Of a stretch of 60,430 nt of DNA, positions 1 to 60,430 are shown piece by piece. Within the stretch, counting starts at the first letter, position 1. The number at the start of each line of letters is the position of its first letter. Where the stretch lies: positions 1 through 60,430 of the forward strand of contig CAITDI010000122.1 of the NCBI GenBank assembly GCA_903891095.1, in the 5' to 3' direction. The notes beneath the pieces were generated by a model, which worked only from the letters and a program-made list of their open reading frames with translations, ran no database searches and was not told where the DNA came from. Origin of the DNA: an uncultured bacterium (GTDB lineage Bacteria > Planctomycetota > Phycisphaerae > Phycisphaerales > SM1A02). The position numbers were made by a program, and so were the translations under genes.

Positions 1-386
1 GCCGGCGTCGCTCCGCTCCGCCGTCGAGCACGCCTTCCTCGTCGGTCGCTCCCACGCCCAGAGGTCTGTCGGATCCTCCCTTCGGTCGGATAGCGAATCC
101 CGTGTTGAGGCCGCGCTGCCGCGCGGGTGGAGTGTCGGCGTCCCGCACGGGGCGGCGGGGTGACAGGCGCGTGGGCCACGGCAGCCGCGGCCGCCCCATG
201 CGGTCCGCGCGTGCTCGCTCGCTCCTCGGGCGGCGTGGTTGCCGGCGTCGCTCCGCTCCGCCGTCGAGCACGCCTTCCTCGTCGGTCGCTCCCACGCCCA
301 GAGGTCTGTCGGATCCTCCCTTCGGTCGGATAGCGAATCCCGTGTTGAGGCCGCACTGCCGCGCGGGTGGAGTGTCGGCGTCCCGC
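1..386. repeat. Direct tandem repeat, 240-bp period (array cut by window edge)
   Basis: Bases 1-146 recur at 241-386 with a single visible mismatch (G at 115, A at 355), so the unit is 240 bp and at least 1.6 copies are present. The left end of the array lies outside the window. Open frames here are fragments of the repeat and do not look like protein. I see no terminal inverted repeats or transposase. The array ends about 25 bases before the tRNA-Glu promoter. Confidence 0.9.
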
Positions 387-412
387 GGGGTGCGTAGGGC
401 TCGGCAATACGC

Positions 413-441
413 TTGGACAGCGGCGGGGCGGTTGCTATACT
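413..441 (+). promoter_or_regulatory. Sigma-70-type promoter of tRNA-Glu
   Basis: A -35 hexamer TTGGAC (413-418) and a -10 hexamer TATACT (436-441) are separated by exactly 17 bases. Transcription would start near 448, about 50 bases upstream of the tRNA. This is one of the clearest consensus promoters in the window, as expected for a stable RNA gene. Confidence 0.75.
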
Positions 442-496
442 CCGACCCCTCAGCGCTCGGATCGGTGTGAGAGCCCCCGAGCAATCAAGCTGAATT

Positions 497-571
497 GGCC
501 CCATCGTCTAGCCCGGTTTAGGACATATCCCTCTCACGGATAGAACAGGGGTTCGAATCCCCTTGGGGTCA
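497..571 (+). tRNA. tRNA-Glu (anticodon CTC)
   Basis: The acceptor stem GGCCCCA (497-503) pairs with TGGGGTC (564-570), with A571 as discriminator. The anticodon stem TATCC/GGATA encloses loop CTCTCAC, giving anticodon CTC. The T arm is AGGGG-TTCGAAT-CCCCT (547-563). CCA is not encoded. The gene sits between its own promoter and terminator, so it is a single-gene transcription unit. Reading frames through it yield protein-like tails that are artefacts. Confidence 0.95.
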
Positions 572-579
572 CTTGAAGC

Positions 580-612
580 AGCCTCGGCATCCGCCGGGGC
601 TGTTTCGCTTTT
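580..612 (+). terminator. Rho-independent terminator of tRNA-Glu
   Basis: AGCCTCGGC (580-588) pairs with GCCGGGGCT (593-601) around loop ATCC, with one G-U pair. It is followed by GTTTCGCTTTT. It lies nine bases after the tRNA end. Confidence 0.75.
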
Positions 613-704
613 GGCGCGTGACCCTCGCGGGCTTGGGACTTGCGGTGATTCCCGCGCTGCAACTCTTGCGGGCAATCCGCCGATAGAGCGGCACAGGCCA
701 TCGC

Positions 705-1829
705 GTGAGCAGCTCCACCCGCATTTCCATCGAGATCCCCGGCAGCCCGACGAGCCTTGTCGTTGCGCGCGGTGCGATCGCTCGCCTGGCGGACACACTC
801 ACGGAGTCGCTGGTTTCGGTCAACGACCGGCGCGTGCTCCTCGTGGTGGATCGCAATGTCACTGCGCTCGGCGCGCGTGCGGCCGCCTCGCTTGCCGCGG
901 CGCATGCACACGTCTCCGCGATCCACCTCGACGCAACCGAGGCGCAGAAATCCCTCGCATCCGTCGACGCGATCTGGCATGCCGCCCTCGCGGCGCGGCT
1001 CGATCGTGGCGGGCTGATCATCGCTGTCGGCGGTGGACTTGTCGGCGATCTCGCGGGATTTGCCGCGGCGAGCTACTTGCGCGGAATCGACTTCGTCCAG
1101 GTCCCGACCACGCTGCTCGCGATGGTCGACGCAGCGATCGGCGGCAAGACCGGCATCAATCTCGCGATCCCAGGTGGCGGGCTTGGCAAGAACCTCGCGG
1201 GCGCCTTCTGGCAGCCCAAGGTCACGGTCGCCGACGCCGACGCGCTCGCGACGCTGCCGCCGCGCGAACTTCGCGCGGGGCTCGCCGAGTGCATCAAGCA
1301 CGCCGTCATCGCGGGCGAACCGCGATTTGCCGCGCTCGAGGCCGACGCCGAACGCCTCTGCGCGGGCGATGCCGCCGCGCTCGATCGGCTGATCCCGACT
1401 TCCGCGGCCGTGAAGGCGGAGATCGTCTCGCGCGATCCCTTCGAGCGCGGCGATCGTGCGAAGCTCAACCTCGGCCACACCTTCGGGCACGCGATCGAGA
1501 CCCTGCCCGGGCTCGATCTCCTGCACGGCGAGGCGGTCGCCATCGGCATGCACGCGGCCTGCCGTTGCGCTGTGGTCGATGGGCTCCTCGATTCGGCGAC
1601 ATCGGATCGCATCGTTCGCCTGATCGCGCGTTGCGGCCTTCCGACGACGCTTCCGCCCGGACGAGTCTCCGCCGAGGAGATCGTTCGCCGCATGGGTTTC
1701 GACAAGAAGGCCGAGGGCGGAAAGCTCCGCTTGGTCCTGCCGCGCGCGATCGGAACCGTGACGATCGAGCAGGGCGACCACGCCTCCGGAGTTGCCGCGG
1801 GAATCGCCGCGATCGGCGCCGGGCGCTGA
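705..1829 (+). CDS. aroB: 3-dehydroquinate synthase
   Basis: This enzyme converts 3-deoxy-D-arabino-heptulosonate 7-phosphate to 3-dehydroquinate, step two of the shikimate pathway, in the cytosol with NAD and a divalent metal. The 374-residue protein has the family length. The NAD-binding GGG-LVGDLAGFAA stretch, the VPTTLLAMVDAAIGGKTGIN segment, the metal ligand region E-C-I-K-H and the NLGHTFGHAIE motif with its metal-binding His residues are all readable. The start is GTG at 705; no nearer ATG fits the N-terminal beta strand. ParA-CBM48 follows 48 bases later on the same strand, so cotranscription is possible, although the pair has no obvious metabolic link. Confidence 0.96.
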   Translation: MSSSTRISIEIPGSPTSLVVARGAIARLADTLTESLVSVNDRRVLLVVDRNVTALGARAAASLAAAHAHVSAIHLDATEAQKSLASVDAIWHAALAARLDRGGLIIAVGGGLVGDLAGFAAASYLRGIDFVQVPTTLLAMVDAAIGGKTGINLAIPGGGLGKNLAGAFWQPKVTVADADALATLPPRELRAGLAECIKHAVIAGEPRFAALEADAERLCAGDAAALDRLIPTSAAVKAEIVSRDPFERGDRAKLNLGHTFGHAIETLPGLDLLHGEAVAIGMHAACRCAVVDGLLDSATSDRIVRLIARCGLPTTLPPGRVSAEEIVRRMGFDKKAEGGKLRLVLPRAIGTVTIEQGDHASGVAAGIAAIGAGR

Positions 1830-1850
1830 CCTGAAATAATTCCCGCAGGT

Positions 1851-1873
1851 CCCGATATCGCGCCGATATCGGG
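1851..1873. promoter_or_regulatory. Perfect inverted repeat at the start of the ParA-CBM48 gene
   Basis: CCCGATATCG (1851-1860) and CGATATCGGG (1864-1873) form a perfect 10-bp inverted repeat with spacer CGC, ending four bases before the ATG at 1878. Each arm also contains the palindrome CGATATCG. No good Shine-Dalgarno sequence is seen between the repeat and the ATG. It could be a protein operator or an RNA hairpin masking translation start. It does not match the classical parS sequence. Confidence 0.7.
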
Positions 1874-1877
1874 CGCC

Positions 1878-3290
1878 ATGCGCGTCGTAGCCATCGTCAA
1901 CCAGAAGGGCGGCTGTGGCAAGACCACCACCGCGGTCAATCTCGCTGCAGTCTTTGCGCGCGATGGCGTGCGGACTCTGCTCGTCGACATGGATCCGCAG
2001 TCGCATTGCGCTGCGGGCCTCGGCGTGCCGGACCAGCGCATCGAGCGCACGATCGCCGACGCGATGGTCGCCGACCATTCGCAGGCGCTCAGGCCCGAGG
2101 AATACCTCTGGGAGGTCGGCCGCAACCTGCATCTCGCGCCGTCCAACGTGAACCTCTCGCTGCTCGAGGCGCCAAACGGCCCGCTCGCGCAGCGCTTCGA
2201 TCGCGATCGCCGTCTCGCGCGCGTGCTCGGCGCGTGGCAGGACCGCTTCGACTGGTGCGTCATCGACTGCCCGCCGACGATCGGCCTGCTCACGTTCAAC
2301 GCGCTGCGCACTGCGGATCTCGTGCTGATTCCCGTCGAAACCGGCTTCTTCAGCCTCAAGGGCGCGGAGAAGCAGATCCAGACCATCGACGCCGTCGTGA
2401 GCCGTTTCGGTCGCGAGATCGCGTACCGGCTGCTGCCGACGATGGTCAACGAGCGCCGCGCGCTTTCGCGCGATGTGGTCGAGGCGCTTGGTCGCCGCTT
2501 CCCCGAAGCGCTTCTGCCGTTCTCGATTCGCGAGCACGAGGAACTGCGCGACGCGGCGAGCTACGGCCAGTCGATCACCGAGTTCGCGCCGGGCTCTGCG
2601 GCCGATGCCGATTTCAGCATGCTTGCGACCTGGCTGCGCGGCAACGCGCCGCTCCGCCGCGTGCTCGAGCAGTACGGCAGCGAGTCGTCGCTTGGCGGCG
2701 TGGCTCCGACGCCGCAGATCGAGACGTTCACGCCCTCCGCGATTTCGCCTGCGATGCATGCGGTTTCCGCGGTCGAGGCGCCGAATGCGCATCACGCCCA
2801 TCAGGCTCATCACGCTCATCACGCGCATCACAGCGACCAGCAGGACGCCGTGCAGCAGGCCCTGCAGCAGGTGCAGTCGCCTTCGGCAGGTGCCGATCGC
2901 ACGGCGGATCTCGTCTCGCGCGTTCGTGCGATGACCGACAAGGCTCGCCAGGTCTCGACGGTTGGCGGCGGCTTCGGTCCGCGCGCGCAGCGCGACGGCG
3001 TCGTCGTCTTCTCGCTGCCGTTCTCGCGGCACGCGACGTCGGTCGTCGGCGACTTCAACCAGTGGGATCCCAACGCCACGCCGTTCATCGAGAGCGCCGA
3101 CCAGCGTCGTCTTGAGGCGACCGTGCTGCTCTCCGCCGGAACGCACGCGTATCGCATCGTGGTGAACGGCGAGGAAGTCCTCGACGGTTTCAACGAGCTT
3201 CGCGACGAGTCGATCCATGCGAATCTCGTCGTCGTGCCCGCGCAGCGCGAGGAACATGCAGGCGCAATGCCCGCAGAGGATCGCCGCTGA
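1878..3290 (+). CDS. ParA/MinD-type ATPase fused to a C-terminal glycogen-binding (CBM48) domain
   Basis: Residues 1-250 are a ParA/Soj-like P-loop ATPase. The deviant Walker A KGGCGKTTT is near residue 11, a DMDPQSH switch near 38, and the Walker B segment VIDCPP near 128. Such ATPases position plasmids, chromosomes or protein complexes. A low-complexity linker follows, with a His-rich run (about residues 304-318). The final 80 residues (about 375-455) carry the GDFNQWD motif and aromatic beta-sandwich pattern of CBM48/AMPK-beta glycogen-binding domains. This fusion is unlike ordinary ParA, and no parB lies nearby. The stop overlaps the next start (TGATG). I infer, without proof, an ATPase that positions something relative to a glucan or glycogen. 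Confidence 0.85.
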   Translation: MRVVAIVNQKGGCGKTTTAVNLAAVFARDGVRTLLVDMDPQSHCAAGLGVPDQRIERTIADAMVADHSQALRPEEYLWEVGRNLHLAPSNVNLSLLEAPNGPLAQRFDRDRRLARVLGAWQDRFDWCVIDCPPTIGLLTFNALRTADLVLIPVETGFFSLKGAEKQIQTIDAVVSRFGREIAYRLLPTMVNERRALSRDVVEALGRRFPEALLPFSIREHEELRDAASYGQSITEFAPGSAADADFSMLATWLRGNAPLRRVLEQYGSESSLGGVAPTPQIETFTPSAISPAMHAVSAVEAPNAHHAHQAHHAHHAHHSDQQDAVQQALQQVQSPSAGADRTADLVSRVRAMTDKARQVSTVGGGFGPRAQRDGVVVFSLPFSRHATSVVGDFNQWDPNATPFIESADQRRLEATVLLSAGTHAYRIVVNGEEVLDGFNELRDESIHANLVVVPAQREEHAGAMPAEDRR

Positions 3291-4762
3291 TGTCCGTGGC
3301 GACGAACTCGGGCTTTGTGTCGGATGCATGGTTGCCGCGCCGCAGGACGCTTGTCCTCGTCGGGCATCTTCCGCACGCTGGTGGCACGTGGTTGTCGCAG
3401 TTCGCCGACCGTGAGGCCGTCGACTTCGGTCCGGTTTGCCTGCTTCGTCCGAGCGAGGAGGGAACGCAGATCAGCGTCTATCGCGCGAAACGTGGCGCGG
3501 TGACGCTGGGCTCGTACCCGTCGGTCGAGGCCGCGCTCAACGACATCGCGCACAGCGTCGCGCGGTGGATGATCGTCGCGCGCACTCCGTCGCAGGTCGA
3601 GATCCCCGAAGGCTTGGACGACATCGTCGTGCTGACCGCTGCCCATCAGGCGGCGGTGTACCAGGCCGTGTTGCTCGTCGTGCGCTGTCTCGACGCGCTC
3701 TCAAACCGGCCCGCGCCGCGACCGAGAGTCTCCGTGGTCGTGCTCGGCGCGACCGCCGAAGAGCACGCGGTCGTCGCGGCAAGCATCGCCGACTCCATCG
3801 GCCCGCCGAACGCTGCGCTGATCGACGTGCGTCGATCCGTGCAGCGAGTGGGGCCTGTGCAGCACCTCGAAGGAGATGCTGCAGGCACCGTGCATTCGCT
3901 CGCAAAGCTCTTCAAGTCCCTCGATGAAGTCGAGGCCGGTCCGCGTTCGCCAGCGGACTCGCCCTCGCCCTCGACTTCGCCCTCGACCTCGCCCTTCAAG
4001 GCTGAATCCATGCCAGAACCCAGGCTCAACCGGTTTGAATCGAACGCGAGCCGCCAGGCTCCTTCCGCAGGTTTTTCCGCGCCCGCCGCGCCTTCGGCGC
4101 ATGTCGGTTCGCCGGCGCATCCGCCGCGCCGCGACGAGGGACCGCTGCCGTTCCCGCCGATCGAGCCTGCGCCCACGCGCGCCGGCAGGGGCACTGAGCC
4201 CGTGCGCACGCCGCCTTCAACCGTCCCGCCGTCCTCGGCCGTTGAGCCGCGCGACGACGCGTGGGCGCGTCGCACCATCGAGTCTGCGTCGGAAACGATC
4301 CGCGCCGCCGGCGCGGCGAGTCCCGCTTCGACGCGCGATGCGTACTACGCGTCGAGCGTCTCGGGTCCGTCCGCGCGCACGCCGAACGCGAAGCTCGTCG
4401 ATCCCGCACAGGCAGAAATCGAGTCCCTGAGCGAGCATCTTTCGGGCCTCGAGAAGATCCCGCATGTGCCGCCGCGCTGCGAGCGCATCGAGCTCGCGGT
4501 CTCCGCCGACGGACGCCTTCATGTCGCGTGCCGCGTCGAGGACATGCTCATGCTGCAGCGCGCACGCGTCTGGGTTCGCGAGAACGGCGCGCTGCTTTGC
4601 CGCGCCTTTCCGTCGATCCGCGGTGCGGAGGACTTTGCCGTGCACGTCTTCGTGCGCAGCCTCGCCGACGCGCAGCCGGTCGATGGCGCGGATGTGCATC
4701 TCGCGCAACTCGTCGAGATCCAGGGTCGCCGCGGCTGGCTGGTGCAGCAGCTCGCGTTCTGA
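3290..4762 (+). CDS. Unknown protein coupled to ParA-CBM48; possible degenerate P-loop N-terminus
   Basis: The gene starts within the stop codon of the ParA fusion, so translation is coupled. The 490-residue product has three parts. An alpha/beta N-terminal region (about 1-210) contains GHLPHAGGTW where a ParA-like Walker A would lie, without a catalytic GKT. A long Pro/Ser/Ala-rich linker (about 211-370) includes a Ser-Pro-Ser-Thr repeat. A compact C-terminal domain (about 385-490) is rich in Arg and Val strands. There is no signal peptide or membrane segment. I do not recognise the family. It may be a catalytically dead partner of the ATPase, by analogy with other paired ParA-like systems. 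Confidence 0.7.
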   Translation: MSVATNSGFVSDAWLPRRRTLVLVGHLPHAGGTWLSQFADREAVDFGPVCLLRPSEEGTQISVYRAKRGAVTLGSYPSVEAALNDIAHSVARWMIVARTPSQVEIPEGLDDIVVLTAAHQAAVYQAVLLVVRCLDALSNRPAPRPRVSVVVLGATAEEHAVVAASIADSIGPPNAALIDVRRSVQRVGPVQHLEGDAAGTVHSLAKLFKSLDEVEAGPRSPADSPSPSTSPSTSPFKAESMPEPRLNRFESNASRQAPSAGFSAPAAPSAHVGSPAHPPRRDEGPLPFPPIEPAPTRAGRGTEPVRTPPSTVPPSSAVEPRDDAWARRTIESASETIRAAGAASPASTRDAYYASSVSGPSARTPNAKLVDPAQAEIESLSEHLSGLEKIPHVPPRCERIELAVSADGRLHVACRVEDMLMLQRARVWVRENGALLCRAFPSIRGAEDFAVHVFVRSLADAQPVDGADVHLAQLVEIQGRRGWLVQQLAF

Positions 4763-4783
4763 TTCAAGTTGTTCGCCAGCCGG

Positions 4784-5833
4784 CTAGGACGGCAACGACG
4801 CATCGAGCACACGCGCGAGGTTCGCGTGGGTGTATCCGTCGACGGTGCCGCCGAGCGCCGAAAAACCCGCGTTTTCCAGCCCTTCCAGCAGGCGCGCGTA
4901 CTCCGCTGGCGACTGGATCTCGAGCGGAAGCTGCTCGCGTCCGAAGCCGCCGTCGAGGTCGCTGCCGAGTCCCACGCGCGACGCGCCCACGATGCGTGCG
5001 ATGTGCATCGAGTGCGCGACGCAGTCGGCGAGCGTCGCGCGTCGCTCGTGCGCGAGGAATCGACCGTAGAGATTCAGTCCGATCCATCCGTCGCGGTCGC
5101 GGATCGCTGCGATCTGCGCATCGGTGATGTGCCGCTCGCTGTCGGGCAGCAGGGCGGCTGCGTTCGAATGCGACGCGATCACGCGCGCGTTGCTCGTGGC
5201 GAGCAGTTCGTCGAACGCCGCGCGCGAGAGATGCGACGCGTCGTGCAGGATTCCGCTGGCGTCGAGCGACTCCACCATGCGTCGGCCGATCGGCGTGAGT
5301 CCGCCGGCGCGCGCGTTGCCGCCGGAATAGCGGCTTCCGTGCGCCCAGCTCATCCCGACCACGCGGAGTCCGCGCGCGTGCCACCACGCGACCTCGTCGG
5401 GCGACCTGATCGGGTCGGCGCATTCCATGAGGATCACGATGCCGAGCGGGCCTTCGCCCGCGAGTGCGCGCGCCAGATCGCGACGCGTGCGCACGATGGC
5501 GATCTCGCCCGCGCGTTCCATCGCCTCATACCACTCGAGCTGCGCGAGTCCCGCGCGATGCGCGCCTTCGAGGTCGTCCGAGTCGCGGTACGCCACGGCC
5601 TCGGTCGCGGGATTTCCGCCGCACTCCGTGAAGATGGCGCCCAACGCCACCCGCACGCCACCCTCGCGCAGCGCGGGCAGCGTCAGCGCGTGCGGCGCCG
5701 TCGCAGGAACCGTCGCGCGCATGTCGCGCCCGTTGAGGCCGAGGTACGCGAGGTCGAGATGGCCGTCGATCCAGCGCAGGCCGCGTGCGGTCGCGTGAGT
5801 TACGGGCTGAAACGGAGTCGGTTGGGAAGCCAT
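4784..5833 (-). CDS. Membrane dipeptidase (peptidase family M19)
   Basis: The 349-residue protein is a metal-dependent dipeptidase of the renal dipeptidase family. The metal motif DGHLD near the N-terminus (usually DGHND), the HDASHLS and IASHSNA segments and the GSDLDGG motif near the C-terminus match the family. The usual bridging glutamate is hard to assign by eye. An upstream in-frame extension exists, but the Met at 5833 starts just before the conserved domain and gives normal length. There is no clear signal peptide, so it is probably cytosolic. It is divergent from the DUF2752 gene, with a 73-base shared promoter region, and convergent with the gene ending at 4762. Confidence 0.88.
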   Translation of the reverse strand: MASQPTPFQPVTHATARGLRWIDGHLDLAYLGLNGRDMRATVPATAPHALTLPALREGGVRVALGAIFTECGGNPATEAVAYRDSDDLEGAHRAGLAQLEWYEAMERAGEIAIVRTRRDLARALAGEGPLGIVILMECADPIRSPDEVAWWHARGLRVVGMSWAHGSRYSGGNARAGGLTPIGRRMVESLDASGILHDASHLSRAAFDELLATSNARVIASHSNAAALLPDSERHITDAQIAAIRDRDGWIGLNLYGRFLAHERRATLADCVAHSMHIARIVGASRVGLGSDLDGGFGREQLPLEIQSPAEYARLLEGLENAGFSALGGTVDGYTHANLARVLDASLPS

Positions 5834-5906
5834 GGGATCGGAAAGGTACGTGACGGCGCTTCGCAGCGGGTGTTTGCGCGCCGCGGCGCGGATACGCTGT
5901 CCTTCC

Positions 5907-6410
5907 GTGTCCGAACTGCCCCACATCCCGCCGCTTGCACAAGCCCCGGTCGTGCCGATCCCGATGCTCGCGACCGGCGAGGTCCTGCGTCGGCGGATGG
6001 CTGCGCTGGTGGTGTTCGGCTGCACTTCCGCGCTCCTCGGACTGGCGTGGTGGCTGAACCCATCGCCGAAGGGTTTCGGGACGCATCAGGCGCTTGGGCT
6101 TCCGCCGTGTTCGTGGCCGGAGCGCTTCGGGGTACCATGTCCCGCTTGTGGAATGACCACGTCCTTCGCGTACGCGTCGAAGGGCCGACTTCTTGAGAGC
6201 TTCGCGACGCAGCCGATGGGCTGCCTCCTCGCGATCGCCTGTGGGATGGCGCTGGTCGGATCCGCGTGGACGCTGGTGACGGGCCGCACCGTATGGCCCG
6301 TGTACGAGCGTCTCTGGAACGCGCGCGCTGCGTGGCTGATCGGCCTCGTTGCGCTCCTCGCTTGGGGCTACAAGGTCGCGGTCATGCGCGACTGGATAGG
6401 TTTCGGTTGA
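5907..6410 (+). CDS. DUF2752 membrane protein
   Basis: The 167-residue product has three hydrophobic segments and the DUF2752 signature, a CPxCGMTTS motif followed by a short loop and a second membrane helix. The function of the family is unknown; the two cysteines suggest metal or redox chemistry at the membrane. GTG at 5907 is chosen because the residues upstream are Arg-rich and unlike the family. Its stop overlaps the ATG of the following lipoprotein gene, so the two are probably cotranslated. Confidence 0.82.
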   Translation: MSELPHIPPLAQAPVVPIPMLATGEVLRRRMAALVVFGCTSALLGLAWWLNPSPKGFGTHQALGLPPCSWPERFGVPCPACGMTTSFAYASKGRLLESFATQPMGCLLAIACGMALVGSAWTLVTGRTVWPVYERLWNARAAWLIGLVALLAWGYKVAVMRDWIGFG

Positions 6411-7102
6411 TGATGCAGACTCGAACGATCCAATCTCCACGCCTGACCGCCATGCTTCGCGCATCGGCGATGGTCGCGTGCGCCGGTCTCCTGTTCGCGT
6501 CGAGCGGCTGCATCGCCGGTCTCGTCGGCGCCCTCGGCCAGCAGATCGACCGCGGCAAGAAGCTCGACGTTCCCGCGCAGTACGACGGGCTCGAGGACAA
6601 GACCTGCGCCGTGATCGTGAACGCCGACTACGCGACGCTCGTCGAGCATCCGCAGGTCGTCGGCAACATCACTGCGAACGTCGCCTTCCGCATCCACCAG
6701 TACGTGAAGGGCGCGACGGTGCTTGCGCCGGCCACCGTGCTCGACTGGCAGTACCGCACGCCGCAGTGGCGCGCGCTTCCGTACGGCGAGATCGCGAAGG
6801 AACTGGGCGTCGATCGCCTCGTGCACATCGATCTCTACGAGTACCGGCTGAATCCGACGGGCAACAGCTATCTTTGGGACGGCGTCGCCGGCGCGAATCT
6901 CGGCGTCGTCGAGGCCGATGGCCTGGCGCCCGACGAGTTCGTGTTCTCGACCAACATCGTCGTCAAGTTCCCCGACAAGGAAGGCGTCGGCCGCGAGTCC
7001 GCCCAGCGCACCGACATCGAGCGCGGCGTGCTGACGCTCTTCGTGCAGCGCGCGTCGTGGCTGTTCTTCGAGCACATCGAGGACAAGTATCCGAACAAGT
7101 GA
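6410..7102 (+). CDS. Lipoprotein of unknown function (first of a pair)
   Basis: A basic N-terminus, hydrophobic stretch and lipobox ending FASSGC (about residue 30) predict an exported lipoprotein. The 230-residue product then has a mixed alpha/beta body including a GVDRLVHIDLYEY stretch. The start ATG overlaps the stop of the DUF2752 gene. The next gene also encodes a lipoprotein of similar size and pattern (short linker, KKxxV strand, two-domain body), suggesting distant paralogues. I do not recognise the family. Confidence 0.8.
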   Translation: MMQTRTIQSPRLTAMLRASAMVACAGLLFASSGCIAGLVGALGQQIDRGKKLDVPAQYDGLEDKTCAVIVNADYATLVEHPQVVGNITANVAFRIHQYVKGATVLAPATVLDWQYRTPQWRALPYGEIAKELGVDRLVHIDLYEYRLNPTGNSYLWDGVAGANLGVVEADGLAPDEFVFSTNIVVKFPDKEGVGRESAQRTDIERGVLTLFVQRASWLFFEHIEDKYPNK

Positions 7103-7163
7103 CGCGTTCCGTCGCCGCGACTTCTTCGCTCCTGTGATTTCCAGCGTTTCGAGCACCAGCACC

Positions 7164-7868
7164 ATGTCTTCAAGCCATTCTTCCAGCATCGTCGCGCGCG
7201 CAGCATTGGTTGCGGCGTCGGCGTGCGTTTGCGCGGTCCTGTCGTCGTGCAACATCGTCACGCCCGTCGCCTACGCGATCAACGGTCCCGGCAAGATCGA
7301 CGCCGAGTACACGCTGCCGAACAAGAAGACGGTCGTCTTCATCGACGATCCGAAGAACATCCTGCCCCGCACCGCCCTCCGCACGGCGATCGGCGACGCG
7401 GTCTCGTTCGACCTGATGCAGCGCGAACTGCTGACATCGACGGTCGCCACGCGCGACGCGATCGCAGTGGCCCGCACGTCGAGCGGCGGCAACTCGGCCA
7501 AGCTGGCGTCGGTCGAATCGATCGCGCACTCGCTCGACTGCAGCCAGGTGATCTACGTGCGTCCCACGACGTTCGACCTCGCCGGCCGCAGCGATACGCA
7601 GGGCCTTCGTCCCACCGCGGTCGTGCGCGTGAAGGTGATGGACATCGACCTGCAGCAGCGCACATTCCCGGCGTCGGAGATCCTGCCGGAAGGCCGCGAG
7701 GTCACGGCGACGATCCGCGAGAGCGATCCCGAGATCCTCCGCACGCGCGCCGGACGCGCGCAGCTCGAGGAGCAGCTCGCCAAGAAGCTCGCCGTCGAGA
7801 TCGCGCAGCTCTTCTACGAGCACGACCGCATCAATCTCGGCGAGAACCTCGGCACGCGGAAGAAGTGA
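7164..7868 (+). CDS. Lipoprotein of unknown function (second of a pair)
   Basis: The product begins with a Ser-rich basic segment, a hydrophobic Ala/Val stretch and a lipobox ending AVLSSC. A mature domain of about 200 residues follows, with a DDPKNILPRTALR segment and a QVIYVRPT strand. It resembles the preceding lipoprotein in layout only. An in-frame GTG lies at 7134, but ATG 7164 gives the shorter, typical signal peptide. It probably belongs to the same operon as 5907-7102, with 61 bases separating the two lipoprotein genes. Function unknown. Confidence 0.8.
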   Translation: MSSSHSSSIVARAALVAASACVCAVLSSCNIVTPVAYAINGPGKIDAEYTLPNKKTVVFIDDPKNILPRTALRTAIGDAVSFDLMQRELLTSTVATRDAIAVARTSSGGNSAKLASVESIAHSLDCSQVIYVRPTTFDLAGRSDTQGLRPTAVVRVKVMDIDLQQRTFPASEILPEGREVTATIRESDPEILRTRAGRAQLEEQLAKKLAVEIAQLFYEHDRINLGENLGTRKK

Positions 7869-7872
7869 TCCG

Positions 7873-8835
7873 ATGGCAGAAGCGCCATCGGACATGCTCC
7901 ACGCCGGTCGCCTGCACGTCGTCTGCTTTGAGGAAGCGGGAGATTGCACGCTTGAGCGCATCGCGCGCGAGGCGGCAGCCGGTGACACCGTGTTCGTGCT
8001 CGGACCGCAGTCCTTCGCCGCGAATCTGCGGGCGTTCGGCCTCCATGATCAGGTGCGCTTGCTCGTCTGCCCGCGCAGGGCGATGTTCGGCTTCGACTCG
8101 ATCCAATCGGTGTGGACCGCAGAGCATGCCCGCGCGCATGGTGCGCATCCGCGGATCGCCTACGGCGTGCGGGCGATGCGCGTCTGCGAGCGACTGTTGG
8201 ACTCGGTCGACGCGCAGTCGCCGATCGAACTCGCGGCAACGCCCGCCACGCTGCCGCCCGCGCGCGAGTGGCCCGAGGGCAGGCGTGCGCGCATCCGCCG
8301 CGAACTCGGCCTCTCGGCGCACGAAGTCGGCGTTCTTGTCGCGGGCGATCCATCGGAGTGGATCGACCTGTCGTTCGCGACGCGCGGCATCGCGATGGCC
8401 ACGGTGACCGGCGCGCCGATTCGCATGATCGTGTCGCCGCGGAGCGCGCGGCGCGAGACGATGGGCGTGTTCCTCGAGCAGGCCGCGCATGGCAAGCCGA
8501 TCATCGTGGACGAGCGCGCCGACCGTCCGTGGGAGATCCTGCCCGCGATCGAGGCGCTGGTGCTCGATCAGGATGGCGTCGCTACCAATCCGCTGTCATG
8601 CATGGGTTGGCGGCAGCCGTGGATGCTGGGCGAGAGCGGCGTCGCATCGCAATCGATGTCGCCGATGCCTGCGCTTTGGGCGCTCGCGTGCGGCAAGCCC
8701 GCGCTTGTGCACGCATCGGTGGACCTCGGCGCGCACGCGTCGCACGCGCTGGTGACCCGATTCGACAGCGATGTCGCGCAACTCGCGCGCGAGCTTTACG
8801 CGCGCGCAAGCAGTGCAAGCGTCGCGTCGCGATAG
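7873..8835 (+). CDS. GT-B-like protein, possible glycosyltransferase relative
   Basis: The 320-residue protein has two Rossmann-like halves, an R-R-x-R-x-E-L-G-L linker and a C-terminal PALWALACGKPALV segment reminiscent of the nucleotide-sugar half of GT4 glycosyltransferases. The conserved E-x7-E motif of GT4 enzymes is not evident, so it may be a degenerate or different GT-B protein. It starts four bases after the preceding lipoprotein stop, as the last gene of that operon, and its 3' end overlaps the converging amidohydrolase gene by 40 bases. Confidence 0.55.
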   Translation: MAEAPSDMLHAGRLHVVCFEEAGDCTLERIAREAAAGDTVFVLGPQSFAANLRAFGLHDQVRLLVCPRRAMFGFDSIQSVWTAEHARAHGAHPRIAYGVRAMRVCERLLDSVDAQSPIELAATPATLPPAREWPEGRRARIRRELGLSAHEVGVLVAGDPSEWIDLSFATRGIAMATVTGAPIRMIVSPRSARRETMGVFLEQAAHGKPIIVDERADRPWEILPAIEALVLDQDGVATNPLSCMGWRQPWMLGESGVASQSMSPMPALWALACGKPALVHASVDLGAHASHALVTRFDSDVAQLARELYARASSASVASR

Positions 8836-9896
8836 AGGACGCGCAGCAGGTCCGGCGGGAGATCCAGTCCGCGCAGCATCGGTCCGTCGAGCGGGCCATG
8901 CTTGTCGGGCGCGACCATCGCGAGATCGGGGTCGGAGATCGGCGAGGTCACTTCGCCCGAGCCTTCCCACATCATGCGGAGCGCCCAGTAGCGGCTCGCG
9001 TACAGATCGTTCGCGCCTTCGCGGCTGGTCGCCTTCTTGCCCATCTCGGAGCTCTTGTCGCCTTCGCGCAGGTGCTCGTCGGTGGTCACCGTGTCGGTGC
9101 CGAACAGGATGCGCCCGCGCCAGCGCTCGAGGAACCCGAGGATCTCGCTGCGCGAGTGACGGCCGAGCTCGCGCACCATCCACTTGGTCGCGCTGGTGTC
9201 GAGATGCAGGTTGGGGTGCGCCTCCAGCAGCGTGTCGAGGAACCCGAGGTCCTCGGGGAACCCGCCCATGTGCGCCGCGATCCACGGCATCGTGAACCGA
9301 TCGAGCGCCTTGCGGAGCGGCGTGTAGTGGTCCAGCTTGCGTCCGTACTTGGCGGTGTCGGTGTACTTGGCCTCGAACCAGGTGTCTGGATCGGCGACGT
9401 GCGTCATGCAGATCATGCCGAGCCGCTCGGCGAGCTTCATCTGCTCGATGCGCAGCGCGCCGTCGAGCGCGAGCATGTCCTTGTCGCCGGCCTCGACGCC
9501 GAAGTCGATGAAGCGCGGCGCGTTCCAGAACTTGACGATGCGGCAGCCCAGCTCGCGGAACTTCTCGATGCGCGCGAGGTAGTCGGTTCCGTGGCCGACG
9601 CGCTTGTCCTTCGCGTACCAGTCGGGAACGGCGATGAACTCGATCGACTCGCCAAAGCGCTCGCGCAGCATCGGCACGTCCTCGAGCCGGCTCATCGAGA
9701 AGGTCTTCTCAACGCCGTACGCGCGTGCGATCGGCGCCCAGACCGCGCTGGCCTCCGTGCCGTTGATGTGCGAGTGGATGTCGATGATCCCGTAGCCGAG
9801 GCTCGGAAAGCGCGCGGCCTCGGCGGCGAAATCCAAGCCGAGACGGTTGGAAGGTTCGTCGCGCAGCTCGTTCGGCGCAGTGGGGAGACGGAGCAT
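8796..9896 (-). CDS. Amidohydrolase (TIM-barrel, Amidohydro_2 type)
   Basis: The 366-residue protein shows the DIHSHIN metal motif near residue 40, a central CMTHVADPDTWFE segment, an AHMGG motif typical of TIM-barrel hydrolases and a late GTDTV aspartate motif. These suit hydrolysis or decarboxylation of a small ring or carboxylate substrate. No particular substrate can be read from the sequence. The start ATG at 9896 is the only reasonable one. It overlaps tail-to-tail with the GT-B-like gene, and the minus-strand flavin reductase lies 64 bases upstream. Confidence 0.82.
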   Translation of the reverse strand: MLRLPTAPNELRDEPSNRLGLDFAAEAARFPSLGYGIIDIHSHINGTEASAVWAPIARAYGVEKTFSMSRLEDVPMLRERFGESIEFIAVPDWYAKDKRVGHGTDYLARIEKFRELGCRIVKFWNAPRFIDFGVEAGDKDMLALDGALRIEQMKLAERLGMICMTHVADPDTWFEAKYTDTAKYGRKLDHYTPLRKALDRFTMPWIAAHMGGFPEDLGFLDTLLEAHPNLHLDTSATKWMVRELGRHSRSEILGFLERWRGRILFGTDTVTTDEHLREGDKSSEMGKKATSREGANDLYASRYWALRMMWEGSGEVTSPISDPDLAMVAPDKHGPLDGPMLRGLDLPPDLLRVLYRDATLALLARA

Positions 9897-9960
9897 GGGC
9901 CGCTAGGTTACGCGGTCGGCGCAGGGCAGGTGTCGCAGCACGGACTCGGCGATTGCGGGA

Positions 9961-10578
9961 TCAGCGCACTCGAGACCCGCTGCGGATCGGCAGCGTGCCG
10001 TTGCGCGAGCGCTCGACGGGCGACTCCGCGGCGGGAAGCCGCTCCGGAACGGCGCGTGGACGCGCTGCCCTCGAATCGCTCGCACGGGTGGCGCTGAGCG
10101 CTGCGGTCAGGCGCGGCGTCGGTGCCGTTCCGAGACCGGCGGCATGCACGAGCCCGATGTAGAGCTCGAAGTTCGTCTCCATGTCGAGGTGGCGAACGAC
10201 TTCGCAGTCGAACCAGGCCACCGCACGCGTCACGATCGGCGCGCCGAGCACGCCTCGCGTGTGCTTGTAGGTGAGGAATGGATCGTCGCCCACGCGCCGA
10301 TCGGGGCCGAACACGCGCTGAAGCAGGCGTTCCGCGGGATCAAGCAGGGAGACCGCGAAGGTGCGGCTGTCTCGGATCAACGGCGAAAGGGTGTGCCCCT
10401 TTTCCATCGCGATGAGCAGCATCGGCGGGTTGGTCCCGCACTGCTGCACGCGCTCGACGATTCGTCCGTCGCGCACATCGCCGTAAGCCGTGGTGAGAAG
10501 GAACTGCGCGGCGGGCACGGTGGCCATCGCCTGCAACAACTCTGGGGTGGGGGCCGCAATCATCGGTGTCGTCGCCAT
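9961..10578 (-). CDS. Flavin reductase-like domain protein
   Basis: The first 165 residues follow the FMN-binding flavin reductase-like split barrel: TVPAAQFLLTT near the start, a G-T-N-P-P-M-L-L-I strand, then SRTFAVSLLD and a VAWFDCEVVRHLD strand. Such proteins reduce flavin for partner oxygenases or are standalone FMN proteins. The C-terminal 40 residues are Arg/Ser/Pro-rich and unlike the family, perhaps a disordered tail or a shifted 3' end. ATG 10578 gives a standard N-terminus; residues upstream are not family-like. Confidence 0.75.
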   Translation of the reverse strand: MATTPMIAAPTPELLQAMATVPAAQFLLTTAYGDVRDGRIVERVQQCGTNPPMLLIAMEKGHTLSPLIRDSRTFAVSLLDPAERLLQRVFGPDRRVGDDPFLTYKHTRGVLGAPIVTRAVAWFDCEVVRHLDMETNFELYIGLVHAAGLGTAPTPRLTAALSATRASDSRAARPRAVPERLPAAESPVERSRNGTLPIRSGSRVR

Positions 10579-10709
10579 CAACCGGTTCGACAGAACAGCG
10601 CCATACGCATCGCACCGTACAAACTCTGTCGTAACCAATGAAATATGGGTCGGTTACGGCGATGCGCCAATGAACACGGCCAGAAACTTCAAAAAATTTC
10701 TGTGGCGGA

Positions 10710-10751
10710 GTGTTCCAAAGTGTTGAAAGGTGGGGCAGGGTGTGGTATTCT
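10710..10751 (+). promoter_or_regulatory. mraZ promoter overlapped by four MraZ-type GTG boxes
   Basis: GTG occurs at 10710, 10720, 10730 and 10740, a perfect 10-bp period (GTGTTCCAAA, GTGTTGAAAG, GTGGGGCAGG, GTGTGGTATT). MraZ is known to bind direct repeats of GTG-containing boxes in its own promoter. The -35 TTGAAA (10723-10728) and -10 TATTCT (10746-10751) are 17 bases apart and lie inside the boxes. This suggests autorepression by blocking RNA polymerase. Confidence 0.8.
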
Positions 10752-10779
10752 CCCATCGTCCGACAGGAAGAGCCTTCCC

Positions 10780-11226
10780 ATGTTTCTCGGCGAGCACGAG
10801 CATTCCCTCGACGCGAAACAACGACTGGCCATCCCGTCGGAGTTCAGAGACGCATGGCGCACGGATCGGCACGGCGAGTCGCTGATTGCCGCTCCGGGTC
10901 AGAACGGCTGGCTCTGGCTCTGGCCAGAGAAGAAGTTCGAGGAGCACGCGGACCGCATCGAAAGCGGTCTCGTGACCCAGGAAGAAGTGGTGAGGCAGAA
11001 CCGCGATTTGTTCTCGCGGGCAGCCAAGGTTCCTTTCGATAGCGCGGGACGAATTCGTATCCCCGATCGGCTCCTGAAGGACTTTGGCTTGAGCGGGCAG
11101 GTCGTGATCCTCGGAGTGCGGGATCACATGGAGCTGGTGTCGATCGACGAGCGCAACGAGGAACTCGACCGCGCACGCGAGCAGGACAAGAAGCTGAAGG
11201 AACGCGCGAGGGCCCGAACGACTTGA
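10780..11226 (+). CDS. mraZ: Transcriptional regulator MraZ
   Basis: The 148-residue protein has two SpoVT/AbrB-like repeats: GEHEHSLDAKQRLAIPSEFR at the start and a second KVPFDSAGRIRIPDRLL copy near residue 88, followed by a charged helix. MraZ is a DNA-binding ring-forming regulator, usually first gene of the division and wall cluster. Here no rsmH, ftsL or mur gene follows; the next gene (csrA) is convergent. The start ATG has AGGAAG upstream at good distance. The GTG boxes in front indicate autoregulation. Planctomycetes generally lack FtsZ, so this solitary copy is notable. Confidence 0.95.
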   Translation: MFLGEHEHSLDAKQRLAIPSEFRDAWRTDRHGESLIAAPGQNGWLWLWPEKKFEEHADRIESGLVTQEEVVRQNRDLFSRAAKVPFDSAGRIRIPDRLLKDFGLSGQVVILGVRDHMELVSIDERNEELDRAREQDKKLKERARARTT

Positions 11227-11559
11227 GCGAGTCGGGCTTGAGCAAGACGCGATGGAGCCTGGAAGGGCACCGTCACGATTGGAACGAACAACGCTGGCAG
11301 TGCGACATGGATCGTCGAGCTGCTGGCATGAAGGACCGGTTTACCGGTGGCTGGCAAGCCGAAGCGCAAGGATGCGTCGAAGCGCGGTCGTTGAGGCAAC
11401 GACCGAAAAACCAGCCAATTCCTGCATCGCGGGTGCGTGCAGGACCTTCGATCGCTCCGCTCGGCCAAGGATGGCCGGGCGATCGCTGAGGCCGGCACGG
11501 ACCGCTGGCTGTCAGGATTTGCGGCTCCGACCCGAGAGGGCCGGAGCCGCTTTCTTTTT
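11227..11559 (+). ncRNA. Hairpin-rich region after mraZ: candidate structured RNA or 3' UTR
   Basis: There is no convincing protein frame, but perfect hairpins follow one another. CGGTCGTTG/CAACGACCG lies at 11385-11405, enclosed by GGCTGG (11349-11354) and CCAGCC (11411-11416). TCCTGCA/TGCAGGA lies at 11420-11444. GATCGC (11450-11455) pairs with GCGATC (11479-11484) around CGGCC/GGCCG. The series ends in a strong terminator. I do not recognise RNase P, tmRNA, SRP or 6S signatures. It may be the mraZ 3' UTR or a separate RNA. Confidence 0.45.
11521..11559 (+). terminator. Rho-independent terminator downstream of mraZ
   Basis: GCGGCTCCG (11521-11529) pairs with CGGAGCCGC (11542-11550), followed by TTTCTTTTT. 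It closes the mraZ transcript or the RNA candidate before it. Confidence 0.88.
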
Positions 11560-11584
11560 GGCGTCGGTCGTTGATGGCCCAAAG

Positions 11585-11617
11585 CAATCGCGCGCGCCCA
11601 GGTGGCGCGCGCGATTG
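11585..11617 (-). terminator. Long GC hairpin, probable csrA terminator
   Basis: A 14-bp stem (arms 11585-11598 and 11604-11617, core AATCGCGCGCGCC) with loop CAGGT lies 38 bases after the csrA stop on the minus strand. The following T-run is short (GCTTT), so termination strength is uncertain. Confidence 0.55.
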
Positions 11618-11655
11618 GTACTTGCGATTGGATTCGGGACGATGGCCGAGCTTGG

Positions 11656-11889
11656 TCAGCCGCCTTCGGTGGCGGGGCGGATCTGTCCGATCACCGGCCG
11701 CTCCTCAGCGGAGCCGTTGGCCAGGATCTGATCCGCGACTTCGCGGCGGTGCACTTCGACGGTTCGCGGGAAGTCGAACGCCACCCGGACGCGGTCGCCC
11801 TTGATGGCGACGATCCGGACAACGCCCATCGGCGACGATGGGTCTCCGATGACGACTTCTTCACCTTCGCGGCGTGTGATGACGAGCAT
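11656..11889 (-). CDS. csrA: Carbon storage regulator (translational regulator)
   Basis: The 77-residue protein begins MLVITRREGEEVVIGD, with the RNA-binding first strand and a later RVAFDFPRTVEVHRREV stretch carrying the conserved basic region. CsrA dimers bind GGA motifs near ribosome binding sites and repress or stabilise mRNAs for carbon storage, motility and surface life. The tail of about 15 residues is longer than in E. coli. A strong AGGAGGT lies just upstream of the ATG; that site contains GGA, so autoregulation is possible. There is no fliW neighbour. Confidence 0.96.
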   Translation of the reverse strand: MLVITRREGEEVVIGDPSSPMGVVRIVAIKGDRVRVAFDFPRTVEVHRREVADQILANGSAEERPVIGQIRPATEGG

Positions 11890-12201
11890 GGTGGTGACCT
11901 CCTGTCAGAGTCTCGCGACCCGTCTGCCACATGGCTGACAAAGTCAGACTAACCGAGGAACGGGGGGGAAGGAAGCATCGGTCCCCGAGATTGCCGCTGC
12001 GGGGCGCGCAAATTGCGCGGAACCTCGTCGGGGCGAGATTCGGGACGTTGCGCCGGGTCGGACCGGTTGCGGATCAGAGTTCGATGGCCGGCCCGGAATC
12101 GTTGGCGTGCCTCGCCGCCCTCCGTTCGGACGCCGCGCGCCGATGTTACGGTCCCCATCCTGCGGTAGCGCCGTCGCGTTGCCGCGGTCTTGGGTTCACG
12201 A
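11890..12201. other. Intergenic region between divergent csrA and the 12202 lipoprotein gene
   Basis: This 312-base stretch must hold the csrA leader and promoter on the minus strand and the promoter of the lipoprotein gene on the plus strand. The csrA Shine-Dalgarno AGGAGGT is clear. No promoter pair with good spacing on either strand stood out, and no RNA or protein gene is evident. Confidence 0.5.
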
Positions 12202-13659
12202 ATGCCATCACGCCCTTCATCACCATCGAACTCGCGCCTTCGGGGCTGGGTCGGCGCCGCGCTGCTCGCGACCGTGCTGCCTCTCGGATGCACCGGCGGT
12301 CCCGAGAGCGTCAAGAATCCGCCCGAGGTGCTCTCGCGCTCCGGACTTTCGCGTGAGCGCTACTTCGATGCGCTCGAGGCCGCGCAGATTCGCGGTGTCG
12401 ACGATCCAACCAAGGCTGCACTCCGACGCATGATTGCGGCAGACGGCTACGCGATCGACGTGCGCGAGAAGGCGTTCCAGCTGCTCTACGCAACCGATCC
12501 GAAGGAAGTCACCGCCGCGCTCGAGAACGCGCTGCCGCGGATGGGCGACATCGCCTGGCGCGAACGCGTCTGCGCGCTCATCGCGGAGAAGAAGATGGCC
12601 TCGCTCGTTCCCGCGCTGATCCGCTCGTGGGCGAACCCGGCGCCTGGACTTCAGGAGAAGGGCATGCGGCCGGAACGCGCGGCGATCGCGGCGATCGTCG
12701 GCGAATCGCAGGTCACCGCGACGTTGCTGAAGACGATGCGCGACTCGAGCCCCATCACGCAGGCCAACCTGCGCGCGCGCTGCTGGGAGCTGGTGATGAA
12801 GTCCGGCCAGTCGGTGCAGCTCCGCGAGTTGCTGGCGGATCCCGCGGCGACGCGCGGCGACGCGATGCTCACCGACCTCGCGCGCGTGGCGAACGATCTC
12901 GGCGTGCTGCCGGTCACGCGCGAGGAAATCCTGTGGGCGCGCGAACTGTGCAAGCCCGAGCGCGCGGCGTTCTTCGCCGACGCGAAGAAGGCGCTGGCCG
13001 CGATGCCCAAGGAACGGCGCGAATCGCTCGAGGTTCGTGCGCTTCCGATCGCGGTCGCGGCGCTCCATCGGCGTCCTGCGCTGCTGACGGCGCCCGAGCC
13101 TGAGCTGTACGAAGAAATCGCCTCGCGCATCAAGGACCGCAAGAAGGCGTCTCCTGATTTCACAGGATTCGGTGCTGGCTTTACCGAGCTCCTGTACGAG
13201 CAGCGCGAGCGCGCCAAGTGGTCCGACCTCGCAGCGATGGTGACGGCGCTCGACATCCTCTCCGAGGAGGCGATGCTGCGGCATCTCTTCGAGCAGGCCG
13301 ACCGCGACCGCGAGGATCGCACGACCGAGTACGGCGGCGTGGTGACGATCGATGCGTCGGGCCGCGGCGAACTGATCGAGTTCCCGCCGCGCGCCAAGAT
13401 GGGCGACCTGCGCTTCGAGAGCCCGCAGCCGCTGTTCGATGCGCTGTACACGGGGCTCTTCCACTTCCACAACCACACGCAGCGCTACGACAACTCCGAT
13501 TACGCGGGTCCCCACACGGGCGACTTTGCGTTTGCGGACAGCACGCACTGCAATGCACTCGTGTTCACGTACCTGTCGGCGGATGCGATCGACGTCGATT
13601 TCTATCGCTACGACCGCTTTGTCGTGGATCTCGGCGTGGTGAAGCGGCCGCAGGGCTGA
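12202..13659 (+). CDS. Lipoprotein with helical repeats and an HxH-containing C-terminal domain
   Basis: The N-terminus has basic residues, a hydrophobic segment and a lipobox ending PLGC, predicting export and lipidation. Residues about 40-330 are mostly helical in HEAT-like pairs. The last 120 residues contain FHFHNHTQRYDNSDYAGPHT, then FAFADSTHCNALVFTY. The clustered His, Asp and Ser resemble a metal site such as that of JAMM-type peptidases, but the exact motif is not met. ATG 12202 is preferred over an in-frame TTG at 12190. The M48 protease gene starts ten bases downstream, so both may act in envelope proteolysis. Family not recognised. Confidence 0.75.
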   Translation: MPSRPSSPSNSRLRGWVGAALLATVLPLGCTGGPESVKNPPEVLSRSGLSRERYFDALEAAQIRGVDDPTKAALRRMIAADGYAIDVREKAFQLLYATDPKEVTAALENALPRMGDIAWRERVCALIAEKKMASLVPALIRSWANPAPGLQEKGMRPERAAIAAIVGESQVTATLLKTMRDSSPITQANLRARCWELVMKSGQSVQLRELLADPAATRGDAMLTDLARVANDLGVLPVTREEILWARELCKPERAAFFADAKKALAAMPKERRESLEVRALPIAVAALHRRPALLTAPEPELYEEIASRIKDRKKASPDFTGFGAGFTELLYEQRERAKWSDLAAMVTALDILSEEAMLRHLFEQADRDREDRTTEYGGVVTIDASGRGELIEFPPRAKMGDLRFESPQPLFDALYTGLFHFHNHTQRYDNSDYAGPHTGDFAFADSTHCNALVFTYLSADAIDVDFYRYDRFVVDLGVVKRPQG

Positions 13660-13669
13660 ATGGCTCGGC

Positions 13670-15085
13670 ATGCAGCTGGCGTTGCTTGTACAGCTCTCGA
13701 TCGCGCTCCTCGCAGGTGAACTCGCGGGCATGCTGCCGATTGGCGCGTGGACGGGCGCGTGCATCGCGCTCGCTGCGCCGATCGCGGTGCTTGTCGTGGG
13801 CGCCTTGCTCGCACGTCGCGCGGGAAAGCTGATGGACCAGCGGGTGCGAGGCGGTGGGGAACTCCTCTTTGCGTTCAACGCGCGCGCGCCGTGGCTGGCT
13901 GCGATCTGCATGGCTGCCGCAGCCGCGAGCGACCTCCACCGCGAGTTCGCGCCGCGCGTCGGCAACGCCACCGTGGTGGTGTTTCTCGTCGCGTGCGGAA
14001 TCGCAACCACGCTGGCTGCATACGCCAACGCCTGGACGATCGAGCGCCGGCTGCGCGAATCGTCGCTCATGCGTGAGCTCGACGCGGCCATGCCCGTGCA
14101 TCCGATGCCGTCGCGCGGCGCGTTCGTGCTGGCGCAGGCGCGCGCGGGCCTTGTGCCGCTGCTGGCGCCGCTCATCGTCCCGATGCTGCTTGGCGAGGCT
14201 GCCGCGTGGATCGCCGCGCGCGAGTTCCCGGGAATGCCCGAGCGCGCGGACCTCGCGCGCGTCGGCGGGAGCATCGGTGGCGCGTTGCTGCTGTTTGTGC
14301 TCGTGCCCGTGATCGTGCCGCCGTTGCTCGGACTCAGGCGGCTCGCGCCAGGATCCATGCGCGACGAGCTCGAGGCGCTCGCCAAGGACGCGGGCGTCGG
14401 AGTGCGCGAGATCTGGGTGTGGCCGACCGATGGCTTGATCGCAAACGCCGCGGTGATGGGCGTCCTGCCAGGAATGCGCTGCGTCATGCTGTCCGACTGC
14501 CTGCTCGAGTGCATGACGCGCGAGCAGGTTCGTGCGGTGATGGCGCATGAGCTGGGCCATGTTGTCCGCAGGCATCTGCCTTGGATGCTGGCTGTGATTC
14601 TCGCGTGCTGGACGCTCGCAGGTGCCGCCGTCGAGCCCGTTGCCGAAGGAATCTGGCAGCGCGCGACCGAGGACATGGCGGACGGCAGCCGCGACGGCCT
14701 CGCGCAGGTCGTGTCGCTCGCGCGCGATGGCACGGTGCTCTTGCTTGGGATCCTCGCGTTTGGATTCGCCAGTCGCCGCTTCGAGCGGCAGGCCGACACG
14801 TTTGCGGTGCAGCTGCTCAGCGCGCGGGAATCCCGCGAGGACGCGACGCCCGAGTCGGTCGAGGCGATGGTCGGTGCGCTCGGCGCGGTCGCGTTGCTCA
14901 ACCATGTTCCGCCGTCGCGACCCAGTTGGCGGCACGGATCGATCGCTTGGCGACAGGAGTACCTGCGCACGCTGGTGGGCCGTCGCTGCGATGGATTCGC
15001 GATCGACCGGCTTGTCGCGGTGCTGTGCTGGGGCTCGCTGTGCGCGGTGATCGCGGCGTTCGCGCTGGGCATGCGCGTGTTCTGA
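13670..15085 (+). CDS. M48 family membrane metalloprotease
   Basis: The 471-residue protein has several N-terminal membrane segments (residues 1-40, 70-130, 165-215). A zinc motif HELGH at residues 293-297 follows the helix REQVRAVMA, and a further membrane helix comes after. This is the HtpX/STE24-like architecture of integral membrane zinc proteases. A FERQADTFAVQLL segment after the second helix carries the third zinc ligand (Glu in RQAD context). It probably acts in membrane protein quality control. It is closely packed between the lipoprotein gene and dapF. Confidence 0.87.
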   Translation: MQLALLVQLSIALLAGELAGMLPIGAWTGACIALAAPIAVLVVGALLARRAGKLMDQRVRGGGELLFAFNARAPWLAAICMAAAAASDLHREFAPRVGNATVVVFLVACGIATTLAAYANAWTIERRLRESSLMRELDAAMPVHPMPSRGAFVLAQARAGLVPLLAPLIVPMLLGEAAAWIAAREFPGMPERADLARVGGSIGGALLLFVLVPVIVPPLLGLRRLAPGSMRDELEALAKDAGVGVREIWVWPTDGLIANAAVMGVLPGMRCVMLSDCLLECMTREQVRAVMAHELGHVVRRHLPWMLAVILACWTLAGAAVEPVAEGIWQRATEDMADGSRDGLAQVVSLARDGTVLLLGILAFGFASRRFERQADTFAVQLLSARESREDATPESVEAMVGALGAVALLNHVPPSRPSWRHGSIAWRQEYLRTLVGRRCDGFAIDRLVAVLCWGSLCAVIAAFALGMRVF

Positions 15086-15102
15086 ACCGCTACACTCGCC
15101 GC

Positions 15103-16038
15103 ATGCGCTTTACCAAGATGCATGGCATCGGCAATGACTACGTCTACATCGATGGATCGCAGTACGCGACGCTCGATTTCGCGCGTGCCGCGCGGCTGGT
15201 GAGCGACCGGCATTTCGCGATCGGCAGCGACGGACTGATCGCGGTGTGTGCGCCGACGCGCGCCGACGCCGACCTGCGCATGCGCATGTTCAACGCCGAT
15301 GGAAGCGAAGGCGAGATGTGCGGCAACGGCATCCGCTGCGTGGCGAAGTTCGCGGTCGACCGCGGCATCGCGTCGGCGAATCCGCTGCGCATCGAGACGG
15401 GGCGCGGCGTGCTGGAAGTCTCGTGGGAACGCGGCGCCGACGGTCGCGTCGCGCGCGCAAGCGTGATGATGGGCGCGCCGATCCTCGAGCACGCGCGCAT
15501 TCCCGCGCGGATCGAAGGAATCGCCGCCGACGCGCGCGTGGTCGCGCACAAGATCGATCTCGCGCGCTTTGGCACATCGGGCTGGTGGGACGCTGCCAAG
15601 GTCGAGCCGCACATCACGCTGGTCTCCATGGGCAATCCGCATGTGATCCTTGCGTGCGACGATCCGTGGAAGGTTCCGCTTGAGGCTGTCGGCCCGCGCT
15701 TCGAGCGCGACGCGTGGTTTCCCGCGCGCATCAACGTGCATTTCGTGAAGTACGGCCCGAACGCGGGCGAAGCGGCGATGCGCACCTGGGAGCGCGGCTC
15801 GGGCATCACGCTCGCGTGCGGCACCGGCGCGAGCGCGGTGTGCGTCGCGGGCGTGCTTCTCGGCAAGTGCGCGCGCACGCTTCATGCGCAGCTTCCTGGC
15901 GGGCCCCTCAAGCTCGAGTGGCCGAGCGAGACTGCGAATCTGCGCATGACCGGCCCTGCGACCGAGGTCTTCGAGGGCGAAGTCGATCTCGACGCGCTCG
16001 CGGGCATGCTGGCCTCGCACGGAGTGATGCATGTCTGA
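15103..16038 (+). CDS. dapF: Diaminopimelate epimerase
   Basis: The enzyme converts LL- to meso-diaminopimelate for lysine and peptidoglycan synthesis. The 311-residue protein starts MRFTKMHGIGNDYVYID. It has both catalytic cysteine motifs: MCGNGIRC (first Cys) and LACGTGASAV (second Cys). NPH in SMGNPHV also matches the family. It is longer than E. coli DapF by about 35 residues, mainly between the domains. Its stop overlaps the M20 gene start by eight bases. An intact dapF is consistent with meso-DAP peptidoglycan in this organism. Confidence 0.96.
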   Translation: MRFTKMHGIGNDYVYIDGSQYATLDFARAARLVSDRHFAIGSDGLIAVCAPTRADADLRMRMFNADGSEGEMCGNGIRCVAKFAVDRGIASANPLRIETGRGVLEVSWERGADGRVARASVMMGAPILEHARIPARIEGIAADARVVAHKIDLARFGTSGWWDAAKVEPHITLVSMGNPHVILACDDPWKVPLEAVGPRFERDAWFPARINVHFVKYGPNAGEAAMRTWERGSGITLACGTGASAVCVAGVLLGKCARTLHAQLPGGPLKLEWPSETANLRMTGPATEVFEGEVDLDALAGMLASHGVMHV

Positions 16039-17254
16039 GGCGCTCTCCGTGCTCGAGCGCGAGATCGCGGCGAAGCTCGCTGCGCGCGCGTCCGCGATGG
16101 AACGCGACCTCGCGGATTTCGTGGCGATCCCGACGTGCTCCGGTCACGAGGAAGGCCTCGTGCGTTTCCGCGCGATCATGCGCGCGAGGCTTGCGGCGCT
16201 CGGCGCAGAAATCAGCGAGGTCGCAGGTGATCCGAAACCTGCGTGGATCGTTCAGCCGGGTCAGCGCGCCGACGCAGCGCCGCCGGTTGCGCTGCGTGCG
16301 GTCGCGCGCGGCGGCAAAGGCCGAAGCGTGCTCGTCACCGGTCACCTTGACACGGTGCACGATCCGTTCGGCGCGTTCCAGACGCTCGCGCGCACCGCGC
16401 AGTCGCGCGCGGAAGGCCCCGGTGCGATCGACATGAAGGGCGGGCTCGTCTGCATGCTGCACGCGCTCGAGGTGCTCGCGGAACTCGGCGTGAAGCCCGC
16501 GTGGACCGTGCTCCTCAACTCCGACGAAGAGACCGGCAGCCTGCACAGCCAGCGCGCGATCCGCGCCGAGGCGCGCGCGTGCGCGGCGGCGGGGGGCATC
16601 GGGTTCGCGATGGAGCCTTCGCTGCCCGATGGTTCGCTCGTGCTCGAACGGCTTGGTTCGTGCACGTTTCGCATCGAGTGCGAGGGACGCGCCGTGCACG
16701 CGGGTCGCGATTTCGCCAACGGCGTGAGCGCAGTGAACGCGCTCGCCGCCCGCATCCTCGAGGCCGCGATGCTGGTTGATCTCGCGGAAGGCACCGTCGT
16801 CAACATCGGCCCGCTCGAAGGCGGCAAGGCGACGAACATCGTGGCCGACCGCGCGCGCGGCTGGGGCAACGCGCGCTTCAAGGACGCCGCGCGCGAGGAC
16901 GCGCTCAAGCGCGGGCTCTTCGCGCTCGCGACCGCCGCCGACGCGCCGCTGCCGCGCACGAAGATCGAGTACGAGTCGAACCGCCCCGCGAAGCCCGAGA
17001 TTCCAGCGGTTCGCGCCCTTGCCGAGCAGGCGCGCGCGATCGGCGAGGCGCTCGGCGAGAAGGTCGGCTTTGGCAAATCAGGCGGTGTTTCCGACGGAAA
17101 CCTGATGCAGGCCGAGGGGCTCCCGACGATCGACACGATGGGCCCGCGCGGCGGAAACCTCCACCGCACCGACGAGTACATCGAACTCGACTCGATGGCG
17201 CCGCGCGCCGCGATGCTGGCGATTCTTTTGGCGCGTCAGGTCGCCGTCCCGTAA
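16031..17254 (+). CDS. M20 family zinc peptidase / desuccinylase-like amidohydrolase
   Basis: The 407-residue protein has the M20 metal ligands in order: GHLDTVHDP, GPGAIDMKGG, SDEETGS (catalytic Glu pair) and a late GGNLHRTDEY. The AEGPGAIDMKGG form resembles carboxypeptidase G2-like members more than classical DapE. Two readings follow from context. Overlap with dapF suggests N-succinyl-diaminopimelate desuccinylase (DapE). The aminotransferase, astA and astD directly downstream, with no astE, suggest N-succinylglutamate desuccinylase. Both are M20-compatible amide hydrolyses; sequence reading cannot decide. Confidence 0.85.
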   Translation: MSEALSVLEREIAAKLAARASAMERDLADFVAIPTCSGHEEGLVRFRAIMRARLAALGAEISEVAGDPKPAWIVQPGQRADAAPPVALRAVARGGKGRSVLVTGHLDTVHDPFGAFQTLARTAQSRAEGPGAIDMKGGLVCMLHALEVLAELGVKPAWTVLLNSDEETGSLHSQRAIRAEARACAAAGGIGFAMEPSLPDGSLVLERLGSCTFRIECEGRAVHAGRDFANGVSAVNALAARILEAAMLVDLAEGTVVNIGPLEGGKATNIVADRARGWGNARFKDAAREDALKRGLFALATAADAPLPRTKIEYESNRPAKPEIPAVRALAEQARAIGEALGEKVGFGKSGGVSDGNLMQAEGLPTIDTMGPRGGNLHRTDEYIELDSMAPRAAMLAILLARQVAVP

Positions 17255-17374
17255 CACGGGCAAATCGACGGATCTACGCTACAGCCCCCCTCGGCGAACG
17301 GACGAAAACAGAAGCCCGGCGCCGCGGTGACCTCCGCACGCACTGTCGCAAACTTGCAGAAGGCATCTCTCTCC

Positions 17375-18814
17375 ATGACGACGACGCTCACCGCCTCCCA
17401 GACCGTTGGTTCCGCACTTCACTCGAGCCCTGCGATCGATGCGGCCATCCGCACGATTCGCCACGAGGTCGAGACGAAGCAGCGCGAGCTGACGGGCGCG
17501 AGGCCGGCGCGCGCGGAACTCAAGGAGACGCTCGACGGCTGGCTCAAGCGCGCGGCCGAAGTGCGCGGCCGCGGACCGCTGTATCCGTACCTCGGCTCGG
17601 GCGTCGGCAACGGCGCGCTGGTCGAGCTCGTCGATGGCAGCGTGAAGTGGGACCTCATCAACGGCATCGGCGTCCACATGTTCGGTCACGGCGATCCCGA
17701 GCTGGTCGAGGCGTCGATCCGCGGTTCGCTCAGCGACCTGATCATGCAGGGCAACCTGCAGTTCAACGCCGATGCGATCGAGTTCGGCGAGTTCCTCGCG
17801 AAGGAAGCCGCCCGCAGCTCGAAGATGAAGCACTGCTTCATCACCAACTCCGGCTGCATGGCCAACGAGGCCGCGCTCAAGCTCTGCCAGCAGAAGACCA
17901 ACGCCGCGCCGCGCATCATCGCGTTCCAGGATTGCTTCATGGGTCGCTCGACCACGATGTCGCAGATCGGCGACACGTCGGCGTACAGGCAGGGCATCGC
18001 GCTCAACATCCTCGTCGACTACCTGCCGTTCTTCGACGCCGAGATGGGCGTGCAGCGCTCGATCGACATGACGCTGTGGCATCTCGAGCAGCTCATCCAT
18101 CGTTATCCCGGCCAGCACTGCTGCCTGATCGCGGAGCTCGTGCAGGGCGAGGGTGGCTTCAACACCGCGCCGCGCGAGTTCTTCGTCGCGCTGTTCGAGG
18201 CGGCGAGAAAGGCTGGAATCCCGATCTGGGACGACGAAGTCCAGAGCTTCGGCCGAACCGAGAGCATGTTCTGCTTCGAGCGGCTGAATCTCGGCGAGTA
18301 CATCGACGTCGTGACCGTCGGCAAGATCACGCAGGCTTGCGCGTGCCTCTACACCGCGGAGATGAATCCGAAGGCAGGCCTGCTTTCGGGCACGTTCGCT
18401 GCGTCGACCAGCGCGTTCGCGACGGGTCTGTCGATCCTCAACCGCCTCAAGTCCGGCGGCTACTACGGTCCCAACGGCAAGATCGCCAAGTTGCACGCGG
18501 CGTACCGCCAGCATGCCGAGGCGTTCGTCGCCAAGCATCCTGCGTGGTTCACGCCGGTCACCAACTCGCTTGGTCGCACGAACACCAACTACGTCGCGGG
18601 TACGGGCGGCATGATGCGCCTCACGCCGTTCGGCGGAAACCGCGAGAAGATCGGCAAGCTGCTCAACAACCTCTTCGAGGACGGCGTGATCGCATTCAGC
18701 TGCGGTCACGGGCCGTATCACCTGCGCTTCCTCCCGCCGGTCGGCGTGATGAAGCCCGAGCAGTTCGGCCCCGTGTTCGAGATCATGGAGAAGTCGTTCG
18801 CCCGAACGATGTGA
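17375..18814 (+). CDS. Class III (PLP) aminotransferase, probable AstC-role
   Basis: The 479-residue protein is an ornithine/lysine-type class III aminotransferase. It shows TNSGCMANEAALKL, the PLP-ring aspartate in PIWDDEVQSFGRT, and the likely Schiff-base lysine in VVTVGKITQACAC. That last segment resembles lysine 6-aminotransferases more than ArgD/AstC, so substrate assignment is by context. astA begins four bases after its stop and astD follows, making N-succinylornithine the most likely donor. ATG 17375 is chosen because the upstream extension is not family-like. Confidence 0.82.
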   Translation: MTTTLTASQTVGSALHSSPAIDAAIRTIRHEVETKQRELTGARPARAELKETLDGWLKRAAEVRGRGPLYPYLGSGVGNGALVELVDGSVKWDLINGIGVHMFGHGDPELVEASIRGSLSDLIMQGNLQFNADAIEFGEFLAKEAARSSKMKHCFITNSGCMANEAALKLCQQKTNAAPRIIAFQDCFMGRSTTMSQIGDTSAYRQGIALNILVDYLPFFDAEMGVQRSIDMTLWHLEQLIHRYPGQHCCLIAELVQGEGGFNTAPREFFVALFEAARKAGIPIWDDEVQSFGRTESMFCFERLNLGEYIDVVTVGKITQACACLYTAEMNPKAGLLSGTFAASTSAFATGLSILNRLKSGGYYGPNGKIAKLHAAYRQHAEAFVAKHPAWFTPVTNSLGRTNTNYVAGTGGMMRLTPFGGNREKIGKLLNNLFEDGVIAFSCGHGPYHLRFLPPVGVMKPEQFGPVFEIMEKSFARTM

Positions 18815-18818
18815 CCGC

Positions 18819-19874
18819 ATGTTCGTGATTCGCCCGGCAATCCTCGACGATCTCGCGACGCTGCTCAAGCTCGCGAAGATGGTGCACTTCATCAACCTGC
18901 CGGCCGACAAGGAGCTGCTCGCCGCGAAGATCGGGCGCAGCCGCAGGAGCTTCGCGGGCGACGTCGACGACATCCGCGACCGCGAGTTCATGTTCGTGCT
19001 CGAGGATTCCGAGTCGAACGAGGTCGTCGGCACGTGCACGATCCTCTGCTGCGTCTCGTGGGAAGGGCGGCCGCACATCTTCCTCAAGACGGGCAAGCGC
19101 TCGTTCTACAGCGAGGATCTGCAGCTCGGGCAGACGCACACGACGCTCGAGCTCGGCACCGACACAAGCGGACCGAGCGAGGTCGGCGGACTGATCCTCG
19201 CGCCGGGCTTCCGCGGGCGTCCTGAGCGCCTCGGCTCGCTGCTGTCGCTGATTCGCTTCCACTTCATCGGGCTGCACCGCGAGATGTTTGCGGAGCGCAT
19301 CCTTGCCGAGATGATGGGCCCGCTCACGCCGGACTCGGGCACGCTTCTGTGGGAGTACCTCGGGCGCCGCTTCATCAACCTGTCGTACAAGGAGGCGGAT
19401 CTCTTCAGCTCGCGCTCGAAGGAGTTCCTGCTTTCGCTGTGGCCGAAGGGCGAGATCTACGCGTCGCTGCTGCCGCCCGAGGCACGCGCGCTGATCGGCA
19501 AGGTCGGCGAGGAGACCGAGCCTGCGAAGCGCATGCTCGAGAAGCAGGGCTTCAAGTACCACGGCCATGTCGATCCGTTCGACGGCGGACCGTACCTCGA
19601 TGCCAGGATCGAGGATGTGCCGCTGGTCAAGGCGACGGCCTCGATGCGCGCGAGCGCTGGAAATCCCGCTGGAAACGGCGAGGCGTTCGTCTCGCACAAG
19701 GGGCGTGGCGGATTCCGCGCGACGCGCAGTGCGTTTGAGATCGTCGGCGACAAGCTCGTGCTTCCGGCGGAGACGCTCGAGGCGATCGGTGCGTCGGGCG
19801 ATGCGCAGGTTGGTTTCACGCCGCTGCCTGAGTCGAAGCCGAAGCCACGCCGCGGCGGCAACAAGAAGGGTTGA
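18819..19874 (+). CDS. astA: Arginine/ornithine N-succinyltransferase
   Basis: AstA transfers succinyl from succinyl-CoA to arginine (or ornithine), the first step of the AST catabolic route. The 351-residue protein begins FVIRPAILDDLATLLKLA and contains the ELGTDTSGPSEVGGLILAPG core and the FRGRPERLGSLLSLIRFHF segment that typify the family. A Lys/Gly-rich tail of about 15 residues is extra. It sits between the aminotransferase and astD with gaps of only a few bases. No astB is present in this window, so ornithine may be the substrate. Confidence 0.9.
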   Translation: MFVIRPAILDDLATLLKLAKMVHFINLPADKELLAAKIGRSRRSFAGDVDDIRDREFMFVLEDSESNEVVGTCTILCCVSWEGRPHIFLKTGKRSFYSEDLQLGQTHTTLELGTDTSGPSEVGGLILAPGFRGRPERLGSLLSLIRFHFIGLHREMFAERILAEMMGPLTPDSGTLLWEYLGRRFINLSYKEADLFSSRSKEFLLSLWPKGEIYASLLPPEARALIGKVGEETEPAKRMLEKQGFKYHGHVDPFDGGPYLDARIEDVPLVKATASMRASAGNPAGNGEAFVSHKGRGGFRATRSAFEIVGDKLVLPAETLEAIGASGDAQVGFTPLPESKPKPRRGGNKKG

Positions 19875-19879
19875 GCCGC

Positions 19880-21385
19880 ATGCTCGCGTCCTCCGCGTAT
19901 CTCCAGCACGCTCCGAGCGATTTCATCGATGGGGCGTTTCGCGCGCTTTCCGGCGATGCGATCACGACGCGTGATCCTGCGAACCCAACGAACATCGTGT
20001 GGCAGGGGAGCCCTGTCGCGGCGCACGCCGAGGACGCCGTCGCCGCCGCGCGCCGCGCGTTGCCTGCGTGGAGCGCGCTTTCGCTCGATGAGCGCCGCGT
20101 GTTTCTCGAGCGCTGGCGCGAGACGTGCGTCAAGCATGCCGCGCGCCTCGCGGCTGCGATCGCGCGCGAGATCGGCAAGGTCAAGTGGGAGGCCGAGCTC
20201 GAGGCGAAGATCGTCGCCGAGAAGGTGACGATCACGCTCGAGGAACGCGTCGTTGCGCGCGTGGCGGGCTTCGAGGTCGCGGCGGGCGCAGGCAAGACCG
20301 GCATCTGCAGCTTCAAGCCGCACGGTGTGATGGCGGTGCTTGGGCCGTACAACTTTCCCGCGCATCTCCCCAACGGGCACATCGTGCCTGCGCTGCTCCT
20401 CGGCAACACCATCGTGTTCAAGCCGAGCGAGAAGGGCGCGTCGGTCGGGCAGCTCCTGGCGGAGCTCGCGCACGAGGCTGGATTTCCCGCGGGCGTGTTC
20501 AACGTCGTGCAGGGTGGCGGCGCGATCGCATCGCGGCTCGCGGTGCATCCCGATGTCGACGGCGTGCTGTTCACGGGGTCGTTTCCCGTCGGGCGGCGCA
20601 TTCTCGAGGCGAATCTCGATACGCCTGGTCGCTTGATCGCGCTCGAGATGGGCGGCTCGAATCCTGCGGTCATCACCGCGAAGGCCGACCTCCGTCGCGC
20701 GGCGATCGAGTGCGTGCGCGCGGGCTATGCGACGACGGGCCAGCGCTGCACCTGCACGCGCCGCATCATCGTGGAGGAGTCGGTTGCGGATCGATTCATC
20801 CCGATGTTCCTCAAGCTTGCGTCGAACCTGATGATTGCCGGCGCCGACGACGGCGTGCCCGCGTTCATGGGTCCGCTGGTGACTGGCGAAGCGCGCGACG
20901 CGGTGATCCGCGCGCAGCACGCGATCGCCCAGCGCGGTCGGCTGCTGCTGGAGGCCTCGCCGCTTGATCGCGCGGGGTACTTCCTCTCGCCGGGCGCGGT
21001 CGAGGTCGCGCGATTCGAGCGCGGTGCGGACGAGCAGGAGATCTTCGGGCCGTTCGTGCAGTTCGCGCGCGCGCGTGATCTCGACGACGCGATCGCGCAG
21101 GCGAATGCCACCAGCTTCGGCCTTGCGGCGAGCCTGTTCAGCGACGACGAGTCGGAGTGGCGGCGGTTCTTCGCGGAATCACGCGCGGGGTGCATCAACT
21201 GGAACTCGGGGACCGCGGGCGCGAGCAGCAAGCTGCCGTTCGGCGGGCTCGGGCGCAGCGGCAACCACCGACCGGCTGGCGCCTTCGCGGTCGACGCGGT
21301 CGCCTATCCCGTTGCCACGATGGTGGATCGGGCGGAACCCGCCGTCCCGCAGGGGATGCTGGTCGATCCGCGGTTCTTCGCCTGA
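19880..21385 (+). CDS. astD: Succinylglutamate semialdehyde dehydrogenase
   Basis: This NAD-dependent aldehyde dehydrogenase would oxidise N-succinylglutamate 5-semialdehyde to N-succinylglutamate. The 501-residue protein has the NAD segment GPYNFPAHLPNGH, the catalytic Glu in IALEMGGSNP and the catalytic Cys in TTGQRCTCTRR, all in the AstD style (GPYNFPxHLPNGHI). The ATG at 19880 has AAGAAGGG nine bases upstream, favouring it over the TTG at 19871. It ends the Ast cluster. A weak GC hairpin follows the stop. Confidence 0.92.
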   Translation: MLASSAYLQHAPSDFIDGAFRALSGDAITTRDPANPTNIVWQGSPVAAHAEDAVAAARRALPAWSALSLDERRVFLERWRETCVKHAARLAAAIAREIGKVKWEAELEAKIVAEKVTITLEERVVARVAGFEVAAGAGKTGICSFKPHGVMAVLGPYNFPAHLPNGHIVPALLLGNTIVFKPSEKGASVGQLLAELAHEAGFPAGVFNVVQGGGAIASRLAVHPDVDGVLFTGSFPVGRRILEANLDTPGRLIALEMGGSNPAVITAKADLRRAAIECVRAGYATTGQRCTCTRRIIVEESVADRFIPMFLKLASNLMIAGADDGVPAFMGPLVTGEARDAVIRAQHAIAQRGRLLLEASPLDRAGYFLSPGAVEVARFERGADEQEIFGPFVQFARARDLDDAIAQANATSFGLAASLFSDDESEWRRFFAESRAGCINWNSGTAGASSKLPFGGLGRSGNHRPAGAFAVDAVAYPVATMVDRAEPAVPQGMLVDPRFFA

Positions 21386-21449
21386 CGCTCGGGAGCGACC
21401 AATTCGGGCGAATGGGGGAATTGCCCAATAGTCTTGCCCTTGCCGCGTG

Positions 21450-21629
21450 GCGATACTGCTTGCGTTGGATGTTCGTTCGGGGCCGATCCGGGGTGCCCTG
21501 AAACGCGCAAGCGTCGGGCATCCAAATGGGAGCTGTGGCCCGCGCCTCCTCACGTGGGTCCCTCTGCAAAGAGCATGCTCCCTGTTAGGGACGAGTCCCA
21601 CGCCGCCGCAAGGCGGCGTGGGGCTTTTT
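21450..21629 (+). ncRNA. Candidate structured small RNA with CCUCCU loop and strong terminator
   Basis: No protein frame is plausible. Hairpin 1: GGGTGCCC (21491-21498) pairs with GGGCATCC (21516-21523), with inner ACGC-GCAA-GCGT (21503-21514). Hairpin 2: GGCCCGCG (21537-21544) pairs with CGTGGGTC (21553-21560), exposing loop CCTCCTCA. Hairpin 3: GTCCCT/AGGGAC surrounds 21558-21592. The series ends in a textbook terminator. The 5' end is a guess. A CCUCCU loop could pair with Shine-Dalgarno sequences, as C-rich regulatory RNA loops do. It matches no RNA family I can name. Confidence 0.55.
21597..21629 (+). terminator. Rho-independent terminator of the RNA candidate / astD operon
   Basis: CCCACGCCGCC (21597-21607) pairs perfectly with GGCGGCGTGGG (21612-21622) around a GCAA tetraloop, followed by GCTTTTT. 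It is one of the strongest terminators in the window and lies 210 bases after astD. Confidence 0.92.
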
Positions 21630-21877
21630 AGACCGTCTATCAGGCGTGGCGAGGGCGAGATTGTTCACAATTAGCGTTGCGATGCCTGAGATTTGGGCGA
21701 CTGCGGTTGTTTTTGGACGATACGACAGCAATCGGACGATCTCCGAGAGCCAGCGGCCGTAAGGCTGCAGGGGAAACAAGCCACACCATTTCAGCCAAAA
21801 GGGTTCGGCGTCGCGTGCTGCGGAAAGGCACACGGCGCCGAGCCTGTTTTTACGCCGTGACTTTTCCGTGTCGGCGT
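21630..21877. other. Intergenic, lower-GC stretch after glyS
   Basis: This 248-base gap between the RNA candidate terminator and the 3' end of glyS is visibly poorer in GC than its surroundings. I see no gene, promoter with good spacing or strong terminator for glyS in it. It might be a decayed remnant. Confidence 0.4.
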
Positions 21878-23434
21878 TTAGCCGCCCACGCGTTCGGCCA
21901 CGTACGCGGGGATCTGGTCGAGCGCCACGCGCTCCTGCGCCTGCGTGTCGCGGTGGCGGATGGTCGCCGTGCCGCTCGACGCGCCGTCGTGGTCGACGGT
22001 GATGCAGAAGGGCGTGCCCGCCTCGTCCATTCGGGCGTAGCGCTTGCCGATCGACTGCTTCTCGTCGAACTCGACGTTGTGCTTCTTCCGCAGGTCGCGG
22101 TAGAGGCGCTCGGCGATCTCGGGCAGGCCGTCCTTGTTCACGAGCGGGAAGACGCCCGCCTTCACCGGCGCCATGCGCGGCGTGAAGTTCATGTAGACGC
22201 CCGACGCGCGCGTCGGATCCGGCGTGTACGCCTCGCAGAGCAGTGCGAGCGTGCCACGGTCGGCGCCTGCGGACGGCTCGATCACATGCGGGAAGTAGCG
22301 CTCGTTCTTCTCCTGGTCGAAGTAGCGCATCTTGTCGCCCTTGCCGCAGTGGGTCGCGTGCGCCTTGAGGTCGAAGTCCGCGCGGTGCGCGACGCCCTCG
22401 AGCTCGCCGAATCCAGGCGCGGTGAAGGGGAAGCGGTACTCGATGTCGCTGGTGCCCGCGCCTTCCTTCGCGTAGTGCGCGAGCTCGTCGCGGTCATGCT
22501 CGCGGAGGATGAGGTTCTCGCCGGCGAGGCCGATCTCCTTCCACCACGAGAAGCGCCAGTCGCGCCACCACTTGTACCACTCGTTCGCGGTGTCGGGACG
22601 GATGAAGAACTCGATCTCCATCTGCTCGAATTCGCGGCTGCGGAAGGTGAAGTTGCGCGGCGTGACCTCGTTGCGGAACGCCTTGCCGATCTGCGCGATG
22701 CCGAACGGAACGCGCACGCGCGTCGAGTCGCAGACATTCCAGAAGTTCGTGAAGATGCCTTGCGCGGTCTCGGGGCGGAGGTACGCGAGCGAGTTCTCGT
22801 CGCGGATCGCGCCGCAGTACGTCTCGAACATCAGGTTGAACATGCGCGGCTCGGTGAGCGTGCCGGCTTCCTTCGCGTGCGGGCCCATCGTGCGGGCGCG
22901 CTCCTCGGCGGAGATCGACATGAACGGGCGCAGCATGTGCACGGCGGGATCGAGCGCGTCGCGCTTCTCGTACTTGGCGAGCGACTTGGTGGCGGCGGCG
23001 CGCTGTTCGTCGTCGTTCTCGACGAAGGCGTGGAGGCGCGCGCCGGCGGCGGTCGAGCCGAGCACGACGAGGTGGTCGGCGCGGTAGCGCTGCTTGCTTT
23101 CCTTGCAGTCGACCATCGGGTCGTTGAATCCGCCGACGTGGCCGGACGCGACCCAGGTCTTCGGGTTCATGATGATCGTGCAGTCGACGCCGACGATGTC
23201 GACGGCGTTGCCATCGGGACCGATGAGCTCGCGCTCGACGACGTCGTTCCACCACGCGTTCTTGAGGTTCCGCTTGAGGCTCGCGCCGAGCGGGCCGTAA
23301 TCCCAGAAGCCGTTGATGCCGCCGTAGATCTCGGAGGACTGGAAGATGAAGCCGCGGCGGCGGCAGAGGGAGACGATGTCCTCCATCTTCTTCGGGGCGG
23401 CGGGGGACGGCGTGGGGGAGGTGACTTCGGACAT
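21878..23434 (-). CDS. glyS: Glycyl-tRNA synthetase, dimeric (class II) type
   Basis: It charges tRNA-Gly with glycine. The 518-residue protein has the bacterial/eukaryotic-type dimeric GlyRS sequence. It begins with KMEDIVSLCRRRGFIFQSSE and a GGINGFWDYGPLG motif. LRPETAQGIF and QIGKAFRNEVTPRNFTFRSR (motif 2) follow, with GTSDIEYRF in the middle and a C-terminal anticodon-binding domain. This is the single-polypeptide alpha2 form, not the alpha/beta tetramer. folE lies upstream on the same strand beyond 112 bases. The start ATG 23434 gives a short Pro/Ser-rich leader before the conserved region. Confidence 0.96.
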   Translation of the reverse strand: MSEVTSPTPSPAAPKKMEDIVSLCRRRGFIFQSSEIYGGINGFWDYGPLGASLKRNLKNAWWNDVVERELIGPDGNAVDIVGVDCTIIMNPKTWVASGHVGGFNDPMVDCKESKQRYRADHLVVLGSTAAGARLHAFVENDDEQRAAATKSLAKYEKRDALDPAVHMLRPFMSISAEERARTMGPHAKEAGTLTEPRMFNLMFETYCGAIRDENSLAYLRPETAQGIFTNFWNVCDSTRVRVPFGIAQIGKAFRNEVTPRNFTFRSREFEQMEIEFFIRPDTANEWYKWWRDWRFSWWKEIGLAGENLILREHDRDELAHYAKEGAGTSDIEYRFPFTAPGFGELEGVAHRADFDLKAHATHCGKGDKMRYFDQEKNERYFPHVIEPSAGADRGTLALLCEAYTPDPTRASGVYMNFTPRMAPVKAGVFPLVNKDGLPEIAERLYRDLRKKHNVEFDEKQSIGKRYARMDEAGTPFCITVDHDGASSGTATIRHRDTQAQERVALDQIPAYVAERVGG

Positions 23435-23546
23435 GGTGATTTCCTGGCGGAGCTTCCGCGGGGGGGACGCAGGATATCGGCAGGGAGCGTGGCTCCGGCT
23501 CGGCGAATTCCGCGGAAAGTCGATGCCTGTCGGCTCGGGGAACTGG

Positions 23547-24140
23547 TTACTCAGGCTTCAGGCTGAGGAGCGTGAACAGCTCCATGCGCGCGGCGGGGTT
23601 CGTGAGGAACGAGCCGTGCAGCTTGGAGGTCGTGGTCACCGCGCCGGGCTGGCGCACGCCGCGGTAGCACATGCAGAAGTGCCGAGCCTGGATCACGACC
23701 GCCACGCCGTGGGGGCGTAGGGTGGTGTTGATCGCGTTGGCGATCTGCGCGGTGAGCTTCTCCTGCACCTGGAGGCGCTTGGAGTAGATGTCGACGACGC
23801 GCGCGAGCTTGGAGAGCCCGACCACGCGGCCGTTGGGGATGTACGCGACATGCGCCTTGCCGACGAACGGCACCATGTGGTGCTCGCAGTGGCTGTGGAC
23901 CTCGATGTCCTGCAGGAGGACGAGCTCGTCGTAGCCCTCGATCTCGCTGAAGGTCCGCTGGAGCGGCTCGATCGGATCGGCGTGGTAGCCCCAGAAGTGC
24001 TCGTGCATCGCCTTGACCACGCGCGCCGGCGTGTCGACGAGGCCCTCGCGGTCGGGGTCCTCTCCGATGAAGCCCAGCAGCGAGCGGACATAGGACATCG
24101 CGAGCTTCGCTTCGGGGGAGTTCATGTCGGGTTCGACCAT
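23547..24140 (-). CDS. folE: GTP cyclohydrolase I
   Basis: FolE opens GTP to 7,8-dihydroneopterin triphosphate, the first step of folate and related pterin synthesis. The 197-residue protein has the zinc/active-site motif [13 protein letters not shown], the [20 protein letters not shown] helix and a C-terminal [17 protein letters not shown] motif. The family usually has CM-T/M-x-RGV; here CMCYRGV brings an extra Cys. The divergent AsmA-like gene starts 79 bases away on the plus strand. The start Met at 24140 gives normal family length. Confidence 0.96.
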
Positions 24141-24218
24141 GGGGCGGAGATGTTAGCCGTTGCGTGCGTGCGGTGCATCCTGCGCGCAGGCTTGCGGAAA
24201 CGCCCTATTCTGCGCGCC

Positions 24219-25169
24219 ATGACCCATTCGACCCCTCGTCGCGGCGGAATCCTTCGCAAGGCGCTCATTGCGATCGCACTCATCATCGTCGTGCTCGTCG
24301 TGGGCGGCGTGCTGTTCTTCGACTCGATCGTCGGCGCGGGCATTTCGGCCGCGGGCACGCATGTGCTGGGCGTGAAGACGACCGTGCGCGATGTGTCGGT
24401 CGGCATCGTGTCCGGCAAGACGACGATCGAAGGCCTCGAGGTCGACAACCCGCAGGGCTACGCGCCCGTGAAGTTCGTGTCGCTTGGTTCGGTTGCGGTC
24501 GATGCGCCGTTCTCCGGGCTCACGGGCGACAAGATCGTGATCGATCGCGTCGCGATCTCGAACCTGACGATCGACGTCGAGAAGGGCGCCGATGGCAAGC
24601 TCAACGTCGAGAGGATCGTCGACAACCTCAAGAAGGCGACGGGCAAGGACAAGCCCGCGGATGAAACGAAGCCCGCGCCCGAGCCGCCGGCCGGCGAGTC
24701 GAAGGAAGCGCTCGTCAAGGAGCTGCGCCTCGAGAAGATCCAGGTGAACCTCCGCAATATCGCGGGCGGCAAGAACGGCCTTGTCGAGGTCAAGCTGCCT
24801 GACCTCGTGATTCGCGATCTCTCGTCGAAGGGCGGCGTCGATGTGCTCGCGAGCGAGATGTCGGGCGTCGTGATCGGCGCGGTGATGAAGGAAGTCCTCG
24901 CGGCGAACATCGAGGGCCTCGGCTCCGACGTGCTCGGCGGCATGCAGGGCGCGGTCGAGGGCATCGGCGGCATGATCGGTGGACCGCTGCGTGGCGCGGT
25001 TGATGCAGGCATCAATGGCGCGGGCGAGGCGATCAAGGCCGTGGGCAAGGGCCTCGGCGACATCGGCAAGGAAGCAGGCAAGGTGCTCGAGGGCGCCGGC
25101 GACGCGATCAAGGACGGCGTGAAGGGCATCGGCGGTGCGCTCGACGGTGTGTTCGGAGGCAAGAAGTGA
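24219..25169 (+). CDS. AsmA-like membrane-anchored protein
   Basis: The 316-residue protein has a basic start, one long N-terminal membrane helix (about residues 15-33) and then an AsmA/YdbH-like pattern: VKTTVRDVSVGIVSGKTTIE, the GLEVDNPQGY motif and repeated V-x-I-x-x-L strands. A Gly-rich C-terminal half has amphipathic 'GAVEGIGGMIGG' type repeats that may associate with membranes. Related proteins affect outer-envelope assembly or lipid transport. It is the first gene of a three-gene operon joined by four-base GTGA overlaps to the ureohydrolase and ROK kinase genes; the pairing has no clear functional logic. Confidence 0.78.
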   Translation: MTHSTPRRGGILRKALIAIALIIVVLVVGGVLFFDSIVGAGISAAGTHVLGVKTTVRDVSVGIVSGKTTIEGLEVDNPQGYAPVKFVSLGSVAVDAPFSGLTGDKIVIDRVAISNLTIDVEKGADGKLNVERIVDNLKKATGKDKPADETKPAPEPPAGESKEALVKELRLEKIQVNLRNIAGGKNGLVEVKLPDLVIRDLSSKGGVDVLASEMSGVVIGAVMKEVLAANIEGLGSDVLGGMQGAVEGIGGMIGGPLRGAVDAGINGAGEAIKAVGKGLGDIGKEAGKVLEGAGDAIKDGVKGIGGALDGVFGGKK

Positions 25170-26239
25170 GCGCGGAGTTGCCGTGCTACAAGCCGCCTTC
25201 GCGTGAGACCCGTGCGTGCTGGAACGGCCGCGACGACGGCGATGATTCCGACGTCCAGCGTTGGCACCAGGCGATCAGCTTGATCGATCTGTCGAAGCCG
25301 CTCGACTACTTCTTCGAGCCGACGATCTGCTTCATTGGCTACGCAAGTGATCTCGGCGTGCGCGAGAACCTCGGGCGCGCGGGCGCGGCCGAAGGACCTG
25401 CTCGGCTGCGCGTGCGGATGGCGTCGTTTCCGGTGGTGCAAGGCGTGGCGCTCGCGGATTGCGGCGACATTGTCGCGGGCGCGACCGTGCTTGAGACGCA
25501 GGAGGCGCTTGCCACCGTCGTCGAGCAGATCGTGCGTTCTGGCGCGCTGCCCGTGATCCTTGGCGGCGGGCACGATCAGGCGTTCGGGCATTTCCTCGGC
25601 GTTGCGCGTGCGCGCGGTACGCCGCCGGCGTGCATCAACTTCGACGCGCATCTCGATCTCAGGCCGATTCCTGCAGGCGGGCCGAACTCGGGCACGCCGT
25701 TCACGCAGGTGTGGGAGTGGTGCAAGTCGCGCAACGCGCCGTTCCGCTACACGGCGCTCGGCGTGCAGCGGAACGGCAACACGGCGCAGCTCTTCACGCG
25801 CGCGGAGCAGGCGGGCGCGACGCTTGTCGATGCCGATGGCTTTGCGCTCGACACGCTCGACATCGTGATGGAGGCGATCAACGACGCGGTCGACGAGGCG
25901 GAGATCTGCCTGTCGGTCGACCTCGATGTGTTCGCGGCGGGCTTTGCGCCTGGCGTGAGCGCGCCGACGGCGATGGGCATCGGACCCGATGCGGCGTTTC
26001 GCAGGATCTTTCGCGGGCTGATGGCGTCGGGTCGCGTGCGCGGCGTCGAGATCGCGGAGCTCTGCCCTGCGCTCGACGTCGACGATCGCACGGCGCGCCT
26101 TGGTGCCGCGGTGGCGTTCGAGGTCGCGCTCGGCGTGCTTGATGCGGTGAATGACGACGATTCCGACGACGCCGACGGCGAAGGTGGCGACTCCGGCGGC
26201 GAGATCCTCGGCGACGGTCCCAGCGGAGACGACGCGTGA
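25166..26239 (+). CDS. Ureohydrolase (arginase/agmatinase/formimidoylglutamase family)
   Basis: The 357-residue protein has the three manganese motifs of the family: GGGHDQAFGH, NFDAHLDLRP and SVDLDVFAAGFAPGVSAP. Family members release urea from arginine or agmatine, or formamide from formiminoglutamate. The GHDQAFG and N-terminal style lean to formimidoylglutamase (HutG), but no hut genes are nearby. An arginase role could feed ornithine to the Ast cluster 4 kb upstream. An acidic tail of Asp/Gly residues (about 320-357) is unusual. GTG at 25166 overlaps the AsmA-like stop. Confidence 0.85.
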   Translation: MSAELPCYKPPSRETRACWNGRDDGDDSDVQRWHQAISLIDLSKPLDYFFEPTICFIGYASDLGVRENLGRAGAAEGPARLRVRMASFPVVQGVALADCGDIVAGATVLETQEALATVVEQIVRSGALPVILGGGHDQAFGHFLGVARARGTPPACINFDAHLDLRPIPAGGPNSGTPFTQVWEWCKSRNAPFRYTALGVQRNGNTAQLFTRAEQAGATLVDADGFALDTLDIVMEAINDAVDEAEICLSVDLDVFAAGFAPGVSAPTAMGIGPDAAFRRIFRGLMASGRVRGVEIAELCPALDVDDRTARLGAAVAFEVALGVLDAVNDDDSDDADGEGGDSGGEILGDGPSGDDA

Positions 26240-27183
26240 GCCAGGTTCGCATCGGCATCGACCTCGGCGGCACGAAGATCGAGGCGGCGGCGATTCGCGA
26301 CGAGAGCCGCGGTGATCCGCACGGCGAGCTCAACGTGCTCTGGCGCGAGCGCGTCGCGACGCCGCAAGGCGACTACGACGGCACGATCGCGGCGGTCGCG
26401 GGGCTTGTCGCGCGGCTCGCGGCTGACTGCAAGCTCGCGGGTGATACTCCTGTGGGTATCGGTGCGCCTGGTTCGATCTCGCCGGTTTCGGGCCTGCAGC
26501 GCAATTCGAACTCGACTTGCCTCAACGGCCGGCCGTTTGTGCAGGATCTCGAGCGTGCGCTTGCGCGCCGCGTGCGCATGGCGAACGACGCGAACTGCTT
26601 TGCGCTTGCCGAGGCCGTCGCTGGCGCGGCGCGTGGCGCGCGCGTCGTGTTTGGCGTGATCCTCGGCACTGGCGTCGGCGGCGGCGTCGTGATCGACGGC
26701 GTCGCGCGCGAAGGCCGCAACGCCGTGGGCGGCGAGTTCGGCCACGGACAGCAGCAGGGCGTCGCCGTCGAGGCGTTGATCGAAGGCCGGCCGCATGCGC
26801 CGCGCCAGTGCTACTGCGGGCAGATCGATTGCCGCGAGCAGTACGTCTCGGGTCCCGCGGTCGAGCGCGAGTACCACGCGCGCACGGGCCGCAAGATGCG
26901 GCTGCCCGACATCGAGGCCGCGGCGCTTGCGGGCGATACGCATGCTTCCGCCACGATCGTGCGTTGGGCGGAGCGCGTCGCGGTGTCGCTTGGCGACGTC
27001 GTGAATCTGCTCGACCCCGACTGCATCGTCCTCGGCGGCGGCGCGAGCAACCTGCGTGCGGCGACGGATCTCGTGCCCACGCGCGTCGCGCACTACACCT
27101 TTGGCGATTCGTTCACGACGCCGATCGTGCGCGCGCAGCTCGGCGACAGCGCGGGTGTGATCGGCGCGGCTTGGCTGTGGTGA
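26236..27183 (+). CDS. ROK family sugar kinase
   Basis: The 315-residue protein has the phosphate-binding GIDLGGTKIE at its start, catalytic Asp in MANDANCFALAEA, a GTGVGGGVVIDG loop and the ROK zinc motif CYCGQIDCREQYVSG. ROK kinases phosphorylate glucose, fructose or amino sugars; the substrate is not readable. There is no N-terminal helix-turn-helix, so it is an enzyme, not a repressor. It is coupled by GTGA overlap to the ureohydrolase gene and converges with the DadA-like gene three bases away. Confidence 0.9.
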   Translation: MSQVRIGIDLGGTKIEAAAIRDESRGDPHGELNVLWRERVATPQGDYDGTIAAVAGLVARLAADCKLAGDTPVGIGAPGSISPVSGLQRNSNSTCLNGRPFVQDLERALARRVRMANDANCFALAEAVAGAARGARVVFGVILGTGVGGGVVIDGVAREGRNAVGGEFGHGQQQGVAVEALIEGRPHAPRQCYCGQIDCREQYVSGPAVEREYHARTGRKMRLPDIEAAALAGDTHASATIVRWAERVAVSLGDVVNLLDPDCIVLGGGASNLRAATDLVPTRVAHYTFGDSFTTPIVRAQLGDSAGVIGAAWLW

Positions 27184-27186
27184 GCA

Positions 27187-28515
27187 TCAGAACCGCGCAG
27201 GATCCAGCATCGACACATCGAAGCACGGCTTCTCGCCCGCGACGATCTCCGCCATCGCCTTGCCGGTGACGGGGCCGAGCGTCATGCCCATCATCGCGTG
27301 ACCGGTGGCCACGAAGAGCCCCGCCTTGCCGCGCACGCCGCCGATCGCGGGCATGCCGTCGGAAGTGCAGGGGCGGTAGCCCGCCCATTCGCCCGCGGGC
27401 GTGAGCTTGTCGATCCCGTTGAGGTACGCGCGCGAACCCTTCACCAGCATGCCGAGTCGCTCGGGCATCCACGGTTGGCCGAGCGGTCCGATCTCGAGCG
27501 TGCCCGCGAGGCGGAGCTGCTGCTTGCCGTCGCGCTTCATCGGAGTGATCGCGACGAACGTCTCGTGCAGCACCATGCCTGTCGATGGCGCGGGCGGCGC
27601 GTCGTGCTCGGGATAGTCGAACTGCAGGTGATAGCCGCGCGCGCCTTGCATGGGGATCTTGACGCCCGCGAGGCGGCCGAGCGCGTCGCTCCACACGCCC
27701 GCGCAGAGGACGACGGCGTCGGCGGTGAGCGTCTCGCCGTTCTCGAGCACGACGGCGTTCACCGCGCCAGAGCGCGCTTGGCGGAACGCGCGCACGCCCG
27801 AGTCAAAGCGCACCTTCACGCCGTGCTTGGGCAGCGCGCGGATGAGGCCTGCGATGAGGTCGTTCGGCGCGCAGTGCGCGCTGTCCTTCATGTGGATCGC
27901 GCCCGCGACTTCGCCCGTAAAGCACGGATCGCGGCGACGCAGCTCGTTGCCGTCGATGCGCTCCCACTTGTAGCCGAACTTCTCGAGGCTGCGCGCCTCG
28001 GCCTCGGCGTGGGCCATGTTCTCCGGCTTCATCACGACATCGAGCCAGCCGTCGCGCGCGTAGTCGCAGTCGATCTTCTCTTCGGCGAGGATCTGCTCGA
28101 GCACCTCGAGCGTCTGCCAGCCCATCGCGCAGAGCGTTTCCATGCAGCGGTCGAGGTAGCGCTGGTTGCAGTGGAGGTGGAAGTTCCACAGCCACGACAC
28201 CAGCTCGCGGTCGAGGCGCGGCTTGATGTACAGCGGCGCCGTGCGCGAGAACATCCACTTGAGACCGCGCATCGAGACGCCGGGCCGCGTGAGCGGGTAG
28301 TGGCCGATCGAGAGCAGGCCCGCGTTGCCGCCGCTTGCGCCGTCAGCCATCGCGCGCGGGACCTCGCGGTCGACGAGCGTGACCGCGAAGCCCTTCTTCG
28401 CGAGGTGCCACGCGGTCGACGCGCCGACGATGCCGGCGCCCACGACGACGACGTGCTTCTTGAGGCCTGCGGTGAGCGAGGCGCCGAACGGGTTGGACGA
28501 CGAGTGCACAGACAT
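27187..28515 (-). CDS. FAD-dependent D-amino-acid dehydrogenase-like oxidoreductase
   Basis: The 442-residue protein begins its fold with the FAD motif VVVVGAGIVGASTAWHLAKK. It has the DAO-type GARGYHLQFDYP segment and a C-terminal SDGMPAIGGVRGKAGLFVAT flavin motif, as in DadA. It would oxidise D-amino acids (D-alanine in the classic case) to keto acids, passing electrons to the respiratory chain. Assignment to a particular amino acid is not possible. The tail-to-tail ROK gene is only three bases away; a GC hairpin lies between its start and the TlpA gene. Confidence 0.85.
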   Translation of the reverse strand: MSVHSSSNPFGASLTAGLKKHVVVVGAGIVGASTAWHLAKKGFAVTLVDREVPRAMADGASGGNAGLLSIGHYPLTRPGVSMRGLKWMFSRTAPLYIKPRLDRELVSWLWNFHLHCNQRYLDRCMETLCAMGWQTLEVLEQILAEEKIDCDYARDGWLDVVMKPENMAHAEAEARSLEKFGYKWERIDGNELRRRDPCFTGEVAGAIHMKDSAHCAPNDLIAGLIRALPKHGVKVRFDSGVRAFRQARSGAVNAVVLENGETLTADAVVLCAGVWSDALGRLAGVKIPMQGARGYHLQFDYPEHDAPPAPSTGMVLHETFVAITPMKRDGKQQLRLAGTLEIGPLGQPWMPERLGMLVKGSRAYLNGIDKLTPAGEWAGYRPCTSDGMPAIGGVRGKAGLFVATGHAMMGMTLGPVTGKAMAEIVAGEKPCFDVSMLDPARF

Positions 28516-28531
28516 GGGCGCGCAGAATAAC

Positions 28532-28562
28532 GAAGCGGGCGCCGATCGACGGCGCCCGCTTC
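28532..28562 (-). terminator. GC hairpin between the DadA-like and TlpA-like genes
   Basis: GAAGCGGGCGCCG (28532-28544) pairs perfectly with CGGCGCCCGCTTC (28550-28562) around a five-base loop. It lies downstream of the TlpA-like gene and upstream of the DadA-like start on the minus strand. T-richness after it is poor (GTTATTCT), so it may terminate or merely protect transcripts. Confidence 0.5.
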
Positions 28563-28595
28563 GGGTGTTGCTGGTTGTCGCGAGGCCGGTGCGGT

Positions 28596-28651
28596 CAGGC
28601 CTTTTCCATCAGGCCTTCTTCCATCAGGCCTTCTTCCATCAGGCCTTCTTC
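28596..28651. repeat. 15-bp tandem repeat across the stop codon of the TlpA-like gene
   Basis: The unit CAGGCCTTCTTCCAT occurs about 3.7 times (one copy has a one-base deletion). On the coding strand the unit contains AAGGCCTGA, so each copy repeats the gene's Lys-Ala-stop end. It looks like recent slippage or duplication of the gene's end. Confidence 0.9.
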
Positions 28652-29754
28652 ACGGCGCGCTCGTACTCGGCGAGCGTCTTCTGCATGGCCTGCTTCATCG
28701 CGCCTTCGGAGGTCTTGTCGAGCGCCTGCTTCTGCAGCTCGATCGCGCGCGCGATGTCGCCCTTGCGGAAGACGACGCGGGCGAGGGTGTCGATCGAAGC
28801 GCCGTTCTCGTTCTTCGACGCGGCACAGCTCGCTTCGGCGGCCTTGAGCGCGATGTCGAGGTTGGGCTTCTTCACCTCGCCGAGCGGGTCGGCGATCATC
28901 CACGCGAGTTCATTCATCATCGCGGCGTCGTCGCTGTGGGAAGCGACGAGCTCGGCGGCGTACTTCCACGCCTCTTCGTACTGCTCCATCGGACCCGAGA
29001 GGATGCGGACGAGCTCGAGCTTGAGCGCGGGGTTGGGGATCCTGGCGACGGACGCCTTGAGCATCTCGTAGGCGGGTGCGTAGTTGCCGGTGGTCTTGGC
29101 GGTGCGCATCGCGCTCGAGATCGCCATCTGCAGTTCGGCAGCGGCGCGCGAATCCTCGAACTTCTTCTTCGCGGCGGTCATGTCCCACTTGCCGGCGACG
29201 ATCTGGTCGAGCGGCGCGTCCAACTGCATCGGGTGGCCGATCCAGGCGACCTTGGAGTCCTTGTCGACGATGAACGCGCAGGGGATGCCGTTCTGGCCCG
29301 CGGCCTGCATCCACGGCTTCGACATCTTCGCGCGGTCGCCGATGTAGGCGACGCGATAGGCCATGCCGTCGCCCTTGCCGTCGACGAACTTCTTGACCTT
29401 CTCGATCTTGGCGGCTTCTTCCTTGCCGTTCTCGCTGGCGGCGCAGCTGACCATGATCACGTCGGGGTGATTCTTCTGGAGCTCGGAGAGGTGCGGCATG
29501 GCGGCGATGCACGGTCCGCACCAGGTCGCCCAGAACTCGATCACGTGGACCTTGCCCTTCTCGATGTCGGTGACCTTGTCGCCCTTGATCCACTCGTCGT
29601 ACTGCAGCGCGGGCGCGGCGTCGCCGATGGTGAGCGGGGCGACCTTCTCCTTCGCGGGAGCGGCCGGCTGGACCGGGACCGGCGGGGCGGACTTGCCGCC
29701 ATTCTGCGGGAGGGCGAGCAGCGCGGATGCGACGAGTGCGGTGAGGGTCAGCAT
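28639..29754 (-). CDS. Thioredoxin-fold TlpA-like exported protein with C-terminal helical region
   Basis: The 371-residue product has a signal peptide (MLTLTALVASALLALPQN), a Pro/Ala linker, then a TlpA/ResA-like domain with the redox site FWATWCGPCIAAMPHLSELQ. A C-terminal helical half (about 190-371) has TPR-like pairs. It probably acts in the periplasm as a thiol-disulfide protein or in partner binding. ATG 29754 is chosen over an upstream start because it opens the signal peptide. The 3' end is overlaid by 15-bp repeats that contain copies of its stop codon. folD follows 81 bases upstream on the same strand. Confidence 0.87.
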   Translation of the reverse strand: MLTLTALVASALLALPQNGGKSAPPVPVQPAAPAKEKVAPLTIGDAAPALQYDEWIKGDKVTDIEKGKVHVIEFWATWCGPCIAAMPHLSELQKNHPDVIMVSCAASENGKEEAAKIEKVKKFVDGKGDGMAYRVAYIGDRAKMSKPWMQAAGQNGIPCAFIVDKDSKVAWIGHPMQLDAPLDQIVAGKWDMTAAKKKFEDSRAAAELQMAISSAMRTAKTTGNYAPAYEMLKASVARIPNPALKLELVRILSGPMEQYEEAWKYAAELVASHSDDAAMMNELAWMIADPLGEVKKPNLDIALKAAEASCAASKNENGASIDTLARVVFRKGDIARAIELQKQALDKTSEGAMKQAMQKTLAEYERAVKKA

Positions 29755-29835
29755 GGTGTTCCTTTGGCGAAGTACTCGGCTACCGACTCGCGGAGCGAGG
29801 GTGGCGGGGAGCGACCATGCTACCAATCGGTTTAT

Positions 29836-30708
29836 TCAGCGAAGCGCTGCGTCGACCGTGTTTCGGAGAAGCATCGCCACAGTCATCGGACCTACGCCGC
29901 CCGGGACGGGCGAAAGGTAGCCCGCGACCTCGCGGACTTCGTCGAAAGCGACGTCGCCGACGGTCATCGACTTGCCGTCGGGGCCCGTGATGCGGTTGAT
30001 TCCCACATCGATCACGACGGCGCCGGGCTTGACCATGTCGCCCTTGATCAGGCCCGGGACGCCCGCGGCGGCGACGAGGACATCGGCCGAGCGCGTGAGA
30101 TCCGCGATGCCGCGGGTGAACTTGTTGGTCGAGATCACGGTCGCCTCCGCGCGCATGAGGAGCACGGCGATCGGCTTGCCGACGATGTTCGACGCGCCCA
30201 CGATCACGCAGCGCGAGCCGCGGAGCTCGACGCCCGTCGACTCGATCATCTCGATCGACGCGAGGGCGGTGCAGGGCACGAGGCTGCGGCGTCCGTAGAC
30301 GACGTTGCCGATGTTGGCGGGGTTGACGCCTTCGACATCCTTCTCGGGTGCGATGAGCGACTGGATGCGCTCGACATCGACGCCCGCGGGAAGCGGAAGA
30401 TGCAGCATGATCGCGCGCGCATCGTCCTCGGTGTTGAGGAGGAGGATGCGGCCGGCGATGTCGTCGTAGCCCGCGCCGTCGGGGAGGCGATGGAGGCGGT
30501 AGTCGATGCCGACGGCGGTGCAGGTCTTGGCCTGGTTCTCCGCGTAGATCGCGGCGGAGCGGTCGCTGCCGACGAGCACGGCGTCGAGGCGCACGGGGCG
30601 GCCGGCGGCTTTGATGCGCGCGACCAGCGTCTCGCGCACGGTCGCGCTGAGCTGCTTGCCGTCGATGATCGTGGCGGTGGTCTTGGCGGTGGTCTTGGCT
30701 GTGCTCAT
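29836..30708 (-). CDS. folD: Methylenetetrahydrofolate dehydrogenase / cyclohydrolase
   Basis: FolD interconverts 5,10-methylene- and 10-formyl-tetrahydrofolate in one-carbon metabolism. The 290-residue protein has the catalytic-lysine region YAENQAKTCTAVGI, the KDVEGVNPANIGNVVYG motif, the Rossmann signature GASNIVGKPIAVLLM and a C-terminal VPGGVGPMTVAMLL tail. A Thr/Lys-rich N-terminal extension includes a small TAKTTAKTT repeat. Its start (ATG at 30708) overlaps the stop of purC by four bases. Grouping with purC fits, since 10-formyl-THF feeds purine synthesis. Confidence 0.95.
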   Translation of the reverse strand: MSTAKTTAKTTATIIDGKQLSATVRETLVARIKAAGRPVRLDAVLVGSDRSAAIYAENQAKTCTAVGIDYRLHRLPDGAGYDDIAGRILLLNTEDDARAIMLHLPLPAGVDVERIQSLIAPEKDVEGVNPANIGNVVYGRRSLVPCTALASIEMIESTGVELRGSRCVIVGASNIVGKPIAVLLMRAEATVISTNKFTRGIADLTRSADVLVAAAGVPGLIKGDMVKPGAVVIDVGINRITGPDGKSMTVGDVAFDEVREVAGYLSPVPGGVGPMTVAMLLRNTVDAALR

Positions 30709-31691
30709 CGCGACGCTCCGAACGGCGTGAGGCCGAGCTTGACGACGGCTTCTTCGTAGCGCTGGAGCGTGGCGTCGACGACCTGCGCGGGGAGCTGCGG
30801 GCCGGGGGCTTCCTTGTTCCACTTGTGCGCGGCGACGAGCTCGAGCAGGTAGTTGCGCACGAACTGCTTGTCGTAGCTCTGCTGGTCGCGGCCGGGCTGG
30901 TAGTCGTCGGCGGGCCAGTAGCGCGAGGAATCGGGCGTGAGCACCTCGTCGACGAGGATCAGCTCGTCGGTCGGCTGGCCGTCGGCGCCGAGCGCGAAGC
31001 CGAACTCGAACTTCGTGTCGGCGAGGATCACGCCACGCTCGAGCGCGTAGTCGGCGGCGGCGGTGTAGATCGCGATGGTGAGGTCGCGCAGGCGCGTCAT
31101 GAGGCCGACGCCCACGAGCTCGCAGGCGCGCTCGAAGGAGATGTTCTCGTCGTGGCCTTCCTCGGCCTTGGTCGCGGGGGTGAAGATCGGCCGCGGGAGG
31201 CGGCTGCACTGCTGGAGGCCCGAAGGAAGCGGGATTCCGCACACGGTGCCGTTGGCGCGGTATTCGTTCCAACCGCTGCCGGCGAGGTAGCCGCGCGCGA
31301 CGCATTCGATCGGCACGACCTTGGCGGCGCGGCAGAGCATCGAGCGGCCCGCGAGCGTGGCGCGGTCGGCGGCGGTGAGGCCCGCGACGCCCGAGAGATC
31401 GGTGCCGAGCACATGGTCGCCCACGATCGCGCGCGAGCGGAGGAAGCCGAACCAACCGAGGCTCATCGAGGTGAGGATGCGGCCCTTGCCAGCGATCGGC
31501 GTGGGCATGACGACGTCGAACGCGCTCAGGCGATCGGTCGCGACGATCAGCAGCGGCGACGCGGGATCGGCGGAGGTGCGATAGACATCGCGAACCTTTC
31601 CTTCACGACGGCCCGGGAGCGGGAGCGAGGTGCGGAACACAGGTTGCATGGAAGCATGCGGCGCAGAAACACCAGAAGCGTGAGAACTCAT
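30705..31691 (-). CDS. purC: Phosphoribosylaminoimidazole-succinocarboxamide synthase
   Basis: PurC ligates aspartate to CAIR in purine biosynthesis. The 328-residue protein has GKVRDVYR near the N-terminus, DRLSAFDVVMPTPIAGKG, the IECVARGYLAGSGWNEY motif, a central FTPATKAEEGHDENIS segment and DTKFEFG. It belongs to the longer (about 300-residue) SAICAR synthetase subgroup found in yeast and some bacteria, not the 240-residue E. coli form. The start is ATG 31691; an internal ATG at 31649 is possible. Upstream of it are 11-bp repeats and the divergent GH10-like gene. Confidence 0.96.
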   Translation of the reverse strand: MSSHASGVSAPHASMQPVFRTSLPLPGRREGKVRDVYRTSADPASPLLIVATDRLSAFDVVMPTPIAGKGRILTSMSLGWFGFLRSRAIVGDHVLGTDLSGVAGLTAADRATLAGRSMLCRAAKVVPIECVARGYLAGSGWNEYRANGTVCGIPLPSGLQQCSRLPRPIFTPATKAEEGHDENISFERACELVGVGLMTRLRDLTIAIYTAAADYALERGVILADTKFEFGFALGADGQPTDELILVDEVLTPDSSRYWPADDYQPGRDQQSYDKQFVRNYLLELVAAHKWNKEAPGPQLPAQVVDATLQRYEEAVVKLGLTPFGASR

Positions 31692-31817
31692 CGGGCGACA
31701 GGTTACACTCCGACGCCCGATCGGGCGGGCGGGGAATATCGCGGTGAGTCTCGCGTGTTCGTCCCGCGGTCCGCTGCATTTTTGCGGGCTTCGTTGCGTG
31801 CCTCTTGTTCGCCGCTC

Positions 31818-31872
31818 GTCCGCCTCATGTCCGCCTCTCGTCCGCCTCTCGTCCGCCTCTCGTCCGCCTTCG
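31818..31872. repeat. Five 11-bp tandem repeats in the purC / GH10-like divergent region
   Basis: The unit GTCCGCCTCTC is repeated with small variants at 31818, 31829, 31840, 31851 and 31862. The eleven-base period is close to one DNA helical turn, so copies would face the same side of the DNA. It ends 20 bases before the TTG start at 31893. Confidence 0.88.
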
Positions 31873-31892
31873 CCTTCCCGTGATGCTCCGCC

Positions 31893-33404
31893 TTGCTTCG
31901 ATTTCGCGTCCATGACCCGCTCGGTCCCGATGGCTCCGGCTTGAACGGCGCTTGGTCGCTGCGTTCGGCGTACCTCGTCGGTCCCGACGGCAGGCCCGTG
32001 GCGGGCACGGTCGCGTGCGAGGGCGGGATGATCGTGTGCAAGGGCGAGCGCGACCAGCCGATCGGCCTCGCGCTGCTGGTCGATGCGGGGCCTGCGGGCA
32101 GGCTCGTGCTGCAGACGTGCTTTCTTCCGTCGCAGGACGAGCCGTACGAGCTGTTCATCGAGGTCGCGCGCTGGCTGATCAAGCAGTTCGTGATGCAGTC
32201 GGAAGCGTGGCAGATGTGGAACCCCGCGATCAGCGGCGACGCGCTGACGGTGTGGGACCGCGCGCGCGAGCAGTTTCGCGCCGCGCTGCGCTGCGAGACC
32301 GCGCCCGAGGCGGAGCGTGTCGCGCGCGAGGCGATCGCGCTCGGCGTCGCCGCCGCGGAGAAACTCACGGGACGCCACGCGGATCACCTGCTCAAGCGCC
32401 GCTACGCGCTCAAGCCGGCGAGCGCGACCGCGCTTGGTGTGTGCGTCGATCCCGCGATCGCGCCGCGCGGCGCGGCGGCCGCGGCGGCCAAGCAGTTCGA
32501 CGTGATCGCGCTGCACACGCCGTGGAAGCGCATCGAGATCAAGCCCGGAAATCGCGATTTCGCCGCGGTCGACGCGTGGGTCCAGTGGTGCCGGCAGGAG
32601 CGCAAGCCGTTCGTGCTCGGACCGCTGATCGACTTTGGTCCTGGCGAGAACGGCGTCGGCAGCGCGCTGCCCGATCACGCGCTCGCGCATCACAGCGATG
32701 CGAAGAAACTGCGCGAGCTCGTGTGGGCGCACGCGCACGCGGTCGCCGAGCGCTACCAGAACGAGACGGCGCTGTTTGTGACCGTGAGCGGCGCGAATCT
32801 CCCATCGTGGCGCGCGGAGGGCATCGAGCGCATGCTCGAGCTCGTGCGCACTGCGACCGTCGCCGTGCGCGAGGTCAAGCGCACCGCGAAGACGATCATC
32901 GAGATCCAGTCGCCGATCGCCGAGGGCTGGTGCGGCGCGAAGGGCGCGGCGTGGCCGACTTCGTTCCTGCAGCGCGTGGTCGGCGAGAACCTCGGGCTTT
33001 CCGCGGTGGGCGTGCGCGTGGTCGAGGGCCCCGGGCGCGATCCCGTGCGCGAGCTGCTCACGGTTGCCGACATGCTCGACGGGTATCTCGGGCGCGATCT
33101 GCCGGTGTTCGTGTCGGGTTTCGGCGTGCCGAGCGCGGGCGACGCGAGCACGCAGGGATCGTGGCGCGGCGCGTGGAGCGCGGAACACCAGGCGCAGTGG
33201 GGCGCGGACATGCTGCGGATCTCGCTCGCGCGCTCGTGGATCGAAGGCGCGTGGTGGTCGCGGCTCCAGGACGCGGCCGGCGCGAGCGACGGCGTGATCG
33301 ACGCGAATGGACAGCCGAAGCCTGCGCTCGGCGCGATGCTCGCGCTGCGTCGCGGGCTCAACGGCGCGGGCAAGCGCGAGGGCGCTGGCGGAGCTGACGC
33401 GTGA
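31893..33404 (+). CDS. GH10-like TIM-barrel protein, catalytic residues not evident
   Basis: The 503-residue protein has an N-terminal beta-rich region (about 1-130). A barrel-like region (about 170-480) reads like family-10 glycoside hydrolases or related putative xylanases: FDVIALHTPWKRIEIKPGN, FVLGPLIDFGPG, IEIQSPIAEGW and VFVSGFGVPSAG strand ends. The usual acid/base NE and nucleophile E motifs are not in their normal context, so activity is doubtful. The start must be the TTG at 31893, since an in-frame stop lies at 31881. The ComEA-like gene starts at 33401 within its stop. Confidence 0.55.
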   Translation: MLRFRVHDPLGPDGSGLNGAWSLRSAYLVGPDGRPVAGTVACEGGMIVCKGERDQPIGLALLVDAGPAGRLVLQTCFLPSQDEPYELFIEVARWLIKQFVMQSEAWQMWNPAISGDALTVWDRAREQFRAALRCETAPEAERVAREAIALGVAAAEKLTGRHADHLLKRRYALKPASATALGVCVDPAIAPRGAAAAAAKQFDVIALHTPWKRIEIKPGNRDFAAVDAWVQWCRQERKPFVLGPLIDFGPGENGVGSALPDHALAHHSDAKKLRELVWAHAHAVAERYQNETALFVTVSGANLPSWRAEGIERMLELVRTATVAVREVKRTAKTIIEIQSPIAEGWCGAKGAAWPTSFLQRVVGENLGLSAVGVRVVEGPGRDPVRELLTVADMLDGYLGRDLPVFVSGFGVPSAGDASTQGSWRGAWSAEHQAQWGADMLRISLARSWIEGAWWSRLQDAAGASDGVIDANGQPKPALGAMLALRRGLNGAGKREGAGGADA

Positions 33405-33814
33405 GCGGGGCGCATCTTGCTTCGCGCGCGAGCTTGCGCGCGGCCGTGCTTGGCGCGGGCGTGTTTGGTGCGGCGATCGCGGCGATCGCGGTGGCGCAGG
33501 TGGTGGCGCTTGGCGATGCATGCGCTGGCGCGCGCGGAGCAAGCACCGTGATTTCCCGAGCGCGCATCGAGGTCCCGCGACATCGCGTCGACGTGGCGCA
33601 CGCGGGCGAAGCGGAACTTGCGCTGCTGCCCGACGTCGGGCCGAGCCTTGCGGCGTCGATCATCGATGAGCGCGAGACGCGCGGCGGATTTGCCTCGCTC
33701 GACGATCTTGCGCGCGTGCGCGGCATGGGTGCGGCGACGCTTGATGCGCTGCGCGCGGATGCGGTGGTGCGTGGCGATGCGGCCGCGGCAGCTGCTGCAG
33801 GAGCGCGGCCATGA
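33401..33814 (+). CDS. Helix-hairpin-helix protein (ComEA-like)
   Basis: The 137-residue protein has an N-terminal hydrophobic segment (about residues 12-35), a short linker, and a C-terminal pair of helix-hairpin-helix motifs in ComEA style: LLPDVGPSLAASIIDERETR then FASLDDLARVRGMGAATLDA. Such domains bind DNA non-specifically. Membrane anchoring would place the motif outside the cytoplasm for DNA uptake, as ComEA does. No other competence genes are seen here. It overlaps both neighbours by four bases (GTGA at 33401, ATGA at 33811), joining it to mfd. Confidence 0.8.
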   Translation: MSGAHLASRASLRAAVLGAGVFGAAIAAIAVAQVVALGDACAGARGASTVISRARIEVPRHRVDVAHAGEAELALLPDVGPSLAASIIDERETRGGFASLDDLARVRGMGAATLDALRADAVVRGDAAAAAAAGARP

Positions 33815-36800
33815 CGCGCGGCGACTCCGTCGTCCGCGGCGCTGGCGAAGTCGATCCGCGCAACGCGCTTACGGGGCTCTTCGACACCGTGCTCTTTCCG
33901 ATGGTCGACGAGGCGCTCGCGCGCGGCGCGACGACGCCGGTCGAGGGTTCGGCGGGCAGCCTGCCGTCGTTTGTCGCCCGCGCCGCGAGCGAGCGCCTCG
34001 GCGCGGGCGGCTGCGTGGTGCTCGTCGTCGCGCATCTCGATGAAGCCGACGACGCGGTCGAGGAACTGCGCGGACTCGGCATCGAAGCAGCGCTGTTTCC
34101 CGCACTCGAAGTGCTCCCCGGCGAGACGAGCCCGAGCGCGGACCTGACCGTCGCGCGACTGGCCGTCGTGCGCAAGCTCGCGGAGAACGACGCGCCGCGC
34201 GTGATCGTCGCGCCGATCGCGGCGCTCATGCAGGCGGTGCCTGAGCCAAAGCGCTTGCCCGCGCTCGTGCGCGACCTGCGCACCGGCGGGCGCGTGGCGC
34301 CGACCGCGCTGGTCGCGTGGCTCGTCGAAGGCGGCTATCGCCGCGTGGAATCGATCGAATCGCCCGGCGAAGTCGCGGTGCGCGGCGGCATCATCGACAT
34401 CTGCCCGCCTGGCGGCGGCGCGCCCGTGCGGCTCGACTTCTTCGGCGACGAGATCGAGCGCATGTTCGAGATCGACATCGCCACGCAGGCGTCGGATCGC
34501 AAGGTCGATCAGATCGAGCTCGTCGCGGTCGCGCTCGATGCCGTGCTCGGCGACGCGAAGACCGGCGCGGGCGCGCAGCCGCTCGCGGAGACGCTCCCGG
34601 CGTCGACGATGGTCGTTCTCGCGGAGATGTCGGAGATCATCGAGCAGGCGCGCGCGTACTGGGATCGCGTGCGCGACGGCCGCGGCGTGTACGGTCCGCC
34701 GGCGACGCTGTCGGCGCTCGCCAAGCGCGCGCGCGCGACGATCGAGATGCACGCGTTCGGCTCGGCGGGTGGCGCGGCGTTCCGCATGAATGCGCGCACG
34801 CTGCCTGTGTTCGACGAAGACGCGACGAAGGCAGCGGGGCAGTTTGTCGCACTCGCGGCGGCGCCCGCGACGGCCGTCGTCTTCTGCGAGAACGACGGCG
34901 AACGCGCGCGCATGACCGAGCTGCTCGCGGCGCACGGACCTGCGAACGCGATCGCGCAGCCGATCGCGCACTTGGCGCGCGGGTTTCAGATCCAGGCGGG
35001 CGATCTCGGCGTGGTCGTTGCGCCGGCGAGCGAGATCCTGCATCGCGCGCCCGTGCGTCGCCGCGGGCGCACGCTGGCGGGCGGTCGCGCGAAGGACGCG
35101 TTCCTCACCTTCGAGCCGGGCGACTATGTCGTGCACCGTGATCACGGCATCGCGCGCTTCGTGGGCCTGCAGCTGATCGCGGCCGATGGCGCGGCGAAGG
35201 ACGCGACGAAGGACGCGACGAAGGACGCGACGAAGGACATCGGCGCCCAGGAATTCCTCACGCTCGAGTTCGACCAAGGCGCGAAGATCCATGTGCCCGC
35301 GACGCGCATCGAGCTCGTGCAGCGCTACGTCGGCGCGGGCAGCGCACGGCCCAAGCTGTCGACGCTCGGCGGCCGCCGCTGGAAGCGCGCGAAGGAAGAG
35401 GCCGAGGAGTCCGCCCACGACTTCGCGGGCGAAATGCTGCGTGTCCAGGCGGCGCGCGCCGCGACGAAGGGCATCGCGTTTCCTGCAGACACCGTGTGGC
35501 AGAACGAGTTCGAGTCGCAGTTCCCGTACGACGAGACCGAGGACCAGCTGAGCGCGATCGCCGCGACCAAGCGCGACATGGAGCGCGCGCGCCCGATGGA
35601 TCGCCTCGTGTGCGGCGACGTCGGTTTCGGCAAGACCGAGATCGCGATCCGCGCCGCGTTCAAGGCGGTCGACGCGGGATCGCAGGTCGCCGTGCTCGTG
35701 CCGACGACGGTGCTGTGCGAGCAGCATGAGCGGAGTTTCCGCGATCGTTTTCGCGGATATCCGTTTCGCGTCGAGAGCGTGAGCCGCTTCAAGACCGACG
35801 CCGAGCAGAAGGCGACGCTCGACGCGCTCGCCGACGGCAGGGTCGATGTGATCATCGGCACGCACCGCGTGCTGTCGAAGGACGTGCGCTTCAAGAACCT
35901 CGGCCTCGTCGTCGTCGACGAAGAGCAGCGCTTTGGCGTCGAGCACAAGCAGCGGCTGCTGGAGTTCCGCGTGACGGCGGACGTGCTCACGCTGTCGGCG
36001 ACGCCGATCCCGCGCACGCTGCACATGTCGCTGCTCGGGCTGCGCGACATCAGCTCGCTCACCACCGCGCCCGCCGATCGCCGCGCGATCGTGACCGAGG
36101 TCATCCCGCACAACGAGCGGCGCATCCAGCAGGCGATCCTGCGCGAGCTCGCGCGCGAGGGACAGGTGTTCTTCGTGCACAACCGCATCAGCGACCTGTT
36201 CAGCGTCGCCGACGACCTGCAGAAGCTTGCGCCCGGCGCGCGCATCGCCGTCGGCCACGGCCAGATGGCGCCCAAGGAACTCGAGGACGCGATGCTCCGC
36301 TTCATGCGGCGCCAGGCGGACATCTTCGTGTCGACGACGATCATCGAGAGCGGCATCGACATCCCGACCGCGAACACGATGATCATCAACAACGCCCACA
36401 TGTTCGGGCTTGCGGAGCTGCACCAGCTGCGCGGCCGCGTCGGGCGCTGGAAGCACCGCGCGTACTGCTACCTGCTGCTCCCGAAGGACCGCTCGGTCAA
36501 GGACGAGGCGCTCAAGCGGCTGCACGCGGTCGAGGAGTTCTCGATGCTCGGTGCGGGCTTCCGCATCGCGATGCGCGACCTCGAGCTGCGCGGCGCGGGC
36601 AACCTCCTGGGCGAGGAGCAGAGCGGCCACATCGCGGCCGTCGGCTACGAGATGTACTGCCAGCTGCTCGAGCAGGCCGTCGCCGAGCTCCGCAACGAGG
36701 TCAAGGTTTCGCCGCTCGACACGATCGTCGACATCGGCCTGTCGGGCAGCGTGCCCAAGGGCTGGATCCCGAGCGACGCCCGTCGCATGGAGGCGTACCG

Positions 36801-37155
36801 TCGCATCGGGCAGGCCGACACGCTCGAGGCGCTGGCCAAGGTCATCGCCGATCTCGAGAGCGCGTACGGCGAGGCGCCCGCGGTGACGAAGTCGCTGTTC
36901 GAGGTCGCCGAGCTGCGCCTGCGGGCGGCGACCCTGGGCATTCGGTCGATCGCGACCAAGGATGCCGACGTGATCCTGCGCACCACGCGTCCGCGCGACC
37001 TCGAGCGGCTGCTGATGGGCGTGCAGGGGACGCTCAAGATCGTCGGCTCGCCCGACGAGTCGGGGCTGACCGATGTCTACATGCGTCCGCCCAAGGCGTT
37101 CCTCGAGCCGAAGTCGCTCGCGGCCGTCCTTCGCAAGCGGCTGGTGCTGAAGTAG
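33811..37155 (+). CDS. mfd: Transcription-repair coupling factor
   Basis: Mfd displaces RNA polymerase stalled at DNA lesions and recruits UvrA. The 1114-residue protein has UvrB-like N-terminal domains. The RNA-polymerase-interacting domain comes next (FEPGDYVVHRDHGIARFVGL, about 430). The RecG-like motor follows, with Walker A GDVGFGKTE near 602, DEEQ near 703 and HQLRGRVGRWKHRAYCYLL near 880, then a TRCF tail. An Ala-Lys-Asp-Ala-Thr insert (about 462-477), made from 12-bp DNA repeats, sits inside the polymerase-binding domain. It overlaps the upstream HhH gene by four bases. Confidence 0.97.
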   Translation: MTRGDSVVRGAGEVDPRNALTGLFDTVLFPMVDEALARGATTPVEGSAGSLPSFVARAASERLGAGGCVVLVVAHLDEADDAVEELRGLGIEAALFPALEVLPGETSPSADLTVARLAVVRKLAENDAPRVIVAPIAALMQAVPEPKRLPALVRDLRTGGRVAPTALVAWLVEGGYRRVESIESPGEVAVRGGIIDICPPGGGAPVRLDFFGDEIERMFEIDIATQASDRKVDQIELVAVALDAVLGDAKTGAGAQPLAETLPASTMVVLAEMSEIIEQARAYWDRVRDGRGVYGPPATLSALAKRARATIEMHAFGSAGGAAFRMNARTLPVFDEDATKAAGQFVALAAAPATAVVFCENDGERARMTELLAAHGPANAIAQPIAHLARGFQIQAGDLGVVVAPASEILHRAPVRRRGRTLAGGRAKDAFLTFEPGDYVVHRDHGIARFVGLQLIAADGAAKDATKDATKDATKDIGAQEFLTLEFDQGAKIHVPATRIELVQRYVGAGSARPKLSTLGGRRWKRAKEEAEESAHDFAGEMLRVQAARAATKGIAFPADTVWQNEFESQFPYDETEDQLSAIAATKRDMERARPMDRLVCGDVGFGKTEIAIRAAFKAVDAGSQVAVLVPTTVLCEQHERSFRDRFRGYPFRVESVSRFKTDAEQKATLDALADGRVDVIIGTHRVLSKDVRFKNLGLVVVDEEQRFGVEHKQRLLEFRVTADVLTLSATPIPRTLHMSLLGLRDISSLTTAPADRRAIVTEVIPHNERRIQQAILRELAREGQVFFVHNRISDLFSVADDLQKLAPGARIAVGHGQMAPKELEDAMLRFMRRQADIFVSTTIIESGIDIPTANTMIINNAHMFGLAELHQLRGRVGRWKHRAYCYLLLPKDRSVKDEALKRLHAVEEFSMLGAGFRIAMRDLELRGAGNLLGEEQSGHIAAVGYEMYCQLLEQAVAELRNEVKVSPLDTIVDIGLSGSVPKGWIPSDARRMEAYRRIGQADTLEALAKVIADLESAYGEAPAVTKSLFEVAELRLRAATLGIRSIATKDADVILRTTRPRDLERLLMGVQGTLKIVGSPDESGLTDVYMRPPKAFLEPKSLAAVLRKRLVLK
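35196..35243. repeat. In-frame 12-bp repeats inside mfd (Lys-Asp-Ala-Thr)
   Basis: GAAGGACGCGAC recurs at 35196, 35208 and 35220 with a partial fourth copy, giving Lys-Asp-Ala-Thr three times in the loop between two strands of the polymerase-interaction domain. Confidence 0.9.
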
Positions 37156-37353
37156 CGAACCCGAAAAGGTAGGCGTTCCCAGTAGACACGGAAGGTTGAG
37201 TTCTCGTTAGCATCCGCACCGCTCGAGCGGCACATGGAGTGTGGCGCGGCGCGGGCGACAGACACAGCGATTGAGCGAGCGAGAGAGTGCTCTCGCTTTG
37301 GCCCGAACGAGCGAATCTCGAGCAATTCCCGAGCAATTCCAAGGATGGATCCC

Positions 37354-37728
37354 ATGCCCGCCATGACCAGCAATGCACCGCGTCGCGAAGTCCTTCCGCA
37401 GACCCGTCGTTCGATGACGCACAAGTTCGCGATCAACGGCCACGAGGGCTACCTCACGATCGGCCTCTTCGAGGACGGTCGTCCGGGCGAGATCTTCATC
37501 AAGATGTCGAAGGAGGGCTCGACGCTCTCCGGCCTGATCCAGGGCTTCTGCCGCGCGTTCAGCCTTTGCCTCCAGCACGGCCTGTCGGTCAACGAGGCGT
37601 GCGAGCGCTTCCGCGGCATGCGCTTCGAGCCGATGGGCGGCACCTCGAACCCGGACATCCCCGAGTGCTCGAGCATCCTCGACTACGTCGCGCGCTACCT
37701 CGACCGCGAGTTCTGCGTGCGCGGCTGA
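37354..37728 (+). CDS. Stand-alone TSCPD domain of class II ribonucleotide reductase (NrdJb-like)
   Basis: The 124-residue protein begins with REVLPQTRRSMTHKFAINGH and continues with EGYLTIGLFEDGRPGEIFIK, MSKEGSTLSGLIQGF and a late MRFEPMGGTSNPDIPECSSI. This is the TSCPD domain found at the C-terminus of B12-dependent ribonucleoside-diphosphate reductases. In some bacteria that reductase is split into NrdJa and NrdJb. Here only the TSCPD part is encoded; the catalytic subunit is not in this window. ATG 37354 is favoured by AAGGA eight bases upstream over ATG 37345. Confidence 0.87.
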   Translation: MPAMTSNAPRREVLPQTRRSMTHKFAINGHEGYLTIGLFEDGRPGEIFIKMSKEGSTLSGLIQGFCRAFSLCLQHGLSVNEACERFRGMRFEPMGGTSNPDIPECSSILDYVARYLDREFCVRG

Positions 37729-37745
37729 GCCCGCGCGGTACTTCT

Positions 37746-37855
37746 GGCCATGGAACCTCCGGCCATGGAACCTCCGGCCATGGAACCTCCGGCCATGGAA
37801 CCTCCGGCCACGGGGCTTCCGGCCACGGGGCTTCCGGCCATGGAACCTCCGGCCA
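37746..37855. repeat. Seven 15-bp tandem repeats after the TSCPD gene
   Basis: GGCCATGGAACCTCC occurs four times, then GGCCACGGGGCTTCC twice, then the first form again, then a partial copy, in exact 15-bp register from 37746. It begins 18 bases after the TSCPD stop codon. Two variant units show internal homogenisation. No frame across it looks like a real protein. Confidence 0.95.
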
Positions 37856-37880
37856 ACTGCCTGACCAACCCATCAACAAG

Positions 37881-37911
37881 AAAGCGCCCCGGCGAGTTGC
37901 CGGGGCGCTTT
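37881..37911. terminator. Bidirectional terminator between the TSCPD gene and rplI
   Basis: AAAGCGCCCCGGC (37881-37893) pairs perfectly with GCCGGGGCGCTTT (37899-37911) around loop GAGTT. A-rich and T-rich flanks on both sides allow termination of the plus-strand TSCPD transcript and the minus-strand rplI transcript. Confidence 0.9.
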
Positions 37912-37941
37912 GTTTGCTGCGGTTGAAGTGCGAGGTCGCGC

Positions 37942-38532
37942 TCAGTCCTTCGACGGACGCGAACGCTTGCCCTTCGGAGCCGACATGGCCTCCTCGCGGT
38001 CCTCGGCTTCCGAGGCGGCGACGACGGCAGCGGCGGCCTCGTCGGCCTCCTTCTGCGCCTGGAGCATTTCGAGCGCGCGGTCGGCGGTGACATCGATGGT
38101 GACGTCGGCCTTGAGCTCCTTGTCGAACTGGATCGTGCAGATGTACGAGCCAATGCGGCGGAACGGAGCCGCGAGACGCACGGCGCGCATGTCGACCGGG
38201 TAGCCGGCCGCGACGAGCGCGTCGGCGATGTCGCGCTGGGTGATCGAGCCGTAGAGCACGCCCTGATCGTTGCAGCTGCGGGTGAGCTTGATCGACACGC
38301 CGGTCAGCTTGCCGATGGTCTCCTCGCGGAGGGCGCGCTGGGCAGCGAGCTCAGCCATGGCCTTCGCGCGGGCTTCCTTGAGCGCCTCGATCTTGGCATC
38401 GGTCGGATGCTCGGCGAGCGCGTGCGGGAGGAGGTAGTTGCGGGCGTAGCCAGCGCGCACCTTGACGATGTCGCCAACGATGCCGAGGTTCTCGACGTTA
38501 CGGAGGAGCAAAAGTTCAACTGGACGGGCCAT
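37942..38532 (-). CDS. rplI: 50S ribosomal protein L9
   Basis: L9 bridges ribosomes and binds 23S rRNA. The 196-residue protein has the L9 start VELLLLRNVENLGIVGDIVK, the VRAGYARNYLLPHALA motif, a long connecting helix and the C-terminal domain with LTRSCNDQGVLYGSITQRDI. It is about 45 residues longer than E. coli L9 because of an Ala/Glu-rich C-terminal extension ending in basic residues. It is divergent from ssb by 361 bases, and rpsF lies beyond ssb, so the usual rpsF-ssb-rpsR-rplI order is disrupted; no rpsR is present here. Confidence 0.96.
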   Translation of the reverse strand: MARPVELLLLRNVENLGIVGDIVKVRAGYARNYLLPHALAEHPTDAKIEALKEARAKAMAELAAQRALREETIGKLTGVSIKLTRSCNDQGVLYGSITQRDIADALVAAGYPVDMRAVRLAAPFRRIGSYICTIQFDKELKADVTIDVTADRALEMLQAQKEADEAAAAVVAASEAEDREEAMSAPKGKRSRPSKD

Positions 38533-38893
38533 AGGTCGCTGTCCTGGGGCATGAAGCCCCGTGAGTTAGGACGCGGACGACCAACGCGGTCGAGGGCGCC
38601 CAACGAGTGGCGAGCCGCGCAGTATGGAGGAAACCCGATCGAAATGGAAGGGGTCGGTCGCTGCGAGCCGCGGCGAAACCGCGGCCGGGAGAATCTTCCC
38701 GAAATTCTGTCGTGGATCTCCTGTCTGTTCCGTACCCTGATAAAGTCCGAACATCGCGCCTGCGGTACTGTGGGTGCACGTCAGAAGTCGGAACAGCATG
38801 GGTTTGAAAAGACGCGCCGCGGAGGTGATCCCTCGCCGCGCAGGGCTCGCCTGGAAGGCGCGCCCCAACAGGCGAAAGCCAAAGGAACGAAAG
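38533..38893. other. Divergent regulatory region between rplI and ssb
   Basis: This 361-base region has no convincing gene. Promoters for both ribosomal protein L9 and SSB must lie here, but I found no hexamer pair with standard spacing. AAAGGA sits eight bases before the ssb ATG at 38894. An open in-frame extension from 38774 (Arg/Lys-rich) would give SSB a non-family N-terminus and is rejected. Confidence 0.5.
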
Positions 38894-39355
38894 ATGCCGA
38901 GCTACAACAAGGTCATCCTGATGGGCAACATCACCCGCGACGTCCAGCTCAAGCAGACGTCGGGCAACCAGTCGGTCGTCGAGCTGGGGATTGCGGTCAA
39001 CCGCAAGTACAAGCTCAAGGACGGCACCGAGAAGGAAGAAGTGACCTTCGTCGACTGCGAGTGCTGGGGCCCGCGCGCCGAGGTCATCGCCAAGTACTTC
39101 AGCAAGGGCAAGCCGATCTTCATCGAGGGTCGCCTCAAGCTGGATACCTGGGAGGACAAGGACGGATCCAAGCGCTCGAAGATGCGCGTCATGATCGAGG
39201 ACTTCCAGTTCGTCGAGGGTCGCAGCGGCGGCAGCGGCGGCGGTGGTGGTGACGACGGCGGCTACGCCCCGTCGCGCTCGAGCGGCGGCGGTGCACGCGG
39301 CGGACAGTCCGGCGGCGGTCACTCGGGGATTCAGGAAGAGGAAATTCCGTTTTAA
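38894..39355 (+). CDS. ssb: Single-stranded DNA-binding protein
   Basis: The 153-residue protein has an N-terminal OB fold (PSYNKVILMGNITRDVQLKQ, then FVDCECWGPRAEVIAKYFSK), a Gly-rich linker and the acidic tip EEEIPF used to recruit replication and repair partners. ATG 38894 has AAAGGA upstream. It lies alone on the plus strand between divergent rplI and convergent rpsF, an inversion relative to the common rpsF-ssb-rplI arrangement. A nested hairpin and a strong terminator follow. Confidence 0.95.
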   Translation: MPSYNKVILMGNITRDVQLKQTSGNQSVVELGIAVNRKYKLKDGTEKEEVTFVDCECWGPRAEVIAKYFSKGKPIFIEGRLKLDTWEDKDGSKRSKMRVMIEDFQFVEGRSGGSGGGGGDDGGYAPSRSSGGGARGGQSGGGHSGIQEEEIPF

Positions 39356-39357
39356 TA

Positions 39358-39406
39358 CGCTTGCGACTGTCGTTGAAGCCTGAGGGCTTCAACTTCTTCG
39401 CAAGCG
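39358..39406 (+). terminator. Nested hairpin immediately after ssb
   Basis: CGCTTGCGA (39358-39366) pairs with TCGCAAGCG (39398-39406) and encloses a second perfect stem GTTGAAGCC (39372-39380) / GGCTTCAAC (39385-39393) with loop TGAG. Two 9-bp stems joined by an internal loop suggest more than a simple terminator, perhaps an mRNA end protector. It starts three bases after the ssb stop. Confidence 0.6.
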
Positions 39407-39436
39407 GGGGCGGGGCGCCCGAACTGTGCGAAAAAC

Positions 39437-39474
39437 AAACCCGCCCGCGATTTGGTCGCGGGCGGGTTTTCTTT
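39437..39474. terminator. Terminator between ssb and rpsF
   Basis: AAACCCGCCCGCGA (39437-39450) pairs perfectly with TCGCGGGCGGGTTT (39456-39469), followed by TCTTT on plus and by AAA-complement on minus. It serves ssb and probably also rpsF, which converges from the minus strand. Confidence 0.9.
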
Positions 39475-39525
39475 GGTCTGCGCTGACGAACGAGCGCTTT
39501 CGACAACGAGCGCTTTCGACGGGGA

Positions 39526-39954
39526 TTACTCCGCGTCGACGCTCGCCTCGACCTGCGGCTCGGCGGCGGGGGCCGCGACGGGCTGGGTCTTGCGGAGCGC
39601 GATCTCGTCGGCGAGCTGCTGGCGACCGTCCATCGCGGTCATCTGCTCGGGGGTGACGTGGTCGGCGCGCGTGATCATCGAGCGGAGGAGACGCTCGCTG
39701 AGGCGGCAGTCGCGCTCGATGGCGGCGAGCTTGGTCGCGTCGCACTTGAAGTAGGTGAGGAAGTACACGCCGCGCTTGTTGCCCTTGATGTCGTAGGCGA
39801 GGCGACGCTCGTCCCACTTGCAGAGGCTGATGAGCTCCGCGCCACCCTTCGAGAGGATCTCGAGGACGTGGTCAGCGGCGCTCTGCAGGTCGGCCGAGAC
39901 CGTCTGCGGGAAGAGGAACATGCCTTCGTAGGCGTTGATGCGAGTTTCTGCCAT
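39526..39954 (-). CDS. rpsF: 30S ribosomal protein S6
   Basis: S6 sits on the 30S platform. The 142-residue protein begins RINAYEGMFLFPQT, with DERRLAYDIKGNKRGVYFLT and a YFKCDATKL segment typical of S6, then an Ala/Pro/Glu-rich tail. ATG 39954 is preferred over one four codons upstream. It ends the minus-strand run pth-rpsF, and its partner gene rpsR is not in the window. Confidence 0.93.
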   Translation of the reverse strand: MAETRINAYEGMFLFPQTVSADLQSAADHVLEILSKGGAELISLCKWDERRLAYDIKGNKRGVYFLTYFKCDATKLAAIERDCRLSERLLRSMITRADHVTPEQMTAMDGRQQLADEIALRKTQPVAAPAAEPQVEASVDAE

Positions 39955-40004
39955 GGTGTTTTCCAATCTTGTGCTGCGTGAATCGTGCAGCGTGTTGTTG
40001 AGGT

Positions 40005-40655
40005 TCAGTTGTTTTGCCCGGACGTGTTGCCGGGACCGTCTGTCTTCTCAGGCTTCTTCGTGGTCTTCGCCGCCGGCTCGTCGCCGGCACGGCGGTTGGA
40101 ACGGTTCATCGCCTCGGTGATCCCGCGGGAGATCCAGCATTCCGCCGCATCGCAGGCGAAGCCGAGGGCCTCGTCGATGAGCGGCTGCTGGTCGTCGCGG
40201 AACCGGCCGAGCACGTAGTCCTTCTGCGGGATGCGCCCAGGTGCGTCGATGCCGATGCGGCAGCGGGCGTACTTGTGCGTCCCGAGCTTGACTTCGATGT
40301 CGGCGAGGCCGTTGTGGCCGCCGGCGCTGCCCTCGCTGCGGAGCCTGATGGCGCCGCAGGGAAGGGCGATGTCGTCGACGACCACGAGGAGGTCGCGCGT
40401 CGCGTCGAGCTTGTAGAAGCGCAACGCTTCGGTCACCGACGAGCCCGAGAGGTTCATGTAGGTCATCGGCTTGAGAAGGAGGACCTTCTCGCCGGCCGAC
40501 TCGCCCTCGACGGCGAGCGCTTGGAAGCGCGCGCGCGGCGTTTGCGAAGCGTCGCAGATGCGTCGCGCCAGGCGATCGATGCAGTCGAAGCCCACGTTGT
40601 GGCGGGTTCGCTGGTATTCGAGTCCTGGGTTGCCGAGTCCGACGACGATCTTCAT
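40005..40655 (-). CDS. pth: Peptidyl-tRNA hydrolase
   Basis: Pth frees tRNA from peptidyl-tRNA dropped by ribosomes. The 216-residue protein has the N-terminal VVGLGNPGLEYQRTRHNVGF (catalytic His in RHNVGF), KPMTYMNLSG, the catalytic Asp region VVVDDIALP and the GSAGGHNGL motif. A Lys/Thr/Asn-rich tail (about 190-216) is extra. It lies 59 bases after rplY on the same strand, the same order as ctc-pth in Bacillus. Confidence 0.96.
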   Translation of the reverse strand: MKIVVGLGNPGLEYQRTRHNVGFDCIDRLARRICDASQTPRARFQALAVEGESAGEKVLLLKPMTYMNLSGSSVTEALRFYKLDATRDLLVVVDDIALPCGAIRLRSEGSAGGHNGLADIEVKLGTHKYARCRIGIDAPGRIPQKDYVLGRFRDDQQPLIDEALGFACDAAECWISRGITEAMNRSNRRAGDEPAAKTTKKPEKTDGPGNTSGQNN

Positions 40656-40714
40656 GGTGCTCTCGTGGGTGCGTGGGTGGATTTCGCGATTCTCTGCGGG
40701 AATGACTTCCCGAC

Positions 40715-41380
40715 TTACTTCTTGTCGGCCTTCTTCTCGTCCTTCGCTGCGGGAGCGGCGGCGGCGGCAGCGGGGGCTGCAGCAGCGGCGCCAGCGGCCG
40801 GAGCGGCGGCTTCGCCAGCGGCCTCTTCCTTGACGATCTGGACGCGCACGATGACCGCGTGCGGATCATTGGCGAGGGTGACGCCCGTCGGGAGCTTGAG
40901 GTCGCCCGCGGTGAACGTGTCGCCGTGCATGGTGGTGAGGTCGATGCGGATGTGCTCGGGGATGTCGCGCACCTTGCAGTTGACCTGGATGTCGTTGAGC
41001 TCGTTCACGATGACGACGCCCGACTTCTTGGCCGCGTCCGGCGCGCCGTAGAACTCGAACGACACGGTGACGGTCACGAGTTCGTCGAGGTTGACGCGCG
41101 TGAGGTCCATGTGGATGACGTCGTCACCCATGTGGCCGAACTGCAGGTCCTTGACGAGGCAGGTCTCCGCGCCCTTGCCCTCGATCTCGAGGTTGATGAC
41201 GTGGAGGCCGCGCTTGAGGGCGCCGACGGTGATCTTCTCGTCGACATGGACCGAGAGCGGCTCGCTGCCGTGTCCGTAGATGACGGCGGGGAGGCGGCCC
41301 GCGGCGCGGAGACGCTTCGAGTAGCGGCTGCCGATCTTGTCGCGCGTGGATGCCTGGATCGTTGGAACTTCCTTAGCCAT
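40715..41380 (-). CDS. rplY: 50S ribosomal protein L25/general stress protein Ctc
   Basis: The 221-residue protein has the L25 domain (STRDKIGSRYSKRLRAAGRL, PAVIYGHG) and the TL5/CTC-specific C-terminal beta domain (HIRIDLTTMHGDTFTAGDLK), then an Ala-rich low-complexity tail ending in Lys. It binds 5S rRNA. ATG 41380 is the start; residues upstream are shadow sequence. It lies 70 bases downstream of prs and 59 upstream of pth, forming the prs-ctc-pth run. Confidence 0.95.
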   Translation of the reverse strand: MAKEVPTIQASTRDKIGSRYSKRLRAAGRLPAVIYGHGSEPLSVHVDEKITVGALKRGLHVINLEIEGKGAETCLVKDLQFGHMGDDVIHMDLTRVNLDELVTVTVSFEFYGAPDAAKKSGVVIVNELNDIQVNCKVRDIPEHIRIDLTTMHGDTFTAGDLKLPTGVTLANDPHAVIVRVQIVKEEAAGEAAAPAAGAAAAAPAAAAAAPAAKDEKKADKK

Positions 41381-41450
41381 TGCAATTACTCCGATGCTGA
41401 AAAGGGTTGAAACAGAACTTGTTGAACGCGCTCGTGACGGGTTTCGCCGT

Positions 41451-42434
41451 CTAGCGTTTTGCGCCGCCGGCGTGCCGGAAGAGCGCGGAAATGGACTGGT
41501 CGTGGTGGATGCGGTGGATCGCCTCGCCAAGCAGCGCGGCGACGGAGAGGACCTCGAGCTTGGACTCGAGCGCCTTGGTGCGGGCTCCGCACGGGATCGT
41601 GTCGGCGACGACGACCTTCGAGATCGGGCTCTCGAGGAGCCGCTGCATCGCGAGGCCGACGAGGACGGGGTGGGTGCAGGCCGCGATGACATCCTTGGCG
41701 CCGCGCTCGACGACGAGCTTGGCCGCCTCGCACACGGTGCCTGCGGTCGAGATCATGTCGTCGAACATCAGGACCGTGCGGCCCTCGACGTCGCCGATGA
41801 GGTTCTTGACGACGACCTTGGAGCCCGACTGGCGGCGCTTGTCGATGATCGCGAGGTCGCACTGCAGGACGTTTGCGAACATGTTGGCGACCTTGACGTT
41901 GCCGACATCGGGCGACACGACCACGATCTCGCCGAGCGTCGGGCGGATCTTGAGGAAGTGGTCGGCGAGCACGGGCGACGCGCTGACATGGTCGACGGGG
42001 ATGTCGAAGAAGCCCTGGATCTGCGCGGCGTGCAGGTCCATGCACAGCACGCGGTCGATGCCCGCGGCGACGATGAGGTTCGCGACGAGCTTGGCGGTGA
42101 TCGGCACGCGGCCCTCGTCCTTGCGGTCCTGGCGCGCGTAGCCGTAGTAGGGGATGACCGCGGTGATGCGCTTGGCGCTCGCGCGCTTGAGGCAGTCGAT
42201 GAAGACCAGCAGCTCCATCAGGTTGTCGTTGACCGGCTCGCAGGTCGAGAGCACGACGTAGACGTCGCGGCCGCGCACATCCTCGTCGACCTTGACCATC
42301 GTCTCGCCGTCGGGAAAGCGCGTGACCGTGCCGAGGCCGACGGGCAGGTCGAGGTGCGCGCAGATGCCCGCAGTGAGCTCGCGCGTGCTCGAGCCGCCGA
42401 AGATCTTGAGATGGTTGCGGTCGTTGGAGCTCAT
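41451..42434 (-). CDS. prs: Ribose-phosphate pyrophosphokinase
   Basis: Prs makes PRPP from ribose 5-phosphate and ATP for nucleotide, histidine and tryptophan synthesis. The 327-residue protein has the flexible-loop and ribose-binding segments: YYGYARQDRKDEGRVPITAK, the DLHAAQIQGFFDIPVDHVSA motif and the PRPP loop MFDDMISTAGTV. Its start overlaps the uridylyltransferase stop by four bases, so the two are coupled. A short Gly-His repeat spans that junction. Confidence 0.96.
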   Translation of the reverse strand: MSSNDRNHLKIFGGSSTRELTAGICAHLDLPVGLGTVTRFPDGETMVKVDEDVRGRDVYVVLSTCEPVNDNLMELLVFIDCLKRASAKRITAVIPYYGYARQDRKDEGRVPITAKLVANLIVAAGIDRVLCMDLHAAQIQGFFDIPVDHVSASPVLADHFLKIRPTLGEIVVVSPDVGNVKVANMFANVLQCDLAIIDKRRQSGSKVVVKNLIGDVEGRTVLMFDDMISTAGTVCEAAKLVVERGAKDVIAACTHPVLVGLAMQRLLESPISKVVVADTIPCGARTKALESKLEVLSVAALLGEAIHRIHHDQSISALFRHAGGAKR

Positions 42435-43240
42435 CGCGATGCTCCGCCGTGACCTGCACCGTGACCTGCAGCATGGCGCTTGCGGAGGATCGAGTCGACC
42501 TCCGCGAGCTGCACGGGGTCGTTGACCGAGAGGACGTCTTCGGGCGGAACCGCGTCGACCGCGCTCACCGTGCGACCGTCGTTGCGGAGGAGCTCGAACA
42601 CGTCGGTGAGGTAGTACTCGCCGCTGGCGTTCTTGTTGCCGACGCGCGAGAGCGCGTTGAAGAGCGCGTCGGTGCGGAAGCAGTAGTAGCTCGGGTTGAT
42701 CTCGCAGATCGCGCGCTCGGCGTCGGTCGCGTCCTTCTGCTCGACGATCTTGGCGAGCTTGCCGGAGCCGTCGCGCACGATGCGGCCGTAGCCCTTCGGG
42801 TCGGCGATCACGCTGGTCGCGAGCGTCGCGGCCGCGTTGTCGCGGCGGTGGATCGAGAGGAGCGTCGCGAGCGTGTCGGGGCGGATGAGCGGGCCGTCGC
42901 CGCAGAGGACGAACGCGTCGGTGGTCGTGGCGGCGGCCTCGAGGTTCGACTTCGCCATCATCACGGCGTGGCCGGTGCCGAGCTGCTTCTCCTGGAGCGC
43001 GAACTCGACGTCCTTCTCGTTCGCGAACGATTCGCGCACGAGCTCGGCGCCGTGGCCGATCACGAGCACGATCTTGGTCGCGCCCGCGGCGCGCGCGGCG
43101 TCGACGACCCAGTGGACCATCGGGCGGCCGAGCGCGTGGTGCATGACCTTCGGGAGATCCGACTGCATGCGCGTGCCCTTGCCGGCAGCGAGGACGACGG
43201 CGACGAGTCCGCGGGACGAGTTGGGAGAGGTGTTGCTCAT
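42431..43240 (-). CDS. N-acetylglucosamine-1-phosphate uridylyltransferase, GlmU N-domain only
   Basis: The 269-residue protein has the pyrophosphorylase signature LAAGKGTRMQSDLPKV, the LGTGHAVMMA segment, VLCGDGPLIRP and GYGRIVRD, all in the GlmU N-terminal pattern. It would make UDP-GlcNAc from GlcNAc-1-phosphate. It ends before the left-handed beta-helix acetyltransferase domain that makes up half of normal GlmU (about 455 residues), so GlcN-1-P acetylation must be done elsewhere. It stands where gcaD (glmU) stands in Bacillus gcaD-prs-ctc-pth. tRNA-Gln is 52 bases upstream. Confidence 0.88.
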   Translation of the reverse strand: MSNTSPNSSRGLVAVVLAAGKGTRMQSDLPKVMHHALGRPMVHWVVDAARAAGATKIVLVIGHGAELVRESFANEKDVEFALQEKQLGTGHAVMMAKSNLEAAATTTDAFVLCGDGPLIRPDTLATLLSIHRRDNAAATLATSVIADPKGYGRIVRDGSGKLAKIVEQKDATDAERAICEINPSYYCFRTDALFNALSRVGNKNASGEYYLTDVFELLRNDGRTVSAVDAVPPEDVLSVNDPVQLAEVDSILRKRHAAGHGAGHGGASR

Positions 43241-43292
43241 CTCGGCACTTTCGCGCCGCGACGGAGGATCAGCGATGGACTGCAGATCGGAA

Positions 43293-43363
43293 CTGGCCCG
43301 CTTGGATTCGAACCAAGACTAAATGGACCAAAACCACTTGTGCTACCTTTACACCACGGGCCA
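43293..43363 (-). tRNA. tRNA-Gln (anticodon TTG)
   Basis: On the minus strand the acceptor stem TGGCCCG pairs with CGGGCCA, with G as discriminator. The U1-A72 pair and G73 are typical of tRNA-Gln. The anticodon stem AGTGG/CCATT holds loop TTTTGGT, anticodon TTG. The T arm is CTTGG-TTCGAAT-CCAAG. CCA is not encoded. The gene lies 52 bases upstream of the uridylyltransferase gene on the same strand and may head that operon. Confidence 0.94.
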
Positions 43364-43789
43364 ATCGAGTTGGCCAAGGCAGTTCGACCTGCGTTGATCT
43401 GTAGGCTGATTTCGGCGCGGACGCTTCGGAAACATGCGCCGATCTCTCGGCGCGGGGGAACTCTCGACGATGCGCGTGCCACCGTGGCGCGCGCCCGCGG
43501 GAGGTCCAGGCAGCAGTGCTGCGCGAAGCCTGTCCGCGGCCAAATCCTTCGAGGCTGGGGCACCGGCGAGGCCGCGTTGGTGCTCCATGTGAGGCCAGCG
43601 CTTGGTGCGTCTGTCCTCAACGGCCCATCAATGAAGGGTCGCGCAATGTAGCGATTGCCGCGGGGGGCGGCAATAGATGAGGCGACAAGCGATGGGGCGA
43701 CAAGCGATGGGGCGACGGGGCGGAGGAAACGGAGCGCGACTCGCCGGGCGGTTCTCGGAACCCACACGGCGAGTTGCTAGGCTTCGGGC
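43364..43789. other. Intergenic region upstream of tRNA-Gln and of the aldehyde dehydrogenase
   Basis: This stretch of over 400 bases separates divergent units. It contains a short 15-bp repeat (GCGACAAGCGATGGG at 43682 and 43697, then a partial copy). I see no gene. Promoters are expected for both directions but none is clear by eye. Confidence 0.5.
43682..43720. repeat. 15-bp tandem repeat upstream of the aldehyde dehydrogenase gene
   Basis: GCGACAAGCGATGGG occurs twice in a row (43682-43696 and 43697-43711) followed by GCGACGGGG. It has the same unit length as the repeats at 28.6, 37.7 and 45.2 kb but a different sequence. Confidence 0.8.
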
Positions 43790-45169
43790 ATGACCCAGCA
43801 CGCATCGCGCCCCGAGCAACTCGTTTCGATCGATCCCGCCAACGGTGAGGTGGTGGGGAGCGTGGCGCGGACGCCGATCGAGGCGATTCCGCGGCTGGTG
43901 TTCCAGGCGCACGAGGCGCAGCGGGGGTGGGGCGCGCTGACCCACGCGCAACGCGCCGACGTGCTGCGCCCCGCGGCCGCGCGGCTCAAGGCCGAGGCTC
44001 GGCGGCTCGGCGAACTCGCCTCGCGCGAGATGGGCAAGCCGCTCCCCGAGGCGATCGGCGAGGCGAACTACTGCGCCGACGGCTTCGCGGGCGAGCTCGA
44101 TGAGATCGTCGCGGCGCTCGCCGACATCGTGCGCGAGGACAAGCGCGTGACGAGCATCCTTCGCCACACGCCGCTCGGCGTGTGCGCGGCGATCACGCCG
44201 TGGAACTTTCCGCTGCTGATGCCGCACCAGTCGGTGCTGCCCGCGCTGGTCGCGGGCAACGCGGTGCTGCTCAAGCCGAGCGAGGAGACGACGCTCGTCG
44301 CCTGCGAGTACGCGAAGATCCTCAACGAGTTCCTGCCAGCGGGCGTGCTGACGCCTGTGTTCGGCGATGGCCGCGAGGGCCGAGCGCTGGTGCTCGCCGA
44401 CGTGAACCTGATCGTGTTCACCGGCTCGCGCGAGACGGGCAAGCGGATCATGGCGGACGCAGGCCCGGGGCTCAAGCGCGTGATCCTCGAGCTCGGCGGC
44501 AAGGATCCGCTGGTCGTGCTCGACGACGCCGACCTCGATCTCGCCGCGGCGTTTGCCGTGCGCAACAGTTTCCGCAACGCGGGGCAGGTGTGCGTGAGCA
44601 CCGAGCGCATCTACGTCGACGCGGGCGTGCGCGACGATTTCCTGCGGAAAATGCTGGAGAAAACCCGCGCGCTCAAGCAGGGCGACCCGCGCGGCGAGGG
44701 CGTCAACGTCGGGCCGATGGTCAACGCGCGCCAGAAGTCGAAGGTCGTCGCGCAGATCGACGCGGCGATCGCCGCGGGCGCCACCGTGCTCGCGGGCGGA
44801 GAGCCGCGCGAGGGCAACTTCGTGTCGCCGACGATCCTGACCGACGTCGACCATCGCATGGAGATCATGCGCGAGGAGACCTTCGGCCCCGTCGCGTGCG
44901 TGCAGGCGTTCGCGAGCGTCGACGAAGCGGTGCGGCTTGCCAACGACACGCCGTTCGGGCTCGGCGCCGCGGTGTTCGGCCGCGACGTCGCGCGCGCGGG
45001 CGAGGTCGCCGAGCGCATCCACGCGGGCATGGTCGGCATCAACCAGGGCTGCGGCGGCGCGGACGGCTGCCCGTGGGTCGGCGTGAAGGAGTCGGGCTAC
45101 GGGTTCCACTCGGGGCCCGAGGGGCACCGGCAGTTCGCGCAGGTGCGCGTGATCTCGCGCTTGAAGTAG
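43790..45169 (+). CDS. NAD(P)-dependent aldehyde dehydrogenase (succinate-semialdehyde dehydrogenase-like)
   Basis: The 459-residue protein has the cofactor segment GVCAAITPWNFPLLMPH, the catalytic Glu in VILELGGKDPLVV and the catalytic Cys in FRNAGQVCVSTER. FGPVACVQAF near the C-terminus completes the fold. The pattern fits the GabD/lactaldehyde-type subgroup, but the substrate is not readable. It is the first gene of a probable pair with aat. The last codons and stop (CTTGAAGTAG) are duplicated 15 bases later. Confidence 0.88.
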   Translation: MTQHASRPEQLVSIDPANGEVVGSVARTPIEAIPRLVFQAHEAQRGWGALTHAQRADVLRPAAARLKAEARRLGELASREMGKPLPEAIGEANYCADGFAGELDEIVAALADIVREDKRVTSILRHTPLGVCAAITPWNFPLLMPHQSVLPALVAGNAVLLKPSEETTLVACEYAKILNEFLPAGVLTPVFGDGREGRALVLADVNLIVFTGSRETGKRIMADAGPGLKRVILELGGKDPLVVLDDADLDLAAAFAVRNSFRNAGQVCVSTERIYVDAGVRDDFLRKMLEKTRALKQGDPRGEGVNVGPMVNARQKSKVVAQIDAAIAAGATVLAGGEPREGNFVSPTILTDVDHRMEIMREETFGPVACVQAFASVDEAVRLANDTPFGLGAAVFGRDVARAGEVAERIHAGMVGINQGCGGADGCPWVGVKESGYGFHSGPEGHRQFAQVRVISRLK

Positions 45170-45184
45170 CCGGGCTTGAAGTAG
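45159..45184. repeat. 15-bp duplication across the aldehyde dehydrogenase stop codon
   Basis: GCTTGAAGTAG occurs at 45159-45169 and again at 45174-45184, a 15-base offset. The unit contains the gene's Leu-Lys-stop end, like the repeat at the TlpA-like gene. Confidence 0.7.
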
Positions 45185-45193
45185 TCTGCGCGC

Positions 45194-45823
45194 GTGTACT
45201 TCCACGTCGGAACAGCGCATCGATTCGACGCCGAGACCGTGCTCTCCGCCTACTGCAACGGGTTCTTCCCGATGGGCGACGAGCATGGCGCGATCCACTG
45301 GATCGTGAGCGATCCGCGCTTCGTGCTGCCGATCGGCGGATTGCATGTGCCGCGCACGCTGGCGCGGCTCGACCGCAAGCGGCCGTTTGAGATCCGCACC
45401 GACACCGCGTTCCGCCGGGTGATGGAGTTCTGCGCGCAGGACCGCTCGGAGGAGAACCAGGCGTGGATCACGCCGCGGATGATCGATGTCTACACCGAGC
45501 TCCATCAGGCGGGGTTCGCCCACTCGGTCGAGGCGTGGCTCGGCGGCGTCCTGGTCGGCGGGCTGTACGGGCTCGCCCTCGGCGGGGCGTTTTTCGGCGA
45601 GAGCATGTTCACGCGGCGGGAGGTCGGCGGCGACAACGCGTCGAAGATCTGCCTGCTCGCCCTCGACCGGCGGCTGAAGGCGGGTGGGTTCGTGCTCCTC
45701 GACAGCCAGGAGGCGAACGACCACATGTCGCAGTTTGGCGGCGAGACGATCGAGTTCGACGACTATCGCGATCGGTTGGACCAGGCGCTGCAAGTCCAAG
45801 CGCGGTGGTCGGTTGAGGCGTGA
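45194..45823 (+). CDS. aat: Leucyl/phenylalanyl-tRNA-protein transferase
   Basis: Aat adds Leu or Phe from tRNA to proteins with N-terminal Arg or Lys, marking them for ClpS/ClpAP degradation. The 209-residue protein has SAYCNGFFPMGD, the AWITPRMIDVYTELHQAGFA segment, SVEAWLGGVLVGGLYGLALG, FFGESMF and the ASKICLLALDRRL helix. The start is GTG 45194. It is 24 bases after the aldehyde dehydrogenase stop. No clpS or clpA is in this window. Confidence 0.96.
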   Translation: MYFHVGTAHRFDAETVLSAYCNGFFPMGDEHGAIHWIVSDPRFVLPIGGLHVPRTLARLDRKRPFEIRTDTAFRRVMEFCAQDRSEENQAWITPRMIDVYTELHQAGFAHSVEAWLGGVLVGGLYGLALGGAFFGESMFTRREVGGDNASKICLLALDRRLKAGGFVLLDSQEANDHMSQFGGETIEFDDYRDRLDQALQVQARWSVEA

Positions 45824-46237
45824 GTGCTGTTCGGGTGCGTTGAGGCGCGGGGGCGCTTCGCGGGTGCGTCCGCAGAATTTCGTGAAATCCACGGCGTGGC
45901 GTTTGCCTCGCTTCGGTTCAGGAGTATGTTCAGCGCGGAGCTAGGCAACGGGGATGCGCTTTTGGTGCATCGTGAGTTGCCCCATTTCGGCTCCAAATAC
46001 CCACATTTGGCGCAGAGACAGGGCCGTCAGGTCTGTCTGTATCTGTCTGTACTTGTTCCCTGCTGGTCCCGAGCTGACGTCGCTTGTCCCAACTGCGAGC
46101 GTCGGCCCCACAAATCTCATCCTGCTGGTGCGGTGGCAACCTCACGCTCAGGAAACGCGTCAATCCCTCAGGCGGCTTGTCGTCTGTCTCGCCCGAGTCT
46201 CAGTCCCTGTTTGAGTCCCTTCCTTCCGGAGAGTACC
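45824..46237. other. Long leader before the first sorting-tail protein
   Basis: This 414-base region has a possible promoter, TTGCCT (45903-45908) and TATGTT (45925-45930), 16 bases apart, implying a leader of about 300 bases. Leader hairpins include CCAAAT (45993) / ATTTGG (46005) and AGACAG/CTGTCT near 46016-46038. The end is rich in GTCCCT motifs just before the GGAGAG ribosome site. No open frame looks real. Confidence 0.45.
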
Positions 46238-46855
46238 ATGATGAAGTTTGCTGTTCCCTCCCTCATCGCCGCTGCTGCCGTCGCTTCGACGTCGTCGGCC
46301 TCGATCATCGTCTTCACCAACCAGTTCGTGTGGAACTTCTACGCGAACTCCGACAGCGCCGCGCAGTACACCGAGACCTTCGAGTCGACGACCGTCGGCT
46401 TCCAGTCTTCGCTCACGGGTGCGATGGGCGGCGTGACCTGGACGTTCAACGCGGCCAACGGTCTCTACGTCGACAACGTCAACTCGAGCCGCGTGGTCTC
46501 GACCAACGCCCCAGGCGACGCGCTCTCGCTCACGCTCAGCCCGGGCGTGAAGGGTTTCGCGGGCAACGTCTACGGCACCGACGCCAACTTCAACGTCGTG
46601 CCGAGCATCGTGCAGCTGTCGCTCTCCGACGGCACCTCGTACATCGGTCTCGTTGACTCGGCGACCGCGTTCGTCGGCTTCTACTCGACCACGGCCGCGA
46701 TCACTGGCGTGACTATCCTCGCGCAGCCGCTGCCGGGTGGCACGAACTCCGTGTGGCCGACCTTCGACAACATGACCTTCGCGGTCGTCCCGGCTCCGGG
46801 CGCGCTCGCGCTGATCGGTCTCGCTGGCCTCGCTGGCTCGCGTCGTCGTCGCTGA
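46238..46855 (+). CDS. Secreted protein with PAPG...RRRR sorting tail (first paralogue)
   Basis: The 205-residue protein has a signal peptide ending around SSASI, a beta-rich body, and a C-terminal tail. That tail has a VPAPGALALIG hydrophobic stretch followed by LAGSRRRR, a PEP-CTERM/MYXO-CTERM-like sorting signal common in planctomycetes. It would be exported and processed at the membrane. A close paralogue follows at 47291-47893, sharing DGTSY, DxATAFVGFYST, QPLPGGT and the tail. GGAGAG precedes the ATG pair at 46238/46241. Role unknown; extracellular or surface. Confidence 0.85.
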   Translation: MMKFAVPSLIAAAAVASTSSASIIVFTNQFVWNFYANSDSAAQYTETFESTTVGFQSSLTGAMGGVTWTFNAANGLYVDNVNSSRVVSTNAPGDALSLTLSPGVKGFAGNVYGTDANFNVVPSIVQLSLSDGTSYIGLVDSATAFVGFYSTTAAITGVTILAQPLPGGTNSVWPTFDNMTFAVVPAPGALALIGLAGLAGSRRRR

Positions 46856-46918
46856 TCGAACGCGAAGCCTCGCTGCTCTCGCAAGTTAGGCTTCAACGAA
46901 GACTCACGAAGGACTCAT

Positions 46919-46950
46919 CACGAACCCCGCACTTTGTGCGGGGTTTCGTG
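46919..46950 (+). terminator. Terminator after the first sorting-tail gene
   Basis: CACGAACCCCGCAC (46919-46932) pairs with GTGCGGGGTTTCGTG (46936-46950) around TTT, with one bulged T, 60 bases after the stop codon. Confidence 0.8.
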
Positions 46951-47290
46951 CCATTTTCGCTTCGCTCATGTTGTGCGTGCGAAGGTCGATTGCTGCAGAG
47001 AATTTGAATGCGCGAAGCGCGCGGAAGTTTGCGATTTCATTTGCCGCAAGCGTGATGTGAGGCAACCTCAGAGCGGAGGCAGTCGAAGAGGGTCGCGCTA
47101 TGCGCGATCCGTTCCTGCGTGATTCCCCATCGCAAAATGGCGTCACTTCTGGTTCGGTTGGTTGGCCCTACCACGAGCAGTCCAGCTCGTGCTGTGTGTG
47201 ATGTTCCGATGGTGTTCCGGTGGTGTCCCCTGTGTCCCTAGTCCCTGGCGCGAAGCGTTCCCTTGCTTCCGCCCCCCCAAGGAGTGAGTC
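46951..47290. other. Leader region before the second sorting-tail gene
   Basis: This 340-base region has no gene. It contains a clean hairpin CACGAGC (47172-47178) / GCTCGTG (47185-47191) and a pyrimidine-rich stretch with repeated GTCCC near 47222-47250, echoing the leader of the first paralogue. AAGGAG lies just before the ATG at 47291. Confidence 0.5.
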
Positions 47291-47893
47291 ATGTCCAAGA
47301 GTTTTGTGATGGCTGCGGTCGCTGCGTCGACCGTTCTGACTTCGGCCGCTTCGGCCTCGATCCTTGTCTACACCGATCAGCTCCTCTGGAATCTCCAGAC
47401 CGCGAGCCTGAACCACAGCACTGAGAACTTCTCGTCGTACAGCGGCGCGTACGCGAGCCCGATGTCGGGTTCGGCTGGCGCGGTCAACTGGGCGGCGACC
47501 GCCACCGGCGGCCTGCTGGTCAACGGCGGCGCGCTCACGACCGCCAACTCCACGCCGATGACGCTGTCCTTCAGCGGCGCGGCCGTGCAGGGCATCGCGG
47601 GCAACATCTACGGCACCGACGTGAACACCGTCGCCGTGCCGAGCCTCGTGCTCGTCACCCTCAACGACGGCACCAGCTACCTCAACCTCATCGACACCGC
47701 GACCGCGTTCGTGGGCTTCTACTCGACCGGCGCTGCGATCACGAGCGTCCAGGTCTCCGCGCAGCCGCTGCCGGGTGGAACCACCGCCGTGTTCGCGACC
47801 GTCGACAACCTCAACTTCGCCACCGTGCCCGCTCCGGGCGCCGTTGCGCTGCTCGGCCTCGCGGGCCTCGCCGGCTCGCGCCGCCGCCGCTGA
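47291..47893 (+). CDS. Secreted protein with PAPG...RRRR sorting tail (second paralogue)
   Basis: The 200-residue protein has a signal peptide (KSFVMAAVAASTVLTSAASA), a beta-rich body and the tail VPAPGAVALLG plus LAGSRRRR. It parallels the preceding gene in length, order of motifs (IAGNIYGTDVN, DGTSYLNLIDTATAFVGF, QPLPGGT) and sorting tail, so it is a tandem duplicate. Each copy has its own leader and terminator, implying separate control. Function unknown; expected on the cell surface or outside. Confidence 0.85.
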   Translation: MSKSFVMAAVAASTVLTSAASASILVYTDQLLWNLQTASLNHSTENFSSYSGAYASPMSGSAGAVNWAATATGGLLVNGGALTTANSTPMTLSFSGAAVQGIAGNIYGTDVNTVAVPSLVLVTLNDGTSYLNLIDTATAFVGFYSTGAAITSVQVSAQPLPGGTTAVFATVDNLNFATVPAPGAVALLGLAGLAGSRRRR

Positions 47894-47923
47894 GTTGAGC
47901 CAACGATCCTAAAGGATGAAGCG

Positions 47924-47957
47924 CAGCCCCGCCGAAAGGCGGGGCTGTTGCGTTTTG
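47924..47957 (+). terminator. Terminator after the second sorting-tail gene
   Basis: CAGCCCCGCC (47924-47933) pairs perfectly with GGCGGGGCTG (47938-47947) around GAAA, followed by TTGCGTTTT. Confidence 0.88.
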
Positions 47958-48095
47958 CGGTTGATGGTGGGTGACGCGAGCGCGGCTTCGATCAGCGCGA
48001 CTCACACCAGAGGAAGCAGCCGCAGCTGCGACCGCTCAAACCAAGGCAGCGAAGAAGTCGAAGCCGCTCGCGGCTTCGACGACAGTCGCTGCCGC

Positions 48096-49184
48096 TCAAA
48101 CATTGAACAGGAAGTGCGTGATATCCCCGTCCTGCATCACGTACTGCTTGCCTTCCGCGCGCAGCTTGCCTGCCTCGCGGATCGCCTTCTCGCTGTGGAA
48201 CTGCTCGAGGTCCGCCAGCGTGAAGATCTCGGCGCGGATGAAGCCGCGCTCGAAGTCGGTGTGGATCACGCCCGCGGCCTGCGGGGCGGTGAAGCCCTTC
48301 TGGATCGTCCACGCGCGGACTTCCTTCTCGCCGGCGGTGAAGTAGCTCTGCAGGCCGAGGAGGTCGTAGGTGCCGCGCACGACGGTCGCGAGCGCGGGCT
48401 CCTTCATGCCCATGCTCTCGAGCATTTCCTTGCGGTCGGCCTCGGGGAGCTCGGCGAGCTCGCTCTCGATCTTGGCGCAGACCACGACGACCTTGCCGCC
48501 GGTGGACTTCGCATGCGCGCGCACGCGGGCGACGAGCTCGCCCTCGTTGCCGATCTGCGATTCGTCGACGTTGGCGACGTACAGCGTGGGCTTGGCGGTG
48601 ATCATGCCGAGCGTGCGGAGGAGCTTGAGCTCGTCGCCCTCGAGCGTGAGCGAGCGGATCGGCTCGCCGGCGTTGAGCGCGGTGAAGCACTTTTCCAGCA
48701 CGGAAACGCGGAGAATCGCCTCCTTGTCGCCCGACTTGGCGGTGCGGCGCGACTTGTCGAGCGAACCCTCGACCACTTGGAGGTCGGCGAGCAGGAGCTC
48801 GGTCTCGATGGTGCCGATGTCGCGCAGCGGATCGACGGAGCCGTCGACGTGCGTGATGTCGTTGTCGATGAAGCAGCGCACCACGTGCAGTACGGCGTCG
48901 ACCTCGCGGATGTGCGAGAGGAACTTGTTGCCGAGGCCTTCGCCGGTCGACGCGCCCTTGACGATGCCCGCGATGTCGACGAGGCGCACGGCCGCGGGGA
49001 TGACCTTCTGGGTCTTGATGTGCTTCTGGATCCGCTGGAGGCGGTCGTCGGGGACGCTCACGACGCCGACGTTCGGCTCGATCGTGCAGAACGGGTAGTT
49101 GGCCGCCTCGATGCCCGCTGCAGTGAGGGCGTTGAAGAGCGTGCTCTTGCCGACGTTGGGGAGACCGACGATGCCTGCTTCCAT
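48096..49184 (-). CDS. ychF: Ribosome-binding ATPase YchF/Obg-like
   Basis: The 362-residue protein has the P-loop [14 protein letters not shown] near residue 7, the switch and [20 protein letters not shown] segment, and the C-terminal TGS-like domain ending [11 protein letters not shown]. YchF binds ribosomes and acts in stress responses; it prefers ATP to GTP. The ATG at 49184 starts the family sequence; upstream residues are Pro/Arg-rich shadow. It is divergent from the efflux genes, with 105 bases between starts. Confidence 0.96.
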
Positions 49185-49289
49185 GGTGATTCTCGCGTGA
49201 TCCGCCCGCGGATGTGGCTGCGGGGAAGGGGGAGGATGGTAGCGGAGAGGGCGGCGGGGTGGGCGGTCACGCTCTACCATGCGCCCCCT

Positions 49290-50540
49290 ATGTCGCCAGC
49301 CCTTCGCCGCCGTGCCGTTGTCCTTGCCGTCTCAGCTGTTGCGGTCGTCGCCGCGCTCGCCGCTGGCGCGCGCGTCGCTCGCGCCCAGGACGGTGGCGCT
49401 GGCGGCTCTGCCGCGCCCGCCGGCCCGCCGCCGACGCCCGTCAAGGTCGCGGCCGTCCGCAGCGAGAAGCTCGCGCCGCGCAAGAAGGTCTTCGGCGAAC
49501 TCCACGCCGCGCACCGCTCGGTGATCGCGGCTGAGGAGGGCGGCATCGTCCGCGAGGTCCTCGTCCACGAAGGCGAGAAGGCCGCGGCGGGCGCCGTCCT
49601 CGTGCGGCTCGACGACGCGCGTCTCAAGCTCGCGGCCGCAGCCAACGCGGCGAGCCTCTCGTCCGCGCGCGCGGCCGTCGTCGAGCGCGAGGCGATGCTG
49701 GCGCGCACCGAGCGCGACCTCGACCTCATGAAGCGCGCCGCGTCGCAGGGCGGCACCAACCCGCGCGAGATGTCCGACTCGGAGAGCGCGGTCGCCGTCG
49801 CGCGCGCGCAGCTCGCGCAGGCCAAGGCCGCGGTCGCGATCGTCGAGCAGCAGGGCGCGTTGATCACCAAGCGCGCCGCCGACCTCGAGGTGCGTGCGCC
49901 GTACGCGGGCGTCGTGACCGCGCGGCACGCCGATGTCGGCGCGTGGGTCGCGGACGGCGGCGCGGTCGTCGACTTCCTCGGCACCGAGGAGCTCGAGGGC
50001 TGGTTCGAGGTCCCGCAGGAACTCTTCGGCGCGGCGATGGACCTCGTCGCGCAGGCCGACAAGCACCTCACGCGCGCGGTTCCCGTCGACATCCAGAGCG
50101 CGACCGGGCAGGACATCAAGGCGGTCGGCATCCGCGTGGTGCCTGAGATCGATCCGCGGTCGCGCACCTTCCACGCGGTGCTCAGGATCATGCGCGAGGA
50201 CGACGTGCCGCTCGCGTCGGGGCTCGCGCTGACGGCGTATGTGCCCGCGGGCGCGCTCGCGCCGCGGCTGCTCGTTTCAAAGGACGCGATCCTCCGCGGA
50301 GATGCGGGGCCGTTTGTCTACGCCGTGCGCGGCGGGATCGCGATGCCCGTCAACGTGCGCATCGCGTTCCCCGCGGGCGCGGATGTCGCGCTTGAGCCTG
50401 GCTCGCTTGAGGAAGGCGCGCAGGTCGTGGTCGAGGGCAACGAGCGCCTGAGGCCGATGTCGCCCGTCGCGCCGCTCGCGGCTGCCGCCGCGCCGTCCGC
50501 CACCGCACCGTCCGCCGCCGGATCGGAAGGCAAGAAGTGA
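49290..50540 (+). CDS. RND efflux periplasmic adaptor (membrane fusion protein)
   Basis: The 416-residue protein has a signal sequence (residues 1-32, [11 protein letters not shown]), a Pro-rich linker, a biotinyl-lipoyl-like domain ([20 protein letters not shown] and [20 protein letters not shown]), a coiled-coil of Ala/Arg/Glu helices between them, and a C-terminal beta-barrel with an Ala-rich tail. It links an inner-membrane RND pump to an outer membrane channel. The permease gene overlaps its stop by four bases. No outer-membrane factor gene is nearby. Confidence 0.92.
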
Positions 50541-53500
50541 AGATCGTCGAAGGCTCGATCCGCCAGCCGGTGACCGTGTTCGTCGCGGTCGTGATCGTGC
50601 TGCTCGCGGCGCTCGTCGCGGTGCGCAAGGTCCCCGTGCAGCTCACGCCCGACGTCGAGGACACGATCATCAGCGTGTCGACCGTCTGGCCGGGCGCGTC
50701 GCCCGAGGAGGTCGAGCAGTCGATCGTCGAGAAGCAGGAGGAGAAGCTCCAGGGCGTCGCCGGCATCCGCACGATGACGAGCAACGCCTCGCAGGGCTCC
50801 GCGCGTGTGCGCCTCGAGTTCGCGCCTGGCACCGACAAGGAGGCCGCGATCCGCGAGGTGAGCGATCGCCTGCGCCAGGTGGCGAACTATCCCTTCGGCG
50901 TCGACCAGCCCGTCGTCGAGGCGAGCGATCCCGAGAACAAGGACTACATCGCGTGGATCGTGCTCGCGGCGCCGGGCGCGACGGGCCCCGACGGCAAGCC
51001 GTTCGACATCCGCATCCTGCAGGACTTCGCGGTCGACCGCGTCAAGCCGCAGCTCGAGCGCGTGAACGGCGTGGCCGAGGTCAACATCCTCGGCGGGCGC
51101 GAGCGCGTGCTGCAGGTGCGCATCGATCCCGCGGCGCTCGCGTCGCGCGGCGTGACGATCTCGCAGCTCTCCGCGGCGCTGCGCGCAGCCAACCAGAACG
51201 CGCCCGCCGGCTCCATCGCCGAGTCCAAGCGCGACGTCGTGCTGCGCTCGGTCAGCCAGTTCGAGACGCCCGAGGACGTCGCGCGCGTCGCGATCGGGCA
51301 GGGCGCCAGCGGCCCGATCCTCGTGGGCGACGTGGCCGAGGTCGTGCAGACTTGGAAGAAGCCCGTCAGCTTCGTCCGCTCGCAGGGCGTGCCCGTCCTC
51401 GCCATCAACGTGCAGAAGGAAGTCGGCACGAACGTCATCGAGGTCATGGACGGCGTCAAGGCCGCGCTCAAGGAGCTCGGCGAGACCGGTGGCATCCTCG
51501 ACAGCCAGACGCACGCGCTCGGGCTGTCGAAGCCGCTCGCGGTCGAGATGGTGTTCGACCAGACGATCTACATCGACGAGGCGCTCAACCTCGTGCTCGA
51601 CAACATCTGGCAGGGCGGCCTGCTCGCGGTGATCACGCTGGTCGTGTTCCTGCGCTCGTGGCGCAGCATCGTGATCGTGGCGACCAGCGTGCCGCTCGCG
51701 GTCGTCGCCACGGTGATCGTGATGCTCGGCTTCGGCCGCACGATCAACGTCGTGAGCCTCGCGGGCTTCGCGTTTGCGATCGGCACGCTCATCGACAACT
51801 CGATCGTCGTCCTCGAGAACGTCGTGCGCCACATGGAGATGGGCAAGGACGCGCGCAAGGCGGCGATGGTCGGCACGCAGGAGGTCGCGGGCGCGATCCT
51901 CGGCTCGACGCTCGCGACGTGCGTGGTGTTCATCCCGATCTTCCTGATCGGCGACGAGGTGGGGCAGCTCTTCCGCGACATCTCGCTGGCGATCCTGATC
52001 TCGAACCTGCTGTCGATGGTGGTGTCGATCACCTTCACGCCGTGCATCTGCGCGTTCCTGCTCAAGCCGCCGAGCAGGAAGAAGGACGCGGGCGCCAGTG
52101 AGCCTGCAAAGCCCGGCCTCGGCGACCGCTTCGCCACCGCGATCGCGCGCTGGGTGTTCAAGATGTCGCGCCGCAGGCTCGCGAGCCTCGCGTTCGTGCT
52201 GGCGATGATGGCGGCGTCGGTCCTCGGCAGCTACTTCCTCATGCCGCCCGCGGACTACCTGCCCAAGGGCAACCGCAACCTCGTGTTCGGCCTGATCCTG
52301 CCGCCGCCCGGAACCTCGAGCGCGATGCAGGAAGACCTCGCGAAGCGCGTCGAGAGCACCGTCGCGCCGTACTGGGATCACAACCTTCCCGCGCGCGGAA
52401 CGACCGAGCGCGCGGCCGCCGAGCGGCTGCTGCCCAAGGTGCCCGTCACGCCGTGGATGACCTTCAAGTACGGCACCGAGGTCCAGCCCGCGCCGCTTGA
52501 GAACTACTTCGTCGTCGGCTTTAGCGGGACGATGTTCCACGGCGGCATCTCGACCGATCCGTCGCGTGCGGCGTACAACGAGCATCTCCTCGGCTACGCG
52601 ACGCGCGCCGAGAAGATGCCGGGCACGCTGGCGTTCGCGTTCCAGGTGCCCTTGTTCCGCACGAGCGGTTCGTCGGGCAGCGCGGTCGCGGTCGACCTGC
52701 GCGGCGACGACCTCGACGGCGTCAAGGCCGCGGCGGGCGCGATGATGGGGCGCTTCATGGGCAAGTTCGGCCCGATGAGCGTGCAGCCCGACCCCGCGAA
52801 CTTCGCGACGCCGGGCCTCGAGGTGCGCGTGAAGCCCGACCAGCGCCGCATGTCGGACGCGGGCGTCTCGTCGACCGACGTGACGCTCTCGGTCGCAGCG
52901 GCCGGCGACGGCGCGCTGATCGACGAGTACAAGGCGGGCGGCAGTTCGATCGACCTCGTGATCATCGACCGCGCGAGCGCGCAGGCCGCGGAGGCCGAGG
53001 TCTCGAGCGACGCCGACAATGTCTCCGACGTGCCCGTCGCGCTGCCCGCGGGGCGGCTCGCGTCGGTCGGGCAGCTGGCCGATGTCGAGCGCGGCGCCGC
53101 GGCGACGCAGATCAACCACGTCGACCGCCAGCGCTCGGTGCGCCTGCAGGTCACGCCGCCGCCGACGATGGCGCTCGAGACCGCGGTCACGACGATCAAG
53201 GCCGAGCTCGCCGCCGCGCGCGCCGACGGCTCGGTGCCTGCGGGCGTGATCAGCGAGGTCGCGGGCACCGCGAGCGCGCTCGCGAACGTGCGCGCGGAGC
53301 TCATCGGCGACGGCACGGTCATCGGCTTCCTCACGAGCACGGTGTTCCTCGCGCTCCTCGTGTGCTACCTGGTGATGGCGGTGCTCTTCCAGAGCTTCAT
53401 GCTGCCGTTCGTGATCATGTTCAGCGTGCCGCTCGCGGCGGTCGGTGGCTTCGCGGCGCTGTTCGCGGTGTTCATCATCAGCCTCACGAGCCCGACGCTG

Positions 53501-53968
53501 CCGATGCAGTCGCTCGACGTGCTCACGATGCTCGGCTTCGTGATCCTGATCGGCGTCGTCGTCAACAACGCGATCCTGCTGGTCCACCAGACGGTCAACT
53601 TCCAGCGCGGCACGGCCGACGAGACGCCGTCCGATGCGGCGTTCCGCGGGCTGCCCGACGCGCCGACCGTGACCGAGGGCGGCAAGCTGCCGCTCAACGC
53701 CGCGATCGCCGAGAGCGTGCGCACGCGCGTGCGTCCGATCCTCATGAGCGCGTTCACGAGCTGCGCGGGCCTGATCCCGCTGATCCTCGCGCCCGGCGCG
53801 GGCAGCGAGCTCTACCGCGGCCTCGGCGCCGTGATGGGCGGCGGACTGCTGGTGTCGACGGTGTTCACGATCGTCGTGGTGCCGCTGGTGATGGCGGTCC
53901 TCGTGCGCGACAGGCCGGACGCGACGGCCGATGCGGTCAGGCCGGACGCTTCGCCAGCATCGACTTGA
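50537..53968 (+). CDS. RND efflux transporter, inner-membrane permease
   Basis: The 1143-residue protein has the HAE1/AcrB layout: a transmembrane helix near residue 15, a large periplasmic region with SVSTVWPGASPEEVEQSIVE, six helices beginning at LVLDNIWQGGLLAVITLVVF, a second periplasmic loop and six more helices. The proton-relay helix reads FAIGTLIDNSIVVLENV, with a single Asp where AcrB has two. Substrate cannot be read. The GTG start overlaps the adaptor gene. Its 3' end overlaps the converging histidine kinase gene by 32 bases. Confidence 0.94.
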   Translation: MKIVEGSIRQPVTVFVAVVIVLLAALVAVRKVPVQLTPDVEDTIISVSTVWPGASPEEVEQSIVEKQEEKLQGVAGIRTMTSNASQGSARVRLEFAPGTDKEAAIREVSDRLRQVANYPFGVDQPVVEASDPENKDYIAWIVLAAPGATGPDGKPFDIRILQDFAVDRVKPQLERVNGVAEVNILGGRERVLQVRIDPAALASRGVTISQLSAALRAANQNAPAGSIAESKRDVVLRSVSQFETPEDVARVAIGQGASGPILVGDVAEVVQTWKKPVSFVRSQGVPVLAINVQKEVGTNVIEVMDGVKAALKELGETGGILDSQTHALGLSKPLAVEMVFDQTIYIDEALNLVLDNIWQGGLLAVITLVVFLRSWRSIVIVATSVPLAVVATVIVMLGFGRTINVVSLAGFAFAIGTLIDNSIVVLENVVRHMEMGKDARKAAMVGTQEVAGAILGSTLATCVVFIPIFLIGDEVGQLFRDISLAILISNLLSMVVSITFTPCICAFLLKPPSRKKDAGASEPAKPGLGDRFATAIARWVFKMSRRRLASLAFVLAMMAASVLGSYFLMPPADYLPKGNRNLVFGLILPPPGTSSAMQEDLAKRVESTVAPYWDHNLPARGTTERAAAERLLPKVPVTPWMTFKYGTEVQPAPLENYFVVGFSGTMFHGGISTDPSRAAYNEHLLGYATRAEKMPGTLAFAFQVPLFRTSGSSGSAVAVDLRGDDLDGVKAAAGAMMGRFMGKFGPMSVQPDPANFATPGLEVRVKPDQRRMSDAGVSSTDVTLSVAAAGDGALIDEYKAGGSSIDLVIIDRASAQAAEAEVSSDADNVSDVPVALPAGRLASVGQLADVERGAAATQINHVDRQRSVRLQVTPPPTMALETAVTTIKAELAAARADGSVPAGVISEVAGTASALANVRAELIGDGTVIGFLTSTVFLALLVCYLVMAVLFQSFMLPFVIMFSVPLAAVGGFAALFAVFIISLTSPTLPMQSLDVLTMLGFVILIGVVVNNAILLVHQTVNFQRGTADETPSDAAFRGLPDAPTVTEGGKLPLNAAIAESVRTRVRPILMSAFTSCAGLIPLILAPGAGSELYRGLGAVMGGGLLVSTVFTIVVVPLVMAVLVRDRPDATADAVRPDASPAST

Positions 53969-56828
53969 GCGCCTCGCCGAGGATCTCGAACGAGAACGGC
54001 TTCTCGAGCAGCGCGACCACGCCGAGCGAATCGAGCTTGCGCTGGTCGTTCTTCTCGAAGCGTCCGCTCGCGAGGATCACGCCGAGGCCGTCGTAGGTGC
54101 GGCGGATCGCGCGGGTGAGCTCGATGCCGTCCATGCGCGGCATGTGCAGGTCGGTGATCACGCCGTCGATCTTGCTCGTCGGTTCGGCGAGGACGGCGAG
54201 CGCCTCCATGCCGTCCTTCGCGGTGCGCACGCTGCAGCCGAGGGAGACGATGATCTGCCGCAGCACGTCGCGCACCGCGGGCTCGTCGTCGACCACGAGG
54301 ATGCGCTCGCCGCGGCCGCGGAAGCTCTCGCGCGGAGCCGTGGCCTGGATGCTCTCGATGCCGTCGGTTCCCGCGGGGAGGTAGACGTAGAAGGTCGACC
54401 CCGCGCCCGGACGCGAGCGGACGCGCATGAATCCGCCGTGGCTGCGCACGATGCCGACCGCCGTCGACAGGCCGAGGCCCGTCCCGCGCTCGGGGCTCTT
54501 GGTGCTGAAGAACGGCTCGAAGATGCGCTCGACGAGGTCCTGCGCGATGCCTGATCCGCTGTCGGACACGCGCCACACGACGTACTCGCCCGCGGCGCAG
54601 TCGCCGTGCGCGCGCGCGTCGGCGGCGGAGACGACCGCGCGGTTTGCGTCGAGGATGAGCGTGCCGCCCTCGGGCATCGCGTCGCGCGCGTTGACGCAGA
54701 GGTTGAGCAGCACCTGGTGGAGCTGCGTCGCGTCGCCGAGGACCGGCGGCAGTTCGGGCAGGCAGCGGACCTGCAGCGTGATGTTCTTGGGGAACGTGCT
54801 CGTGATGATCTGCTCGAGCTCCTTGATGAGCGCGCAGGACTGCACCGAGGCGCGCTGGCCGTCGACGCCCTTGGCGAAGGTGAGGAGCTGCTTGACCATC
54901 GACGCGCCGCGGCGCGCGCTCGACTCCATGACGTCGATCAGGTGCGCCGACTCGGGATGCTGCTTGCGGAAGAGCCCCGTCGCGAGCAGGATCGGCGCGA
55001 GCGCGTTGTTGACGTCGTGCGCGACGCCGCTCGCGAGCGTGCCGATCGACTCGAGCCGCTGCGCGCGCAGGCTGCGGCGCTCGGCCTCGCGGCGCTCGGT
55101 GATGTCCTGGCCGACGCCGACCACGCCGCAGATGGCGCCGTTGGCGTCGCGGCGCGTGCTCGCGTTGAGGAGCACCACCACCTGGCGGCCGTCCTTGGCG
55201 ATGAGCGGGAACTCGAAGTTCGCCGTCTCGACGCCCTCGAGCGCGAGATCGAGGACCTCGCGCACGGCGTGCTGGTACTCGGGCGCGACGTGCTCGCTGA
55301 GGCTGCGGCCGAGCACCTCGTCCTTGGTGTAGCCGGTGAGCTGCTCGGCGCAGCGGTTCCACTCGTTCACGCGATGGTGGATGTCCTTGCCGAAGATCGG
55401 CGCGTTCGCCGTCTCGATCAGCTGGCGGAGGTCGGTTGCCGCGGCTTCGGCCGCGTCCTCGGCGAGGCGTCGGTCGTGGACGTCGATCCACGAGCCGACC
55501 AGTTCGTGCGGCTCCCCGTGCTCGTTGCGTGCGAGGACGAGCGAATCGCGCACCCAGCGGTAGCTGCCGTCGGCATGGCGGAACCGGTAGTTGTAGCTCA
55601 CGCTGCCCCCCGTGAAGACGTCGGCGATCTTCTTCAGCACGCCCTCGAGGTCGGCGGGATGCACGCGGTCGATCCAGAACGACGGCGTCTCGAGGAACGC
55701 CGACGCGGGGTAGCCGAACAGCGGCTCGACGTTGCTGCTGATGAAGGTCGCGCGGTAGTCGCCGCCCAGCTCGCAGGTGTAGATGACGGCGGGGCTCGAC
55801 GTGATCAGGTAGTGCAGGCGCTTCTCGCTGCGGCTGAGGTCGGCGGTGCGGGCCTCGACCAGCCGCTCGAGGTGCTCGTTCATCAGCTGCAGGTCGCGCT
55901 CGGCGCGGAGGCGCTTCTCGTTCTCGAGGAAGAGCAGCACGAGCGCGGAGACGGCCGTCGCGAACTCCTCTTCGTCGTTGGTCCAGCGGCGCGGCTCGGC
56001 GGTGTGCTCGCAGCAGAGGACGCCCGCGATCTGGTCGCCGATGCGGATCGGCGCGTCGAGCAGCGAGGTGATGCCGTTCGGGCGCAGGTACGGCTCCGCG
56101 AAGCTCGCGGTCGCCAGGTGCGTGCGCGCATCGTCGGCGCGGACGGGCAGGTGGCTCTCGATCGCCTCGAAATACGCGCGGTGCACCGAACGCAGCAGCG
56201 ACTGGCCCGTGCGGCCCTGGGACTCGCCGTTGGCGAAGAGATGCTCGCACACGATGCGCTCGCGCCGCTCGTCGAAGAGCCAGACGCCCACGCGCGAGAC
56301 GGCGAGCGCCTGCGCTGCCTTGCGCGTGGCGAGCTCGAGGAAGTCCTGGCGGTTGCGGCCGGCGTTGGCGCGCAGGATCGCGAGCACCGAGTGGAACAGC
56401 CTGCGCTGCTCGCGGAGCCGCGCGAACGCAGCCTCCTGACGGCGCGATGAGGTGACCTCGCGAAAGATCCCGCGCGTCGACACGGGCACGCCGTCCTCGA
56501 AGCGCATCGTGACGCGCCCCTCGAGGTGCACGGGCTCGCCCTGCCTGGTGCGGAACACGACCTCCATCGGCCCGACGTCCTCGCCCGCCGCGAGCCGGCC
56601 GAGGTAGTGGCGGCAGTGGTCCTGGCTCTCGAGGTCGATGACCTCGAAGATGTTCATGTGCGCCGTCTCGGCCTGGGTGTAGCCGAGCCGCTCGCGCCAC
56701 GCGCGGTTGACGAAGCGGATGCGTCCGTCGGGCGTGACGCTCTGCGCGAGATCGCTCATGCCGTCGAGGAAGTCGCGCTGGTCCACGCTGTCGAGGGTGA
56801 GTTGCGCGCGGGCGGTTTGGGAAGGCAT
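53937..56828 (-). CDS. Hybrid sensor histidine kinase with PAS-GAF-PAS-PAS input and receiver
   Basis: The 963-residue protein has no membrane helix. In order it has: PAS near 20-130; GAF near 150-300; two PAS domains near 335-450 and 470-590 (with VITSSPAVIYTCELGG and ETANAPIFGKDI starts); HisKA with the phospho-His in GVAHDVNNALAP near 603; HATPase with VNARDAMPEGGTL, DSGSGI and GTGLGLSTAVG; and a receiver with DDEPAVRDVL and the phosphoacceptor in ITDLHMPRMDG near 892. It senses a cytosolic signal through a phosphorelay. The start at 56828 is chosen; an upstream ATG at 56984 is open. It converges with the RND gene by 32 bases. Confidence 0.94.
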   Translation of the reverse strand: MPSQTARAQLTLDSVDQRDFLDGMSDLAQSVTPDGRIRFVNRAWRERLGYTQAETAHMNIFEVIDLESQDHCRHYLGRLAAGEDVGPMEVVFRTRQGEPVHLEGRVTMRFEDGVPVSTRGIFREVTSSRRQEAAFARLREQRRLFHSVLAILRANAGRNRQDFLELATRKAAQALAVSRVGVWLFDERRERIVCEHLFANGESQGRTGQSLLRSVHRAYFEAIESHLPVRADDARTHLATASFAEPYLRPNGITSLLDAPIRIGDQIAGVLCCEHTAEPRRWTNDEEEFATAVSALVLLFLENEKRLRAERDLQLMNEHLERLVEARTADLSRSEKRLHYLITSSPAVIYTCELGGDYRATFISSNVEPLFGYPASAFLETPSFWIDRVHPADLEGVLKKIADVFTGGSVSYNYRFRHADGSYRWVRDSLVLARNEHGEPHELVGSWIDVHDRRLAEDAAEAAATDLRQLIETANAPIFGKDIHHRVNEWNRCAEQLTGYTKDEVLGRSLSEHVAPEYQHAVREVLDLALEGVETANFEFPLIAKDGRQVVVLLNASTRRDANGAICGVVGVGQDITERREAERRSLRAQRLESIGTLASGVAHDVNNALAPILLATGLFRKQHPESAHLIDVMESSARRGASMVKQLLTFAKGVDGQRASVQSCALIKELEQIITSTFPKNITLQVRCLPELPPVLGDATQLHQVLLNLCVNARDAMPEGGTLILDANRAVVSAADARAHGDCAAGEYVVWRVSDSGSGIAQDLVERIFEPFFSTKSPERGTGLGLSTAVGIVRSHGGFMRVRSRPGAGSTFYVYLPAGTDGIESIQATAPRESFRGRGERILVVDDEPAVRDVLRQIIVSLGCSVRTAKDGMEALAVLAEPTSKIDGVITDLHMPRMDGIELTRAIRRTYDGLGVILASGRFEKNDQRKLDSLGVVALLEKPFSFEILGEALKSMLAKRPA

Positions 56829-57042
56829 CGCGGGAAGGGTCCTGCCGGTCCGGAACATCTCCGCGTGCACCTCATGTGCATGCGGGTCGGAGCGAGTCGC
56901 AGAGGCTAGTGTGAGTGCCTTCGCGTTCCAATGGGGCGACTTCCGCATGTTGGGTTGCTGCGGGACGGATCGCTGAAAGGGCATGAATCTGCGGGGATCA
57001 GGAGGTTTCCCCGTTTCGCGCGGGCGGTGCGGCGCTCGGCGT

Positions 57043-57126
57043 GATGCCCAGCGCGATGCCCAGCGCGATGCCCAGCGCGATGCCCAGCGCGATGCCCGGC
57101 GCGATGCTGAGCGCGATGCCCAGTGA
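57043..57126. repeat. Seven 12-bp tandem repeats after the pullulanase gene
   Basis: GATGCCCAGCGC occurs seven times from 57043 with two variants near the pullulanase end. The array stops about five bases downstream of that gene's stop codon (57132-57134). Reading on the minus strand gives a Leu-Gly-Ile-Ala repeat but no start or family feature. Confidence 0.92.
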
Positions 57127-57131
57127 TCGAC

Positions 57132-59690
57132 TCACTCCGCGTGCGCGACCACCATCGAGTACGGCGGCAGCGCGACCTTGCCGCGCGCGGTCGCGAGCTG
57201 CTCGGTGCCCGCGCGCGTCGCGTCGACGACGATCGTCCACTCGCCGGGCGGCAGGTCGACCTCGAGCGCGCCCGGCTCGTCGTTGTAGGCGACGAAGATG
57301 CGCTTCCACGCGTCGCCCGCGACGCGGCCGTCGAGCGTGAACGCGACGGTGCGGCCCGCGTTCATGAACGCGAGCGCCTTGCGGACCTCGGCGTCGTCCG
57401 ACATGCGGAACGCCGGATGCGCGCGCCTGAGCTGCGCGAGCCCCGCGGTGAACGCGGCGACGTCGCCGTAGTCCTTCGCGCGCTGCCAGTCGAACGCGTT
57501 GACGTCGTCGCCCGAGGTGTACGAGTTGTGGTCGCCGCGCTTGGTGCGCGCGAACTCGCTGCCGCCGTGGATGAACGGCACGCCCTGCGCGGTGAGGACG
57601 ATGCCGAGCGCGAGCTTCTGCATCGCGCGCTTGGTGGCGTCGCTGGCGGAGGGCTGCGTCTTCTCGATCTTGTCCCAGAGGCAGAGGTTGTCGTGCGCGT
57701 CGGCGTAGTTGATGGTCTCGGTCGGCTCCTGCGTGAACGTGTCGATCGCGCCCGCGACGCCGCGGCGGATCGCGCCGTCGTCGCCGCCCGGTCCCGTGGC
57801 GAATCCGACCGCGCTGCCGTCGAGGTCGCCGCGGATCGCGTTGCGGAGATCGTCGTTGAACACCGCGATCGGCAGGCCTTTCTGCGCGCCCTTGCCGAAG
57901 TGCGTCGGGCCGCCGCCCGTCCACGGCTCGCCGTAGAGCGTGGCGTCGGGGCGGATCGACTTGACGCGCGCGCAGATCGCGCGCACGGTCTCGGGCATGT
58001 GCGTGCCGAGGAGATCGAAGCGGAATCCGTCGACCTTGTAGTCGCGCAGCCAGTGCTCGAGGCTGTCGAGGATGTACTTGCGCGCCATCGGGCGCTCGTC
58101 GGCGAATCCGTTGCCGGTGCCCGAGTCGTTGGTGAGCCGGCCCGCGGGCGTCGTGCGGAAGAAGTAGTACGGCGCAGGCGCGCTGAACGGCGCGTTCGGC
58201 CCCGCGTCCGAGGTGTGGTTGTAGACGACGTCGAGGAGCACGCGGAGCTTGGCCGCGTGCAGCGCGGTGATCGCGGTGCGGAGGTCGCGGATCGCGCGCG
58301 TTGGATCGCGCGGATCGGTCGAGTAGTTCGACTCGGGCACGTTGAAGAGCGTGGTCCAGTAGCCCCAGTTGTACTCGTCGCTGCGCGCGGTGAAGTCGTG
58401 CACGGGGAGGAGATGCACGGCGGTCACGCCGAGATCGCGCAGGTACGCGGTGTTGTGCGCGAGCCCGAGGTAGGTGCCGCGCTGCTCCGGCGGCGTCGCG
58501 GCGTTGCGCACGCTGAAGTCGCGCACGTGCGTCTCGTAGATGATCTCGTCGGTCGCGTGCGCGACGGTCGGCGCGGCGGTGGTCGCGAAGCCGTCGGGCT
58601 CGAGGCGCGCGAGATCGACGACGACGGTGCGCGAGCTGTCGGCGTTGGCGGCGTACGCCCACATGTCGGTGGTCTCGCGCGGTTCGCCGTAGTTGGCAAA
58701 GCGGTAGCGGTAGCCGACGCCGTGGAGGTCGCCGGCGACGGTGGTTTCCCACGCGCCCTTCGCGGTGCGGGCGAGGGGGATGGTGCGGGTGGGCGTGGCA
58801 GTGGGATTCGCGGGATTCGCCGCGTTTTCGTAGAGCAGGAGGTCGACCGCGTCGGAGACGGGCGACCATGTGGCAAATCGCGTCGACTCGCGCGTGCAGA
58901 ACGCGCCGAAGCGCGCGTCGGCGGCGGGCATGAAGGCGTCGCCTTCGAGGACGCCGCGCGCGTAGACCGTCGCAGGGCGGAGGTCGGCGATCAGCGCGGG
59001 CTGGAAGCGCACCTCGAGCTGCGCGATGTCGGCCGCGTCGACGTCGTTGGCGAGCGTGATGCGGAGGAGCTTGTCGCCGGCGATGGACTTGATGCGCAGT
59101 TCGCGATTGGAACCGCGACGGTCGAACACCGCCACGCCTTTCTGCTCCTTGCGCTCGAGCGGCCGCGAGAGGGCGAGCGTGATCGTGCGCGCGTCGTCGA
59201 GGAACGCGCCCTCGACCTTGAGGCTGAGGTCGAGCTTCTTGGGGTCATCGGTGAACGCGGCTTCGCCGGACGTGACCCAGATCTCGCTCGCCGCGCCCGC
59301 CTTGAGCGTGACGAAGCGGTCCTGGTCGAAGTCCTTCTCCTCCCAGTTGCCGCGGCGCACGATGAAGCCCGCGCGCTTCGACGCGCTCGCGAACGGCACG
59401 ATCGCGTAGCGGCCGAAGGAGTCCTCGCCGGAGAGCGTGGCCTGCGCGCCATCGCCGCCTTCGGACCAGCACCAGAGGTTCCAGCCCGCGTAGTCGCCGG
59501 CTGGGCGGTGGTAGTGGACGACGAGCAACGCCTCGGCGGTCGCGCCGGCGACGGTGAAGTCGCGGGGCTTGAGCTTCCTGGCGATGCTGGGGAAGTCGCC
59601 TGCGGGTGCGAACGCGAGCACGGGCGCCGCCAGGGCGACGAACGTGAGAAGCGCGGTCAAAGTGGCGAGAACACGGCGAAAACGCGTCAT
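57132..59690 (-). CDS. Type I pullulanase (glycogen/starch debranching, GH13)
   Basis: The 852-residue protein has a signal peptide (RRVLATLTALLTFVALAAPV), a CBM41-like domain (about 50-150, with AGWNLWCWSEGGDG), a CBM48-like region, and the GH13 catalytic domain with VYNHTSDAGPNAP, the nucleophile Asp in DGFRFDLLGTH near 557, the acid Glu in LYGEPWTGGG near 588 and a late DAHDNLCLWD. It would cleave alpha-1,6 branches of extracellular or periplasmic starch-like glucans. Pullulanases usually read YNWGYDP; here YNWGYWT. The start ATG 59690 begins the signal peptide. Confidence 0.92.
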   Translation of the reverse strand: MTRFRRVLATLTALLTFVALAAPVLAFAPAGDFPSIARKLKPRDFTVAGATAEALLVVHYHRPAGDYAGWNLWCWSEGGDGAQATLSGEDSFGRYAIVPFASASKRAGFIVRRGNWEEKDFDQDRFVTLKAGAASEIWVTSGEAAFTDDPKKLDLSLKVEGAFLDDARTITLALSRPLERKEQKGVAVFDRRGSNRELRIKSIAGDKLLRITLANDVDAADIAQLEVRFQPALIADLRPATVYARGVLEGDAFMPAADARFGAFCTRESTRFATWSPVSDAVDLLLYENAANPANPTATPTRTIPLARTAKGAWETTVAGDLHGVGYRYRFANYGEPRETTDMWAYAANADSSRTVVVDLARLEPDGFATTAAPTVAHATDEIIYETHVRDFSVRNAATPPEQRGTYLGLAHNTAYLRDLGVTAVHLLPVHDFTARSDEYNWGYWTTLFNVPESNYSTDPRDPTRAIRDLRTAITALHAAKLRVLLDVVYNHTSDAGPNAPFSAPAPYYFFRTTPAGRLTNDSGTGNGFADERPMARKYILDSLEHWLRDYKVDGFRFDLLGTHMPETVRAICARVKSIRPDATLYGEPWTGGGPTHFGKGAQKGLPIAVFNDDLRNAIRGDLDGSAVGFATGPGGDDGAIRRGVAGAIDTFTQEPTETINYADAHDNLCLWDKIEKTQPSASDATKRAMQKLALGIVLTAQGVPFIHGGSEFARTKRGDHNSYTSGDDVNAFDWQRAKDYGDVAAFTAGLAQLRRAHPAFRMSDDAEVRKALAFMNAGRTVAFTLDGRVAGDAWKRIFVAYNDEPGALEVDLPPGEWTIVVDATRAGTEQLATARGKVALPPYSMVVAHAE

Positions 59691-59740
59691 GCGGCGAGTG
59701 TACTGGTTGGAACGCGCGATTCGAGCGTTACGCTTGGGGC

Positions 59741-60277
59741 ATGTCCGATGCACATGCACGTTTCGGGAAGCGGCCGGGGTCGATCGCGCCGCAGGTTCTC
59801 GCCGAGGTCGCGAAGCAGGCTGGCGCCGTCGCCGCGAGCGATGCCGCGGCGGCGGGGCCGCAGTGGGGCGCGATGCACAAGCTGCTGCTCAAGGCGAAGG
59901 TCGATCCGAACGCGATCATGAAGCTGGTCGCGAACCGCGACGCCGCCGGGCTTGCCGACATGGTGCGCTGGCTGCATGGCGAGGAAGTCGCGGCGCCGGA
60001 GCCGGAGCCCGAGCCGGCGGGGCCGGAGGTCGACATCGAGACGCAGCGCGCGGCGATCCGGGTGTTTCGCAAGCGGTTGCGGTACGCGCGGCTCGATGCG
60101 GAGTCGCGGCTCGGCGTCGGCCCAATGTCGAGCGGCAAGAAGAACGAGATCGACGCCATCGAGGCGCCGCGCGAGTACCCGATGAGCGTGTGGCGCGCGC
60201 TGGTCGCGGCGGGGCGGCTGAAGAGCGTGGGCGGGGGGTTCTTTGCGCTGGTGGTCGACGACGTCAGCGACGACTGA
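59741..60277 (+). CDS. Conserved small protein of unknown function
   Basis: The 178-residue product has no signal or membrane helix. It begins with an Ala/Gln-rich segment and has a helical region (VDPNAIMKLVANRDAAGLAD), a short Glu/Pro-rich stretch in the middle, and a C-terminal IRVFRKRLRYARLDAESRLG part with a VGPMSSG linker and a final strand pair. Family not recognised. It is divergent from the pullulanase by 50 bases. The REP-like hairpin cluster follows its stop. Confidence 0.6.
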   Translation: MSDAHARFGKRPGSIAPQVLAEVAKQAGAVAASDAAAAGPQWGAMHKLLLKAKVDPNAIMKLVANRDAAGLADMVRWLHGEEVAAPEPEPEPAGPEVDIETQRAAIRVFRKRLRYARLDAESRLGVGPMSSGKKNEIDAIEAPREYPMSVWRALVAAGRLKSVGGGFFALVVDDVSDD

Positions 60278-60284
60278 ACGGAAA

Positions 60285-60380
60285 AGGTGCCTGGCACGTG
60301 CCATGAGGTGTCGGGCACCTCACGGCACGTGGCGTGGAGGCCTCGGCATAGATCAGGGCTGGAAAGCGGTGCCTGGCACC
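60285..60380. repeat. REP-like palindromic hairpin cluster
   Basis: GGTGCCTGGCAC at 60286 and GGTGCCTGGCACC at 60368 flank a larger hairpin: CACGTGCC (60295-60302) pairs with GGCACGTG (60324-60331), and TGAGGTG (60304-60310) with CACCTCA (60316-60322) around loop TCGGG. AAAAGGTGCCTGGCAC-type sequences are typical of REP elements mobilised by REP-associated tyrosine transposases; such a gene may lie just outside the window. Confidence 0.7.
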
Positions 60381-60430
60381 GAACGGACACTGGAGACTGA
60401 CTGCCTCTGTCTCTCCTATGGGTTCCTGCC

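Follow-up and report, generated by a model that had tools for sequence, protein, structure and literature searches.

A ParA-type ATPase with an AMPK-β-type carbohydrate-binding module and a linked pseudo-ATPase gene in Phycisphaerales

What might a ParA-type ATPase do with a carbohydrate-binding module (CBM), and with a neighbor that resembles a MinD-family ATPase but lacks a nucleotide site? The question is raised by two genes in the window, i.e., the whole stretch of 60,430 nucleotides analyzed here. Gene A (1878..3290, + strand; 470 aa) encodes a ParA-type ATPase with a C-terminal AMPK/CBM48-type domain, as judged from the open reading frame, profile matches, a predicted model and a fold search. 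Gene B (3290..4762, + strand; 490 aa) encodes a putative pseudo-ATPase partner, and its start codon overlaps the stop codon of A by one base, the A shared by TGA and ATG. A first-pass annotation of this DNA had placed both genes at these coordinates, with the second starting within the stop codon of the first, and we found the same. Using a start rule set in this analysis, the ATGA overlap occurs in 27 of 59 pairs. The literature that we searched contained no description of a ParA-CBM/pseudo-ATPase pair. Many bacterial cargos are organized by ParA/MinD ATPases, and an excerpt of one article (PMC10241942) treats the partners of "orphan" ParAs as an open problem. Our best explanation, which we put forward tentatively, is that the pair forms a lineage-specific ParA-type system for spatial organization or anchoring, in which the pseudo-ATPase serves as the dedicated partner and the CBM is accessory.

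The ATPase core of A is intact, as the first-pass annotation had proposed. Residues 1-258 (1878..2651, + strand) form a Soj-type ParA domain, the model of which matched Soj (9a6n_A) with a VIA Z of 35.2 and an rmsd of 1.7 over 250 aligned residues; McdA was also matched (Z 29.8). In a profile search AAA_31 matched A at 3.6e-43, and the motif KGGCGKTT is complete. Residues K10, G11, G12, G14, K15, T16, D37, D39 and D130 are invariant, so that the deviant Walker A motif with its signature lysine (KGGxGK[ST]), Walker A' and Walker B are all present in 58 of 58 A proteins. With these motifs, A would be expected to act as a ParA-type ATP switch that forms an ATP sandwich dimer; by its sequence, the dimer may bind a surface, either nucleoid or membrane, and let go on hydrolysis. 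The pI of the ParA domain is 5.9, i.e., slightly acidic, which lends no support to DNA binding by A. We also considered a defense system and rejected it, the PADLOC matches being weak for the ATPase part of A (0.00034 and 0.011) and none being found for B.

Beyond the core lies a linker that appears flexible in the model. Its His-rich segment (2790..2831, + strand), seen in the sequence by the first-pass annotation, is indeed present in the window protein, but a pattern search found it in none of 79 relatives, so that it adds little and a role as a metal site was rejected. By contrast, residues 340-358 (2895..2951, + strand) form a helix in the model with the pattern R-A-x-E/D-L-x-x-R, in which R341 is present in 57 and R348 in 54 of the 58 aligned A proteins, and this helix is retained in A proteins that have no CBM.

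The Soj-type fold raises the alternative that A serves chromosome segregation, either by pairing with the chromosomal ParB or as a second nucleoid ParA. Consistent with this, a ParA match was lacking from the initial 8 kb of the contig with the main ParB of the genome, and C33, the contig of the other ParA, carries neither of the two ParB_N matches, which are on C42 and C94. However, A is accompanied by B and not by a ParB, and in a genome-wide comparison the ParA on C33 scored better with AAA_31 than did A (8.0e-52 versus 7.4e-44). Because this second ParA, and a ParB starting KLGRGLSALLG, are found on contigs other than that of A, the chromosomal ParA may be a protein other than A, and we regard a role in segregation as very unlikely.

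The partner is itself a relative of these ATPases. Residues 16-218 of B (3335..3943, + strand) form an FlhG/MinD-like domain without a nucleotide site, with a profile match to FlhG (4rz2) at E 0.0058 and a structural match to 4rz3_A (VIA Z 10.7, rmsd 3.8, 160 aligned). FlhG/FleN folds filled the top seven rows of the fold search, although Foldseek also returned flavodoxins and other Rossmann-like folds with E-values that were not much weaker. At the P-loop position, residues 25-34 (3362..3391, + strand) read GHLPHAGGTW; in an alignment of 56 members none had GK[ST], which sets B apart from the FlhG/FleN ATPases, while P28 and W34 at the same place were present in all 56. The degenerate P-loop-like start described in the first-pass annotation is thus borne out, and the data support the conclusion that the N-terminal domain of B is related to MinD/FlhG ATPases but inactive. 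No ParB family match was obtained for B or its relatives. Partners of ParA/MinD ATPases are described as having positively charged, disordered N-termini in the excerpt of PMC10241942, but across the family B has an acidic N-terminus (median net charge -4), with the first 25 residues reaching +3 or more in only 2 of 56 members and +2 in the window protein. B therefore lacks the basic disordered N-terminus expected of McdB/ParB/PomX-type partners.

A Pro/Ser-rich linker of low model confidence (residues 219-364; 3944..4381, + strand; blocks mostly at pLDDT 38-60) leads to a separate C-terminal α/β domain, also anticipated by the first-pass annotation (residues 365-490; 4382..4759, + strand). The alignment, model and profile searches showed this domain to be conserved across 56 members (W428 in 56, G408 in 55 and H411 in 54) and to have no family match, any one Pfam family matching at most one member of 56 and any one NCBIfam family at most two. 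SecDF was the best match of profile against PDB, but at 0.025 was not trusted, and a Pfam match to bMG3 (0.012) in 1 of 56 members was taken as chance; the fold search with B was dominated by its first domain and barely sampled the C-terminal fold. In our preferred reading, B would be the dedicated partner of A within the order, its MinD/FlhG-like domain having become a docking or regulatory subunit, and its lineage-specific C-terminal domain would most likely touch the cargo or effector.

The pairing itself is conserved in the order and is near-universal in the sampled genomes. B lies directly after A in 74 of 79 relatives, so that the outcome that the first-pass annotation had named as damaging, i.e., a second gene unlinked in most relatives, did not come true. 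Among the remaining five, A ends at a contig edge in four and is unlinked in one (L079); each of these five genomes contains a B match, in two of them as fragments at contig ends only. A strong B match was found in 90 of 101 genomes of the family, after 5 of 95 matches had been excluded from B as partial and FlhG-like, and in 19 of 21 other genomes of the order, a count that overlooked a diverged B in L155 found in a separate search. ParA-CBM proteins are found beyond the order as well, in most cases with no recognizable B alongside. Since no adjacent B could be recognized for A in six of the seven class-level relatives from outside the order, nor in two genomes of the order, A can probably work without B; these searches (for B elsewhere in the order and for A outside it) scored four candidates per genome, and the absences are not firm.

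The CBM of A (residues 366-456; 2973..3245, + strand), which contains GDFNQW, was identified by profile matches and model confidence, the fold search having covered the ParA part alone. In the window protein AMPK1_CBM gave E 0.0013 and 19.3 bits, below the 26.8-bit cut-off, and CBM_48 gave 0.06. Across the family, however, AMPK1_CBM was matched by 50 of 58 A proteins with E-values no higher than 0.01, the lowest being 6.3e-15, and a profile of 52 domains searched against the PDB found AMPK β2 at 2e-12, with AMPK β2 and β1 being the nearest solved relatives. Residues 371-450 were predicted at pLDDT 94-98 per block. By sequence and model confidence, then, the CBM48-like domain of the first-pass annotation is real, and the absence of an AMPK-β/CBM48 match or fold at residues 370-455, which would have spoken against it, was not encountered.

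The sugar site is less well kept. At the positions of W100, K126, W133 and N150, which we take to be the glucan-contact residues of AMPK β1, the window CBM has W, R, E and A, and therefore an incomplete site, although the last assignment depends on the alignment, an N following it. Among 52 aligned CBMs the corresponding counts were W in 49, R in 43, W in 33 and N in 32; in 19, including the window, the W133 position is not W. All seven A proteins that come from the class but not from the order have both tryptophans. Of the 78 A proteins that could be interpreted, 13 have no CBM while B and the rest of A are retained, and about four losses could be read off the tree. (L068 and L082, where A is cut by the contig end, were removed from the CBM-absent group, so that the comparisons with glycogen-type genes below count 13 CBM-free genomes instead of 14, but are still in the tree; L103, whose A was missed by the motif pattern, is left out of all A counts.) The CBM and its sugar site thus decay separately from the ATPase core. 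We read the CBM as an accessory contact module of A, ancestrally of the AMPK glucan type, altered in the branch of the window and lost in others.

An AMPK-β-type CBM joined by a flexible linker to an ATP switch also suggests a sensor, in which a glucan or sugar at the CBM would shift the ATPase or partner state of A as in AMPK, with no cargo being moved. The carbohydrate-gated assembly mentioned in the first-pass annotation is possible in this sense, and the separate decay of the CBM and its site would fit. However, no output gene is linked to the pair and the CBM shows no association with glycogen-type genes, and we consider such a sensor improbable.

The first-pass annotation had also suggested that the pair could position polysaccharide granules. 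For glycogen granules, the CBM would grip them, and ATP-dependent nucleoid binding of A would spread them to the daughter cells. In its favor are the AMPK-β type of the CBM, the conserved tryptophans at the W100 and W133 positions, and a match to PF08323 (GlgA-type) in the genome of the window, and in 36 of the 40 genomes that are near-complete, with 34 of these exceeding the cut-off. However, no glycogen enzyme was recognized among 30 recurrent neighbor representatives (21 with and 9 without Pfam families, from 290 clusters), and a search of 6952 flank ORFs at 1e-5 found no homologue of the window pullulanase or of the GT5-type synthase candidate of the genome. The pullulanase (57135-59759, minus strand) is in the window, as had been noted, but about 52 kb from the pair, and adds little.

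The CBM did not track glycogen-type genes in the 50 of 80 loci examined, which come mostly from metagenome bins. A PF08323 match was found in 26 of 36 genomes with a CBM and 8 of 13 without (p 0.5), these matches being mostly weak and partial and a poor proxy in either direction. For branching-enzyme-like matches the association was negative (19 of 36 with a CBM, 12 of 13 without, p 0.017), with an E threshold of our own (<1e-40) and only 2 of 50 matches above the curated cut-off. Both p values ignore kinship, and the test is confined to these two kinds of match. PF08323 was missing from five related genomes that have a CBM with W133 (L048, L051, L054, L057 and L058), as well as from three genomes in which A is full-length, namely G195 (a single contig), G369 and G036. 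Given the lack of a recurrent glycogen neighbor, the distance of the pullulanase, the losses of the CBM with B kept, the failure of the CBM to track glycogen-type genes and the incomplete site in the window, glycogen as cargo is not supported; it is one of several candidates, and we rate granule positioning as improbable.

What does recur nearby is of another kind. The commonest upstream neighbor is aroB (3-dehydroquinate synthase by profile match; 705..1829, + strand), with a homologue in 59 of 74 loci having more than 1.5 kb upstream. A lipid A or LPS-type gene is present in the flank of 32 of 80 loci, and of 23 of the 45 with more than 5 kb on both sides; LpxA-like (13 loci), PagL (10), LpxK (9) and HldE-like (7) genes differ by lineage, and a GT4-type glycosyltransferase recurs near 10 loci. 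These genes add weight to a BcsQ-like regulator of envelope or polysaccharide synthesis, i.e., a ParA-type ATPase and a dead ATPase-like subunit on a membrane synthesis machine, and take some from our preferred reading, from glycogen positioning and from the sensor and glucan-coupled readings. BcsE contains an inactive ATPase-like domain, CBP_BcsQ matched all 58 A proteins, and BcsQ structures matched A with a VIA Z of 26.8. However, Soj is nearer, A scored 100.9 bits with TIGR03371 (BcsQ), for which the cut-off is 157.85, the neighbor count is post hoc and lacks a background rate, and most of the lipid A/LPS genes are separated from the pair by 2-4 kb and by other genes. We therefore view an envelope regulator as unlikely.

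A spatial-organization or anchoring system with a dedicated partner remains our preferred reading because the Walker motifs of A are invariant, its model is Soj- and McdA-like, the fold of B lacks a P-loop, the genes are linked, and the linker helix and B are kept after loss of the CBM. It is weakened by the acidic N-terminus of B, the occurrence of A without a recognizable adjacent B, the slightly acidic ParA domain and the alternative folds for B; the data are also compatible with a regulatory role that is not spatial. Rather unlikely, but of greater consequence, is a class-wide ParA whose ATP cycle was coupled to α-glucan through the AMPK-type domain, which the pseudo-MinD subunit joined later, and from which the branch of the window has since moved to another ligand. 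If true, this would make it the first of the ParA/MinD systems to sense a polysaccharide or to position one. At this locus an orphan-type ParA comes with its partner defined; a pseudo-ATPase stands where an activator would be usual, and the motor is fused to an AMPK-type module. Because relatives form a natural series (intact site, degenerate site or no CBM; B present or absent), what each part contributes can be tested directly.

Among known systems, BcsQ with BcsR/BcsE is likewise a ParA-type ATPase tied to polysaccharide biology, but A falls short of the NCBIfam cut-off, its Walker A differs (KGGCGKT, versus RGGVGTT for BcsQ in an excerpt of PMC9178275), and the neighbors that were identified include no bcs gene. 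With ParA/Soj of ParABS, A shares the domain fold, deviant Walker A, Walker A' and Walker B, but it has a dead MinD/FlhG-like partner in place of an adjacent ParB, and a C-terminal AMPK-type CBM. That CBM resembles those of AMPK β and CBM48 in its profile match to AMPK β2 (2e-12) and its W at the W100 position (49/52), and differs in being fused to a ParA, in the R at the K126 position (43/52) and in lacking W133 in 19 of 52. B has the N-terminal fold of FlhG/FleN, which is MinD-like, but no P-loop (56/56) and an extra linker and C-terminal domain, and a separate FlhG-like match lies on contig C88 of the same genome. In McdA/McdB carboxysome positioning, as here, an additional ParA-family ATPase stands next to a dedicated partner, and McdA is a structural match to A (Z 29.8); the Walker A of McdA is SGGQGKT in the excerpt of PMC9178275, versus KGGCGKT in A, and B, unlike McdB, is a folded pseudo-ATPase with an N-terminus that is acidic in the family.

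Gene A (1878-3290, 470 aa), encoding the ParA-type ATPase, matched the Pfam family AAA_31 at 3.6e-43, and residues K10, G11, G12, G14, K15, T16, D37, D39 and D130 were invariant in 58/58 aligned A proteins; judged from its sequence, the product is an intact ParA. In an AlphaFold2 model the ParA part had pLDDT values of 80-98 per block, and the solved structures most similar to the model were Soj or ParA proteins (Z 35.2, rmsd 1.7, 250 aligned), with weaker matches to McdA (Z 29.8), MinD (27.7) and BcsQ (26.8). Residues 280-338, between the ParA part and the C-terminal AMPK-β/CBM48-type domain (CBM), were disordered. Preceding the CBM is a linker helix, R-A-x-E/D-L-x-x-R (R341 in 57/58 proteins, R348 in 54/58), which was also found in A proteins lacking a CBM. 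The A of the TGA stop codon of gene A is the first base of the ATG of its partner, gene B.

Residues 388-440 of the window's A protein matched AMPK1_CBM with an E value of 0.0013, although the score of 19.3 bits was below the curated cut-off of 26.8, and matched CBM_48 in Pfam at 0.06. Relatives of A were collected by a contig scan of genomes, keeping the best 80 of 201. Among the 58 aligned A proteins, including that of the window, E values of ≤0.01 against AMPK1_CBM were obtained for 50 (best 6.3e-15), and CBM_48 was matched by 40. A profile of 52 domains retrieved AMPK β2 (2e-12) and β1 (3e-12), and more weakly a pullulanase, a plant glucan phosphatase and GlgB, whereas the window CBM searched alone gave 0.73 at best. 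The CBM, residues 371-450, was modeled by AlphaFold2 with pLDDT values of 94-98. At the family level, the CBM is genuine. At the four AMPK contact positions (W100, K126, W133 and N150 of β1) the window CBM has W, R, E and A, the last being alignment-dependent.

In a tree of 80 A proteins (relatives from the best 80 of 201), 42 carried a CBM with tryptophan at the W133 position, 23 carried a CBM without it, and 15 had no CBM, two of the latter being truncated at contig ends. W133 is present in the rows drawn as branching first, at forks that are weakly supported. With the two truncated rows left out, the tree indicates about four losses of the CBM. The CBM of A is dispensable. The window fell within a clade of 11, with a CBM without W133 in 11/11.

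Gene B (3290-4762, 490 aa) matched no Pfam family above cut-off, and a PDB search with its sequence gave no relative at E ≤ 10. When 56 B proteins were combined into a profile, FlhG (0.0058) and FleN (0.035) were matched in the PDB. The model of B had two confident domains. Residues 16-192 aligned with FlhG 4rz3_A (Z 10.7, rmsd 3.8, 160 aligned); FlhG and FleN filled the top seven rows of the structural ranking (9.3-10.7), other P-loop proteins scoring ≤9.0, and Foldseek returned FleN (9.6e-4), FlhG (1.6e-3) and flavodoxins (from 6.6e-3). A GK[ST] P-loop was found within the first 120 residues in 0/56 proteins, and P28 and W34 were invariant. B is a dead MinD relative. Its C-terminal domain (365-490) matched no family; in this domain W428 is invariant, and G408 and H411 are near-invariant.

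B lay directly after A at 74/79 loci. Four loci ended at a contig edge and in one (L079) another gene took B's place, but all five of these genomes contained B matches, partly fragments; in the L079 genome B was about 9 kb from A, provided that both coordinate systems agree. Within the window's family, 90/101 genomes gave a strong match to the B profile, five only an FlhG-like match and six none. In none of the four listed genomes of one genus of this family, g23 (G022, G056, G080 and G098), was the match to B strong, which may reflect loss throughout the genus. When 392 genomes of the phylum were searched, with four candidates scored per genome, B was strong in 10/10 from the family, 19/21 others of the order Phycisphaerales and 0/10 others of the class; in the remaining 351 the best match was 4.8e-12, and most covered the FlhG-like region only. 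The A-B pair is a conserved feature, concentrated in one order. The names on A relatives were mostly Phycisphaerales, Phycisphaerae or other Planctomycetota groups; the locus also occurred in bins labeled Kuenenia, Limnohabitans and Leptolyngbya (L035, L042 and L100), which are probably mislabeled or contaminated.

In the class outside the order, A with a CBM was present in 7/10 genomes, the signature F-N-x-W, R, W, N-S being retained in 7/7. No B was recognizable in the fetched flank in six of these seven; the other (L155) had a diverged B (7e-16) after A, at 5213-6652. Within the order, two genomes (G211 and G320) contained A with no match to B in the genome search (four candidates per genome) or flank. 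Since ParA-CBM occurs where no B was recognized, it is perhaps the more ancient unit, to which B was added later or from which B was lost repeatedly. Convergent to one stand-alone ParA-CBM gene (L154) was a large ORF (1249-3846), read by eye as an FtsK-type translocase, with a counterpart of 79% identity at L152.

The first-pass annotation had suggested, as one of two possibilities, positioning of polysaccharide granules, citing a pullulanase in the window (57135-59759, reverse strand); that gene is real but lies about 52 kb from the pair. In an association test on 50 genomes (L082, cut by a contig end, was dropped), with p values that ignore kinship, PF08323 (GlgA-type) was matched in 26/36 genomes with a CBM versus 8/13 without (Fisher p 0.5), and a branching-enzyme-like protein (TIGR01515 at E < 1e-40; 2/50 above the curated cut-off) in 19/36 versus 12/13 (p 0.017), a sign opposite to the glycogen idea. 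PF08323 was alike in the W133 (14/19) and non-W133 (12/17) groups, and was matched in 36/40 near-complete genomes. It had no match in G195 (one contig), G369 and G036, though A was full-length, and a weak, partial one (1.2e-8) in the window's genome. No glycogen enzyme was recognized among representatives of 30 recurrent neighbor clusters, nine of which had no Pfam family, and the 6952 flank ORFs held no homolog, at 1e-5, of the window's pullulanase or of the GT5-type synthase candidate of its genome. Among the papers listed in searches of an open-access library, none described the ParA-CBM fusion or A-B pair. PMC6274893 describes the AMPK CBM, PMC11266412 names glycogen as a substrate that Phycisphaerae are predicted to degrade, and orphan ParAs, including BcsQ, are tabulated in PMC9178275, glycogen being unmentioned in the portion available.

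Upstream of the pair, aroB was present at 59/74 loci having enough upstream sequence, and an M19 dipeptidase recurred nearby at 30/80 loci (best 80 of 201 relatives). Downstream, at 5832-7868, are a DUF2752 protein (31/80) and a lipoprotein-like protein with no Pfam match (30/80). Lipid A/LPS-type genes, varying by lineage, lay within a few kb: LpxA-like (L071, L074 and others), PagL (L049, L052 and others), and LpxK and HldE-like (L077, L083 and others). At least one was in the flank at 32/80 loci from several lineages, a post hoc tally with no background rate, and these neighbors are a lead toward an envelope role. The window also encodes an AcrB-type RND pump (50537-53968) and, upstream of it, a protein with a HlyD-type domain (47916-50540).

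An intact ATPase, a dead MinD-like partner and the linkage between them are consistent with a ParA-type system that has its own dedicated partner, in which the linker helix of A would contact the pseudo-nucleotide face of B. Described ParA/MinD partners are said to act via a positively charged, disordered N-terminus (PMC10241942, in part; glycogen, polysaccharide and carbohydrate are absent from its main text). By contrast, B has an acidic N-terminus across the family, with a median net charge of -4, and the conserved arginines sit in the linker helix of A, unlike in the described partner systems.
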